NCBI GenBank assembly: GCA_015501055.1
Contig: JADNYV010000061.1
Location: 123,006 to 187,005, forward strand
DNA length: 64,000 nt
Reading direction: 5' to 3'
From: Mucidula mucida
Lineage: Eukaryota; Basidiomycota; Agaricomycetes; Agaricales; Physalacriaceae
The notes under the pieces are model-generated. The model did not search any database, was not told the DNA's origin, and was given only the letters and a program-made list of their open reading frames with translations. The position numbers were made by a program, and so were the translations under genes. Within the stretch, counting starts at the first letter, position 1; the number at the start of each line of letters is the position of its first letter. Positions 1-64,000 of this stretch are shown piece after piece.

Positions 1-1113
1 CTCGGAAGGTACGTCGTCTTGAGCACCATCGAGTGTAATGTGCTCATCAAAGAAATAAAGGCCTGCAAGACCTTCAAGCTGTTCTGCGGAGTCCCGGACA
101 TACTCAGTCCCAGGCTCAACATACCCTCCTAGATTCTGCTCGACTTCCTCCGTCCAGTCGTCAAGCTCGGAGTCGTGATCGTCAGCATTGGCATACCAAA
201 CGCCATCCTCGTGGTCCGTGACCTTGTTGGCTGAGTCGTCCGACTTCCCCTTCCCTTTTCCTTTCCCTCGGGGACCCTTCCCTTCCTTCCCACCTCCCTT
301 CGCCCAGCACTCCGCCTTGATGTGACCCTTCTTGTGGCAGTTATAACACTCCACATTTTTACTCCTCCTCTGCTGACCACTCGTGTTACCGCCGTTTGCG
401 TTGAACACGGCTTCTTTTGCCTCCTTCGGACGTGCCTTGATTGCACGACGGTCAGCCTCGTTGCTGATACCGCGGACGTAGGTGTCGACACTGAGAGGTG
501 TTGCGAGGAGGGATGATGCTGCCATGAGCGCAGCGAGATACGGGTCGTAGGATGTGGGAAGTGAGCCGAGGAGTATAGCGACGAAGTTGTCGTCGCCCGG
601 GTCTGCACCCATCGCGATAAGATCCTCGTGAATGGCCTGCAGCTTGGCGAGGTGAGTCTTCACATCACCATTTTCTGTGCATCGTTCGTCCTGAAGCTTG
701 AGGCGCAGGTCAACAACCATTATTTGTGAGCGCTTTTCGAACTCAGCTTTGACCTTTGCCCACATCAACGCCGCCGTCGCTTCACCCTTCACCTTCAAGA
801 ACAACGCATCCGAGATTGTCGATGCGATGCCTTGCTTGACGATGGCCTGCTCCGACCGCCATGCTCGGTTCTTGACATCCCACTTGTCGAGAGCCTCCTG
901 CTCCGCCGTTGTGACGGCCTTTGGATCTGCGGGGACCGGCTTCGTACCAGCTGGACTTGTTGTGGTGAGCTCCAGGTGGTGCCCAAGTATTGCAGCATCG
1001 GCTGCGAATACAAAGCGGTCGCGGTAGAGGACGTAGTTCGTACCATCCGCCTTGCAGTGCGGGATACGAGCGAACAGATCGTTGAGCTGTTTTGTGTTGG
1101 TGGTGGTCGACAT
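1..1113 (-). CDS. Copia Gag-Pol polyprotein, N-terminal 371 codons (partial)
   Basis: Gag portion of a Ty1/copia polyprotein; Gag packages element RNA in cytoplasmic particles. ATG at 1113 (minus). The frame stays open through 371 codons to the window edge. It begins MSTTTNTKQLNDLFARIPHC, closely matching the start of the polyprotein at 52393. A UBN2/DUF4219-type Gag domain fills about residues 10-230. A CCHC zinc knuckle (CYNCHKKGHIKAEC, near position 350 of the window) is followed by a K/G-rich linker and an acidic stretch. Protease, integrase and reverse transcriptase would lie to the left, outside the window. No disabling change is seen in the visible part. Shorter open frames on either strand here are shadows. 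Confidence 0.8.
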   Translation of the reverse strand, partial: MSTTTNTKQLNDLFARIPHCKADGTNYVLYRDRFVFAADAAILGHHLELTTTSPAGTKPVPADPKAVTTAEQEALDKWDVKNRAWRSEQAIVKQGIASTISDALFLKVKGEATAALMWAKVKAEFEKRSQIMVVDLRLKLQDERCTENGDVKTHLAKLQAIHEDLIAMGADPGDDNFVAILLGSLPTSYDPYLAALMAASSLLATPLSVDTYVRGISNEADRRAIKARPKEAKEAVFNANGGNTSGQQRRSKNVECYNCHKKGHIKAECWAKGGGKEGKGPRGKGKGKGKSDDSANKVTDHEDGVWYANADDHDSELDDWTEEVEQNLGGYVEPGTEYVRDSAEQLEGLAGLYFFDEHITLDGAQDDVPSE

Positions 1114-1172
1114 AGCGAGAGATTACGAGCGGGAGGGTAGCAAGTTATATGAGGATTGATTCAGGCAAGGTC

Positions 1173-1185
1173 GGGGCCCATAACC
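1173..1185 (-). other. Primer-binding site of copia 1 (initiator tRNA-Met anticodon arm type)
   Basis: On the minus strand GGTTATGGGCCCC follows the last CA of the LTR directly. It is complementary to the anticodon region of initiator tRNA-Met (GGGCCCATAACC), the half-tRNA priming mode known from Drosophila copia. The same PBS occurs at 52303. Confidence 0.7.
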
Positions 1186-1530
1186 TGTGAGAATTGGACG
1201 ATAAAACGAGGGCAAATGCACTGATGAATTCATCTCGAGTATATCCTCTTTATACAACTTGACGAGCACCGTACTACGAAACTGGCAGTAGACACGAAGA
1301 CCTGTAAACTAAATGACTGAGAATGCTAAGTAAGACTGCTGGAAACCATTGGTAAGTAAATTGAACTACGGGATAAGAAACAAACGGAAAACATATGAAG
1401 TGGCGGATTCGCGAGTTGAGTCCAGATTTAGAATGTGGATCCCGGAATGAATCGGTGGATCCACAAGAGAAGACGCGTCACGTCAACGCGTTTGTGAGGA
1501 CCGTTGGTCCGTCTGGCTTGAATGCCAACA
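1186..1530 (-). repeat. 5' LTR of copia 1 (345 bp)
   Basis: Minus-strand LTR starting TGTTGG and ending CTCACA, with TG...CA ends and the PBS adjoining. It contains a TATA-like TATAAAGAGG on the minus strand (around 1250), a plausible core promoter for the element. The partner LTR is outside the window, so the outer boundary at 1530 rests on the TG end alone. Confidence 0.65.
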
Positions 1531-2388
1531 GCCGGAAGGTCTTGCAAAAACCATTATCAGTTGCTAGTAAACATTATATAGTAAGCCTTCTTTCAACTGC
1601 CTTTGTTGCCCTTGTATTGAACATATTCTTTAACAGGCTTTCCCGTGAATACCACAACATCCAATATTGAACTATGCCCAAAATGTTGTGCATCAATTGT
1701 GTTGACTTCATACAGGCTACCTTTTAAACAGGACTTCACTAGAGTGTATTGCAACCCTTTTACCACAAATAAATCCTCCATAGAACGCAGCTTGAGCAAC
1801 ATGTCTGCTGAGTTAGCAACACTGACCGAGGAAATCAAGTTATTGGTTAGTGCACTAAAGATACACCACACCCATCTCGAGAGATATATCCATTACACCA
1901 CATGTTTCATTCAATTATCCCCCATCTGCCAACTTCCTACCAAAGTCCTTGGTATCATCTTTGCCGCGGCGTGTACTTCTTTTCAAAAGACTGAATACAG
2001 AACCCCGCTTTTCATCAGCCTTGTTTGCTCAAAATGGTGTGACATTTCCCTTTCCATGCCTGTCCTGTGGACAAACATCTATATCGCACCTTATTCACAT
2101 ACAGCTTGTGTACCTGTGTACCAACATTATCTCCAGCGCTGCGGAAGGATTCCAATTTGCATCAAGGTGGAAATTCCTGTCAAAGTCCACCCTCATCTGT
2201 ATGATGACAATGGTGATCATCCCTCCGGACTGATCTACAAGAATCATGTTGATGTTATGGCCGATGTCTATGAGAGCTCTGCTCAGTGGAGGCATGCCAA
2301 GTTTTATATAAACCTCGCAGGTATCAAACTTTTACAAGATCTTTCTGGTCTCTGGGCCGATGACACGGAGCAGTTGGAGGCACCCAAT

Positions 2389-2397
2389 CTCAATTCC
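2389..2397. repeat. Target-site duplication, left arm, element copy 1
   Basis: CTCAATTCC immediately left of the terminal TAGCCAGG; the identical 9-mer lies at 8101-8109. In the F-box reading frame the duplicated bases fall on the Asn-Leu-Asn-Ser codons. Confidence 0.95.
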
Positions 2398-2548
2398 TAG
2401 CCAGGTAACCTAGCCTACAAAGTATGAGCAAGACTCGATACAGTAGGCTAGGTAAACCGGCAGCAATAAAAAGCGTGAACATCTTTTGGCCATGTTTGGC
2501 ACAGTCGGATCAGTCGGTCCGTAAGCTATTATACCATATGCGGATGGC
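2398..2548 (+). repeat. Left TIR, element copy 1 (151 bp)
   Basis: Perfect inverted match to 7950-8100. Inside it, ACCTAGCCTAC (2408-2418) and its reverse complement GTAGGCTAGGT (2443-2453) form an internal inverted pair, a plausible double transposase-binding site. An ATG at 2424 and a donor-like GTAAGC at 2521 are also present. Confidence 0.95.
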
Positions 2549-2811
2549 GAAATCCGATGCCTTTCTTCTGACAAGCAAGACGTCAATCCGTACGGGTACC
2601 CCTTCTTCCTCGCGCCCATCTGGGTTCGGAATGCTCAATAAATCATATTCTACACCAAATCTGCGGCGTCTTGCGCCGGAATCGGTTGGGCAACACATCT
2701 TCTCCTTCTCTGGCACGGCAGCCCAAATCCGTTCTATACACTGCGGACACGCCGTCGCGCGTCGGCAGGGATGGGATCGTTCATCCCGGATTGAATCGTT
2801 CACCATCTCCC

Positions 2812-5545
2812 ATGCAGATTGATGCTCCCGGCGCGTCGTTTGATCCCTGCCCATCGCCCATCACTGATGTAGCAGATGCACATCCATCTCCATCACCAAA
2901 TACAACGAGCCTCCAAGCCGACGTGGATATGGATCAGACTGGTCTTGAGAGTGTAATGCCTGAGCCAGACCCTCCCTTCCCACCCTCTTCCTCCAGTATA
3001 CCAAAACTATCTTCCCTCTCGACTGTTCGCGATGGACGAAAGTTCCCTTACGCCGTCTCAACCCCAGGTGTACAGTCAAAGGCGCAGCTAGCGCTGGATG
3101 CACTCAAAGAGATCGATATCGCACCTGGCGAGTTTTTCTACACCATCATGGACCGCCGAAACGCGCAATTCGATAAGACGCAGAACGGTTTCTACCGTCC
3201 CGACGGCGTGTATCTGATATACATCCTCACACTGATGTGGTGGTGGGCTAAGAAGAGGGTCCAGACATGGATGTCTCCGTTTGCGCAGGAGTATGCTTGC
3301 GGACAGATCAAGGAAGAGTTCGAGGCTAAGATGGAGAGCATGCGTATCAACGTCTCGGACGTGACTGCCGACTTTCTTTCCTCCTGGGATGTTAACTCCA
3401 TCTTTGGATCTCGGCCGGACGATACAGGCGAGGAGGTGTCGATAACTGGAGGGGAGGCTATGCCATGGTGGTACGCGATGTTGACTGCCGCGACCACGGG
3501 CTCGTACTCGTCGGTAAACAAGGAGCATTATGCAGCTTTGGTCAGTGACCAAATCACGTACCGTCTATGTCTCTTACCTTTGACAACAGGCTCGGAATAT
3601 ATTGACGGCTCAAGCATTTCACGTCCGTTCGAATACGTGCTCCATGTATCAATTCATGTTTACCGTCTTTGCTTGGGCTACTGGCAGCTCAAAGAGAATG
3701 ATCGAAGCTCTCAATCACTCCGCTCTTTCCATGTCTTTTCCTACTGCTCTGAATACCATCTCCGCTCTTGCTACCCGCGCCGTTCAGCTAGGGAAAGCCT
3801 TTTCATTTGGACCTCACATGTTCACATACGACAACGTCAACTTCAGCTCCTCCATCTTCGTTGAACAGGTTCCGGGGTCAATGCCGAAAGTCCAATCAGG
3901 CACTTTTCCTGTATTGTACGAGCTCTGGGGCGTCCGACAAGCCTCAGATCTCCTACTACAGCCGATGTTGGACCGCCTCAAGAACGCTACTGATCTCACC
4001 TTCGCCGAGATACAGCCTCAGCGAGAAAATCAACGTTGCTATATGGCCCAATGCCATGTCACGATCGTAAAGACTCTGCTCCAATACGTCTCTGGCTTTA
4101 CGGAGACCAATGAATACACCTCTCACCCCAAGCTCCAACATATCCCTCGGCGCCCACTTCCCTTCCATTCCGTCAAGCGCTTCTACCCTCTCAAGGCATC
4201 GACCATCGAGGAAGCATCGATCGACGGAAACCTCTTGTTTCACGACGAAGTGTATATCAATCAGCTTGAACGCGATCCCGATGATCTTTCCGAGATGGCT
4301 ATTCCCATTTTCCCAGATCAGCTCACCTGTGCGCGGATTCGCGGCGCCCAGGCAGAGCGTGAAGGCGATATATCGGCATGGGAGACGCGCATGATCTTTC
4401 AGCTTGGGATTGGGCTATTTCATCTAATCATGAATCTGGCTTGGTGTCTTCTTCACAAACATCGGTTCAGCCACTCACAGCATGGTTCTCTGGCACACTA
4501 CTTCCTTGTTTTGAACAAGAAGCGTCTGGCAGGGGAGAAGCCGGACTACCATACTCTTATGGCTGCACTGGGGCAGATTCGGGACGGTCTACTGATGGAT
4601 GCCTGGCGCCAGAAGTGTGGATACGCGTCGCTGGCAGAGTTTTCCGCATCGAAGCCTACACCCGAGCCCTGCTGAAGATTGCAGTAGAGATCCTGAATGA
4701 ATTCGCAACACCGATCCCAGAACCACTGGATCCAAATGACGCGACTGAGACGAACCCCGCGAACAATGTGATCAATCAAAACACGCGTCTCCTCCTACGT
4801 GATCTGCTGTATCTCTGCGAGCTCACAACAGCTGTGTCGAGCGGTGATTTTGGATGTATTGAAGACATTCTACCGAACATCGCCGCCATTTTCCGTGGTG
4901 GTGGCTCTAACAACTACTGCACGGAGATTCTCCATCTACTTCACAACTTCAAGCGTGTGTGGACATCCGAGTTTGCGTAAGTCCTGTAGCCAATAGATTT
5001 CTTGTCTCGAGACTTATGTTTGCAGAGATATAATGCGCGATAACTTCCTGATGACGGTGTCTGGCCTACCAGAACATTTTATGCCGATCGACTTGAACAC
5101 TGAGCATCTCATTGGATACCTGAAGCAGTTGTTCTCGTCTAAAGGCCTTTACGGCTCATGGGACCGACTCGGCGAAGTCTCCGCAGCTATTGTCGAGCTA
5201 CAGGCTGTGAAAAAGCATTTCGGGGCTATGATGGATACATCGTATAAGAGCACTACAAAAACACCTGCAGATGTCTCATCCCTTGTTTGGAAGATCGCGG
5301 ATACTGTCCGGGAGTTGGAGGTACAGAAGGTCCTGGACAGTCGGGCGGGAAATTCAAGAGCCAAGGCTGCGCCAGACCTCCTTGCTGTTGGGCTGGCTAA
5401 GCTCGCGTCTTCGACACTCCGGACTTTCAACAAGAAGATGCGAGCATTCGTCAATGGTACTGGCTTTGATGTGGCAGAGGAGGAGGTCAATGAGCTTGAA
5501 GCAGCTCAATTCTCCTTCGATAGTGATATTAGCAATGATGATTGA
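2812..5545 (+). pseudogene. DUF6589-like putative transposase, copy 1 (frameshifted)
   Basis: Same gene as the open copy at 14541-17275. Exons are 2812-3540, 3590-4976 and 5026-5545, with introns 3541-3589 and 4977-5025 (GT-AG, 49 nt each). One base is missing near 4666, in the Glu-Ala codons that copy 2 reads as PTPEALLK. The frame therefore ends six bases later at TGA 4672-4674. The product would lose the last third, including the conserved Asp-Leu...Glu-His segment. All else matches copy 2 apart from isolated substitutions. The start is uncertain: the first in-frame ATG is 2812, but the frame is open upstream to a stop at 2569, and a short exon inside the TIR could splice in. If the two elements share a transposase, copy 1 would depend on copy 2. 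Confidence 0.75.
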
Positions 5546-5587
5546 ACATAATTAGATGTAAGTATCGTATACTGGACTCTGGAGTAA

Positions 5588-7852
5588 TTAACGACGTCGT
5601 GAAGGCGAATTTGTAACATCCCGTAGCGGCCGAATACGAAAGGTAAGACGGGGTACTTCCTCAATCTCGCTAGCCTTTGTACGCTTTGCCTTTGATGCAG
5701 GAGCGGCATAACTGCGCGGCCGCTTGAGCGAAATGGGGTTGACTGTGTTGAATTGAATAAGAAAGGAGTGTAATGGTCTAGCCCATGAGCGCTCCCAATC
5801 AGCTGTCTGCCCAAGATGCAACGATAGCATGGATGGTGATGCGAGAGCATCCGAGTCCGGACGCAGTTGAATAACGGACTTCATGTCCTGATCTGAAAGA
5901 ATGAGATATTCCGGGTAGACTGCACGCAGATCATCGTTGAGATACTCCTTGCGGCGCCATGCCTTGAGAAGCGGTGCAAGCTTCTCCTGAGAGGCAGTGG
6001 GACGGTACTGATTGCGAGTAATAACAGTGGACAACTCCACTGCCTCGACAGGTGCAGGATCGAGTGGACCGGGAAGGAAATCCTGGAGACGGAAGCCGTC
6101 GTGATGACGGTCACAGCAGAATGTACCATTGTACTTCAAGGCTGCAACAAAGAGGTCAGAATGCTATAAAGAACATGAAAGGAGGAATGTACCATCATCA
6201 GATGTATCATGAAAATAGTCACGTAGAAAGCGCCGAATACAAAAGCCAATGGCGAGGAGTTGAATCAACCTGATTGGTGCAAATCCGGCGCGCTCTTGCT
6301 TTGTAGACTTCTCGGTAAGTTTGGCACGGGGACGATCAGGATCATCTCCAAACTCATTCATGAAGTCCCCTAAACAGATTTCGTCTGCGTCGGCTGCCCA
6401 TGCCTCATAGAAAGTGATATATATCCCAATCTTGTCAATGATGCGAACGGCTCGGCCACCGCACTGTGTGCTGTAGGGTATATCTGCAGGTACATTGTTA
6501 TTGACCACGATGGCAACATCACGAAAATCAACGCCCTGGGTAGCATTGTGTCAAGGAGAGTTATTCTAGATGAGAGTAGACTCACCGTTGACTCGCCAGA
6601 CGTCAAAAATAGGATACGACAAGCACCCTCTGGATCTGTGAAAGCCTTATGGGTGCGACAAAGATATCTCTTTGACATTTTGCTGTAATAGTGTCGAATG
6701 ATCCCTTTCTTGCGGAGATTCGCAGGAAGGAATTCTGTCAAAGCTTTTGCAAGCGCCCGGGTCTGACCTTTTGTACGACAAAAGACAAGAACTCGAGGCT
6801 GCGTGATAGGATCTATATCACGAAGAAGACATTGGTAGTTGTTAACATCGTCGATTGATCCCTTGACCTGATGCATTGCATAGATCGTGTTCGGGCGGTT
6901 GACCGTGATGCGATGGGTTTGATGATCCGCAGCCAGGATACCAAGATTCTGGATGCTGGCTTCTACATGGGGAGGACAGGTTGCCGTCATGCCAAGCCAG
7001 GGGACGGAAGACGGGAACAGAGCCTTGATCTCGCTGAGCCTGCCCCAGGTTGGTCGAAAGGCGGGAAGACCATATTGACTGATACCCGCGTAGTGCGCAG
7101 TGTGTACCTCATCAACAAAGAAGTATCGCACATATTTTCGAAAAGCTGGGTTACGAAGATATTGACCCATCCTTGGGAGATGTCCCTGCGGATTGGTAAA
7201 GCATTGCTCAATTGTTACAATGAGATGGCGCGCTCTTCCTGGAGATCGCGTCGAAAAGTTGAAGACGTTCTCCTTTAGGACATTCTGAGTTACATGTTAC
7301 AGTAGAAATACTTCAAGTAGACTTACAGCCCAATACTCTGCATCGCGCGGTGTATCGTCATTGATGCAAACTGTAGGGATCCCATATTTATCATTGAAGA
7401 CTTGTGCCTGTAATCACGTCAATCAGAAGGTCGAGGACCGGGACACCATAGAACACAAGTACCTGTGTGATTTGCAGTCGCTGTAGGGGAGATATCGTAA
7501 TGGCGATGGAGAATACATGTTCCATGAGAAGAAGAAGCACCATCATGAGTGTCTTTCCCGATCCTGTTCCAGCAATAGCAAGCACGTCGCCCTTACGGGC
7601 ATAGATAGCAAGTGCGACCTCGAGTTGATTCTGCCGTGAAATCTCCATATGTAATGTTCTTTCCCAGACTAGGAGGCAGAAGCGCAAAGCAACTGTCTTT
7701 GGGTCTGGATCAAGGGTGTGAATGAAGTCCCACGGAACAAGGTCCCTCGGAAGGACGCGCATCCGGTCACATAAAGAGACCAAAGACGCGTCCAGTATAA
7801 CTTGTGTAGCTGCCACCTGGGACGCGTCCAACACCGCCAAAGGTGAAGACAT
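5588..7852 (-). CDS. RecQ-like DNA helicase of element copy 1
   Basis: Superfamily 2 ATP-dependent DNA helicase, translated sequence identical to the copy-2 gene at 12234-14498, where exon limits and motifs are given. Five exons on the minus strand with four introns of 42-57 nt; 688 aa. Walker A GTGSGKT, motif II DEVH, motif III GMTAT and motif VI QCGGRAVR are all intact. It is convergent with the DUF6589 gene; the two stop codons are 42 bp apart. Although the neighbouring gene is frameshifted here, the helicase remains open, which fits a very young copy. Its role in transposition is inferred from co-residence only. Confidence 0.8.
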
Positions 7853-7949
7853 AATTAGTTTATAGTATGATTACGTTTGAGACATGAAAAGAGTGTGGGG
7901 AGGGTTACCAGTGTCGAAATAAAATCTTGCAGGAGGAGGCGTAATTTTT

Positions 7950-8100
7950 GCCATCCGCATATGGTATAATAGCTTACGGACCGACTGATCCGACTGTGCC
8001 AAACATGGCCAAAAGATGTTCACGCTTTTTATTGCTGCCGGTTTACCTAGCCTACTGTATCGAGTCTTGCTCATACTTTGTAGGCTAGGTTACCTGGCTA
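7950..8100 (-). repeat. Right TIR, element copy 1 (151 bp)
   Basis: Perfect inverted copy of 2398-2548. The helicase start codon lies 97 bp inside it, so TIR and spacer probably hold the helicase promoter. Confidence 0.95.
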
Positions 8101-8109
8101 CTCAATTCC
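8101..8109. repeat. Target-site duplication, right arm, element copy 1
   Basis: CTCAATTCC, identical to 2389-2397; the F-box A reading frame resumes directly after it. Confidence 0.95.
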
Positions 8110-9253
8110 CTTATATTGGCAATGAAGGATGCTCAGGTTTCCAACATGTCCAGCCTCCCCAGCATTTTCAGTGCGGCGCCTTCCCTGACTGCCGTTAACC
8201 TTCTTGATCGTTGTGCTAGCCAACCATTTCTTTGAACAGATAGCCAACTACCTTGGGGACAGTTACAACGCGTTCAGACTAGTCAGGGGAATCCAGCGAA
8301 GCTGATGGATCTCGAAAATAATTTCCAAGATGGAGGGGGAAGAACACTTGTTCTCAATGAACCGCACGAGCGCTCAATAACAGAATTTTTCCTATCCCTT
8401 GAGATATCGTTCACACGCCACCTCACCACCCTTATCCTCAATTCGGAGTCCTGGAATGATGATGTGTTCGACTTTTTCGCCGACCTCGCCATTCCTACTC
8501 TCAAAAACCTTGTATTAATCTGTCGCAACGGACGAATCTATGACAACCCAATCGTCGCGCTGCCTCAATTCCTCCAGTCTTCGCAATGCCAACTGAGCAC
8601 GTTCCGTCTTGTCATGCACGGCCGGGGTGGTACATATACTGCACAACCAACGCTGGCGGACACTTTGGTTGATGCACTTCATGAGATGGCCCATCTCACA
8701 TATCTCCAGGTCATCGAAGCTCCTTCGGGACCGCCTCTAATTAACAACAGACTCTTCGAGAAGCTGTCCGCAGATACCTTCCTGCCCAAGTTGAAGTCTC
8801 TCGAACTGGTGTGGGCAGAGGATTGCCAGCCCGACAGAGAACTGCTCTCCGCTCTCTCAGCGCGCGCAGACGGTCGTCTCTCGTCTGTTGTTCTCGGTAT
8901 CCGTAACGGGGGCAACCTTGGACCGGATGTTCTGGTGTGTTTGCGGGGGCTGCGACAGAAGAATGTCCGAGCTACGCGCTGGTAGTGCTCTTTTTTGTTA
9001 TTAAGGGGCGGTTGAAGGAGCTATGAGGTTATTATTGGTTGGGGTTGTAGGATATGAATCACTGTCCGTCTGCACTGCCAAAATGCCCTAATCACTTCGT
9101 TCGTACACCCCGTGGCCCATGGCCCATGGCTGCCGATGACTGGGCACTTTACGTGAAAGACTATCCATTTAAATTCCACAGGCCGCTCTACGTCCTCTGA
9201 TGTGAGGTAATAGGTGCCACAGTGCCACACTGCGGCACAGCACAGCTAGTCCA

Positions 9254-9259
9254 TATAAA
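9254..9259 (+). promoter_or_regulatory. TATA box of F-box gene B
   Basis: TATAAA 54 bp upstream of the ATG at 9308 and only 15 bp upstream of the ATG at 9269. A matching TATAAA lies at 21849-21854 before paralogue B'. The spacing favours 9308 as the start, since transcription would begin after 9269. The rest of 8986-9253 shows only repeats of the GGCCCATGG type and no gene. Confidence 0.45.
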
Positions 9260-9307
9260 GCTTCAGCAATGACGGCTGTTTCTCATCCTGACCTCCACCC
9301 AGCGACA

Positions 9308-10492
9308 ATGGAACGTCTACCCAATGAACTGATCTACCACATCATCGACCTCGTTGTTGAAGCCTCCGACAGGAGGTCTCTTCACCAACTCAGTCTGGTC
9401 GACAAGGCGTTTTCAGTGTACGCGCGCCAATGCTTATTCCAGGACCTATCCATAAAGACCTGTCCCGAAATACACATCCCGTGGTGCGTCAACCGGAGTA
9501 AATACGTCGGAGCATGCGATATCCACTGCATCAAAGAGCTAGCACCGGTCTTGAAAGCGCGTGCGCCTGCTTCAACCATACCCCGCACGATACGCACCTT
9601 GACTTTGGACGGAAGCAGAATTATTGACGACACGTTTTCGTTCCAGGAGATAGAGGAGCATACGGGAGGCATGGATGATGAACGTGTTACGGCCCCGGTT
9701 TTGGGGTACTTCGAAGCGGTCCAGGAATTGCGGCTGTTACATGTCCCTCTATACCCCTTCTCGTACTGGGCGTTGTTTCGATGGCGCCCATTAACTCTTC
9801 TGTCATCGGTCCGGACTCTTGTCTTGGACAACACGAGATTCTACGGAGGACCTCCCGCGCTGCACTCCTTCATTTCTAGAATGCCAAATCTCCAGAGTCT
9901 GTATATGAATCGCGTTAGGTGGGCCGGGAAACAGAGTCGCTGGCCGGGGTACCCAGACGACGTGCCAGGTTGGGCTGCCATTTTGGAAGGTTCACCGACC
10001 ATTATGTGGAGCCAAACAGTCAGAGAGACTATGTTCCCCCAACAACGGAAGCCTATCCCCTCTTCCCCCAGTCACCTTATCCTTCACCTCGAAGGTTCAG
10101 TACGCGCGCTCTCTTGGATCATGATGCCGATGCTATCGGAAATGCTGAGCAAGCTTTCCTCGCTCGAAGTACACACGAGGAACAGTGGTGGAGACGACGT
10201 GGCAGTGTTCTTGCTGAGACGACTGCTGGCGAGCGTGCCCAGCGTAGTTGATTTGACCTTTTCCTGGCATCACACGTGCTCGATAAGCACCAATCTCTTC
10301 CACCCCGATCTAAGCCTGTGCACTTCGCTTCGCACTTTGCGCCTTCAATTGATGTGTAAGCATGAGCGAACGACATGGCCCTTATGCAGGGAATGGCTTC
10401 ATTCCGCGGCGCGCTCGATACGTGATTCGCCGAGTCTCCAACATGTCCAGGTCACAATGGATGATCCGACCATTGATGACATGTCGCGTTAG
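9308..10492 (+). CDS. F-box/LRR-like protein B
   Basis: Putative substrate adaptor of an SCF ubiquitin ligase. An N-terminal F-box motif (MERLPNELIYHIIDLVVEAS) is followed by a domain typical of Agaricomycete F-box-like proteins with LRR-like leucine periodicity. The single-exon frame gives 394 aa from 9308; an alternative upstream ATG at 9269 adds 13 residues, but the TATAAA at 9254 argues for 9308. It lies head-to-tail after gene A, and the same order recurs at 19935/21888, so A-B is a duplicated gene pair. Against B', this frame ends at a TAG after DMSR (10490-10492) while the homologous sequence continues downstream for some 30 codons without a stop. B may therefore be C-terminally shortened. 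Substrate unknown. Confidence 0.7.
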   Translation: MERLPNELIYHIIDLVVEASDRRSLHQLSLVDKAFSVYARQCLFQDLSIKTCPEIHIPWCVNRSKYVGACDIHCIKELAPVLKARAPASTIPRTIRTLTLDGSRIIDDTFSFQEIEEHTGGMDDERVTAPVLGYFEAVQELRLLHVPLYPFSYWALFRWRPLTLLSSVRTLVLDNTRFYGGPPALHSFISRMPNLQSLYMNRVRWAGKQSRWPGYPDDVPGWAAILEGSPTIMWSQTVRETMFPQQRKPIPSSPSHLILHLEGSVRALSWIMMPMLSEMLSKLSSLEVHTRNSGGDDVAVFLLRRLLASVPSVVDLTFSWHHTCSISTNLFHPDLSLCTSLRTLRLQLMCKHERTTWPLCREWLHSAARSIRDSPSLQHVQVTMDDPTIDDMSR

Positions 10493-10838
10493 GAATTCAG
10501 CGAGGCGCCTGCTTTCGACGTTGACAAGGACTTGTGTGCAGAAATATTCGGTTCTTTCTTACTAGATAGTTATCGGTTATGGTTGTTTAGATTGATGTAC
10601 CTCGTAATGGATTTAAGGACTTGTACATCCAACCCAGTGATTAATCACTGTCAAAATATACAAGACTTCCAGCTAAACGGATAACGGAACGCTACCACTA
10701 TAATGCTGATCGTTGGACTCCTAATGAGACAAGACAGTTTCTATAAGGGAGCCGCTAGTCGCCGAAAGAAAGCTCCTCTCGCCTCGCCGACGGCGCAATG
10801 GCAGCCCACTACTGGACGTCGAGCGAATTGCAAATTGC
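10493..10838. other. Intergenic region between F-box B and coilin-like gene 3' ends
   Basis: The first 100 bp retain homology to the C-terminal coding end of B'. The rest is AT-rich, with no supported gene; both flanking genes end toward it. Confidence 0.5.
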
Positions 10839-13800
10839 TCATGACGCTGAACCAGCTATGAAGCGCATACTCTGCGCAACAATATCGCCAAACGACAGCG
10901 TCTCATCCAGCGGTTCCTCCTCCGCATCCTCAAACCCAGGCCGTGCGAGCTTCCGAACAGTGCATCCATCTTCTGCGAGAGCAACAACGCGCGCGAGTGT
11001 GAGCATAATCTCTGGAGAATACGTTGCCGTGTTTAGTGCCAGTTCCTAAAATGAAATCCGCCTTAGTCGTCAAATAAAAGTACATCGCGAGTAGTTCACA
11101 CACCTTCCACGCTAACACCCCGCCGACCTGGACATCGGTGGACGCAGCCGGTGCTTTAGAATCGAACAACGCTTCGGCATCTTTCCACAAAAGCTCCTCC
11201 GGTGAAGGTGCAGGATCGCCATAATTCAAAGACACGTTCTCGTTCGCCATTTCAACATCGAGAGCATATTCCTCGACGTATGCCGCAGACTCATCTTTCG
11301 TTTTCCTCTTGTTTTTCCTCGTCTTGCCCCACATACCGGCTTCGACGTCTACACTTGTCACAAAGCTGTTGCTCGGCAGGCTCTCTCTCTCCGATGGAGG
11401 AATGAGGCGCTGCTGATTGAACGGGAACGACGGCGTGTGTGCGGATTTTGGCGTAGATATCGAGGACGATGGTTCGTCTGAATTGAATATGATCTTGGCA
11501 GTCGCGGGTTTCTCCAAGTGTAACCTTTCTTCTTGTTCTTATTCCCCAGGGAGAACATTGACAGATTCAGGGCGCTGTCGCCATTAGGTTCACCTAGTGG
11601 TTGGAGATTTGTAGTGGAGAGGTTCTTCGGTGGGGGTGGAGGAGTCTCGAAGGGTAACCCTTGTTCGTGCTGCTTCTTAACACGACGGCGTAAGTTTCGA
11701 CTACGGGTTTGGTGCGATCCTTGACCAGGTGGGACGTGGTGTTCATTGGACGTTACAGTACTAACGTCACTACGTTATAACGTCGGTATTAGCGATATGA
11801 GAAAACACTCACAAGGGCAACAGATGTGGTGGCTTTCTACCAATGGGTTTTCTGATTGGTGGACCATCTGAGCTGATGTCAGATTCAGAGTCTGAGGAAG
11901 ATGATGACGAGGAAGATGTATGCGCATATTTCGCCTTTTTCGCGGATTTTTGGGCTGGGAATAACGTCAATACGCGGGTCAAAGATAGCCAGGTAACCTA
12001 GCCTACAAAGTATGAGCAAGACTCGATACAGTAGGCTAGGTAAACCGGCAGCAATAAAAAGCGTGAACATCTTTTGGCCATGTTTGGCACAGTCGGATCA
12101 GTCGGTCCGTAAGCTATTATACCATATGCGGATGGCAAAAATTACGCCTCCTCCTGCAAGATTTTATTTCGACACTGGTAACCCTCCCCACACTCTTTTC
12201 ATGTCTCAAACGTAATCATACTATAAACTAATTATGTCTTCACCTTTGGCGGTGTTGGACGCGTCCCAGGTGGCAGCTACACAAGTTATACTGGACGCGT
12301 CTTTGGTCTCTTTATGTGACCGGATGCGCGTCCTTCCGAGGGACCTTGTTCCGTGGGACTTCATTCACACCCTTGATCCAGACCCAAAGACAGTTGCTTT
12401 GCGCTTCTGCCTCCTAGTCTGGGAAAGAACATTACATATGGAGATTTCACGGCAGAATCAACTCGAGGTCGCACTTGCTATCTATGCCCGTAAGGGCGAC
12501 GTGCTTGCTATTGCTGGAACAGGATCGGGAAAGACACTCATGATGGTGCTTCTTCTTCTCATGGAACATGTATTCTCCATCGCCATTACGATATCTCCCC
12601 TACAGCGACTGCAAATCACACAGGTACTTGTGTTCTATGGTGTCCCGGTCCTCGACCTTCTGATTGACGTGATTACAGGCACAAGTCTTCAATGATAAAT
12701 ATGGGATCCCTACAGTTTGCATCAATGACGATACACCGCGCGATGCAGAGTATTGGGCTGTAAGTCTACTTGAAGTATTTCTACTGTAACATGTAACTCA
12801 GAATGTCCTAAAGGAGAACGTCTTCAACTTTTCGACGCGATCTCCAGGAAGAGCGCGCCATCTCATTGTAACAATTGAGCAATGCTTTACCAATCCGCAG
12901 GGACATCTCCCAAGGATGGGTCAATATCTTCGTAACCCAGCTTTTCGAAAATATGTGCGATACTTCTTTGTTGATGAGGTACACACTGCGCACTACGCGG
13001 GTATCAGTCAATATGGTCTTCCCGCCTTTCGACCAACCTGGGGCAGGCTCAGCGAGATCAAGGCTCTGTTCCCGTCTTCCGTCCCCTGGCTTGGCATGAC
13101 GGCAACCTGTCCTCCCCATGTAGAAGCCAGCATCCAGAATCTTGGTATCCTGGCTGCGGATCATCAAACCCATCGCATCACGGTCAACCGCCCGAACACG
13201 ATCTATGCAATGCATCAGGTCAAGGGATCAATCGACGATGTTAACAACTACCAATGTCTTCTTCGTGATATAGATCCTATCACGCAGCCTCGAGTTCTTG
13301 TCTTTTGTCGTACAAAAGGTCAGACCCGGGCGCTTGCAAAAGCTTTGACAGAATTCCTTCCTGCGAATCTCCGCAAGAAAGGGATCATTCGACACTATTA
13401 CAGCAAAATGTCAAAGAGATATCTTTGTCGCACCCATAAGGCTTTCACAGATCCAGAGGGTGCTTGTCGTATCCTATTTTTGACGTCTGGCGAGTCAACG
13501 GTGAGTCTACTCTCATCTAGAATAACTCTCCTTGACACAATGCTACCCAGGGCGTTGATTTTCGTGATGTTGCCATCGTGGTCAATAACAATGTACCTGC
13601 AGATATACCCTACAGCACACAGTGCGGTGGCCGAGCCGTTCGCATCATTGACAAGATTGGGATATATATCACTTTCTATGAGGCATGGGCAGCCGACGCA
13701 GACGAAATCTGTTTAGGGGACTTCATGAATGAGTTTGGAGATGATCCTGATCGTCCCCGTGCCAAACTTACCGAGAAGTCTACAAAGCAAGAGCGCGCCG

Positions 13801-16800
13801 GATTTGCACCAATCAGGTTGATTCAACTCCTCGCCATTGGCTTTTGTATTCGGCGCTTTCTACGTGACTATTTTCATGATACATCTGATGATGGTACATT
13901 CCTCCTTTCATGTTCTTTATAGCATTCTGACCTCTTTGTTGCAGCCTTGAAGTACAATGGTACATTCTGCTGTGACCGTCATCACGACGGCTTCCGTCTC
14001 CAGGATTTCCTTCCCGGTCCACTCGATCCTGCACCTGTCGAGGCAGTGGAGTTGTCCACTGTTATTACTCGCAATCAGTACCGTCCCACTGCCTCTCAGG
14101 AGAAGCTTGCACCGCTTCTCAAGGCATGGCGCCGCAAGGAGTATCTCAACGATGATCTGCGTGCAGTCTACCCGGAATATCTCATTCTTTCAGATCAGGA
14201 CATGAAGTCCGTTATTCAACTGCGTCCGGACTCGGATGCTCTCGCATCACCATCCATGCTATCGTTGCATCTTGGGCAGACAGCTGATTGGGAGCGCTCA
14301 TGGGCTAGACCATTACACTCCTTTCTTATTCAATTCAACACAGTCAACCCCATTTCGCTCAAGCGGCCGCGCAGTTATGCCGCTCCTGCATCAAAGGCAA
14401 AGCGTACAAAGGCTAGCGAGATTGAGGAAGTACCCCGTCTTACCTTTCGTATTCGGCCGCTACGGGATGTTACAAATTCGCCTTCACGACGTCGTTAATT
14501 ACTCCAGAGTCCAGTATACGATACTTACATCTAATTATGTTCAATCATCATTGCTAATATCACTATCGAAGGAGAATTGAGCTGCTTCAAGCTCATTGAC
14601 CTCCTCCTCTGCCACATCGAAGCCAGTACCATTGACGAATGCTCGCATCTTCTTGTTGAAAGTCCGGAGTGTCGAAGACGCGAGCTTAGCCAGCCCAACA
14701 GCAAGGAGGTCTGGCGCAGCCTTGGCTCTTGAATTTCCCGCCCGACTGTCCAGGACCTTCTGTACCTCCAACTCCCGGACAGTATCCGCGATCTTCCAAA
14801 CAAGGGATGAGACATCTGCAGGTGTTTTTGTAGTGCTCTTATACGATGTATCCATCATAGCCCCGAAATGCTTTTTCACAGCCTGTAGCTCGACAATAGC
14901 TGCGGAGACTTCGCCGAGTCGGTCCCATGAGCCGTAAAGGCCTTTAGACGAGAACAACTGCTTCAGGTATCCAATGAGATGCTCAGTGTTCAAGTCGATC
15001 GGCATAAAATGTTCTGGTAGGCCAGACACCGTCATCAGGAAGTTATCGCGCATTATATCTCTGCAAACATAAGTCTCGAGACAAGAAATCTATTGGCTAC
15101 AGGACTTACGCAAACTCGGATGTCCACACACGCTTGAAGTTGTGAAGTAGATGGAGAATCTCCGTGCAGTAGTTGTTAGAGCCACCACCACGGAAAATGG
15201 CGGCGATGTTCGGTAGAATGTCTTCAATACATCCAAAATCACCGCTCGACACAGCTGTTGTGAGCTCGCAGAGATACAGCAGATCACGTAGGAGGAGACG
15301 CGTGTTTTGATTGATCACATTGTTCGCGGGGTTCGTCTCAGTCGCGTCATTTGGATCCAGTGGTTCTGGGATCGGTGTTGCGAATTCATTCAGGATCTCT
15401 ACTGCAATCTTCAGCAGGGCCTCGGGTGTAGGCTTCGATGCGGAAAACTCTGCCAGCGACGCGTATCCACACTTCTGGCGCCAGGCATCCATCAGTAGAC
15501 CGTCCCGAATCTGCCCCAGTGCAGCCATAAGAGTATGGTAGTCCGGCTTCTCCCCTGCCAGACGCTTCTTGTTCAAAACAAGGAAGTAGTGTGCCAGAGA
15601 ACCATGCTGTGAGTGGCTGAACCGATGTTTGTGAAGAAGACACCAAGCCAGATTCATGATTAGATGAAATAGCCCAATCCCAAGCTGAAAGATCATGCGC
15701 GTCTCCCATGCCGATATATCGCCTTCACGCTCTGCCTGGGCGCCGCGAATCCGCGCACAGGTGAGCTGATCTGGGAAAATGGGAATAGCCATCTCGGAAA
15801 GATCATCGGGATCGCGTTCAAGCTGATTGATATACACTTCGTCGTGAAACAAGAGGTTTCCGTCGATCGATGCTTCCTCGATGGTCGATGCCTTGAGAGG
15901 GTAGAAGCGCTTGACGGAATGGAAGGGAAGTGGGCGCCGAGGGATATGTTGGAGCTTGGGGTGAGAGGTGTATTCATCGGTCTCCGTAAAGCCAGAGACG
16001 TATTGGAGCAGAGTCTTTACGATCGTGACATGGCATTGGGCCATATAGCAACGTTGATTTTCTCGCTGAGGCTGTATCTCGGCGAAGGTGAGATCAGTAG
16101 CGTTCTTGAGGCGGTCCAACATCGGCTGTAGTAGGAGATCTGAGGCTTGTCGGACGCCCCAGAGCTCGTACAATACAGGAAAAGTGCCTGATTGGACTTT
16201 CGGCATTGACCCCGGAACCTGTTCAACGAAGATGGAGGAGCTGAAGTTGACGTTGTCGTATGTGAACATGTGAGGTCCAAATGAAAAGGCTTTCCCTAGC
16301 TGAACGGCGCGGGTAGCAAGAGCGGAGATGGTATTCAGAGCAGTAGGAAAAGACATGGAAAGAGCGGAGTGATTGAGAGCTTCGATCATTCTCTTTGAGC
16401 TGCCAGTAGCCCAAGCAAAGACGGTAAACATGAATTGATACATGGAGCACGTATTCGAACGGACGTGAAATGCTTGAGCCGTCAATATATTCCGAGCCTG
16501 TTGTCAAAGGTAAGAGACATAGACGGTACATGATTTGGTCACTGACCAAAGCTGCATAATGCTCCTTGTTTACCGACGAGTACGAGCCCGTGGTCGCGGC
16601 AGTCAACATCGCGTACCACCATGGCATAGCCTCCCCTCCAGTTATCGACACCTCCTCGCCTGTATCGTCCGGCCGAGATCCAAAGATGGAGTTAACATCC
16701 CAGGAGGAAAGAAAGTCGGCAGTCACGTCCGAGACGTTGATACGCATGCTCTCCATCTTAGCCTCGAACTCTTCCTTGATCTGTCCGCAAGCATACTCCT

Positions 16801-17988
16801 GCGCAAACGGAGACATCCATGTCTGGACCCTCTTCTTAGCCCACCACCACATCAGTGTGAGGATGTATATCAGATACACGCCGTCGGGACGGTAGAAACC
16901 GTTCTGCGTCTTATCGAATTGCGCGTTTCGGCGGTCCATGATGGTGTAGAAAAACTCGCCAGGTGCGATATCGATCTCTTTGAGTGCATCCAGCGCTAGC
17001 TGCGCCTTTGACTGTACACCTGGGGTTGAGACGGCGTAAGGGAACTTTCGTCCATCGCGAACAGTCGAGAGGGAAGATAGTTTTGGTATACTGGAGGAAG
17101 AGGGTGGGAAGGGAGGGTCTGGCTCAGGCATTACACTCTCAAGACCAGTCTGATCCATATCCACGTCGGCTTGGAGGCTCGTTGTATTTGGTGATGGAGA
17201 TGGATGTGCATCTGCTACATCAGTGATGGGCGATGGGGAGGGATCAAACGACGCGCCGGGAGCATCAATCTGCATGGGAGATGGTGAACGATTCAATCCG
17301 GGATGAACGATCCCATCCCTGCCGACGCGCGACGGCGTGTCCGCAGTGTATAGAACGGATTTGGGCTGCCGTGCCAGAGAAGGAGAAGATGTGTTGCCCA
17401 ACCGATTCCGGCGCAAGACGCCGCAGATTTGGTGTAGAATATGATTTATTGAGCATTCCGAACCCAGATGGGCGCGAGGAAGAAGGGGTACCCGTACGGA
17501 TTGACGTCTTGCTTGTCAGAAGAAAGGCATCGGATTTCGCCATCCGCATATGGTATAATAGCTTACGGACCGACTGATCCGACTGTGCCAAACATGGCCA
17601 AAAGATGTTCACGCTTTTTATTGCTGCCGGTTTACCTAGCCTACTGTATCGAGTCTTGCTCATACTTTGTAGGCTAGGTTACCTGGCTAGGTCAAAGAGA
17701 GGAAAACAAGAAATTACCTGCCGGCGTTGCTTTTCTCTTCAAACCTAGCAGATTTCCCTTCTGTTTAACGATGATCAAGTCGCCCTCCCGAACAATGCTG
17801 CCGGTCTCTAAGATGTCCAGGAGTTCAAAACCATCCAATTCCAAAATTAGATTTTCCGGCTTGGTTTTCAAAGTCGGAATGGTGTTACAGACCGACTTTT
17901 TCAAGTTGGTTATTGATTCATTTTCCGGACATGAGAACCAGGCCTTGGTGCCCGGCAGAGGAGAATCGGCCTGTATTCGAAAACGCAT
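10839..17988 (-). CDS. Coilin-like protein, intron 1 carries element copy 2
   Basis: Coilin scaffolds nuclear Cajal bodies and binds snRNP assembly factors. Five exons (minus): 17988-17718, 11954-11813, 11760-11594, 11531-11104, 11045-10839. They join in frame to 404 aa. The N-terminal about 85 residues (start MRFRIQADSPLPG, later IVREGDLIIVKQK) resemble the ubiquitin-like coilin N-terminus. The middle is Ser/Asp-, Lys- and Arg-rich. The C-terminus (GGVLAWK, ELALNTATYSPEIML) resembles the atypical Tudor-like coilin domain. Intron 1 was originally 50 nt (GTAATT...CCCAG); the 5704-bp element plus 9-bp duplication makes it 5763 nt. No coding base is disrupted, but splicing such an intron in a fungus is doubtful, so expression may be lost. 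An exon-3 start at 11769 is also in frame. Identification rests on remembered family features. Confidence 0.6.
11977..11985. repeat. Target-site duplication, left arm, element copy 2
   Basis: GGTCAAAGA directly left of TAGCCAGG; identical 9-mer at 17690-17698. Confidence 0.95.
11986..12136 (+). repeat. Left TIR, element copy 2 (151 bp)
   Basis: Perfect match to the copy-1 TIRs; inverted partner at 17539-17689. Holds the same internal inverted pair ACCTAGCCTAC / GTAGGCTAGGT. Confidence 0.95.
12234..14498 (+). CDS. RecQ-like DNA helicase of element copy 2
   Basis: Superfamily 2 ATP-dependent DNA helicase, 688 aa. Exons 12234-12623, 12679-12759, 12802-13500, 13551-13893, 13945-14498 join in frame with GT-AG introns. 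Visible motifs: Walker A GTGSGKT at residues 95-101, motif II DEVH at 215-218, motif III GMTAT at 255-259, motif IV-like VLVFCRTKGQTRALA, and arginine-finger motif VI QCGGRAVR at 414-421. Order and wording fit the RecQ family. The C-terminal third is cysteine-poor and ends in a basic tail; no canonical RecQ zinc-binding or HRDC domain is obvious. A TATA-like ACTATAAAC precedes the ATG by about 13 bp. Elsewhere, mobile helicases occur in Helitrons (Pif1-like) and as telomere-linked RecQ helicases; here the helicase is carried by a TIR element beside a putative transposase. Function in strand processing or repair at excision sites is inference. Confidence 0.85.
14541..17275 (-). CDS. DUF6589-like protein, putative transposase of the element (copy 2, open)
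   Basis: Open reading of 878 aa over three exons (minus): 17275-16547, 16497-15110, 15060-14541, with two 49-nt introns. The first ~100 residues are Ser/Pro-rich and probably disordered. The rest resembles the fungal/animal DUF6589 family. Conserved-looking acidic positions are D324 (MFTYDNVNFSS), D486 (IFPDQLTCARIRGA) followed by H521 in GLFHLIMNLAW, and D728/E732 in IDLNTEHLIGYLK. This D...D-xx-H...E layout is what RNase H-fold transposases with a helical insertion (hAT, MULE, KDZ) show; I infer a DDE transposase. Nothing else in the element could catalyse transposition. Start uncertain: 17275 is the first ATG, but the frame is open 234 bp further upstream, and an exon in the TIR may precede it. 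The E assignment is the weakest point. Confidence 0.65.
17539..17689 (-). repeat. Right TIR, element copy 2 (151 bp)
   Basis: Perfect inverted copy of 11986-12136; the DUF6589 gene begins inside or just beyond it. Confidence 0.95.
17690..17698. repeat. Target-site duplication, right arm, element copy 2
   Basis: GGTCAAAGA, identical to 11977-11985, within coilin-like intron 1. Confidence 0.95.
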
Positions 17989-18357
17989 GGTGGTCGTGGT
18001 CGTAAGAGGTCAAGACGCGTTGTTTGTGCATGTGTCTCCGCGCGTCTGGCGATCAGGTTCTTGCTTTGTTTCAATTTACATTCGAGTCCGACTTACCAGT
18101 GAACTGGAAGCGAAAACGGTCATATAATCCGATGTTGAAGTTCCCTCGCGTTCAATCCTATGCCTTTCCCGGGCCTTTCCTCTGTTGCATGCTGATGTCT
18201 GAATGGAATCCTTCTTTTTTGAAAGATCATTTCCGTCAAATCCATCTCAGATTCCGATACGAACAACGATGAGCATGAACGAAGCACACTCAATGAACCG
18301 CTGAAATCCCAGAAAAGAATGACTGTAATGTAAGAAAGAACGACATTTCGGTGTTTG
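17989..18357. other. Intergenic region between coilin-like and GPI-type genes
   Basis: No supported gene. Must hold the promoter of the coilin-like gene (minus, ATG at 17988) and the 3' end of the next minus-strand gene. Confidence 0.5.
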
Positions 18358-19054
18358 TTACAAGAACATGAAGCCAAGAACTGCAGCAGTGGCACCGATT
18401 GCAAGGTTGGAAGACGCTAAGAGCATTCCAGCTGCATCAGTGGTGCTCTGAGAGCCTGAGGCAGTAGAAATGGACGTTCCGGTTTTGGCTGCACCTCCCG
18501 ACGTCTGAGTGACTGAAGCTGATGAATCTCCGGTTACTGCAGCTGTCGCGCCAATGACCACCTCAAATCCAACAGCAGTCTCCGTTGCTGTATACGTGAT
18601 GCCATCTTGGATGCCCGAACAGAAAGCCATGCCATCGCTCAGCGCACAGTCAAACCCGAGGGTCAAAGGCTCTGCTGCGTCCGGATCTTCGTAGGTGAAG
18701 TAGACGGAGTCTGGACCCTCCACGAGAGTTGCTGTACGTCAAGAAGCAGACGTCAATATAAGATTATAGGCAGGGAAAGAGCGGTTGCACGTACCTGTTC
18801 CTTCGAAACCTGATTCGTCATCCAAAGAGTTTGTATAAACGCCCTTCTGAACAGCGTACGTGGTTTTGTCGCCTTCTACACCGAGAACGTCGACACTGAG
18901 CGATTGTGGATCAAAGCCGGGGAAATAGAGGGATGTCACAGCAGCAGAAACACCTGTTGTTATCATTATGAGCTTCAGTCGATGTATGCGTTTGCTTCTT
19001 GTACATACCCTGAACTGCAAACATAGCACCGAAAGAAAGAGCGATGCGGACCAT
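18358..19054 (-). CDS. Small secreted, probably GPI-anchored cell-surface protein
   Basis: Three exons (minus): 19054-19009, 18953-18795, 18731-18358; 192 aa in frame. The N-terminus MVRIALSFGAMFAVQGVSAA is a typical signal peptide. The middle ~100 residues are an uncharacterised beta-rich-looking domain with two Cys (FDCALSDGMAFCSG). Next comes a Ser/Thr/Ala-rich stretch and a C-terminal hydrophobic tail (LAIGATAAVLGFMFL) that looks like a GPI-attachment signal. Such proteins are common in basidiomycete cell walls. No known enzymatic domain is recognised. It shares the 880-bp upstream region with the divergent F-box A' gene, so the promoter may be bidirectional. Confidence 0.7.
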
Positions 19055-19868
19055 CCTGTATAACGTTTTGATTAACGGGAAGATGAAAGAGGTAGATACC
19101 GTTTTAACGAAGCAGGATGGCTGATATACGCGTACGACAGCCCTCAACGAACCTGTACACAAGATTTTCCGGAATGAGTCGCATATACGAGGGTTATCAA
19201 GTAGTATTGGGGGTTCCAGACCAACCAGAAGGCAGTGGCGAATGCACAGTCCGATCGGTAATAGTATTCGCGTGGAAGAGCAAAGCAAAGTAGTACAGGT
19301 CGGGGAGGGGCTCACAGATAAGCGAGCTCTCGACAAGTTCATTAGAGTCCGTGTGCTTCAGATGAAGCATTGCATCAGCGCTCAGGACGGGATGCCAGCT
19401 TTCGTGGTAGTAACATTAGGCAAAGAAAGAATATAGTGAGTGAGTCACCCTATGTTACAAAGGGACAGAATGTAGAAAGCAGCTTATGTTGGCGGTTACC
19501 TCCGTTCTGGTTTCGGAGCCAATCTGCAGGTGTCTTCGACTCCGTCGCCTCCGTCCGTTCTCCAAAGGGAAGGTTAGGCAAGAGGCAAGGTGACAGTTTG
19601 GTTCAAGGTATCCGGGCCGGTCCAGCCGGAAGGTCTGCCACCACCATCCATCGATATCCATCATCCATCATCCCAATATCATCATATACGCCAGGGAAAC
19701 GCGCCTACAATTCTTGTGACTGCCGTGTCGAGCAGCAAGGAGTCGACTGACAGGTGCGTCAGTAGCGCTGTCCATACGGATCGGTTGGTGATACGGATCG
19801 CCTCTCTTGCAGCCTCGTCGAGCCTCGCGTGCCAGCAAGCGTTTTTTCTTTTTTTTCTTCCAATACAG
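19055..19868. other. Divergent promoter region (GPI-type gene / F-box A')
   Basis: About 800 bp with no supported gene between divergent starts. The right part (about 19620-19870) is homologous to the sequence left between copia 1 and gene A at 1531-1640, marking the upstream edge of the A/A' duplication. Confidence 0.5.
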
Positions 19869-19934
19869 GTAAGTCTTTATTTGACTTCGTTCGCGCTTCC
19901 TTGAACATGTATGTATCTTTCAGTCAGGCTGCTC

Positions 19935-21557
19935 ATGGACGCAACTAACGTTGAGCTATGCCCAAGATGTCGCGCATCACTTGCACTGACTTCATACACG
20001 CTGCCGTTTGAAGAGGACTTCGCTAGAGGATTTTACAACCCTTCGAGCACGGAAAAGTCCTCCATAGAGAGCAGCTTGAGCGATGCGTCCGCTGACTTAG
20101 CGACGCTGGCCGGGGAAATTCAACGTGTCGAGTTATTGCTTAGTGCGCTGAAGACACACCACGCCCGTCTTGAGAGGTATATCCATCGCACTACGCGTTT
20201 CATTCAATTTTCCCCCATCCGCCAACTTCCTACCGAGATACTTGGTATCATCTTTGCTTCGGCGTGTTCTTCCTGTCAAGAAGACGAATACAAAACTCCG
20301 CTTTCTATAAGCCTGGTCTGTTCCAAGTGGCGTCATATTGCCATGTCTACCCCTACTCTATGGACGAACATCTACGTGGCCCCGTACTCGAGCGCCCGTG
20401 GCCTGCCCGTCTACCAATATTTTCTTCAACGATGTGGGATGATCCCAATCTCTGTCAAGGTGGAAGTTCCTGCCAGAAACAACCCTTATCAAGATGATGA
20501 TGGTGTTATTCCCTTCGAAGGGACCTACGAGCATCATCTTGACGTTATGGGCGACATTTATGCGAGCTTTGCTCAGTGGAAGCATGCCGAGTTCCATATG
20601 AAGCAAGTGGCAGACATCTTACTTTTGGAAGATCTGGATGATCGCTGGCGTCCCCAGATGAAGCAATCGAATTGTCCCATTCTTGAATCCCTTACGTTGG
20701 CGATAAGTGTTTATACTGAACCGTTCCGCCTGCCTAGAGTTTTCAGAGATGCTCTGCTTTTGTCTTCTGTCAACTTTATCGACTGTCGAGAGAGCGACGC
20801 TTTGTTGCAGATACCTGGTCTACCTTGGGAAAATATACAGCGCGTTCAAACCAATCAGCGGGATACGGCGAGCTTGCGGTACATGCAAAACAACAGAGAC
20901 TTTCAGGATGGAATACTCGTTCTCAATGCAACAAATCAAACATCGAATTATTATACCCATTCCCCGCGAGCATGTCCGCTGAATATTACCACCCTTATCC
21001 TTGACCGGCCCTGGGCTTATGCCCTGTGTCAATTTCTTCGCTACGTGTCCATTCCCACCCTTGAAGCTCTCACAATAATCTTCCGCGATCCCGAAAACAC
21101 ACACCCCCGTTGTTTTAACCCGCTCCTCTCACTGCCGCTGTTTCTGGGTCATACCCATCGCAGACTGAATATGTTCAGTCTTATAATGTACGGCTGGTAT
21201 AACGACAACGAGTGGGAACCGACGCTGGCGAACAGTCTGGTTGATGCGCTTCATGAGATGGGCCATCTCAAATCCCTACAGGTCATTGAATCTAATAATG
21301 GACCGCCTCTGCTCAGCAAGAGACTGTTCGAGGAGCTTTCCGCTGATGCTCTCCTCCCCGGGTTGACGTCTCTTGAATTGGTTTGGGCGGAGAGCCGCCA
21401 ACCCGATGAAGAATTGCTCTCCGCACTCTCGTTGCGCGCGGATGGTCGTCTCTCATCCGTTGTCCTCGGTATCCGTGATGGGGGCAACCTTGGACCGGAA
21501 GTCCTAGAGTGCATGCGAAGTTTGCGAAAGAGTAATGTTCGAGCTATGTGCTGGTAG
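19935..21557 (+). CDS. F-box/LRR-like protein A' (intact paralogue)
   Basis: Putative SCF ubiquitin-ligase adaptor, 540 aa, single coding exon. N-terminus MDATNVELCPRCRASLALTS, then a helical segment (about 50-90). An F-box-like core follows (SPIRQLPTEILGIIFASACS, about 95-115), then SLVCSKWRHIAMSTPTLWTNI typical of Agaricomycete F-box proteins and a long LRR-like C-terminus ending SNVRAMCW. The ATG at 19935 is chosen because a likely 5'-UTR intron (GTAAGT at 19869 to TTTCAG at 19923) ends just before it; the upstream ATG at 19911 falls inside that intron. Gene A at 1645 is its broken duplicate. B' follows in the same direction. Substrate unknown. Confidence 0.75.
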   Translation: MDATNVELCPRCRASLALTSYTLPFEEDFARGFYNPSSTEKSSIESSLSDASADLATLAGEIQRVELLLSALKTHHARLERYIHRTTRFIQFSPIRQLPTEILGIIFASACSSCQEDEYKTPLSISLVCSKWRHIAMSTPTLWTNIYVAPYSSARGLPVYQYFLQRCGMIPISVKVEVPARNNPYQDDDGVIPFEGTYEHHLDVMGDIYASFAQWKHAEFHMKQVADILLLEDLDDRWRPQMKQSNCPILESLTLAISVYTEPFRLPRVFRDALLLSSVNFIDCRESDALLQIPGLPWENIQRVQTNQRDTASLRYMQNNRDFQDGILVLNATNQTSNYYTHSPRACPLNITTLILDRPWAYALCQFLRYVSIPTLEALTIIFRDPENTHPRCFNPLLSLPLFLGHTHRRLNMFSLIMYGWYNDNEWEPTLANSLVDALHEMGHLKSLQVIESNNGPPLLSKRLFEELSADALLPGLTSLELVWAESRQPDEELLSALSLRADGRLSSVVLGIRDGGNLGPEVLECMRSLRKSNVRAMCW

Positions 21558-21887
21558 TGGGCATTTCGAGATAGAAGGCATGTGGAGAAACATTGTACAG
21601 GTACGCTCGCGTCTGAGAGGACCAGAAGAGGGCTGACTGTTTGCTCAGAATACGTAGTTAGAGTCGAAAAGTGATCGCCTCCTGTTTGACCAATAGACTT
21701 CTTGACCTGGATGTGAGAGTAGTCAAAAGTCAAAATCGGTAGTGTTTCATTGATATCGATGGCTAGTTGACCAAGCCATGGCCCGCGGCCCACAATGGCT
21801 AAGCCTCTATGATAACGACTGTCAGCAGCGGGCCATACAGGTGGCGCATATAAACCTTTCCCACTGCTCCCTTCCTGACCCATAACA

Positions 21888-23273
21888 ATGTGGGAACGTC
21901 CGCATCATCAACCTGGTCGTTGAAGACTCTGGGGCGAAGTCCCTCTATCAACTCAGTCTCGTCGATAGAACGTTTCTGGCATACGCCCGCCACTGCTTAT
22001 TCCACGATCTATCCATAAACATCTGCCGCGATCCATATATTCGCAATTACGCCTGTTTCACCCCACGCTGCATCAAGCAGCTAGCACTGCTCTTGAAAAC
22101 GCCCGCGCCTGCTTCAATACCCCGCGCACGTTGACTTTGAACGGAAGAGACATCGGGCGTATTAGGCAATGTTTTTCGGCGTGGCGCTTAGTTCCGAATC
22201 CGGGAGCCATGGACGATGAGCGCGTTACGGTACCAGTTCTGGGATACTTTGAAGAGGTCGAGGAATTGCGGGTGATAGCAGTCGATTTGTTCCCTCCGTC
22301 CTGCTGGGCGTCGTTTCGAGGCCCGCCGACTGTTCTGTCATCCGTCCGTACCCTTGTCTTGGACGAGGCGAAATTCTACGGCGGTCCTCCCGCGCTTCAC
22401 TCCCTTGTTTCCGAAATGCCCCATCTGCAACGTCTATGCATGAAGGACGTTACGTGGCCTTCAGAGATGGGGTTCCCAAACAATATGCCGGGTTTCATTG
22501 TTTTGCTTCTGAACGCTTCACCACGTTATCCCCTTACATGTGAACTCTTTTTGCGAGTCTGGCTTTGGAGCCTAAGAGTCAAAGAGGTTATTTCCCCCCA
22601 ACAACGGAAGCCTCTCCCTTCTTCTCCGAGTCATCGTATCCTTGACGTCGACAGATCAAGAGCAGTACTTTCGTGGATTACGACGCCAGCGCTATCGGAC
22701 ATGCTAAGCAAGTTTTCGTCCCTCGAAATATACTCCGCTCCTTTCGCGGACGACTTGGATGCTGACAATTCGGAGATCCTTCTCAAACGACTGCTGTCGA
22801 GCGTGCCCAACATAACCCACCTGACCTTCCGCTGGCACGTAACGCATGGCGCTCTTTTCGAGCCTGATCTGAGCTCATACATTTCACTCCGCACTTTGGA
22901 TCTTCAACTTGTATGCGGGGGTCAGTCACATTCAAGGACGTGGCTCTCATGTAGGGCATGGCTTCATCGCTCCACGCATGATCTGTCACCGAGTCTCAAG
23001 CGTGTCCAGGTCACGATGGATCTGAACGTCACTGATATGTCGTTTGAAGAGATCGATGCGCAGGCTCCGTTCAACGCCGACGAGGGCTTGTGCAGGGAAG
23101 GTCTTACTGTTGAAACTCGTGTAGGGATGTTTGACAAATCTGTCCGTAGCGAGCAAGCTCATACTGCGGAAGAGCTGACCAAGAGAGGATGGAGTTGTGT
23201 TCAGAGCGCCTTCTCGCTCTGTCAAGGACGACAATCGTTTGTAGCGTCGGTTAAGGCAGGACGCTGGCTTTGA
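21888..23273 (+). pseudogene. F-box/LRR-like gene B', decayed paralogue of B
   Basis: Homologous to B (9308-10492) over nearly its whole length. The ATG at 21888 is followed by only MWERPHH before the frame derails: about 20 bp covering the F-box core (LPNELIY in B) are deleted. A second shift near 22115 is needed to reach the long open part (22131-23273). That part keeps the middle and C-terminal regions (MDDERVTVPVLGYFE, FYGGPPALHSLVSEMPHLQ). A TATAAA remains at 21849-21854. The C-terminus runs on past the point where B stops, so B' preserves the longer ancestral tail. A shortened protein from an internal ATG cannot be excluded. Confidence 0.7.
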
Positions 23274-23732
23274 AACGTTTCTATGAACTTGGTTGCTTTA
23301 TAGTAGGCGAATCATTGATTTTGTTCAACTGGAGGCTTATAGTCCTTTAGTACGCACCGTTCAGTCATGCGTGTAATATTATAGGTACTAGCAAGGATTG
23401 ATTTAGACGCGTTCAAATCTTCTTGTCAAATAATCTGTTCACGATAACGGCGAGAAAGCGGACATCTCGCACATGAACATCTTTTGCGATGAACAACTTC
23501 AAGGGCCTGGTACCGATTACAGTCTGAACGTGCCATCCTCGATATAGCACCATTGTCGAAACTCAATATTGATATTGACCACATAGTTTTCATAGTATTG
23601 CCTAGTTTTGGTGTCCTTCTTGGACAAAAAATAGATAGTACATTTGCAACTTTGGCACTGCACAATGGTCGTGAACTCTGGTGACAGTCAGCTCTGTGAC
23701 CGCCAAGAAAAATTCAGAATGAATGCTATAAC
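23274..23732. other. Intergenic, no gene recognised
   Basis: AT-rich sequence without a supported gene; a short minus-strand frame at 23426-23665 shows no recognisable feature. Confidence 0.4.
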
Positions 23733-23844
23733 GGTGTTGCGTGAATAGATTCACGCAGCACCGTGATCGGCAAGCTGACCAACGTGAATAGATTCACGCA
23801 GTAGCGTGATAGATTTACGCAGCAGCGTGATCGCCAACCTGACC
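23733..23844. repeat. Clustered palindromic repeats, GCGTGAAT-AG-ATTCACGC type
   Basis: Two near-perfect 18-bp palindromes (starting about 23738 and 23782) and a third degenerate copy (about 23804-23820). They are joined by repeated linkers (CGCAGCAGCGTGATCG, AAGCTGACC/AACCTGACC). They lie about 200-280 bp upstream of the integrase-type gene start at 24017, so they may be terminal binding sites of that transposon, or a remnant of its left end. Confidence 0.55.
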
Positions 23845-24026
23845 CAGCTGAATCAGTCACAATTACTTAAGCTACACACCACATGCTTTGTGTCATGTGT
23901 ACATGTTGCATGCTTATGTTTTATGTCGCATGCTTTTGTATCATGAATATGTGTTAATTTACCTTAAGTGTGTGACATGATTATTTTCAAATTCTGACTT
24001 AGCTCCTACCATCAACATGCGATTCC

Positions 24027-24031
24027 GCTAT
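24027..24031. repeat. Target-site duplication of gypsy A, left arm
   Basis: GCTAT; identical 5-mer at 36973-36977 outside the other LTR. Confidence 0.85.
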
Positions 24032-24246
24032 TGTAAGCCGTAGATACACTGTTGAGATCCGGAGGGTCTGAAAGAACACGAATAGCAATATGATTGAGTC
24101 CAAATGGGACCACGGGGACCCGTTGAGTGTAAGAACGGATAATAACAAAGCCAATAGTCGTAGTATGAGTGTAAGTAAAGATTGCGTGTCAGCAACCGGC
24201 ATAAGGTCCGTGCAGGACATGTCCATATTGGGAACTCCTCCTTACA
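24032..24246 (-). repeat. 3' LTR of gypsy A
   Basis: 215 bp, TGTAAG...CTTACA ends; matches 36758-36972. Confidence 0.85.
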
Positions 24247-24262
24247 TTCTCCCCCTCAAGAC
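24247..24262 (-). other. Polypurine tract of gypsy A
   Basis: On the minus strand TTGAGGGGGAGAA directly precedes the 3' LTR; this is the plus-strand DNA primer and fixes the element's orientation. Confidence 0.65.
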
Positions 24263-24291
24263 CAAGTCATCGACAAAGGTCTTGACTCCAA

Positions 24292-25887
24292 TTACTCTGA
24301 CTCAATGGGCGATGATTTGTCAGGCGCATTATCTGACACACCTTCCAAATCCGTGGACGCAGCAATAGTGTCTGCCATCACTATGTCCTTTCCACCCCCG
24401 GTCTTTGTTTGTTGTGCCTTGTCGGCAAGTTCCCTCTGGCGCGTCAAAACCCGTTGCCATTGATAAAATGCCAGATCGATCACTGGCCATCCAAGCGTAT
24501 CCGGCAACCAGTATGCAAGTGCTCCTTCGCTCTTGGGTGGCATACCAAAAACCACGAGTTGTTCTGGTACGCTTCGCAGTATGAATTCCCACTCTCTCCG
24601 CTCATCCTCTGTGAGCGTAGATTCCAAATACATTACACACTGCATCGCCCATGGCCACGCATCCAAAACCATCTGCGATGAGATGCCAACTTCCGCAAAG
24701 AATTGGGCCAGCGCGCATACTTCAAGATTGTCAACCTTCTCAACTGGGAACGGCCGAGAACTGAATACTGCCGCAATGGACATGTCCGCTGCTGCAACCA
24801 GCTCAGTGTACAGTCCAACACAGGCAATCAGCTGCGTGGCTGTCAGTATGAAACATCAATGGTTACGGTTCATCATCGTCTGCTTCTTTGTATCCGGTGC
24901 TAACACTGTCACCAGCTTGTGGCCGCGTACACTGCGTAGGTCCATGAAGCCCTTGTCATCGGAGACGTGGACCCCAGGAGCTTGGTCTATGCAGGCAGTC
25001 CCTGCTACCCAGCCGGCAAATTCTAATTCGTTAGCCTTGGAATCCACCAATTCAGGCCGTTTGATCTTCTTGAACTGGTGATTGAGCGAGATGGTAAGCA
25101 GCCGTTTTGCAGCGTCCTATGTACAACCACGAGCCTGATGCCACCTAGGAAAACTCTTTGCACTTTCCGCGTGCACATGTTTCAGTGCCGGGGTAAGGGA
25201 AATTGTGCCATTCGTCGCGAACTCCCAGTGCTCAGTCAGCCATAGGACTGCCTGCAACAGGAAGTATGTCTCGTAGTTGCCCAGAGTACGCGCACTCTGC
25301 AACAGCGCCTTTGCTTTCTGCAAGTCATCCGGGAATGCTGGATCTGCGAATATAGTCTTCTCGGTCGCATTATCTGCTAGGTATTCAACAATAGCGACTG
25401 TCACTGCCGCTTCCCGTAGGCCGGTCCTCTTGTCAGCTGCAGTTAATTGCAATATGTGATCCGCCGCCGGAACAAGGTACACTAACTCCTGGGGTGCCTT
25501 CAGGATGTTGAACTGTGACTTGGCTGGATCCTCGCCATACACCATAATGATGTCTGGTAGGGCCCGCTCCTCTGTCAGCTCCGCATTGTCGCTAACATAC
25601 TGCTTAGCCAAGGCAATTGCGTTTGCGACCATCTTAGGGTATGTGCAGTAGGCTGGCTCCGGTGCGTCTGCGCGTGGGCACTTACAATTCCCGCAATCCA
25701 CATCAGACGGTGTGGCCGTCTTGAGGTTTGCATTCTCGGATTGCAGCTGCTGGATGTTGTGCTTGAGTTGAGCGATAACTTCTTCCGCGTTGGCCAGGTC
25801 GTCCTCCACGCTACCCAAGAACGCGCAATACTGCGCATCCCTGGCTGCAATAAAGGTGGGTTCCCGCCTCTTCTGTGGTTCGTTCAA
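24292..25887 (-). pseudogene. Extra ORF in envelope position of gypsy A, function unknown
   Basis: Between integrase and the 3' LTR lie minus-strand frames 25887-25117 (256 aa), 25106-24856 and 24783-24292. Together they look like one gene of about 500 codons broken by frameshifts. The first part has a coiled-coil-like stretch (VEDDLANAEEVIAQLKHNIQ) and a Cys cluster (CGNCKC). The last part is Trp-rich with an acidic, Ser-rich end (STDLEGVSDNAPDKSSPIES). No signal peptide or transmembrane segment is visible, so it does not look like an envelope protein. I do not recognise the family. Confidence 0.5.
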
Positions 25888-26931
25888 ATGAACTCAATAG
25901 TTGTCGCAGGTCTTACAGTCCCCCAAAGGATGACTGATCACCCCGCAACAACTGTTGTACTTGATGCCAGCTGGGGCATACAATAGTCAGGACGGAACAA
26001 GGTACCACCACAACCACCGCCGCGACCGCAACCACGCCCATCAGCACCACAAAATGTGGTACCACGCGCACAACCACGGAGAAAATTTGACGACAACATA
26101 AGGAACAGTAAGCTGGGGTGAATTCAGCACGACACTGCTATCACCTCACTTGAACTATTTTAAGTCCCAATCTGCCAAGCTGTGAGTTAAGTTCCACCTG
26201 GCTAACACATTGTCCTCATGTTGTACACCCGACAAAATCATAAATTAATACTTACGCGCCCCACGCGCATGTGCGGGACGCGTCTTCACACTGTGCCAAA
26301 TTCCCATGACTATATATGGTCATTTCAATTTGACACAGCCACCAAAGGCCCGGGTAGTATTACACCACTCTAGGTTCATCCCGTTTTACGCGCTCAAGCG
26401 CGTTTTGCAGGTGTTTTTGGTGTCGCATGGGCAGGCTTTGGTAAGTCCTCCCAATCCTTGACACCCTTTAACTTTAGATACTCATCAAGTGCTTTTAGGT
26501 CCTTGACTTCCTTGAGCGGTTCGAACATCTCATCGCCCGACGTCCACCAGACGTGAAACCAGATCTTTGTCCGCCGCCACTCATGGTCTTCAATGCCCTC
26601 GACAAAGAACTCTGCATCAGGCGGTGCGCCAAAGTCATATGGTTTGGGCGCGCTACGATTGGGAAACAGTAGTACGTCCGTCTCTTCATATGGGCAGAGC
26701 AAGCTAATATGGAACTTATTATGTAGGCGTTGTTTCACCAGTGTTTCAGGCAATTCCAGTGTGTACGTTGACGTCACTGGAAACGCCTCCTCCACTGTGT
26801 ACGGCCCAATGAACTTAGGTAAGAGTTTTTGAGCTCTTCCCTTTGGGAAATTAATATTCTGAGTTGATAGGTAAACCTTTGACCCAGGCTTAATCTCCGG
26901 CTCCTCACGACACTTCTTGTTCGCTTGGTGA

Positions 26932-26939
26932 GTCTAAAA
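26932..26939. repeat. Target-site duplication of hAT element, left arm
   Basis: GTCTAAAA; identical 8-mer at 29935-29942. Confidence 0.9.
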
Positions 26940-29934
26940 TAAGGATCAGCACGGGTCGGCGGGTTCGGCGCGGGTCACGGGCCGTCACGGGGTACGGGTC
27001 GGTCCTTCCCAATTTGGGCAAACCCGTGGTACCCGCACCTAATCCGCCCTCTAAACTAGTGGTCATGCACCTCCAGGCCTCAATTTTGCTTCCGTTTTGT
27101 TTGCGATAAGCATGTAGATATAACTTGGTAGCTATGCAACACCTTACAAAGCTGAAAATAATCGTACTCCTAATTATGTACTTGCTACTGCCGCCATGCC
27201 TCCCGCAAAAGACCCCAACGCCTTGGCAACTAACCGTAATCCTCTTAAACGGCGGAGCAATGGTTCCCGCGCTGATGGGGCCTCCTCGTGTCCTCCGCCA
27301 GTGGTAACAAGAAAAAATCGACCACCAGGACGTCGGTGCAGGAATGAAAGGAACACTGCTCAAACATGGTCATGCTATCGACAGAGGTCAGTACTACACA
27401 TTAAGGTAAAAATAGTTGACTTACTGTTCCTTAGAGCCCATCGTACAGCAGCGCCGTCAGGTCAAACTGCCAGAGCGCTACCTCCACAATCGACAGCCAG
27501 CAACGGCCAACGCAGCGCTGCCAAAGCAGCTGCTTCCAACATGGAAGAAGACGACGAGGACCTCGAGCAGCAACCACAACGTCCTCGCAAGAAGGCCAGG
27601 ACGGTTCATAGCGACGACGATGAGCAGCAGCCCCCACCGCCTCCTAAAACATCTCGCAAGACCACCGAGGAGGATGCACCTGACGATGATGATGATGCTC
27701 CTCTTCCTTGGCCGCCTGTCAGGCGATCTCGCAAGGTCACCGTTGGGATGCGCCCAACGACGACAACAATTCTGCTCCTCCTAAGCCGCCTCGTAAACGG
27801 TCGCGTAAGACAACCGTTGAAGACGTCCCCAAGCCTGAGGACGTCAACAGCAGCCATCGCCGCGATCCAACACCCGAGCACGAAGAGACTGAGGAAGAAA
27901 AACTCCGTCAGTAAAATTTTACCCTCCCAGACGCGTCACTCACCATTTCCACAGTTCGCAAATCGAAGACGTGGACGTCTGGAATCTACGGATTCTATAA
28001 GACGCCCTACGTGAGTACGTCGGTGCCTCCAAACAGTATTGCACACGTTCCAGTGTGCCTTCTGCTCCATCAAGAAACATTGCTTCCAAGATACCGGCGA
28101 CAGAAATTGAGTAGTGCCCTCGCCAAGCATGCCAAGGCGTGCATGGGCACAGAGCAGGTTGAATCCGCGCTCCAGTTGGGAAAGACGCCCGCCGGTCAAG
28201 GAGATGCTCTCCGGGCATGCCAAGGCAGGAAATAAGGATATTCGTGGGATGTTTGACGGCATGCAAAAGAAGGGTGTCCTGAGTTATTCGACAACTCAGC
28301 ACACTCCCACACAGACAAGGTGAGTACGCGTACCTGTTGTTCAACTTCGCTAACATTCCATAAGTATTCGTCTGTTAACCGGTTCAGTACTCATTAGCCT
28401 TCTTAGATTTGTACCATCGCTTTTCAGATCATTAACTCGTCAACACTTCTCCTTCCCGCCTGGAAGGCTCTGCTCCGGAGACGAAAACAGCGTGTACGAG
28501 TTATACCGCGCGACGTGCGCACGCAATGGAATTCTACGTATGACATGCTCCACTTTGCTTTACAGTATCGCGACGCTATCAATGAATTCACCGCGCCAGC
28601 CGCCAACAAACTACGCAAGTGGGAATTGTCCTTGGATGAATGGGCATTGTTGGAAGAGATGCATTGTATCCTCCAGGTACGTTGGTTTCTGTTTGTATGA
28701 GCTGCCAAGCTGGTAACTGATGCATGTTTAGATCCTCAAGGAAGAAACCCTCCACTTCTCATCTGACGGGCCGTCATCGCTGATGTCCTTCCCACCATCG
28801 ACAAAATCAACACCTTTTTTACTATGCAGCTCTTCAAACTCCACCTGGAGGATGGGACGAACAAAACATTGCTATCTCCGACGCTTTCAAGACCAGCCTC
28901 TTCCTCGCAAGCCGAACCCTGAACAAGTATTATGCATTAACGGATGATATGGCGGTTTACCGTATCGCTATGAGTACATTTTGTTTTCCTAATCAAAATT
29001 TCTACTGATATTATATGACACAGTTCTCCATCCCTCACACAAGCTCAATACTTTCAAGACAACAACTGGGAGCCAAACTGGATCGACAAGGCGCAGGCGG
29101 CCGTCAAGGATGTATGGCGCGATGAATACCGCGGTCAAACGGAGCTTCTACCAGAGGAACAGGTAACGAAGAAGGCACCAGCAGGAACGAGCACCGTACG
29201 TTCAATCTTGTTGACTCTTATTGTTGAACTAATCTAATCTTACAGGCTGCCAAAATTTGGGAGCAGCGCAAACAGGGCCGTGTACCTACTGAATGCGACG
29301 AGCTTGATCGTTACTTATCTTCGGATACGGAGCCTGTCGACGACATTATTCAGTGGTGGGTCGACAAGCGGAGCTCTTTCCCGCGGCTGTCGAGAATGGC
29401 CCTCGACTATCACACTATTCCTGGTACGTATTGATTCCTTTGGATTTGAAGCAACTAATGGGTTTGTTTAGCAACGTCTGTCGTTGTAGAACGTGTCTTC
29501 AGCCGAGGACGCCGTCTCATTGACTGGGAACGTAACCAACTCAGTGCCCAGTCCATATGGGCATTGATGTGCGTTGGTGACTGGTCGTTGAAAGGCTTGA
29601 TCCACAACGATGATCTTGCCGTCATAACAAGGATGGTGCAGTCAAGCTGAGCGCGACGGAGAAGAACCTTGTTGATGTTGATTTGCCGGATGGTTTTGAT
29701 AATATTGGCAGTTCACTTCATGATGTTGAGATGGTATTTATATCCTCCGATGAGGAGATGTAGTACTGGTACCAAGTATACATATATTTCCCCATTTTGA
29801 CATGGTGAGCCCCGCGGGTACCCGTGACCCGGCGGGTTGTGGACTAACCCGTCTGTGCGGGTACGGGTAGGTACCACGGGTACGGGTACGGTCCGTGGTC
29901 CGGATACCCGCGGGAGTACCCATGCTCATCCTTA
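26940..29934 (+). mobile_element. hAT DNA transposon (2995 bp) nested in gypsy A
   Basis: Ends TAAGGATCAGCACGGGT on the left and its imperfect inverted partner (TAAGGATGAGCATGGGT on the minus strand) on the right. The 8-bp duplication is characteristic of hAT. Subterminal regions at both ends are rich in CGGGTA-type repeats. The element carries a hAT transposase with the C-terminal dimerisation domain. It interrupts the integrase coding region of gypsy A; the frame reads straight across when one duplication copy is ignored. Confidence 0.9.
27196..29650 (+). pseudogene. hAT transposase (probably decayed)
   Basis: DDE/RNase H-like transposase. Low-complexity acidic/proline-rich N-terminus from ATG 27196. 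A BED-type zinc-finger-like piece follows (CAFCSIKKHC..., then ALAKHAKACMG), with a frame change between its halves. Next is the catalytic-domain entry (DVRTQWNSTYDMLHFALQYR near 28520), then LNKYYALTDDMAVYRIAM (~28920-28975) and a clear hAT C-terminal dimerisation region (ELDRYLSSDTEPVDDIIQWW, then ERVFSRGRRLI). Short introns fit at 29197-29245 and before 29472. The 3' half is well preserved; frame breaks around 28090-28140 and 28750-28930 suggest inactivation, though missed introns could explain part of this. Confidence 0.65.
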
Positions 29935-29942
29935 GTCTAAAA
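29935..29942. repeat. Target-site duplication of hAT element, right arm
   Basis: GTCTAAAA, identical to 26932-26939. Confidence 0.9.
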
Positions 29943-32900
29943 CACATGTGCCGCAATAATGGCCTCATGCGCGTTATACAGATGTGTATGGCCTGTATCC
30001 CAAACACACAAATTCCAGGTTAAACATTGGGGAATTCTGGGACCTCTCGAATCATTGACGGGACGTAGCCGTACATGAGCTTGAAAGGTGCAAATCCCGT
30101 TGTTTTATTAATACTTTGTTTAGTGCAAACTCAACTAATGGAATCTTTGCTAGCCAGTCCTTCTGATCCGCGCGTATAGCCCCTCTGAAGATCTGAGCAA
30201 CTGAACAATTAGCTTGTTCCGTTATTCCATTCGTCTATGGATGAAACAACGTCAACATCAGTAACTTGGCATCCAACAAGCGATGAAGTTGCCGCCACCA
30301 CGTTGACGTAAACTTAGAGTTGCGGTCAGACACAATTGATTCCGGCAACCCGTGCAGTCAGACAATCTCCCGCAAATAGATCAACGATAGATCTGTTGCC
30401 GTATTTGTAGTATGTACTGGTATTAGGTGCACCTGCAACGTAAATGACAGATGATCACCCATAGATAATTGTATCCCTGCACTTCTGGAAATGGACTAAT
30501 GAAGTCCATCGCATGGACCGCCACTTTCCAGTTGGCATGGGCAGTGAATGTAACTTTCCAGCTGGTGCTTGATATCTTCCTCCAGCTGTCTGGCATGTCT
30601 GACATGTTTGGCAGAACTTATCAACCATTCCAGCTATCTTTGGCACCAGTACCAGTGTTGAACGTAATCAGACGTGCATTGAGCACCGAAATATCCTACT
30701 GTCTGGTGAGCTGTTTCTAGTATTGCTCCCCGTAAAGAGCGTTGACCTGCAGGCGACTTCGAGATATATAGAACATGTTCGCTGCCTAGGTTATTTGTGA
30801 AGATCAACCCCTTGGTTACTGAAAACCGTGGGTGATCATCAGGCTTCTTGATAATTTTACTGAATAACGGATCCTCAGAGTACCACTGCAGATGTCAGCA
30901 AGGAACTTGTCATCTGTTTCCAGTGTCATTGGCATCATTTCGTCCTTTGTGCGTGATTGAGTACAGTTGGGTTAATGTTGGCAACTTGTGTGGTACCTCT
31001 GGTTCAGGTTCCTGCGCCGCCTCTATCTCCGCTGCCTCAATGTCGCGTGGCTCAAGACGCTCTGCAACTTTTGCGCCTCAGTTTGCCGACGAGTCTGCAT
31101 AGCACGCAGATGCTCATGGACTTCCTGTAGGCAACCACTTGGTAAGTCTTCACCGAGTTTATCCAGGCGAATATCCGCGTTGGCATTCTCTGGAGGTTGT
31201 ACCTCGTCGGGCTCGTCCGTCTCATAGTATCGTGATAGCCGTCCGCAACCTTATTGTTGACGCCTTTCACATAGTTGATATTGAAATCAAAACGCGCGAG
31301 ATATTCCATCCAGTGCATCTGTCGACTTAACAGTGACACTGTGTCTTAAAGAACTCCAGCGCCTTATGGTCAGTGACGACATGAATCTGGTAGCCAATCA
31401 ACTTATCCTTCCACTTCAGAAGGGCTTCAAGGATGGCTAACGTCTCTTGCTCAAAGACCGCATAGTGTTTCTGTGAGTGCGAAAACTTCTTAGACATAAA
31501 CCCCGCTGGCCGACAAGTCTGCCAAGTAGGTCCCTGCCCATACATTCCTCCAACACCTCTAATTGACACGTCACAGATAACCTATATAGGTTCATCCAAG
31601 TCAGGCCTAATTGGGCGTAGGATGGAGTTGAACAACATAACTGTTTGATTCTCTCAAAACACATGTCATGTATAGGTTGCCAATAGAACGGCTGATGATT
31701 CGAAGCCATGTCCGATAGTGGTGTTGTATATGCAGTGATGTCCGACAGAAAATGTCCTAGGTACGTAATCATACCCAGGAGCTTCTGCACGTTGTTGTAA
31801 TTGCGCAGTATGCGCCAGTTGCGAATCTTGCCTAACTTATCTGTATCTGCGTAAACCCACAATTGTCAATCATGTGTCCCAAGCAGTTGACCTTGTCAGC
31901 ATAAAGATCTAACTTTTCTGCCTTTAGGTAGAATTCATGTTCTCAAAGGCGCACAATATGAGACCCAAATGTTTCTCATATTTGGCTACCAAGTCGCTGA
32001 ACACAAAGATATCGTCGAGATAGACGTGCATAAATATCCCAATATACTCTTGGAACATGTGTACATCAATCTCTAAAATGTAGAGGGTGGTTACAATCAC
32101 TCTGCTGCATCACATTACTCACAAACGTCTCGAACACAGTTGCAAAGACAGACTTCCAGACATCACCGGAAATTGTCCGCACCTGCTCATAGGTGTTTGA
32201 CAAATTGATCTTGCTATGTACGCGCTTGCGTACCATGTTCAGTTGAATATGCTCCTGGTCCGGGAATGGTGTCACATCCTTGTAGGTGTTCTCATTCCGT
32301 TTCCGACAATCAATTGTTGTTCTCAAGCTGCCATCTTTCTTTAGAACACAAAGCATTGGCACAGCTTGCGTAGCTGTCTGGCGTTCCCACCACCCCAACT
32401 GTTGATATTGCTTGATCTTCTCAAGAAGTTGTGGCTTCATCGAGTCGGGACACTTGGGTGTGTAGTACTAATATTTCTTTGCCTTGTCAATTAAAGGAAT
32501 TATGTGATTCACTTCTCTCAGCGGTGGCAATTTCTCTGGAGGGCCGGCAAGTATGTCGTGCAGCACTCCATCCATTGCTGACGCAACCTAGGAACATCCT
32601 TCTCAGGCAATTCCTGGTCACTATCCTTCCCTGTGCGCATCTAAAATAATCTTGCCGTTGCTTGAAGGGATTCCTCCAAGGTCAAGCATGTGTCGCCTCA
32701 TAAATGATGTCCCAACAACAATATCATAACAATCAACATTTGCAATATTAAAATATTCGCGTTCCGCAATGCTATTTTACTGCTATTGAACAGAATGGTG
32801 CAAATGTGCCATATATAATCTGCGACCTGCTTCCTTTAGTGCCAAGCTGAATTGTAATGGGCTCATCAAGCTCAAACAACTTAGGCCGGACTAAATGGGC

Positions 32901-33288
32901 AAAGTCATGGCTTATCAGCTCAGTTGTGCATCCACTGTTGCACAGTGTGAATGCCTTGTATCTAGTAACCTCAAGAAACACAGCTAAGCATTGCTTCTCT
33001 TGGTTGGTACGGCGAGGGCGTTTCAATGAACAAGGATTATGTGAGGGTACTGGGCCTAGCATTGGAACAAAGCCTCGCTTCCCCTGCACATCTCTCGTTT
33101 CATCAACCTCTATAGTTTGTAAGAACTCGCCATAGTCCAAGACATATTCATCTTCTGAATCAGCCACGCTTTCGCAATCACTGTCAGGGCATGAATCCTC
33201 AGTATCACACATACCATAAGCGCATACATCCTCTCAGTCACCAGTTCCATCATTCCCGCTTGTGGCTGGTCTGATACCGTCTCGTCAA

Positions 33289-35890
33289 CTAGGTTGTTAC
33301 AAGAGTGTCTGCAATGTCACCATCTGCAGCATCCTCCTCAAACTGTGATCCACCCCAAGGGTTACCATTATCTGGTTCCTCGGGATCTTCGGAATCCTCA
33401 CTGTCATTATCGTCTACAATGTGATATAGCGTCTTCACAGCACGGTCTCTGTTCAAGCTATACAATGGACAAACAATGTCTTTGCAAAGTGACCTTCCTG
33501 TCCGCATGCGTAACAGGTTTTCACTTTGACCCACCACTTTGACATCTTTATTCACAAAGCGCTGGGTTGTCTGGTTCTGTCTACCACCTCAATACGGTGC
33601 ACTACGACCTGATTTTCTATTATCCTGCTTAGGGGTAGCGGGTGCAGGTGGTCGCGCATCACGTCGAGGCGGTCTCTCTCGGGGCGCTGGTGCGGGGACA
33701 ATTTGCCACCTTTGTTGTTGGTAACCATGTCTCTCCTGAGCTATAATTCGGGCACGAGGATGTACTCCTGAGAAAGCATCCTTACGCTCTGATTTAAAGC
33801 CCTGTTCCAGCGCCAATGCCCTTTGCATAATCACGTTGAGAGATCCAGTACGCTTGGGAGTGACACCCTCAAGCCGCATCTCAACAAATATAATGTGGTA
33901 AGGCATTGTATAATATCAAGTGGAATCAATATATATCAGGTGGCGATGGCATTAAGCTCGCCAGGCTAACCATATGGTGAAATAGTGCACACACACCATC
34001 ACTGATTGAGTATTCAACTGAGTCAAAGCGCAATGCAGTCATACACAATGAGTCGTCATCAACAAATTGTACGAACAAACCATGAAGCACTTCAATAAAG
34101 GACATACTCCGGTTTGTCGCCGCTTTGTATGTATTGGTAGTACGCTGGTAGTGCTCCAGTGCGCCACCGGACAGACCTTGAGCTAACAGCGTAATGCGTG
34201 TCAGATCAGCTTCAGACGGCGCACCATTATCCACCCGAATGGGGGGTCCATGTGCGCCTGTCTGGTCCAGCCAGCGTATTATATTGCGAGCCCATCTATC
34301 AAACACTGTAATATCATTTGTAGCACCTGAGAATTTAGGTGCAGAATCAACATTACGTGCAATTATCTTCGCTAATTCACGCTCACTCTCATTCAATACA
34401 CGATAAAGGCGTGCCACAACTATGTCCTCGATCTTAAAGAAGATTGAGTCCAGTACTGAGACACCTATCTCACGTGTTGGCGGAGTATATATGAACTCGT
34501 CTACCATTTCTGGCTTAATCTCATTTAATACTGATGTGGAACGGCGAAGGCGCTTGGTGTAGTTGACCGGCGGGTGGTCGCTATCACCATCATTTGGTTA
34601 TCACCATCACCATCATTGCCGTCACCACCACCATACCATCGCCCTCTGCTTGTTGAGGTTGTGAGCCGTCTCCTGGATCAGGCACTTCGCGTTGTGGATT
34701 GCCTGATTCTCGTCCAGGACCTGATCATTATTATCACCAGTATCTCCACCACCATTACTATTAGAGTCACTTGGATCAGGACCTGGGGACGGTGGTGTTC
34801 TGGGCAGTGCATGCCTGGTACAGCCTGTACTGGTGCTGCTTTGTGGCGAGAGATTGTGGGTGAGTTCTGAACTTGGGCATTTACCCGTCTTGAACTTCTT
34901 GCAGGCATGGCCTGATCCATCTTCTGTGGTCGATGTCCTGATGCCTTCTCAGACGTATTCTTCTTCCTAGGCGAGACCATCTTCTGGCCAGCCCGCACAT
35001 GAATACTCGCACAGCGCGGCCTCTGTACGGCGACAGGCGTCTCTTCTACAATACTTGTGCGATGTGGCCTCTGCACTACGGCAGGTGCGTCGTCTGAACA
35101 CATCATGTCGTCCAAACACGTCCGACAGTGGCACTGGTGGCTTCTCTGGTATTAGTGTTTGGGCCTCCGTGTGCGCCTCATCCACTTTCAGATTGTCAGG
35201 CTGCAAAATGTCGCTGTATTTTGCACGCGCTATTGCTGCTGCCTGCTTCCTTTCTCTCTTTATGCGTTCCCAAACGGTCTCAGTCTCCTTTTGAGTCTGT
35301 TCCACCGGAGTTGCAGATGCATCCTCCACAATGGTCTCAGCCTCTTCTGGGACCTTTACCTCTGGCACTACAGGCACAACCAGGCTAGCAGTTGCCTGAT
35401 CAGGTGCATCCTTGCCCATCCATTCTTCAAGCTCCCAGTTTGGGATGGGTACAGTGCTATAAACGGAGCACAGCTGGCATTATCCAAACTGGGAATCTTT
35501 ATTTTGATGGTTGGTTTAGAGGGAATATGGGCCACACTATAACCAACCTTCATTTCAAGCACCACATCCTTATAGGTACAGTACTTGTATTGTACAACAT
35601 CATGTGTCCATTGTGCATTGTCTGTAAGACGCCACGCTTAAGCACCTCCTGACGCCACGCTAGCACCGACCCGTTGAACCTGCCGTCCGACCTGAAGATC
35701 GCAACATTGTTGACGTAGACATCGACGACACCGGATGAAGCATGTCCACCGGTATATCTGTCTTCAAGTGTTCCATTGCCCTCATGCAATGCGCGTATTG
35801 CGAGTCTGACTCAACCGCCTGTTGAGGCTGAGCCAGGTTCTGCGTCACCGCATCCATTGTCTGGTCAAAATTAATATTTGGGTTAGCCAA
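33289..35890 (-). pseudogene. Gypsy A gag region (broken)
   Basis: A retrotransposon Gag-like frame of 193 aa at 34507-33926 (start MVDEFIYTPPTREIG, with VFDRWARNIIRWLDQTGAHG). A degenerate CCHC-like knuckle lies near 33505 (CYACGQEGHFAKT, last Cys missing). Upstream minus-strand frames at 35419-34967 and 35890-35368 carry acidic, Lys-rich low-complexity sequence with no recognisable domain. The stretch 35900-36757 holds the 5' leader with no gene; I could not identify a primer-binding site next to the 5' LTR. Confidence 0.6.
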
Positions 35891-36757
35891 ATCACCTCAT
35901 GTAGGTGGTTACAAAGCAATTTGACATACCTCTCGAGATGAGTAGTAACCTTTAGTGGCAACTCCACTACTTGCTTGCCATCCCTACAAACATTGTCCTT
36001 GTAATGGCCAAGTTCGCAGGCGCATCTCTCGCACTATTGGATGCAACTGCCTGAGGACTAACACTTGCTCTGCTTGTGTTGCCCCGGGATCGTCTGATCG
36101 TCAAGCCGGTGTATTCACTGTCTCAAGCCACCAGGCAATATTGCTGGAACGTCGCCCCAAGCCTGCCACATAGGTATAAACTTGGGCGGCGGGCTCGAGA
36201 CAATGTGTGTTGGGAAAGCGGCAGTCCAGATTGGGACCGCGCCGGCTTGGTTGACGTGATTGGGGGCTGGAAGGCCTGTGCACCGCCAGCGTCATTTATG
36301 TGTTCAGGCTAGTAGGTAGCGGGACATCCCCAGCTGTATGGGGCTGTCGTTGCCGTGTGCGCTGCGGCAGATTGCTCTCCGTAAATTGGGAGGTTTCTCT
36401 CACAGGCGTGCCAACTGTCGCGACACATGGGAGGGTGCCGACTGTTTTGACACGTGTGTTGGGGCCGACTGTTTCGACACCCGGGAAATTTTGCTCATTG
36501 TTGCAGCCTAGAGCATAGACAAAAGCGGGGGAAATGGGGGAGCGCTGGCGTCCTGTAACAACCAACGTGGATGATGGGCAACAGCGACTGGCTCGCCACG
36601 TCCGTGGGGGGCTAAAAAAAATTTCAGCAATTAAAAATGGTGTCTAACACACCTCTAGAAAATGGAGACCTGTCGTCTCCAAGCACGGCAGCTTTGGCCT
36701 GTTGTCAAAGCTTTTTGCGCTCCCTGTTGGACGCAACATGTTGCGTGTTCAAAAAAG

Positions 36758-36972
36758 TGTAAGCCGTAGATACACTGTTGAGATCCAGAGGGTCCAAAAG
36801 AACACAAATAGCAATATAATTGAGTCCAAATGGGACCATGGGGACCCGTTGAGTGTAAGAACAGATAATAACAAAGCCAATAGTTGTAGTATGAGTGAAA
36901 GTAAAGATTGTGTGTCAGCAATTGGCATAAGGTCCGTGTGGGACATGTCCATATTGAGAACTCCTTCTTACA
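36758..36972 (-). repeat. 5' LTR of gypsy A
   Basis: 215 bp, same ends as 24032-24246. This copy is the AT-richer one: most differences read as CG to TG or CA relative to the 3' LTR. Confidence 0.85.
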
Positions 36973-36977
36973 GCTAT
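36973..36977. repeat. Target-site duplication of gypsy A, right arm
   Basis: GCTAT, identical to 24027-24031. Confidence 0.85.
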
Positions 36978-37636
36978 ACGGCTGGGATTTTGTTGTTCTG
37001 GCTTCTTATCCTTCTTTTGGCCACTCTTGCCTCACAGCCCCAGTTATTCTTGACTGATCTACTTTCAGAGAATGTTCCTTCCACTCTTGACGACATCGGG
37101 CTTATTTGGACAGTGTATCACCAACTGGGCAAACATGTTCTAGCCGCTATGCATACTCAGTTAGGTGATAGGGCCTGGCTGAGTGCACAGATTCGCTCTG
37201 TTGAGACTTTTATGAACAATCTCCCTCAGATCTGTGCAAGCTATCAAGTTATAATGATATTGTATTCTGACCTTTGACTGTGGCGCAGTACAAAGCCATA
37301 TTTGATGCTACAGAGTACCAGACTATTTTAGAGGGTACCTTTAATATGCAAGAGGCACTGCAGGAAGTTGTTGTGCAATCAGAAGATCTGACACACACTG
37401 TTTAATTAGATGTGAGTTTGTTTGTCTTGTTCAAAGTACTAATCTCTGCTGCTACTAGTATACCACAACATCTTATACAGGTCAACAAGGCAGACCACGT
37501 AAGGAGATTAATTCCACAATCCTTCATGTTACTATGGAGCTTCGTAGTAACAGTGGCATTGCACCAGTCTTTGACTGCTCTGCTCGTACTATTTGCCGAC
37601 ATGCCATTGATTACGGACTTGCCAAACCTGGACCTG

Positions 37637-38163
37637 TGTTAGCAACTGACTATAGCCACATGACTAAACCAGGTACCACAGAGAGACTTAGGGAAAAGAA
37701 AGTGGTTGTGTTCGTAGCACTCGGCTAGGCCAGGTGTATCAACAAGATTGGAACTAAAGTACAATGATGCTACGCTACTGCTTATATACTAGTAAGTCTG
37801 TGTTTGGCACTCCTTGTCCATACGTGTTTCCGCTAGGGTTAACTCCATGCCCTTGACCCAGTATTGTATACTACTAGTCCGTGAAACCATTAAATACGAG
37901 TGGTAACTGCATATAAGTAATAATACTGAAACAACCATGTGTGCTCCAAGTGTTGGTGGTGTGTATACAATAGGAAGTCCATAAGATATCAACATGTATG
38001 ATGTCATCCATGTGTTTGGCGTGTGTTCAACATGAGTGCGGCTTTGGTAATGAAAAGGAGTATGATTGGTGACAAAACAGATGATGAAACAGTTTGTTGA
38101 TAAGACAAGCCCGGATAAGATATGATAAGATGTAAAAATATGAAAATATGGCAATTTATAACA
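37637..38163 (-). repeat. 3' LTR of gypsy B
   Basis: 527 bp, TG...CA ends; followed (minus-strand upstream) by the purine tract AAGGAGGGGGTAA. Confidence 0.8.
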
Positions 38164-38299
38164 TTACCCCCTCCTTAAGGCGCAAGTTCCATTCTGCGCC
38201 AGAGTTGCTCCATAAGGGCTTCAGAGGGTAGCATGACGTTAAGGGGTTTGGTGTCAGGCGGTGGCATGGATCGGAATAGATGTGATGGAAATTGCAACA

Positions 38300-41200
38300 T
38301 GGAACTTCAATGCGAGCAAGCGCGGGTGGCTTCGGCTTGTTTGGATATTGTTGTGGAAATTACTGATAGCTTTGTCGGCATTTTTGAGATTGCATGCCGG
38401 TTCCTATGTCTGCTTATGTGTGCCATAACCCTTCCAGTGGACCTTGTATTGAAAACCCCCGCGGTACTTCCAGGAATTAACCACTTTCTCAACCTCCCAT
38501 TCCGGTTCGGCTCCTTCCAGCACAGGTGGTGGACACATGTCTTGGGGTTGCGTCGGAAATTGGGCTCGTGGTAAGGTGTCAACAAGGCTCATTGAACACG
38601 GGATGGATGCTTTTCCACGTGTGAGGAATCTGGAGCTTGTAAGAGCTCGTCCCGACTTTCTTGATTACTTTGAACGGCCCAAAGCATTTGTCATTGAGCT
38701 TCTTCATTGGTTGGTCTGTGCTGAGATTTGTCCCTTCCAGCCATACTTTGTCACCTTCCTTGTACTCTACTGCCTCTGTCCGCTTCCTGTTATAAAACCG
38801 TTTTATGTCCTCCTTTGCCATCTTCAATGCTGACCCCACTTCGTTTCATATCTTCCTCATGCCGTTGGCAAACTCCTGAGCAGTCTCATTTCTTGATGCC
38901 ATTTTTGAAGTGGTGCCTTTGTAGGGGTGTCGGCCCATGTCTGCAAAGAACAGAGTGACTTTGGTTGCCAAGTGTACCCAATTATTGTAAACAAATTCGG
39001 CAGAGGGTAACCATTCATGCCAGTCGTTCTAATGGTAATTGACAAATAACTGTAAGAAATGTTCTATCTCTTGGTTCAACCGTTCCGTTTGCCCATTTGC
39101 CTGTGGATGGTACGCCGTTGTGAAATTTTCTTCAATGCCCATCAATCGGTACAACTCCTTTATGAAGCGTGAGTAATATTGTGGCCCTCAATCATGTATC
39201 ATCTGTTGTGGCATCCCATGTATGGGGAAAATGCAATCACAATAGATGCGGGCCATACCTTCTGACGTCAGGGTGGTGTGTGTTGGTATGATGCATGACC
39301 ATTTTGTAAGGTGGTCCACAAACATGCTGATCGCATTGTATCCTCCCGACTCCGGTAACTCTCCAATCATGTTTGTCCCTACTACCTCCCATGGCTTGTT
39401 TGGTATGTTAATAGGGTAAAGAAGTGCAGCCAGCTTTGTGCGATGTGATTTTGTGGCCTGGCATTTTTGACACCCTTCTACGTATTCACAGACATCTTGG
39501 CTAATTCCGGGCTACCAATAGGTGCATGTGATCAGCTCAAGGGTCTTGTATTGTCCAGGATGCCCTGCAAGCTGTGCGTCATAGTGCATTTCAATAACTT
39601 TTCCCTGCAATTCCTTGTCCTTTGGTATGTAAATACGATCTTTCCACATAATAAGTCCATTTTCCTTCTCTTCCCATCCTTTTTCTTTGTTTTCTAATGC
39701 TTTTTGTACGTATCTGTCTTTGTTTCCTTTTCTTTGTTTGATTTTGTTAAGTAATTCGTCCTCCGGTGTAGCTACTGTATGTAAAGAAAATTGAAATTGT
39801 GATATAAAAAACTCCAGTTTTAGCAAAACAATGTTTTCATTATCTTTTTCCCCCTTCTCAAGGCCTGTCATCCTTGACAAGGCATCAGCTTTTCCCATCA
39901 TCCTGCTTGGCTTATGAATCATCTGTATGTCATACTCTGCCAACTCCATAACCCATCTCACCTGCCTCCAATTCAACTTCTGCGGCTTCCGGAAGTACTG
40001 AAGGTTTTGATGATTAGTAAAAACCTTCACCGTCTTTGTTGCTCCAAGGAGATACTGCCTCCAGTCATCAATCGAGTCCATGGTAGCCATTATTTCCTTG
40101 TCGTATATCTCGTAGTTGTGTTCAACTTCATTTAATACGCGAGATCAAAAAGTCACTGGTCTCCATTTCCCGTCAATGAATTGGGAAAGAACAGCCCCGT
40201 TTGCATAGTTTGAGGAGTCCGCCTCAACTCAAAACCTGCCATTGTTGTGGGGTACGATTTGCCCTTCCCAGTTAGCAATGTTAATGGCTTTGCTACTTCC
40301 ACAAATCCCCGGATGAAACATTGGTAGAAGTTGCAGAAGCCCAAAAATAACTGTACTTCCTTCTTCTTCGTTGGCTCCCTCCATTCCTTCACTACAGCCA
40401 CTTTTGCCGGATCCATCTTGACTTCTCCTCCACCAACAATCACTCCCAAGTAATCTACAGTGTGTGCCTCAAAACTACATTTCTTGGTTTTAAATACAAC
40501 TTATTTACTTGCAATATTTCTAATACCCTGCGTACCATATGTCTATGCTCCTCAAGGGTGTTTGGAAAGATAAGTATATTGTCCAGGTAAACTATAACAT
40601 GTTCGTCGTCAATCAACTTCTTCAGAATGTGATTCATGAACAATTGGAACGTTGCCGGCAAATTTGTGAGTCCAAAGAACATAATTGAGGGTTCAAACAG
40701 GCCTTGATTTGTTCTAAACACCGCTTTCCACTCATTACCTTCTTTGATCCAAATGTTGTTGTAATCCCATCAAATGTCCATCTTCATAAACCACGTCGCT
40801 CCCTTCAGCTTGTCAATAAGCTCCTGAATCAACGGCAAGGGATATTGATTCTTGATTGTCATGTCGTTCAACTTCCGATAATCCTGTACTGGCCGAAGGC
40901 TTCCGTCCTTCTTTTTGACAAAGAAGAAGGGTGACGCCATAGATGAAATTGATGGCCGTATACGTCCTGTCCATATGTTTTCTTCCAGGAACTCATCTAA
41001 CGCCTTCTGCTCGGATGGACTAAGGGGATAAACCTTGCAGTCAACCGGTTTGGAACCAGGCGTAAGTTCTATCGCGTGATCCCAGGGTCTTCGCTCCGGT
41101 AGCTTGTCAAAGTCCGCCTTGCTGAATACATCGGAAAATTCCTGGATGTAAGGTGCAGCAGCGGATGAAGGCTGTTGTGATCTCAGCTTTTCACCGCTTT

Positions 41201-41954
41201 TGCAATAGCTGTCCCAGTCCATCCAGAACAAACGCTCTCCCTCTTCCAACTTCTCTTCTACGTCTTCTCCTTCATCTTCCGGCGAGTTATACTCGGGTAG
41301 GTAGCCGCAACGGTCTGGGCATTGATCAAAAGACAACGTGGATTCCGTCCAGTTGATCGTGGGGTTGTGATATTGTAACCAATCTAGCCCCAAAAAGATG
41401 CTTGTTTTGCCAGGATTGGTGACGGCCAACTCAATCTTTTCTGCGTGATCACCGATCTTCATCCGGACCTCCACAAAACCTTCGATTGCTCCTCCCTCGT
41501 TTAGGGTTCCATCCGCATTGTAGACAGGGAGCTTGACCGGTAACTCCTTGATCGGGAGTCCGTTCTTCTCGACGAATTCTTTATTGACACAAGAACCCGT
41601 TGCTCCACTGTCAAGAAGGGCACTTGTTTCCCATTCAGAGCCTGTGTGTACGCTCTCTATAGTTACTCGGAGTTTCATGTCCTGCCCCTTTGTTCCCCGG
41701 ATGTACTTCCTTGACTTTTTCAACTCCGTCACAACTTCCACCGCAGCTTCCTTCGTCAACGCTCTGATTGCCATCACTTTCTCCTCTGTCGCTTCTCTCT
41801 CTCTCCGCTCCGGCATCCATGCTCTCAAAATTCCCACTGCTCTCGGCACTTCATCCTCTCTTAGCCGTTGTGCGATCCACTCGGGCGTATTTGGCTCAAA
41901 TCTTTCTTTCGCAGGTTTTGTTGGTGAAGTTGTCGATGAAAATAAATTCTGCAT
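38300..41954 (-). pseudogene. Gypsy B pol with chromodomain (broken)
   Basis: Protease with intact-looking [16 protein letters not shown] (~41600) and RT start ([20 protein letters not shown], ~40930). A nonsense TGA follows MKMDI near 40768, where relatives have Arg (CGA to TGA). RT YLDN box at ~40590, RNase H 40090-39850, integrase zinc finger and core (39500-38900, with LTKWSCIIPTHTTLT), and integrase C-terminal/chromodomain (WEVEKVVNSWKYRGGFQYKV, ~38490-38430). Chromodomains of this type target integration to modified histones. Several frame breaks; non-functional. Confidence 0.75.
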
Positions 41955-42490
41955 CTGACAATTCTTCCCTTGGCAACTGCTCCGGCAGGACTGCGTCTAC
42001 TGCGGGAGCTTCGCAAAACCCAACTCTTCGGCCAACTTCTTCTTCTCCTCGTCATTCATTGTGGTCCACAAACCCCAAATCTGTTGGGGTCAACCCTTCT
42101 TGGGACAGAACCTGCTTACGTGGCCGTGTTCGCCACAGCTGAAGCAAAGTCCCCTTCGACATGCGTTGTTGATGTCCATCAGCCTGCCGGCTCCTCCATA
42201 GGTAACGCCGGTGGCATCTCGTCGTGTGATTGGCGTCGGGGGTGGATTCGTAGGATTGGCTCTCGATGTAGCCGCCTGCGGAGCTTGGGGCCGGACCTGC
42301 ATGCCGGACCTCTTGCTCGCCATTTGCCTTCTCCACAGTTGATCAATCTGGATAATCTGTGCCTTCCAATCCTTGTATTTCACCGGCAACCCGTCTCGGC
42401 TGCCATAGATCTGGTCAATGATCTTCTCGTTGACATTGGTCTCGAGAAGACGTACAACATATGTGTCATCCTTCGAGTATTCCGCCTGAG

Positions 42491-42500
42491 TAAGCAGGAC
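42491..42500. repeat. Target-site duplication of MULE, left arm
   Basis: TAAGCAGGAC; identical 10-mer at 45769-45778. The uninterrupted gag frame defines the 10 bp exactly. Confidence 0.85.
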
Positions 42501-45500
42501 AAAATTCTTACTGCATCCCCTCCCCTGCCATCAACACGTGATGCGAAAAACGTCCCAAAGTAGTTACTACCGCGCTCGTCGGCGTTTGTTTACTATTTTT
42601 GTCCGTATTTACCACTTTCTCTCACAAATTTACGACCCTCGCGATGGAGAATCAGCCACAGCACATATCTATTCAAAGGTGCTCTCGAAAAAAATGCAAC
42701 AAAATACTTCCTGTCAACTGGGGCTGGAGGCAGTGTGCCGTCTGCCAGGAAAGCAACCGACGGTGCAAAAAGCGCAAACACGACATAAACGACGATGAGG
42801 AACCACAACCAGGACCTAGCGCGCATGCAGAGCCACAACCGGGGACCACTGTACACGTTACTAGACCAACAAACCTTGCCGGCGGAGAGGGAAGTGACTC
42901 GGATGATGGTGAGGATACTTACAATGTGAGTTGAAGTGCAAATACGATATGGTTGGCCGTGCTAAGCTTTTCCAGGTGGCAGCTGAGACATACGGCGATG
43001 CAGAGGATATGATCTGTGAAATACGAGACCTATTCAAGAGTAAAACAAAGATTCATTTCTATGGCACTTACACTATGGCCGAGGATCCAATGGTATCCAT
43101 GAAAGAACACGTCAGGATGCTTGCAAATGAAATCTGGAAAGTCACCAGCTACCGCTTCTTGTAAGTCTAAGCTTGATCCAACTCGAAAGCTGCTTACGGT
43201 TAATGTAGTGTACGGGATCACAAGTCGTCAGATCACCACCACAAGACGCGCTTCTGGTGCTGCCAGGACGCGTCTCGGAAGCAAAAGCCCCATCTAAGCA
43301 CGCGAGAGGATGCAAAGCGACGGCAGAATGTAGGAATGCAAAGATTTCCCTGCCACAGCAGATTGAACATCACTTGCCGGTTGGATGGTGACGGCAGTAT
43401 GCTTATCTCCCTGCGGCTGGTCCATGAGGTCTGCCACGTCCCATATTACGATGTTTCTATGCCGGAAGGCGCGCTCGACATGATACGCACCCATATGGAC
43501 TTCTCGACACCCAGTGTCCTGGCTGCAGGCATTCGCGAAAAGTTTTCTCACGTCTCGGCAGCACAAGTACATCGGGCGTGGTCAGCTATGAGTGAAACCA
43601 TGTGGAAGAGAGCGGGAGATCAGATGGAATCAGGTCGGATTCTGTTGCAGGAGCTTGGAGACGACGTCGATTATTTCCACGAGATACAGCCTCCGGAGGG
43701 AGTCGAGCAACTGTGTTTTGGGATGAAGCGGATTCTCCATGCACTAAGAGGAAAGGTGGTGGAAATTGGGATGGATGCAACATGTGAGTTCCCAATATTC
43801 TTCAAATATAGGGTTAGTCTTGAATGGAAATCTAGTTAACACGAATAAGGGTCACCTGGAGCTGTACAGCATTATGGGTGAATACGACAATGCTGGCTTT
43901 CCCCTCGCGTATTGTTTGCTTACAACTGCAACCGCCGTCGAACAAGGCAAGCGAACGTCAGCACTCGAAGCTTGGCTACCATACTTCGGGAGCGATATGG
44001 CATTATTCCGAAGTTCGTACATCTCGATAAAGATATGGCGGAGATAGGCATGGCCAAGCGAGTCTGGACGCTCACAAAGATTCTCATTTGTTGGTGGCAC
44101 CTAAACCGCGCCGTCAGCCAACGACTCTCGAATGACAAACTATCGACGACACCTTACCGAGCCCGCGCCGCACATGAGTGCTTTTCATTCATTGATCCTG
44201 CTTTCATACCTCCAGGAGACCCCGATGCTTCTGAACGAGAAGGCGGACCAGACCCGGACGCGATGCCACGCGAGTCAGACATGGACCTGTCCCGCCCATG
44301 GGCACTGAAGATTAAGCTGCCACTCATCCCGTCTGGCTCTGGAACAAGGGACAAGGAAAATCTGCCTGTTCAGGACACGCCGTTTCCGACAAATGCGAAC
44401 TCAAAGACCCGGCCGCCGAAGATTGAGAAGCAAAGTCGACATTTCTGTCTTAAAGAATACCGCTCAGAAATTACAGGCATGATGGAACGCCACTACTGCG
44501 CTCACCCTTTTATTCCCGGCGAGGCACACCCTTCGACCGCTGCCATATATGAATGGGCAGTGCGGATGATGTACGAGTATTGCGTGAAAAGAGATCTTCG
44601 AGAGGTCTGGGCGTACTTGTGGGAGAATTGGTACCGACCGGGTCGCTGGGAGCTATGGGCGCGGTCGACGTGTCCTGAAATGATAGCAATATTGAAGACG
44701 ACGATGATCTTGGAGAGCCAGTCAGTTTCTCTGGAGAATTTGAAAAATGTAAAACTCACTTGTTCTGCATAGTTGGCGACGCATCAAGGAGGACTTTTTA
44801 CACCACTTCGCCCTCCCACGAGTCGACCTCCTCATTTGGGTCCTTGTCACCAAGCTGGCGCCAAATTATTATCGAAGACTTGACGTGCTTATGAACCCAA
44901 TTGGACGGTACCGAGAGTTGGCATCCTGGCGAAAGGCATTCAAGAAGGAATGGAGACGTTGCGAGACGGCGCCGTAGACACTTCCTCTGAATGAAAAATA
45001 TCAGCCCGATACGAAGAAATGGGTATGCACATGCCCCTTACTGCATGGTAGCCGGTTTCTACTGTGCAAGCACCTTGTTCAAGGTGTTCACCCAGTACCT
45101 CCAGTCTTCTTCCTCGAGGTTCGACGCAATCGAGTCCCGCCATTTTGGTCGCATCCATCTCTTGCCCCTCTTGATCAATCATTGATGCCCTCCATCGATA
45201 TTCCAAACATATCAACCCGAACGCGCGGTATCCACAGCGAGCACTCTGATGAAGAAGAAGACGATGTAAGGGCGTTTGTGGCTAGCCAAACGACGTTCCG
45301 GGAGCAGATAACATTGCGCGTCGCTCAGCTTCGGGAATTCGCAGATATGTTGGAATATCAAAAACAGTTTGCTGACCAGAGAATGTTAGACAGTGTGGAA
45401 CGGGAAGGGAGTCGACTGTTTCGCTTGGTGGAGAGCTGTCAGAGCCGTGAACGTCGTTTTCGCTCACGAACGGAGGCGTCGCCAACGACGTGGGAAGCAT

Positions 45501-45768
45501 CAACATCAAATGCCATGTTTTTCCGAGTGAGACCCGAGTGAGACCTGTGATCTCCGACATAGCCTGTTTGTACCTTACTTCCACGTATACTACTACTATA
45601 GATCTTGTATTTTCCATTTTTTATCTTTAACTACACTATCCGGATGTATTTCCTCGTACTAGACGCCGCGACACAAGTTCTCCCTAAGAATCTCGGCTCT
45701 CGGACTTGGTTATTTGCCGGTTTCCCATCATGTGTGGTTGGCGGGGGGAGGGGATGCACAGGGGTTGC
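42501..45768 (+). mobile_element. MULE (Mutator-like) DNA transposon, 3268 bp
   Basis: Inserted in gypsy B gag with a 10-bp duplication. The ends share an imperfect inverted repeat (GCATCCCCTCCCC at 42522-42534 and inverted at about 45740). It contains one gene for a MULE transposase with a SWIM zinc finger, in the opposite direction to the host gypsy. Confidence 0.8.
42644..45541 (+). pseudogene. MULE transposase with SWIM finger (one frameshift, one stop)
   Basis: Exons 42644-42925, 42976-43160, 43209-43783, 43836-44720, 44773-45541. Order: Cys-rich N-terminal motif (RCSRKKCNK...QCAVCQES); WRKY/FAR1-like region (RFWCCQDAS); MULE core with first Asp in MDAT (intron 43784-43835 follows); second Asp in FVHLDKDMAE followed by CWWHLNRAV; then the helical part and a complete SWIM finger (CTCPLLHGSRFLLCKHLVQG, ~45020-45080). 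Defects: one base is missing near 43992 between LPYF and RERYG, and an in-frame TAG lies at 44975-44977. Adding one base makes the exon lengths sum to whole codons (898 aa), so decay is slight. The sequence after 45541 to the element end has no gene. Confidence 0.75.
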
Positions 45769-45778
45769 TAAGCAGGAC
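45769..45778. repeat. Target-site duplication of MULE, right arm
   Basis: TAAGCAGGAC, identical to 42491-42500. Confidence 0.85.
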
Positions 45779-46204
45779 CTCAAACTTCTGGAAGAAATCT
45801 TGAGCGGTGTCTTGCCCCTGGCGCAACCGCTTGATCTGATCTTGCGCATCTTGCGCGAGGTTGGAGTCCACAAATCGCTCCTTCAAGTTCTCCTTGAACT
45901 CGGTCCAAGAGACTGTCCATTCCTCTTCTTCCTCGTCGAAGTTCTGATCCGAGTAGTTCTGGACCCATGCATCAACGTGATCTCCTCGGATGTAGGAGAG
46001 AACAACATCGATCCTTTCGGAGTCAGATGTGAGGTTGTTCTTCTTGTCACGGATGTATGTGAACATTGATCGCCACCAGCTCTTGTACTTGGACTTGTCC
46101 CCGTCATAGTCATAAGGCTTGTTGACAAGGGATCGGCCTTTGGTTTCGTCATTGGCGTGATGAGCGGGTGTGTGATGCGCGGCTTCGGGTGCTTCGTTGG
46201 ACAT

Positions 46205-46800
46205 GATGAATTGGGGTGATAGGATCGGAGAGTGAAAGGGTGAAAGTGGGGATATGGGTGATGCAGATTTGGATGAAACGGGTGAGGGAATAGAGGTTTG
46301 GATGAATAAGGAGGAATCGCCTAGATCTGAAATAGAATCCAGGACTTGGTAGGGTGGGGAATGATGATGTGTATCGTAAGGTAAGTAAAGTAGGTAGGTA
46401 TCGTAACTGTCTACTCTATTTTACCGACTACTGACTACGTATCTACGGAGCCCAAGAGCTCGTCACAAGTTCGCAATTGCCCAGCCGACGTCCCTCTGGT
46501 GTGAGGTAAGCCAAAGTTTTCCTGGGAACGGGGTTGACCCGTAAACAGCGCCCACTGAAGTGCAACTGCCAAAAGTTCGTTCTCGTGAGAGCGGCTACTT
46601 CCAGCACCCGAGGCAGTTATCTCTAACTGTTAGCCAGCGCTACTGGGACCAATACACATGTATGCGGACGTGCGCTGGGATTAGGAATCCGTCAATCTGT
46701 AAACAGGAAAGGGAATGGGGAATGTGCGATGATCAAACAGCGAAGTGCTGATCAACGATCAGGGGTGTGTGGTAGGTGGTAGAAAGTAGTTCTGATCTTC
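46205..46800 (-). other. Leader region of gypsy B
   Basis: About 600 bp between the 5' LTR and the gag ATG. No gene; no primer-binding site that I can match to a tRNA 3' end. Confidence 0.5.
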
Positions 46801-47300
46801 TGTTAGCGACTGACTAAGCCACAAGACTCAACCAGGTACCACAGCAAGAACTAAGAAAAGAAGTGTTGGTGTTTGTAAGACTAGGCTAGGCCAGGTGTAT
46901 AAACGAGATCAGAACTAAAGTACAATGATACTACGCTACTGCTTATATACTAGTAAGTCTGTGTTTGGGACTCCTTGTCCATACGTGTTTCCACTAGTAT
47001 GCTACTAGTCCGTGAAACCATTAAATACGAGTGGTAACTGCATGTAAGTAATAATACTGAAACAACCATGTGTGCTACGAGTGTCGGTGGTGTGTGTACA
47101 ATAGGGAGTCCATGAGGTATTGGCATGTATGATGTCATCCATGTGTTGGGTGTGTGTCCGACATGAGTACGGCTTTGGTAATGAAAAGGAGTATGATCGG
47201 TAACGAAACAGATGATGAAACAGTCTGTTGGTTGATAAGACAAGGCCCCCAATAAGATATGATAAGATGTGAGAATGTGAAAATATGGCGATTCATAACA
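46801..47300 (-). repeat. 5' LTR of gypsy B (internal deletion)
   Basis: 500 bp; aligns with 37637-38163 but lacks about 30 bp between two CTAG-containing points (near 46995). Confidence 0.8.
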
Positions 47301-47715
47301 CAAACACTCCCACAGTCCCCAAGACATGCTCCTGTTTGGAGTACTCCAAAATGGGTATCACAAACTAGCTAAGATGTTCAATCCAGACAGTGAAGCCATC
47401 AACAATTTGGACTACTATGATGTCAATTGGGACGATATAGAGGATCCAAGCATCTTGCGCCATCATGCAGATTACAATCAGCTGGAGGTTGAAGAGGACA
47501 AGGTGGTGGAGAATCCCTTCAATTCTCAACAACCTACGCGTTTATTATCTATGGTTGTACCATTATTTGAGTGCCCATTTGATGAGGAGCATGCACTGCA
47601 GTTTCAACAAGAGCTGATGTTTGTTTCTAATTTAGACACTACTAACATGAAGGAGTGAAAATCAGTATGGATTCAGGCCATTGGATATATGTCATTGTAT
47701 GTACAGTTAGTAGTT

Positions 47716-48647
47716 CTACGACCTCCAATATGTTCTTGCCTGTTCTATAGTGCGAACCGCATGTGCATGTTTTTGAGCCGCCTGGACATTCTTCTTAGGC
47801 AATGTTTCGTAGCAACCTGTGCTTGTACGTGTTGGAAGGGGCACTATTACATGTCCAGTTTGGTTGTTTCTAGGCCAGAGATGATGGTGATAGTTGGCGC
47901 TCCCGCTCCCGCTTGCCTGTTGTGCTGATCTGTTTGACACACCATGAGCACTTCCTCTGGCTACTGTTGAAGTACTTATACTTATAGAAGCAGCCATTGA
48001 AGCAGTAGTAGTAAGGTTGGTTCCCACAAATGGTGCAGAAATCATATCTGGGTCCAGTGGGCAAAGTGACGGAAGCATAGTTCTATGAGGATGCGCACTG
48101 CAAAAGGACCTGAGGAAGTATTGAGTCCATTAGAACATTTAACAGATAAGATATACCATAATGTATTTGGTTCAGTGGCAATCCAGTACTTCCAGAAAGG
48201 TTGACAGAACCCATACTTGTCATATTGTCAATCTGCTAACCACTTCAGTTGAATACAGAGCCCATGCCCTGCATCAACATTGACATGAATACACGCGCAG
48301 TATCCATTACACGCGTAGATATTGTATCCAGTAATACCAAGTTTTAAAGCAGATTGAATATTAGCCTGCATACGGCACCAGATGAATGGACAGGCAAATT
48401 TTGCTACCATATCCATTATCGCTCCACCCTATAAGAAATTTAGTTCTAAGGACTGAATCACATTAGAAGCACATACGACAAGGTGATCAGACTGTACATG
48501 TATTCCATAAATTGTCTCAGCTTCCTTATTCTTGTACCCTCCAAATGTGTTGCCACGTGCACCTCCGGCAGCCTGGCAATCACCATTTCCACGCATGAAA
48601 CCAGCTCCATGCTCTGAGAATTTTTTTCCACGGATGAGGGGTGCCAT
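47716..48647 (-). pseudogene. Accessory gene of integrase-type transposon; possible 2OG-Fe(II) oxygenase relative
   Basis: Minus-strand gene ending about 60 bp from the integrase C-terminal fragment, tail to tail. Exon 48647-48478 (start MAPLIRGKKFSEHGAGFMRG), intron about 48477-48430, then a conserved-looking block (ITGYNIYACNGYCACIHVNVD, GLCIQLKW). An in-frame TGA follows (~48227), then KYGFCQPFWKYWIATEPNTL. A short intron joins LW to SFCSAHPHRTMLPSL, and a Ser/Thr-rich tail runs to a stop at 47716. The layout His-x-Asn/Asp...His recalls fungal TET/JBP-like 2OG-Fe(II) oxygenases that travel with transposons, but the iron-binding Asp position reads Asn here and I assign this from memory only. 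Broken by the stop. Alternatively an unrelated conserved transposon protein. Confidence 0.35.
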
Positions 48648-49172
48648 GTCTAAAGAATAGTTAGACTAAAAAAGTGCATATTACATAACTTACAACAAAG
48701 ATTTTTTTGATGTAAAAGGCTTTCAGCTAAGGATTCATCATTGAGTCCATTATAGATGATGAAGTCAAGCTAATGATAAGCACCATTCTTCTTTATCAAG
48801 AAGAAGGACGGAAGCCTTTGGCCCGTACAGGATTATTGGAAGCTGAACAACATGACAATCAAGAACTGATACCCCTTGCTGTTGATCCAGGAGCTTATCA
48901 ACAAGTTGAAGGGAGCGAAGTGGTTTACAAAGATGGAGGGGTACAATAACATTTGGATCAAAGATGGTGATGAGTGGAAAGCGGTGTTTAGAACAAACCG
49001 GGGGCTGTTTGAACCCTTAGTAATGTTCTTCGGACTCACAAACTTGCCGGCAATGTTCCAATTGTTCATGAATCACATCCTGAAAGAGTTGATTGACGAC
49101 GAACATGTTATAGTTTACCTGGACAATATACTTATCTTTACAAACACTCTTGAGGAGCATAGACAGATTGTA

Positions 49173-49177
49173 CGCAG
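49173..49177. repeat. Target-site duplication of solo LTR, left arm
   Basis: CGCAG; identical 5-mer at 49707-49711. Confidence 0.85.
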
Positions 49178-49706
49178 TGTTATGAATGATCATATTTTCA
49201 CACTTTCACATCTTATCATATCTTATCGGGGGCCTTGTCTTATCAACCAACGGACTGCTTCATCATCTGTTTCGTCACCGATCATACCCCTTTTCATTAC
49301 CGAAGCCGTACTCATGTCGGACACATGTCCAACACATGGATGACATCATACATGCCAATACCTCATGGATTCCCTATTGTATACACACCGCCGACACTCG
49401 TAGTACACATGGTCGTTTCAGTATTATTACTTACATGCAGTTACCACTCGTATTTAATGGTTTCACGGACTAGTAGCATACAACACTGGGTCAAGGGCGT
49501 GGAGCATCCCTAGTGGAAACGCGTATGGACAAGGAGTCTCAAACACAGACTTACTAGTATATAAGCAGTAGTGTAGTATTATTGTACTTTAGTTCCGATC
49601 TCGTTTATACACCTGGCCTAGCCTAGTCTTACGAACACGAACACTTTCTTCCTTAGTTCTTGCTGTGGTACCTGGTTGAGTCTCGTGGCTTAGTCAGTCG
49701 CTAACA
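49178..49706 (+). repeat. Solo gypsy LTR (529 bp) inside RT of fragment D
   Basis: TGTTAT...CTAACA LTR of the gypsy B/C family with no internal region and a perfect 5-bp duplication. It is the product of LTR-LTR recombination after a complete insertion. The RT frame (HRQIVRSV | RVLEILRVNK) reads straight across it. Confidence 0.85.
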
Positions 49707-49711
49707 CGCAG
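49707..49711. repeat. Target-site duplication of solo LTR, right arm
   Basis: CGCAG, identical to 49173-49177. Confidence 0.85.
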
Positions 49712-52044
49712 GGTATTAGAGATATTACGAGTAAATAAGTTGTATTTAAAACCAAGAAATGTAGTTTTGAGGCACATACTGTAGATTACTTGGGAGTTAT
49801 TGTTGGAGGAGGAGAAGTGAAGATGGATCCGGCAAAAGTGGCCGTAGTGAAGGAATGGAAGGAGCCGACAAAGAAGTAGGAAGTACAGTCATTCCTGGGC
49901 TTCTGCAACTTCTACCGACGTTTCATCCGGGGATTTGCGGGAGTAGCGAAGCCATTGACATCGCTAACCGGGAAGGGCGAGTGGGTTTGGGGCATAGAGC
50001 AGCACGAGGCATTTGAGGAGTTGAAACGGAGGATAACGGAAGAACCCGTTCTGATCGTACTACGCGACGACGGCAAGTTTTGAGTTGAGGCAGACTCCTC
50101 GAACTATGCGAACGGGGCGGTTCTTTCCCAGTTGGTTGACGGCAAATGGAGACCAGTAGCCTTTCGGTCTCGCGCGCTGAACAAAGTAGAGCGCAATTAT
50201 GAGATCTACGACAAGGAGATGATGGCTATTATGGACTCGATTGACGACTGGAGACAATATCTCCTTGGAGCAAAGGAAACAGTGGAGGTGTTTACTGATC
50301 ATCAAAATCTCCAGTACTTCCAGAAGCCACAAAAGTTGAATCGGAGGCAGGCGAGATGGGTTACAGAGTTGGCAGAGTATGACATACAGATGATTCACAA
50401 GCCGGGCACAACAATGGGGAAAGCTGATGCCTTGTCAAGGATGACAGGCCTTGAGAAGGGGGAAAAAGATAACAAAAATGTTGTTTTGCTCAAGCCAGAG
50501 TTTTTTATTTCACAAATTCAATTTTCTTTACATACAGTAAATACACCGGAGGACGAATTACTTAACAAAATCAAACAAAGAAAAGGAAACAAAGACAGAT
50601 ACATACAAAAAGCATTAGAAAACAAAGAAAAAGGATGGGAAGAAAAGGAAAATGGACTTATTATGTGGAAAGACCGTATTTACATACCGAAGGACAAGGA
50701 ATTGCGGGGGAGAGTTATTGAAATGCACCATGACACACAGCTTGCAGGGCATCCGGGACAATACAAGACTCTTGAGTTGATTACACGCACCTATTGGTGG
50801 CCGGGAATCAGCCGAGATGTCCGCGAATACGTAGAAGGGTGTCAAAAATGCCAGGTTACAAAGTCACATTGCACGAAGCCGGCTGCACCTCTTCATCCTA
50901 TTGATGTGCCAAGCGAGCCATGGGAGATAGTAGGGACGGACATGATTGGAGAGCTGCCAGAATCGGGAGGATACAACACGATCAGCACGTTTGTGGATCA
51001 TTTTACAAAGCGATTACGCATCATACCAACATATACCACTCTGACGTCAGAAGGCATAGCACGCATCTACTGCAATCGCATTTTCCCCATACATGGGATG
51101 CCACGACAGATGATACATGATCGTGGTCCACAATATCACTTGCGTTTCATGAAGGAATTGTACCGGCTGTTGGGTATACAAGGAAACTTTACAACGGCGT
51201 ATCATCCACAGGCAAATGGGCAGACGGAACGGTTGAATCAAGAGATAGAACATTTTTTACGGTTATTTGTCAACTACCATCAGAACAACTGGCATGAATG
51301 GTTACCCTCTGCCGAATTTGTTTACAATGATTGGGTACACTCGGCAACCAAAGTTACTCTGTTCTTCGCAGACATGGGCAGACACCCCTACAAAGGCACC
51401 ACTCCAAAAACGGCATCGAGAAATGAGACTGCGCAGGAGTTTGCCGACGGCATGAGCAAGACATGGAACAAAGTGGGGTCAGTATTGAAGATGGCAAATG
51501 AGGACATGAAACGGTTTTATAACAGGAAGCGGACAGAGGCAGTAGAGTACAAGAAAGGCGACAAAGTATGGCTGGCAGGGACGAATCTCAGCATGGACTA
51601 ACCAATGAAGAAGCTTGATGACAAACACTTTGGGCCATTCAAAGTGATCAAGAAAGTCAGGATGAGTTCTTACAAGCTCCAGATCCCTTATACGTGGAAG
51701 AGCATCCATCCCATGTTCAACAAGGCCCTGTTGACGCCTTACCACAAATCTCAGTTTCCAACACAACCCCAAGACACGTGTCCACCACCTGTATTGGAAG
51801 GAAACAAGCTGGAATGGGAGGTTGAGAAAGTGGTTAATTCCTGGAAGTACCGCGGGGGTTTTCAATACAAGGTCCACTGGAAGGGTTATGGCACACATAA
51901 GCAGACATAGGAACCGGCATGCAATCTCAAAAATGCCGACAAAGCTATCAGTAATTTCCACCAACAATATTCGAACAAGCCGAAGCCACCCGCGCTTGCT
52001 CGCATTGAAGTTCCCATGTTGCAATTTCCATCACATCTATTCCG

Positions 52045-52302
52045 TGTTGAAGTCCAAGCCGGACTACTCGTTGGTTTTCTAATCCCTTCGTTGACGGACC
52101 CGCACTCACATTCCCCGACCCGCTCCCGTTACTTCCGACCCGCTACCGTTACCACCGATAACTTGTACTGACTCGTTTACTTACTTAGCTCCCCAGATTC
52201 CCCTTTAGATACACCTCATATTTACAGTATATAAACTACATACATTTGGACTATATACGGTGTGCATTCTCCTCCTCGTTCAAGTCCTCTTGAGTTCCAA
52301 CA
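52045..52302 (+). repeat. 5' LTR of copia 2 (258 bp)
   Basis: TGTTGAAG...TTCCAACA. A TATA-like AGTATATAAACT lies near 52230, a likely core promoter. Its first 145 bp recur at 57170-57314 with few differences. Confidence 0.9.
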
Positions 52303-52315
52303 GGTTATGGGCCCC
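52303..52315 (+). other. Primer-binding site of copia 2
   Basis: GGTTATGGGCCCC directly after the LTR, complementary to the anticodon arm of initiator tRNA-Met; identical to that of copia 1 (1173-1185). Confidence 0.75.
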
Positions 52316-52392
52316 GCCCGTGCCTAATCTATTCATCAGAAATCTATTCGCTCTCATATTGATCCACGTACCTCTTCACGTTGTATCCCGCC

Positions 52393-55300
52393 ATGTCCAC
52401 CAGCACAAAACTCATTGAGTTCTTCGCCCGCGTCCCGCAGTGCAAAGCGGACGGGACGAATTGGACGTTCTACCGCGACCGCTTCGTGTTTGCCGCTGAA
52501 GCAGCACAACTCAACGACTACCTTGTAGAGACGGCCGCACCACCATCTGTCCCAGTCCCCGCCGATCCCGCCAATCCCACCAAGGAGGAGACCGACTCCA
52601 TCAATCGCCATCCAGGTGTCGTCCGGCTGTGGAAAGCAAACGAGGCCATCGTGAAGCAAGCATTGGCTTCAACGATCCCCGACTCATTGTTTCTAAAGGT
52701 GAAGGGGGAGTTGTCGGCAGGAAAGATGTGGAAGAGGGTAAAGGAAGAGTTTGAGAAGAGGTCAAAGATGATGACTGTCGACCTCCGCAGGAAGCTCCAG
52801 GAGGAACGTTGCCCAGAGAACGGCGACGTCAAGGCCCACCTGTCGAAGCTCGAAGCTCTACGCGAAGAGCTTACCGCGATGGGAGCAGACCCCGGCGACG
52901 ACAATTTTATCGCCATCCTGCTCGGTTCCCTTCCCGCATCATACAACCCCTACCTCGCAGCGCTAACAGCGACGTCAGCACTGCTCAGCCAAACCATCAC
53001 GCCCGATGTATATGTACGCGGCATCAGCGACGAGGCTGACCGCCGGCGAATCAAGACTCGCGTTAAGGAGGAAAAGGAGGCCGCGTTTAACACGAATGGC
53101 GGCTCCTCAGGACGCGGCAGACGATCCCAGGGCAGCAGACGCAGCAGCACGGTCGAGTGCTATAACTGCCACAAGAAAGGTCATATCAAGGCGGAGTGCT
53201 GGGCGAAGGGAGGAGGAAAGGAAGGACAAGGCCCAAGAGGAAAGGGCAAGGGACGGGCGTCGGCGAATAAGGCGGCCGACAACAACGATGACGGCGTGTG
53301 GTACGCGCACGCAGGCTCAGAGTCAGGAGACTCCGATGAGAATTGGCGCGACCTTACAGAAATGAACCTCGGCGGCTATGATGAGCCGTGGTCCGAATAT
53401 CCGTGCAACGAGGGAGAAGAGAAGTTGGAAGGTTTGGCGGGTCTGTACCTCAACGACGAGGTAGCCCAGCCATATGTGGAGGCGTCGGAGAGCGCACTCG
53501 AAGCTGCGGAAGCAGCACTATCCACTTCTATCCCCGACGAGACCAACTCGGAGTCAGACTACGACTCCATTCCGCCACTCCATGAAACGTCCGACTCAGA
53601 GTCAGACAATGACGACAACCGCCCGCCGCTGTTAAGCGTATCAGAATCATCAGATTGTTCTGATGAGGGGGAGTATCCCATGGGCGATGAAGACGATGCT
53701 GAGCTTTTCAGCGAATTTGATCCTGGCAAGGAGATTCCTGACCTGGAGGATTGGTCAGATGTAGAAAATGACCTGGAAGAGGTTATTAGAGATGTCGAAG
53801 AAGAAGCGTACACACGTACCTTCAACACAGTATTCCTCGCCGCCGCCGCCATGCTCCTGAACGACCCCGAAGTCGATATCTACGACTCAGGCGCATCTCG
53901 CCACATGACCCCCTACCGTCGTTGCCTATTCAATTACACCAACATCGAGCCCAAATCCATTACTGCCGCCGACAAAGGAAAGTTCCAGGCCATTGGAAAA
54001 GGGGACATGCACGTCTACCTTCCTGGAAAAGGTGGCGAGAGAACACGATTCCTAGTTCGAGACATCCTGTACGCGCCGCAGCTGGGCGTGTCATTGCTGT
54101 CCGTATCAAAAATTACAGCCGCCGGATATGGCATGCTATTTCGCGGCTCGGAGTGCCGTATCTATGGTCCCAAGGACAAGCTGTTGGGAAAGGTACCTGT
54201 TAAAGGAGGACTTTATCACATTGAAACAGACGTACCTCGCGCGAACGCTGCCCACGACACCCCCATCACCGTATCCCTCGATGACCTCCATCAGATGATG
54301 GGTCACATCGCGCCTGACGCAGCGAAACGTCTTGTAAAGGATCACATTGTTGAAGGAATAGTCCTCGACGAATCAAAACCGCCGCCGAAATCCTGTGACT
54401 CCTGCGAATATGGGAAGAAGACGCGCAAACCTGTCAAGAAGGTTAGCGAGCGCGCGCGTGCCAAAGAACTGGGCGAACTTATCCACTCGGACCTCTGGGG
54501 TCCCTCTCCCATCCGTACTCCTCAGCACAAGGAGTATTATGTGTCGTACACGGACGATCACACGCGGTACTCGGCCATATTTCTGGTGCGCCAGAAGAGC
54601 AAAACGTTCGAGACCTATCAACAATACGAGGCATGGCTCAGCACGCAGCATTCAGCAAAAATCAAGGAGCTACATACCGACAAGGGCGGAGAATACAGCA
54701 GCGACGAGTTCAAAGCCCATCTCGCTGCACAAGGAACGAAGCGCACTACCACAGTCCACGATACCCCTAAACACAATGGCATTGCAGAGCGACTCAACCG
54801 GACATGTCTTGAAAAGGTCCGCGCCATGCTCCATGCATCCGGATTACCCAAGAACCTGTGGGGCGAAGCGTTGAAACACGCCGTCTGGTTGAAGAACCGG
54901 ACGTCGACGTGTGCACTTGACGGCAAGACGCCGTATGAGATGCTTCATGGGGAGAAGCCGAATCTTGGAGACCTGCACAAATTTGGGTGCAAGGTCTGGG
55001 TACACGACGCGAAGGGATTCAAGCTTGACGGATGTGCGCGCGTTGGTCGCTGGCTCGGTTTTGACAGCGAGACCAGTGGACATCGGATTTATTGGGAGGA
55101 TAATCGCAGCATTGGTGTCGAAAGAAGCGTCAAATTCGACGAGCGGGAGGACACAAGAGTAAAAGAAAGTATGCTGAATGAGGGGGAGAATAGGGAAGAA
55201 AGCATTCAGCCAACTTCCAGCGTTCAAAACGCGAAAAACATACCTAATCCTGCCTCAGTACCTCTCCCGCCATCACCAACGCCAACTACGCCGCCGTCTA

Positions 55301-57162
55301 GCGCGCCCATTCCAACCGTTTCCATCACGTCTCCATCCCAGTCTCCACCCGACACCTCCCTGCTACCCAATTTTCTTGGCAGCTTCCTCCAGCGCGAAGG
55401 ACTGGACCCAGCGAATATACGCGAGGGCAAACGCGCCCGGAAACCATCACAAAAGGCCCAAGAAATTGCAGAGTCGTCTAAACCGTTGCGAGACTCGTCT
55501 GCAGCATTGCCCGAGGCCGGCTATGTGGAAATGCCAGCAGAGCAGCTGGAAATGGCCATGGCTGCTGCCATGTCAGAGTCCGAGGCTATTGAGCCCGTGT
55601 TCGAGGAAGCGAAACAACGTACAGACTGGCCGTCGTGGAGAAAAGCAATAGAGGAAGAAATCCGGACGCTTACGCAAGCGGGCACATGGGAAATTGTGCC
55701 TCGCCCGACAGATCGGAACGTTATCGGATCCAAGTGGGTCCTACGAATCAAGAAGAAGGCGGGCGGAGTTATAGACAAGTACAAGGCGCGACTTGTTGCC
55801 CAAGGATTCACCCAAGTCGAGGGTGTCGACTACTTCGTCACTTTCGCACCTGTTGCCAAACTCGCGTCACTCCGGATCATTCTCGCCATCGCCGCACGTA
55901 ACGATTGGGACATCAATGTCTTCGACTTTCACGGTGCCTTCCTAAACAGAGAATTTGACGATGAAGAAGAGCTGTATATGGAACAGCCTCCGGATTTTGA
56001 GTTTGCGGATCGACATCAATATGTTCTTCGTCTGTGCAAGACAATTTATGGTCTCAAGCAGAGCTCTCGCAAGTGGTACAAGAAGCTCACTGCCGCTCTC
56101 GCCACACTCGGCTTTACCGCACTCGAGAAGGACCACGCGGTATTCAGACCCGTTACCGGCGCGGATATCATCATCCTCGCGATTCACGTCGACGACTGCA
56201 CCATTACGGGCAGTTTGCCCACACTCATCATCGAGATCCAGGAACGCGTTGCACAGCTGTTCAAAATTACACTGTTGGGGCCTATCAGCTGGCTCCTGGG
56301 CATGGAGATCATACGCGACAGAGCGGCCAGAACCATTTCCATCAATCAGACGTCGTACATTGATTCCGTGCTCCAGCGCTTCAACATGGAAGACTGTAAG
56401 CCGGCAGCCATACCTATGGACCCGAACGTGCAACTTTCACGCGACCAATGTCCCACCGACGCGCTCGAGATCGCTGAAATACAGCGACATCCATACAGAG
56501 GCGTGGTCGGATCCCTGATTTGGATCATGACCGGCACGCGTCCCGACTTGGCTTACGCGGCCACCATCCTCTCGCGCTTCAACAACAACCCCGGACTTGT
56601 ACACTGGCACGCAGCGAAACATGCACTACAATATCTCAAGGGTACTCGCAGCTGGAGGCTCACCTTTGGAGGAGATGGACAAGGCAGGGGTTTGGAAGGA
56701 TTTGCTGATGCAGATGGGATGTCTATTGAGAATCGCAAGGCATTTTCTGGGTACGCGTTTCTCATCGACGGAGGAGCTGTTTCGTGGTCGTCTAAACAGC
56801 AGGATATTGTTGCACTCTCGACCACCGAGGCGGAGTATATCGCGTTGACATATGCAGGCAAGGAAGCCTTATGGATGTGTCAATTCATTTCGGAACTATT
56901 TACACCCCTCCATCATCCCATCATCATCCACAACGACAACCAGTCGGCACTCGCACTCGCTCACGCCGAACTTGGTCAATTCCATGCATGTACCAAGCAT
57001 ATCGACATTCGCTACCACTTTATCCGGTACGCGATTGCAAACGGAGACATCCGACTCGTCTACTGTCCCACAGACGACATGCTCGTGGACACGCTCACCA
57101 AAGCCCTTCCCAGCGCGAAGGCAAAACACTTTGCTCGCAGCTTTGGACTTGTTCCGGCTTGA
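52393..57162 (+). CDS. Copia Gag-Pol polyprotein (1589 aa, open)
   Basis: Complete polyprotein of a Ty1/copia element. In order: UBN2-type Gag (~1-230); CCHC knuckle CYNCHKKGHIKAEC (~256-269); acidic Ser-rich linker; protease with D498 in YDSGASRHM; GAG-pre-integrase HQMMGHIAPDA; integrase with D700 (HSDLWG), D763 (TDKGGEY) and E799 (NGIAERLNRT), exactly DD35E; Ser/Pro-rich linker (~950-1030); RT from WEIVPRP with the catalytic pair D1267-D1268 in AIHVDD; RNase H ending HIDIRYHFIRYAI. The copia order PR-IN-RT-RNH is clear. ATG 52393 is preferred; the frame is open four codons upstream. No stop or frameshift. A His replaces the usual Tyr before VDD, which may affect RT or may simply be a lineage trait. 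Confidence 0.9.
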   Translation: MSTSTKLIEFFARVPQCKADGTNWTFYRDRFVFAAEAAQLNDYLVETAAPPSVPVPADPANPTKEETDSINRHPGVVRLWKANEAIVKQALASTIPDSLFLKVKGELSAGKMWKRVKEEFEKRSKMMTVDLRRKLQEERCPENGDVKAHLSKLEALREELTAMGADPGDDNFIAILLGSLPASYNPYLAALTATSALLSQTITPDVYVRGISDEADRRRIKTRVKEEKEAAFNTNGGSSGRGRRSQGSRRSSTVECYNCHKKGHIKAECWAKGGGKEGQGPRGKGKGRASANKAADNNDDGVWYAHAGSESGDSDENWRDLTEMNLGGYDEPWSEYPCNEGEEKLEGLAGLYLNDEVAQPYVEASESALEAAEAALSTSIPDETNSESDYDSIPPLHETSDSESDNDDNRPPLLSVSESSDCSDEGEYPMGDEDDAELFSEFDPGKEIPDLEDWSDVENDLEEVIRDVEEEAYTRTFNTVFLAAAAMLLNDPEVDIYDSGASRHMTPYRRCLFNYTNIEPKSITAADKGKFQAIGKGDMHVYLPGKGGERTRFLVRDILYAPQLGVSLLSVSKITAAGYGMLFRGSECRIYGPKDKLLGKVPVKGGLYHIETDVPRANAAHDTPITVSLDDLHQMMGHIAPDAAKRLVKDHIVEGIVLDESKPPPKSCDSCEYGKKTRKPVKKVSERARAKELGELIHSDLWGPSPIRTPQHKEYYVSYTDDHTRYSAIFLVRQKSKTFETYQQYEAWLSTQHSAKIKELHTDKGGEYSSDEFKAHLAAQGTKRTTTVHDTPKHNGIAERLNRTCLEKVRAMLHASGLPKNLWGEALKHAVWLKNRTSTCALDGKTPYEMLHGEKPNLGDLHKFGCKVWVHDAKGFKLDGCARVGRWLGFDSETSGHRIYWEDNRSIGVERSVKFDEREDTRVKESMLNEGENREESIQPTSSVQNAKNIPNPASVPLPPSPTPTTPPSSAPIPTVSITSPSQSPPDTSLLPNFLGSFLQREGLDPANIREGKRARKPSQKAQEIAESSKPLRDSSAALPEAGYVEMPAEQLEMAMAAAMSESEAIEPVFEEAKQRTDWPSWRKAIEEEIRTLTQAGTWEIVPRPTDRNVIGSKWVLRIKKKAGGVIDKYKARLVAQGFTQVEGVDYFVTFAPVAKLASLRIILAIAARNDWDINVFDFHGAFLNREFDDEEELYMEQPPDFEFADRHQYVLRLCKTIYGLKQSSRKWYKKLTAALATLGFTALEKDHAVFRPVTGADIIILAIHVDDCTITGSLPTLIIEIQERVAQLFKITLLGPISWLLGMEIIRDRAARTISINQTSYIDSVLQRFNMEDCKPAAIPMDPNVQLSRDQCPTDALEIAEIQRHPYRGVVGSLIWIMTGTRPDLAYAATILSRFNNNPGLVHWHAAKHALQYLKGTRSWRLTFGGDGQGRGLEGFADADGMSIENRKAFSGYAFLIDGGAVSWSSKQQDIVALSTTEAEYIALTYAGKEALWMCQFISELFTPLHHPIIIHNDNQSALALAHAELGQFHACTKHIDIRYHFIRYAIANGDIRLVYCPTDDMLVDTLTKALPSAKAKHFARSFGLVPA

Positions 57163-57169
57163 GGGGGAG
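57161..57169 (+). other. Polypurine tract of copia 2
   Basis: GAGGGGGAG overlapping the stop codon region and abutting the 3' LTR TG. Confidence 0.75.
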
Positions 57170-57314
57170 TGTTGAAGTCCAAGCCGGACTACTCGTTGGT
57201 TTTCTAATCCCTTCGTTGACGGACCCGCACTCACATTCCCCGACCCGCTCCCGTTACTTCCGACCCGCTACTGTTACCACCGATAACTGATACTGACTTG
57301 TTTACTTACTTAGC
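57170..57314 (+). repeat. Partial 3' LTR of copia 2 (145 bp)
   Basis: Matches the first 145 bp of the 5' LTR (few substitutions), then homology stops at CTTAGC. The remaining ~113 bp are absent. Confidence 0.85.
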
Positions 57315-58213
57315 ACCCTATGCAGTAAGGATAACATGTTATCCTACTGTTCCTACAGGGCGTGATAACCTGTTGTTTCCTGTTGCTTACCTGGGCTTAT
57401 CCTGGCTGGTGCGGCGGGTGCTGGGGCGTACTCGGCGGGTTCTCGGCACCATGGCATGGTGGCAGGAGCTCGGGGAACCCCGAGATGGGGTAGTAGCCGG
57501 GTAGGGATGCGTGGATGCGTGGCGCAGTTGCCGGGTAGGTCAGGGGGGGGTCCGGCTATTGATTGCAGCTGTATTGCCGGTTGCTCTCAATACGAGCGGG
57601 CCCATATCCGGATTCGGCACCCGTCCCGTGACGCTTACTGCGCCACATACCCGTTACATTCCCGGGGTGCAAATTGGCACTTCCTCAGCATGGCGGGATG
57701 GCTTATTGGGACTTAGATATTTATTTAGATTTATTTAATGAATTTTAGTGCTATTTTTACCGCCCCCGCCCTTCCAAAACAGGCTACAATGCGAAATGAG
57801 CGGGATGCAGCGCCCATAGCGGCGGACTGCGCGCCTCTATGGCGCTCCAGTCACCTCAGACATCATCAGGGATGTCTCTTATACATTTTCGCTCCAATCC
57901 CGCCCATCCCGCCGCCAAAACAGGCTACAATGCGAAATGAGCGGGATGCAGCGCCCATAGCGGCGGACTGCGCGCCTCTATGGCACTCCAGTCACCTCAG
58001 ACATCATCAGGGATGTCTCTTCCATGTTTTCGCTTCCATCCCGCCTATCCCGCCCGCCGTAATCGCTCTCCAATGCGGTACAGGTCGGCATGAGGCGGCA
58101 TGACACTGCCACAGCGGCGGAAGGTGCCGTGTTTCTCTCCATTTCACACAGAGAAGTACTTATGGTAGACATGATGTTTATAGATAGAAGTAGTACAAAA
58201 AAATTATCTCTAC
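57315..58213. other. GC-rich non-coding region right of copia 2
   Basis: Begins with a palindrome GGATAACATGTTATCC (57329-57344), continues with G/C-rich sequence and the 141-bp tandem repeat. No supported gene. It may include the 3' end of the KDZ transposon whose gene stops at 58214, but I could not pair terminal repeats. Confidence 0.4.
57775..58056. repeat. Tandem repeat, two 141-bp units
   Basis: Units 57775-57915 and 57916-58056, nearly identical. They start CAAAACAGGCTACAATGCG and end in CCCGCC-rich sequence. Confidence 0.8.
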
Positions 58214-61200
58214 TTAGATTTCATCGTCGGGCAGAGTGTCGTCGTCCTCGCGCTCGTCATCGTAACCCTGCTCCGCGGTGGCATCAATTTCCACCTCAAC
58301 TGCGGTGAGATGTGCGGCAGGAACATCCGCGAGTATCTCCTGACCGAGTGTCATCAACCCCGCCCACACGCTGCCTAGCCGTTCCGCGAGAGAGAGTTCT
58401 CGGTCCGAGCATGTGAGAGCACGCGCCGAAACACCTTCCTGAAGGTGCGGTGATGCATTAGGGAGGGAATCAACTCGTTGCCTCCACCAAGCGGACTTCC
58501 ATTGGGCAAAGGCAACGACACGGCGCATCTCCTCGAGCAGGAGTTCAACCTCCTCCCGCCAGCGCAGCATTCGGGCTCGTGACTTGCACCACTCAATTTT
58601 CAGAGCTATGAAAAACATGTTAGGATAATAAATGAAGACGGCATGGACACGCACTTTTGTTGAAGGCCGCATCCGAAGTCTGACTCCTGGCATCAACATC
58701 CGCTGGGAAGCTATACCAAATCCAAGAAATCTCGCGTCGTCCTTCGCCCTGAGAAGTGAGTGCATCGCATGATGATGGACCTGTTGCGCCGACATAAATG
58801 AGTCCTCGCTCACGAATATCGGCGGCTTCTGCCTCCTCGCGGGCTGAAAGCATACGCTCGTTGATTCCGGACACATGCTTGTCCTCGAGGATCTTGAGTT
58901 GGCGCTCCTAGTCACCGTGTCCTTTCAGCAAGAATAACGCGTTCCGGGACCATCGGTAGCGTAGTTTAGCGAGGTTGACATTAATCAGAACCCTAAAGAG
59001 AATGTCAGAAGGTTTCCAAGTATGTAATAAGGAAAGCACTTACCGGTGTTGATGTCCCTCTGCCCTCGTCGTCGACGTTTGTCCCGAGACGTTACGCACT
59101 TGAAAGAGTAGCCCGGCGGACCGAGTACGAAGGGCACGACGCAAATCGTCCAACACATCGTAGCACTCCGCCTCCCGCAGTTGGGTCTCAACATCAGGCA
59201 GACCTTCCTTGCAAGCACGGGGTAACGTTTGGTTCTCCCGGGAGAGATGTGATAGGAGGAACAGTTTCACGTTCTCAGGGAAAATCACGTCAGCAGGGGC
59301 GTCCAGATGTTTGAGTTGATCTGTGGCGAGGTATTCCCGAAGATGTGGCATGTAGACGTGCTGCAGTCCGCGAAGCTTCCAAATGCGTCGCGTGATAACT
59401 AGTGGTTTGAGAAAATATAACCCAATACAAGAAGATGAAGAACACATACCTGTTCGTTGCTTCTGTATATTCAACTCCTGATAGGTGGCGCCCGAGCTCC
59501 GGGCCTGGACTTCCCAAGCCAGGGCACGCCTAACCAAATCAATCAGTATCAATCAGTATGTCGTGACCATGCGATGACCGGCTGACTTACTGTAACTCTT
59601 CGATCTGAAGTGCCAAGCTGATGAATGCACTTGCACTGGATTCCGGAACCACAGACTCCGGAGTTTTTGACAGCTCAAGCTGCTCCTCCTTCTGCAACTG
59701 AAGCTTCACTTCATTCAAGGTCAGTTTACTCCGCACAGTCGGCTCGTATGGGCACGGTTTTGAGAAGTCCGTTTCCCACTCTGTGACCTGCTGGAGCCAA
59801 CCATCAAGGGTCTCCCCTGTGAAGAGAGATGTCATCCCTTCATCAAAGTTCTTGAAGTCCTCGGAATGTATACTTGCGTTCTTGATTGCGTCGACCAAAC
59901 GAGCCGCGAATACGCGTTCTAGAAACGATAAGTATTTTCCCGGATACATCAATCAGAACTTACTTACCAAATGCCTTGATTGTCCTCATGTTATGATAGT
60001 TGAAAATATCGTCGAGCGTGTCCTGTCGCGCACCCGGCCCCATTACTTTCGTCTGAGCGGCAGCACGGTTGCTATGAGACCAGTTCTGCTCAACAACTTC
60101 GCCATTTGTTCGTCCAACGCCAGGTAAGAAATTCAGAGAATAGCGCGCGTGATCCTTCGGTTGATGGGCCCAGAAATGGAACTTTGGAATTGCGACCTGA
60201 AATCGCTCAGGGTTTCGGATACGCGCCTCCGGAGGTAACAGTCGAACGCGGTCCGCGAAGTTGGGATAATAGATGCAAACGATATCATACGTCAGGAACG
60301 ACTCGAGTTCAATTTCTTCCGCCGTACTAGAGGTCGCGAGAGCAGTAGGTCCGTCGCTACCCATAGGTGTACTGGCTGGTATTGTAGCTAGCGCCCTACT
60401 CGAAATAAGATCACGGCTGGCCGTACCAACGACGTAATCCACGTTGCAGAAGCTGTACCGCCGTCAGTTCTTTATTCCAGAATGATCTATCAAGGGTGAC
60501 TCACCGCTCGCCGCGCTGTAGGTCCCCAATTCCATTGGGTCGCCAGCATCCGTGCCGTGCGCACGTTACACCAGTAACCCCGGAAACTCGGAGTCCCTTC
60601 ACGTTCTTGATGTTCGCCAAGTACAGGGCGGCAAATCCAGAACAATTGGACATCTCGTCCTGGGAGACGAACTTCTTGATGTGTTCCGCATATGGCTCGC
60701 TGGCGACAAAATAGGCCATGCCGTCGGCCAGCGGAGGATCGCGTTCGACAGTAGAAACCATAGCGTTCCGCAGACGGAAGTTGGCATCTGTGCTCTTGAA
60801 CATTCTGTATAGCCATCTGGATAACATGAATTTGAATATAAGTTACAACGTCTAGGTCTAGGAAGAAAAACGAACCTCCGTGTGACATCGGAAAGATAAT
60901 CGCGTGGAATGTTGATTCCAGGATGAGGACACGCTGGACAAGCGAGAGCGAGTTCACCATTCGCTGTGCCGGCAATCCCACTGGCGTCGTGTCCGCGGCC
61001 TGCATTCAGGCACATCTGCAGAAATCTCCATTGCCGAATACATCTGAGAATCACACGATAACGATTGGGAGGAGTGATCCCAAGGCGCTCCTCCGTCAGA
61101 GACTCAAGGCTCTTCCATAAATCCCAGGTAGGTAGCTTCCCGTTACAATTTGCGTTGTGCGTGAGCCGCAAAAGGTCGAAGCTGATAGCCGTCTGGGGTG

Positions 61201-62093
61201 AATCCGGCGTTGACGGCCACCACGAAGCCTGAAGGAGCTGATTTCGAGGGGCATCAGATCCATGACACCCGCAGAATCCCATGTCGACCTGGTGAACTCC
61301 ATTTGTGTGAAGGACGACAAAGTCCTTTGTAGTCGTATGGCGATAGGCGCAGTACCCGCCGGAGCCATGTCCGAGAGTCAACTTGAGCCCAAGTTCCGCC
61401 AAGGTAACAACCTTGTAGTACTGGCCGGTCCATTGCTGAAAGGAATTGAGTACATGTTAACGAGTTCAATTGAATGAGACAATTACCTCAACCCAGTGCA
61501 GCGGACAGTTCTCGTGAGCTTCAACAAGACACTCCTGACAGACGAGCCCCAAGCCGAAGCATCCGTTATCGTGACATCGAAATTGCGCCACATGATCGTC
61601 TTGCTGGCAGCGCGGGCATTGACCGCCAGCAGCGCCAGACGTGCCATCGAGAATAAGCAGCTGATTCAGGTATTCTTGACTAAAACCGCGCCAAAATTTC
61701 ATAGGATTGCGCTGTCAAAGTCTAATTAGTAAAAAGTAGATTCTTCCAAGTAGTACTTACCGCGCTGTCGTAAACTTTGCGAAGGTTGGTGACTGCGACA
61801 TTTGCCGTATCACCTACAGTCATATCCTGCTCGAAAGTAGGGTCCGTGAGTACCGGTTGACCCAAGAGGATCGTGAATCCATCCGCGGTGGCAGCTCTTG
61901 CAAGCGTGTCCGTGTCCTCCATCTGTTCAGCGTCGGAATGGTCCACGGCATACTCCGTGCGTTGTCGCGTCACTCGATGGCCCATTTCGTCGACCTGTGT
62001 GGAGACGGCAGCAGTTGGCTTGTGGTCATACCAACCTGCCTGCTTTTTGCCGTCCTTTTTGCGTTTGGTCGACGTGCTGGATGAAGAGGACAT
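58214..62093 (-). pseudogene. KDZ transposase with CxC2 cysteine cluster (one in-frame stop)
   Basis: Kyakuja-Dileera-Zisupton transposase. Ten exons (minus): 62093-61761, 61711-61487, 61435-60876, 60816-60505, 60452-59968, 59918-59591, 59529-59450, 59398-59044, 58992-58655, 58605-58214, all GT-AG, summing exactly to 1136 codons. CxC2-like cluster in exon 2 (CPRCQQDDHVAQFRCHDNGC, then CQECLVEAHENCPLHWVE). KDZ core in exons 3-5 (FCGCHGSDAPRNQLLQASWW; FLTYDIVCIYYPNF; IPKFHFWAHQPKDH; NGEVVEQNWSHSN). C-terminal KIEWCKSRARMLRWREEVEL. The only defect seen is TAG at 58908-58910, where the family has Trp (GHGD-W-ERQLK), so inactivation is recent. A TATA-like TATAAGG lies about 45 bp upstream of the ATG. 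Confidence 0.85.
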
Positions 62094-62266
62094 GAGCAGA
62101 TGGTGACAATGTATGAGAATAAAAGCCCACCTTATAAACTTTCAACCTGTAAGTAGAGACACGGTCTTTCCGAAGAATTGAGCCGCAAATGTTCGACGGC
62201 GTGTATTAAATGCTTGCGGTTGAAGACAAATGCAAGAGGCTAGACCTCGAACATAAGAACAGAGAA

Positions 62267-62797
62267 TGTTAGCGACTGACTAAGCCACGAGACTCAACCA
62301 GGTACCACAGCAAGAACTAAGGAAGAAAACGTTCGCGTTCGTAAGACTAGGCTAGGCCAGGTGTATAAACGAGATCGGAACTAAAGTACAATGATACTAC
62401 ACTACTGCTTATATACTAGTAAGCCTGTGTTTGGGACTCCTTGTCCATACGTGTTTCCGCTAGGGATAACTCCACGCCCTTGACCCAGTGTTGTATGCTA
62501 CTAGTCCGTGAAACCATTAAATACGAGTGGTAACTGCATGTAAGTAATAATACTGAAACGACCATGTGTGCTACGAGTGTCGGTGGTGTGTATACAATGG
62601 GGGAATCCATGAGGTATTGGCATGTATGATGTCATCCATGTGTTAGGCGTGTGTCCGACATGAGTACGGCTTCGGTAATGAACAGGAGTATGATTGGTGA
62701 CAAAACAGATGATGAAACAGTCCGTTGGCTGATAAGACAAGGCCCCCGATAAGATATGATAAGATGTGAAAATGTGAAAATATGGCAATTCATAACA
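62267..62797 (-). repeat. 3' LTR of gypsy C (531 bp)
   Basis: TGTTATGAATTGCC...GCTAACA on the minus strand; aligns along its length with 37637-38163 and 49178-49706. Confidence 0.85.
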
Positions 62798-62812
62798 TCA
62801 CCCCCTCCTTAA
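62798..62812 (-). other. Polypurine tract of gypsy C
   Basis: Minus strand AAGGAGGGGGTGA directly precedes the LTR. Confidence 0.7.
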
Positions 62813-63953
62813 GGCGCAAGTTCCATTCTGCGCCAGATTTGCTCCATAAGGGCCGCAGAGGGTAGCGTGACGTCAAGAGGTTCGGTGTCAGGCGGTGGCA
62901 TGGGTCGGAATAGATGTGATGGAAATTGCGACATGGGAACTTCAATGCGAGCAAGCGCAGGTGGCTTTGGGCTTGTTTGGGTACTGCTGGTGGAAATCGC
63001 GAATAGCTTCGTCGGCATTCTTGAGATTGCATGCCGGTTCCCATGTCTGTTCGTGTGTGCCATAACCCTTCCAGTGAACCTTGTATTGAAAACCCCCGCG
63101 GTACTTCCGGAATTAACCACTTTCTCAACCTCCCATTCCGGTTCGGCTCCTTCCAGCACAGGTGGTGGATGCGTGTCTTGGGGTTGCGTCGGGAATTGGG
63201 GCTCGTGATAAGGTGTCAACAGGCCTCATTGAACACGGATGGATGCTTTTCCACGTGTGAGGAATCTGGAGCTTGTAAGAGCTCGTCCCGACTTTCTTGA
63301 TCACTTTGAACGGCCCGAAGCGTTTGTCATCGAGCTTCTTCATTGGTCGGTCCGTGCTGAGATTCGTCCCTTCCAGCCATACTTTGTCGCCGCCTTGTAT
63401 TCTACTGCGTCTGTCCGCTTCCTGTCATAAAACCGTTTCATGTCCTCTTTTGCCATCTTCAATGCCGACCCTACTTCGTCCCATGTTTTCCTCATGCCAT
63501 CGGCAAACTCCTGCCCAGTCTCGTTTCTCGATGCCGTTTTCGGAGCGGTGCCTTGTAGGGGTGTCTGCCCATGTCTGCGAAAAACGGAGTAACCTTGGTT
63601 GCTGAGTGTACCCGATCGTTGTAAACGAATTCGGGCAGAGGGTAACCATTCATGCCAGTCGTTCTGATGTAATTGACGAATAACCGTAAGAAATGTTCTA
63701 TCTCTTGGTTCAACCGTTCCGTTTGCCCATTTGCCTGTGGATGATACGCCGTTGTAAAGTTTCCTTGTATGCCCAACAACCGGTACAACTCCTTCATGAA
63801 ACGCGAGTGGTATTGTGGACCGCGATCATGTATCATCTGTCGTGGCATCCCATGTATGGGGAAAATGCGATCACGGTAAATGCGGGCCATGCCTTCCGAC
63901 GTCAGAGTGGTATGTGTCGGTATAATGCGTAATCGCTTGGTGAAGTGGTCCAC
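62809..63953 (-). pseudogene. Gypsy C integrase-chromodomain region (broken)
   Basis: Integrase core at 63953-63492 (RLRIIPTHTTLTSEGMARIY, HPQANGQTERLNQEIEHFLR), its C-terminal part at 63343-63125 (KRFGPFKVIKKVGTSSYKLQ), and a chromodomain at 63219-62809. The chromodomain lacks one base after EVEKVVNS relative to fragment D, so the frame shifts through it. A further frame break separates the integrase core from its C-terminus near 63560. Tail ends RRMELAP at 62809. Non-functional as it stands. Confidence 0.7.
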
Positions 63954-64000
63954 AAACGTGCTGATGCGTTGTATCCTCCTGATTCCGGCAGTTCTTCCAA

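Follow-up and report, generated by a model that had tools for sequence, protein, structure and literature searches.

A recently active two-gene transposon of Mucidula mucida, probably of the AcademH type, with a RecQ-like helicase and DUF6589 as its predicted transposase

Background

A 64,000-nucleotide stretch of the Mucidula mucida genome, here called the window, holds two 5.7-kb units in opposite orientation, each encoding a RecQ-like helicase and a protein with the DUF6589 domain. An earlier note, made from the sequence alone, took them for copies of an active transposon with terminal inverted repeats (TIRs), possibly of an undescribed superfamily. What kind of element is this, and why should a transposon bring along a RecQ-type helicase, which may equally be asked of KolobokH elements?

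Results

The two units were recovered as described (Table 1). Their inverted arms, 4666-8100 with 11986-15420 and 2396-4669 with 15418-17691, are complementary at a rounded value of 100%, and alignment of copy 1 with copy 2 gave the same four substitutions and one gap that had been counted before (99.9% identity). The TIRs within each copy match over 155 nt at 99%; the perfect 151 bp of the earlier note were read by eye in copy 1, where the first mismatch is base 152, at 2549. Each copy lies within a perfect 9-bp target site duplication (TSD) of its own. The window copies differ by 26-33 substitutions from the full copies on contigs C495 and C283, which are themselves 29 substitutions apart. 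Being mutually closest among the four full copies and 3.9 kb from each other, the window copies suit a recent local transposition, undated.

Table 1. Features of the two element copies and of the interrupted gene (positions in the window; TSD, target site duplication)
Feature	Position	Strand	Remarks
5' part of F-box-like gene copy split by copy 1	1645..2397	+	aligned to paralogue
TSD, copy 1 left	2389..2397	.	CTCAATTCC
Element copy 1	2398..8100	+	5703 bp; DUF6589 gene on +
Left TIR, copy 1	2398..2552	+	151 bp perfect, 155 bp at 99%
DUF6589 gene, copy 1	2671..5545	+	two predicted 49-nt introns, 3541-3589 and 4977-5025 (by eye); putative start
RecQ-like helicase gene, copy 1	5588..7852	-	
Right TIR, copy 1	7946..8100	-	
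TSD, copy 1 right	8101..8109	.	CTCAATTCC
3' part of interrupted F-box-like gene copy	8110..8988	+	
TSD, copy 2 left	11977..11985	.	GGTCAAAGA
Element copy 2	11986..17689	-	5704 bp; inverted; both frames open
TIR, copy 2, helicase side	11986..12140	+	
RecQ-like helicase gene, copy 2	12234..14498	+	five predicted exons, introns 55, 42, 50, 51 nt; 688 aa
DUF6589 gene, copy 2	14541..17416	-	open after predicted splicing; introns 16546-16498 and 15109-15061, positions derived from copy 1
TIR, copy 2, DUF6589 side	17535..17689	-	
TSD, copy 2 right	17690..17698	.	GGTCAAAGA

The earlier note had proposed a genome search with the TIR, and this search of the 59.9-Mb assembly (1047 contigs) found further copies with 9-bp duplications. 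Scores were obtained for 40 of the 50 candidate places of the TIR query, and the counts are lower bounds. Copy number is low: there are at least four full copies, namely the window pair and those at C495:8535-14237 and C283:263892-269609, and a fifth full-type copy is split across both ends of contig C788. Short elements of 880 bp or 1037-1048 bp share the outer bases TAGCCAGGTAACC with the full copies, and those of 880 bp form two subgroups about 84% alike. A 5-kb candidate on C300 was rejected as the autonomous source of the short elements: an insertion splits what is an element of the 880-bp type, and tblastn found neither a DUF6589 nor a helicase gene in it; the insertion presumably carries a hAT-like protein, judged by motif. 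Among the four full copies there are 46 variable sites (43 transitions, 28 in CpG context), a bias that would suit methylation and decay of copies.

Perfect 9-bp TSDs were found at 19 of the 21 end pairs examined, and the 9-mers are varied, with no common sequence by eye. The first 16 pairs gave 15 perfect duplications and one, on C394, with a single mismatch; at the ends of the element on C689 no 9-bp TSD was found. Nine more ends of the first set were seen singly, their partner missing or not identified, of which the one on C427 was later paired. The flanks of the elements on C394 and C377 are almost the same, and the two may represent one insertion.

Empty loci were sought with the flanks of each full copy joined without the element and without one TSD, and matches were judged from the search tables. 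Uninterrupted loci match three of the four full copies, at best identities of 100%, 99% and 83%. For copy 1, the 200-nt query matches C391 (C391:8460-8659) at 100% and C265 at 99%, with further matches to C426 at 96% and C67 at 76%; for the C495 copy, C194 matches at 99% over 200 nt; for copy 2, C265 and C67 match at 83% over 198 nt. For the C283 copy no empty locus was found in the assembly. The loci at 99-100% are probably alleles or very recent duplicates, and those at 76-83% look like paralogues. Copy 1 interrupts a gene copy: the two parts given in Table 1, when joined, align through the junction with a paralogue at 19911-21560 that is F-box-like at 2.3e-6 (1110 of 1608 bases identical).

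Regarding coding content, the pair of helicase and DUF6589 genes and their convergent arrangement stand in both window copies as first reported, but in copy 1 a 1-nt gap relative to the other copies, near 4666-4670, interrupts the DUF6589 frame. In copy 2, splicing of the two 49-nt introns gives a predicted frame of 925 aa from a putative start, and two exons match PF20231 (DUF6589) at 3.4e-70 and 7.8e-15 in Pfam. In the C495 copy the DUF6589 frame is interrupted by a 1-nt gap and the helicase frame by two stops. Both frames of the C283 copy are free of stops and gaps; its 14-nt insertion precedes an in-frame ATG that begins an open frame of 878 aa. In the gene models both frames are open in two full copies, copy 2 and that of C283. 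Silent versus changing differences among the four full copies gave no proof of selection.

The first helicase exon alone matches DEAD at 6e-6 in Pfam, and the remaining exons taken singly gave no Pfam match. The spliced product matches DEAD (3.9e-9), Helicase_C (1.1e-7) and TIGR00614 recQ_fam at 8.6e-21, yet under that model's own cut-off, and its best relative in the PDB is the Bloom helicase (1.2e-9). Pfam scans of the element's open reading frames revealed no nuclease domain.

Pfam lists PF20231 as of unknown function, and no mention of the term DUF6589 was found in the literature searched. The main new point of this work is that the domain gains a likely function, that of a DDE/D transposase, as judged from structural models. 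With VIA-align, two DUF6589 models aligned best with the P element, Hermes, ISCth4, Transib and RAG1 transposases, at 6-15% sequence identity; Foldseek alone gave nothing at E <= 0.001 against the PDB or against viral models. D207, D367 and D578 are conserved and form a candidate acidic triad, of which the third acid is tentative. These models predict that DUF6589 is an RNase H-fold DDE/D transposase. A family missing from the Pfam or VIA-align list is not thereby proved absent.

Among 7995 sequences scored, the DUF6589 protein has 164 relatives at E <= 0.001. The named ones among the best 120 of these 164, which were listed, belong to genera such as Armillaria, Lactarius, Mycena and Lyophyllum, all of which we take to be Agaricomycetes. 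The DUF6589 protein of an element on C738 as query gave 464 relatives (best 120 listed). DUF6589 has many relatives in the genomes of mushrooms, and such genes could be mistaken for those of the host.

Three other DUF6589 families of the same genome, about 21-25% identical, each have a helicase gene. The first comprises the elements of C205 and C230 (6436 bp, 99.6% alike; TSDs GGTCTTCCT and GATTGATGG), the second the 5.0-kb element of C738 (TSD TGATCCTCC) and the third that of C689, with a 178-bp TIR. On C427 (TSD CGTTGCACA) lies a relative of the window family with an internal deletion and with the 5' parts of its two genes side by side. By tblastn the window helicase matches C205/C230 (1.7e-8) and C689 (2.0e-7) weakly, and its relatives match better, at 3.3e-23 for C205 (the best with a bacterial RecQ) and 1.5e-21 for C689. 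In C205/C230 and C689 the two genes are convergent, and in C738 the helicase gene lies head-to-head with DUF6589. The C738 helicase matches relatives at 8.6e-33 and DEAD and Helicase_C in Pfam; its N-terminal ATP-binding part was not found, and the C205 helicase open reading frames tested gave no Pfam match.

The pairing was also compared across species, using 43 of 44 helicase matches (all but a bacterial one; 42 of the 43 carry a species name) and 56 of the 120 listed DUF6589 matches, which were hand-chosen and mostly species-named, the list from the C738 query being excluded. Nine helicases share the species and a contig of identical size with a DUF6589 match, equal size being taken as the same contig: those of Lyophyllum atratum, Mycena floridula, M. 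crocata, M. rebaudengoi, Armillaria borealis, Gymnopilus dilepis, Pholiota molesta, Panaeolus papilionaceus and Lactarius deliciosus. In Gymnopilus dilepis, for instance, the contig has 22,490 bp and the two locus tags are six apart. The occurrence of the pair in four diverged families and on equal-size contigs in nine species makes cooperation between helicase and transposase plausible on sequence grounds.

Discussion

We are fairly confident of the reading as a whole, in which the element is a two-gene cut-and-paste-type DNA transposon, most likely a family of AcademH, with DUF6589 as its transposase. The earlier note's recently active TIR transposon, with a RecQ-like helicase and a probable DUF6589 transposase, is supported; its suggestion of an undescribed superfamily is probably wrong, as AcademH elements with a helicase and TSDs of 9 or 10 bp have been published, according to the available passages of PMC10045372. 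AcademH was defined in Kojima 2020 (Mob DNA 11:15), and its traits are taken here through the available parts of PMC10045372 and PMC10799480. In the former, TSD lengths of 9 or 10 bp in AcademH and 3 or 4 bp in AcademX are related to the encoded helicase and nuclease, respectively; in the latter, AcademH is low-copy in Basidiomycota, Ascomycota and Mucoromycota. The window element has a helicase gene beside that of its putative transposase (convergent in copy 2), 9-bp duplications and a low copy number in a basidiomycete. As these testable traits fit AcademH and exclude KolobokH, we judge it a new AcademH family, set there by description, and by this analogy the DUF6589 domain is likely to be an AcademH-type transposase.

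The alternative that survives best, although unlikely, is a separate, unnamed superfamily, in which DUF6589 would not be homologous to Academ transposases and the helicase and 9-bp TSD would have arisen in parallel. AcademH was compared by its published description; the literature searched gave no account of the Academ transposase, and both the status of PF20231 in Pfam and the silence of the literature searched on DUF6589 would suit a separate lineage. Against it, AcademH as described in the published passages agrees with the element in accessory gene, TSD length, host group and copy number. We find it similarly improbable that DUF6589 elements form, across mushroom-forming fungi, a superfamily distinct from Academ, whose RNase H-fold transposase would obligatorily be accompanied by the element's RecQ helicase, with unwinding a part of transposition.

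There is a slim chance that the element is Mutator-like and captured a host RecQ gene. Long TIRs with 9-bp TSDs also fit Mutator-like elements, and the structural matches include ISCth4, which we take to be of a bacterial family related to Mutator. However, Pfam scans found no MULE domain, and the helicase partner is kept across deeply diverged DUF6589 families, which argues against a one-off capture. Slimmer still is the chance of a KolobokH element: its RecQ helicase and fungal hosts would fit, but Kolobok makes TTAA-specific 4-bp duplications, as far as the available text of PMC9587614 goes, against the perfect 9-bp duplications of varied sequence at 19 of 21 end pairs here, where moreover the two genes lie on opposite strands. 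An assembly artefact or ordinary segmental inverted duplication, as two inverted copies 99.9% identical and 3.9 kb apart might suggest, deserves next to no credence, since the two copies differ in TSD and in flanks, and the additional copies, with flanks and 9-mers different again, together with the empty loci, make chance and artefact very unlikely. Helitrons, which have no TIR and no TSD, are excluded by the 151-bp TIRs and 9-bp TSDs.

For the AcademH-like transposon preferred here, we propose a scheme whose chemistry is read from the predicted fold. The DUF6589 transposase would bind and pair the ~155-bp TIRs, cleave the TAG...CTA ends in an excision step and join them to the target through a 9-bp staggered cut, leaving the 9-bp TSD. 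The RecQ-like helicase would probably be a dedicated accessory that unwinds the element ends, or that resolves or repairs strand-transfer or donor-gap intermediates, and the short elements with the same outer ends might be mobilised in trans. Recent copies, two of them with both frames open in gene models, and empty loci in the same assembly make a convenient system in which to study why a transposon should have such a helicase.

Among known systems, the P element, hAT (Hermes), ISCth4 and Transib/RAG1 are alike in the predicted RNase H-fold DDE/D core and overall arrangement, at the low sequence identity to DUF6589 given above (6-15%); we know of no helicase partner in any of them. KolobokH is likewise a fungal DNA transposon with a RecQ helicase, found in fungi only and beside a Kolobok transposase in the published passages available (PMC9587614). 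AcademX would share its superfamily with the window element, provided that the latter is rightly placed in AcademH; AcademX has TSDs of 3 or 4 bp and a nuclease, as described in the accessible part of PMC10045372, whereas the window element has 9 bp and a helicase. By published description, in the passages available, rather than by transposase sequence, no difference from AcademH was found: both are DNA transposons with a helicase, TSDs of 9 or 10 bp and low copy number in Basidiomycota.

Variation, split copies and possible haplotypes

The four full copies of the element (two in the window and those on contigs C495 and C283 of the same assembly) differ at 46 variable sites, 43 of which are transitions, and 28 of the sites lie in a CpG context. 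On a further contig, C788, both contig ends fall inside the same element at one identical point, so that the contig closes on itself into a loop that consists of a single element and a further 10,490 bp. Such a loop could be genuinely circular DNA, or it could come from two direct copies around a segment that were merged during assembly.

Two contigs, C86 (L036) and C323 (L038), carry TIR ends of one kind next to a shared flank, the one oriented opposite to the other, and perhaps represent two haplotypes within the assembly. If so, allelic empty loci would be explained.

Table. Elements and neighbouring features
Feature	Location	Strand	Description	TSD
Copy 1	window 2398-8100		full copy	
Copy 2	window 11986-17689		full copy, inverted	
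Gene-pair units	window 1645-10492; 19905-23270		F-box-like plus second gene	
Retrotransposon piece	window 1-1122	-	copia gag	
Retrotransposon piece	window 40773-41996	-	aspartyl protease/RT	
Retrotransposon piece	window 50084-51598	+	RNase H/integrase zinc	
Copia-type retrotransposon	window 52363-57159	+	long open frame; Pfam RVT_2, gag, integrase parts	
CxC2 cysteine cluster	window 60602-61456	-	associated with KDZ transposases; 1.9e-31	
C788 element	C788:1-16208 (L055, L031, L032)		parts 1-4293 and 4293-5718 (element coordinates)	
C300 short element	L035:966-5988		880-bp type, split by inserted DNA	GGCATCGTT
C689 element	L054:292-6845		DUF6589 + helicase; perfect 178-bp TIR, nested end repeats	
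C427 element	L045:1682-4057		internally deleted relative	CGTTGCACA
C738 element	L053:2983-7989		DUF6589 and helicase head-to-head, not convergent	TGATCCTCC

Surroundings in the window

The two gene-pair units are about 76-79% alike, in stretches; the first of them contains copy 1, and copy 2 lies a short way beyond that unit.

Interrupted and rearranged elements

The short element on contig C300 still has its outer 9-bp target-site duplication (TSD), and the inserted DNA encodes a protein that is hAT-like judging by a motif. In the C689 element, from another DUF6589 family, a 9-bp TSD was not found at the place tested. The C427 element, a relative of the window family with a 9-bp TSD, has the 5' part of the helicase adjoining the 5' part of DUF6589. 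The helicase of the C738 element, a further DUF6589 family, is without its N-terminal part, and the layout of its two genes may reflect either a rearrangement or a different native arrangement.
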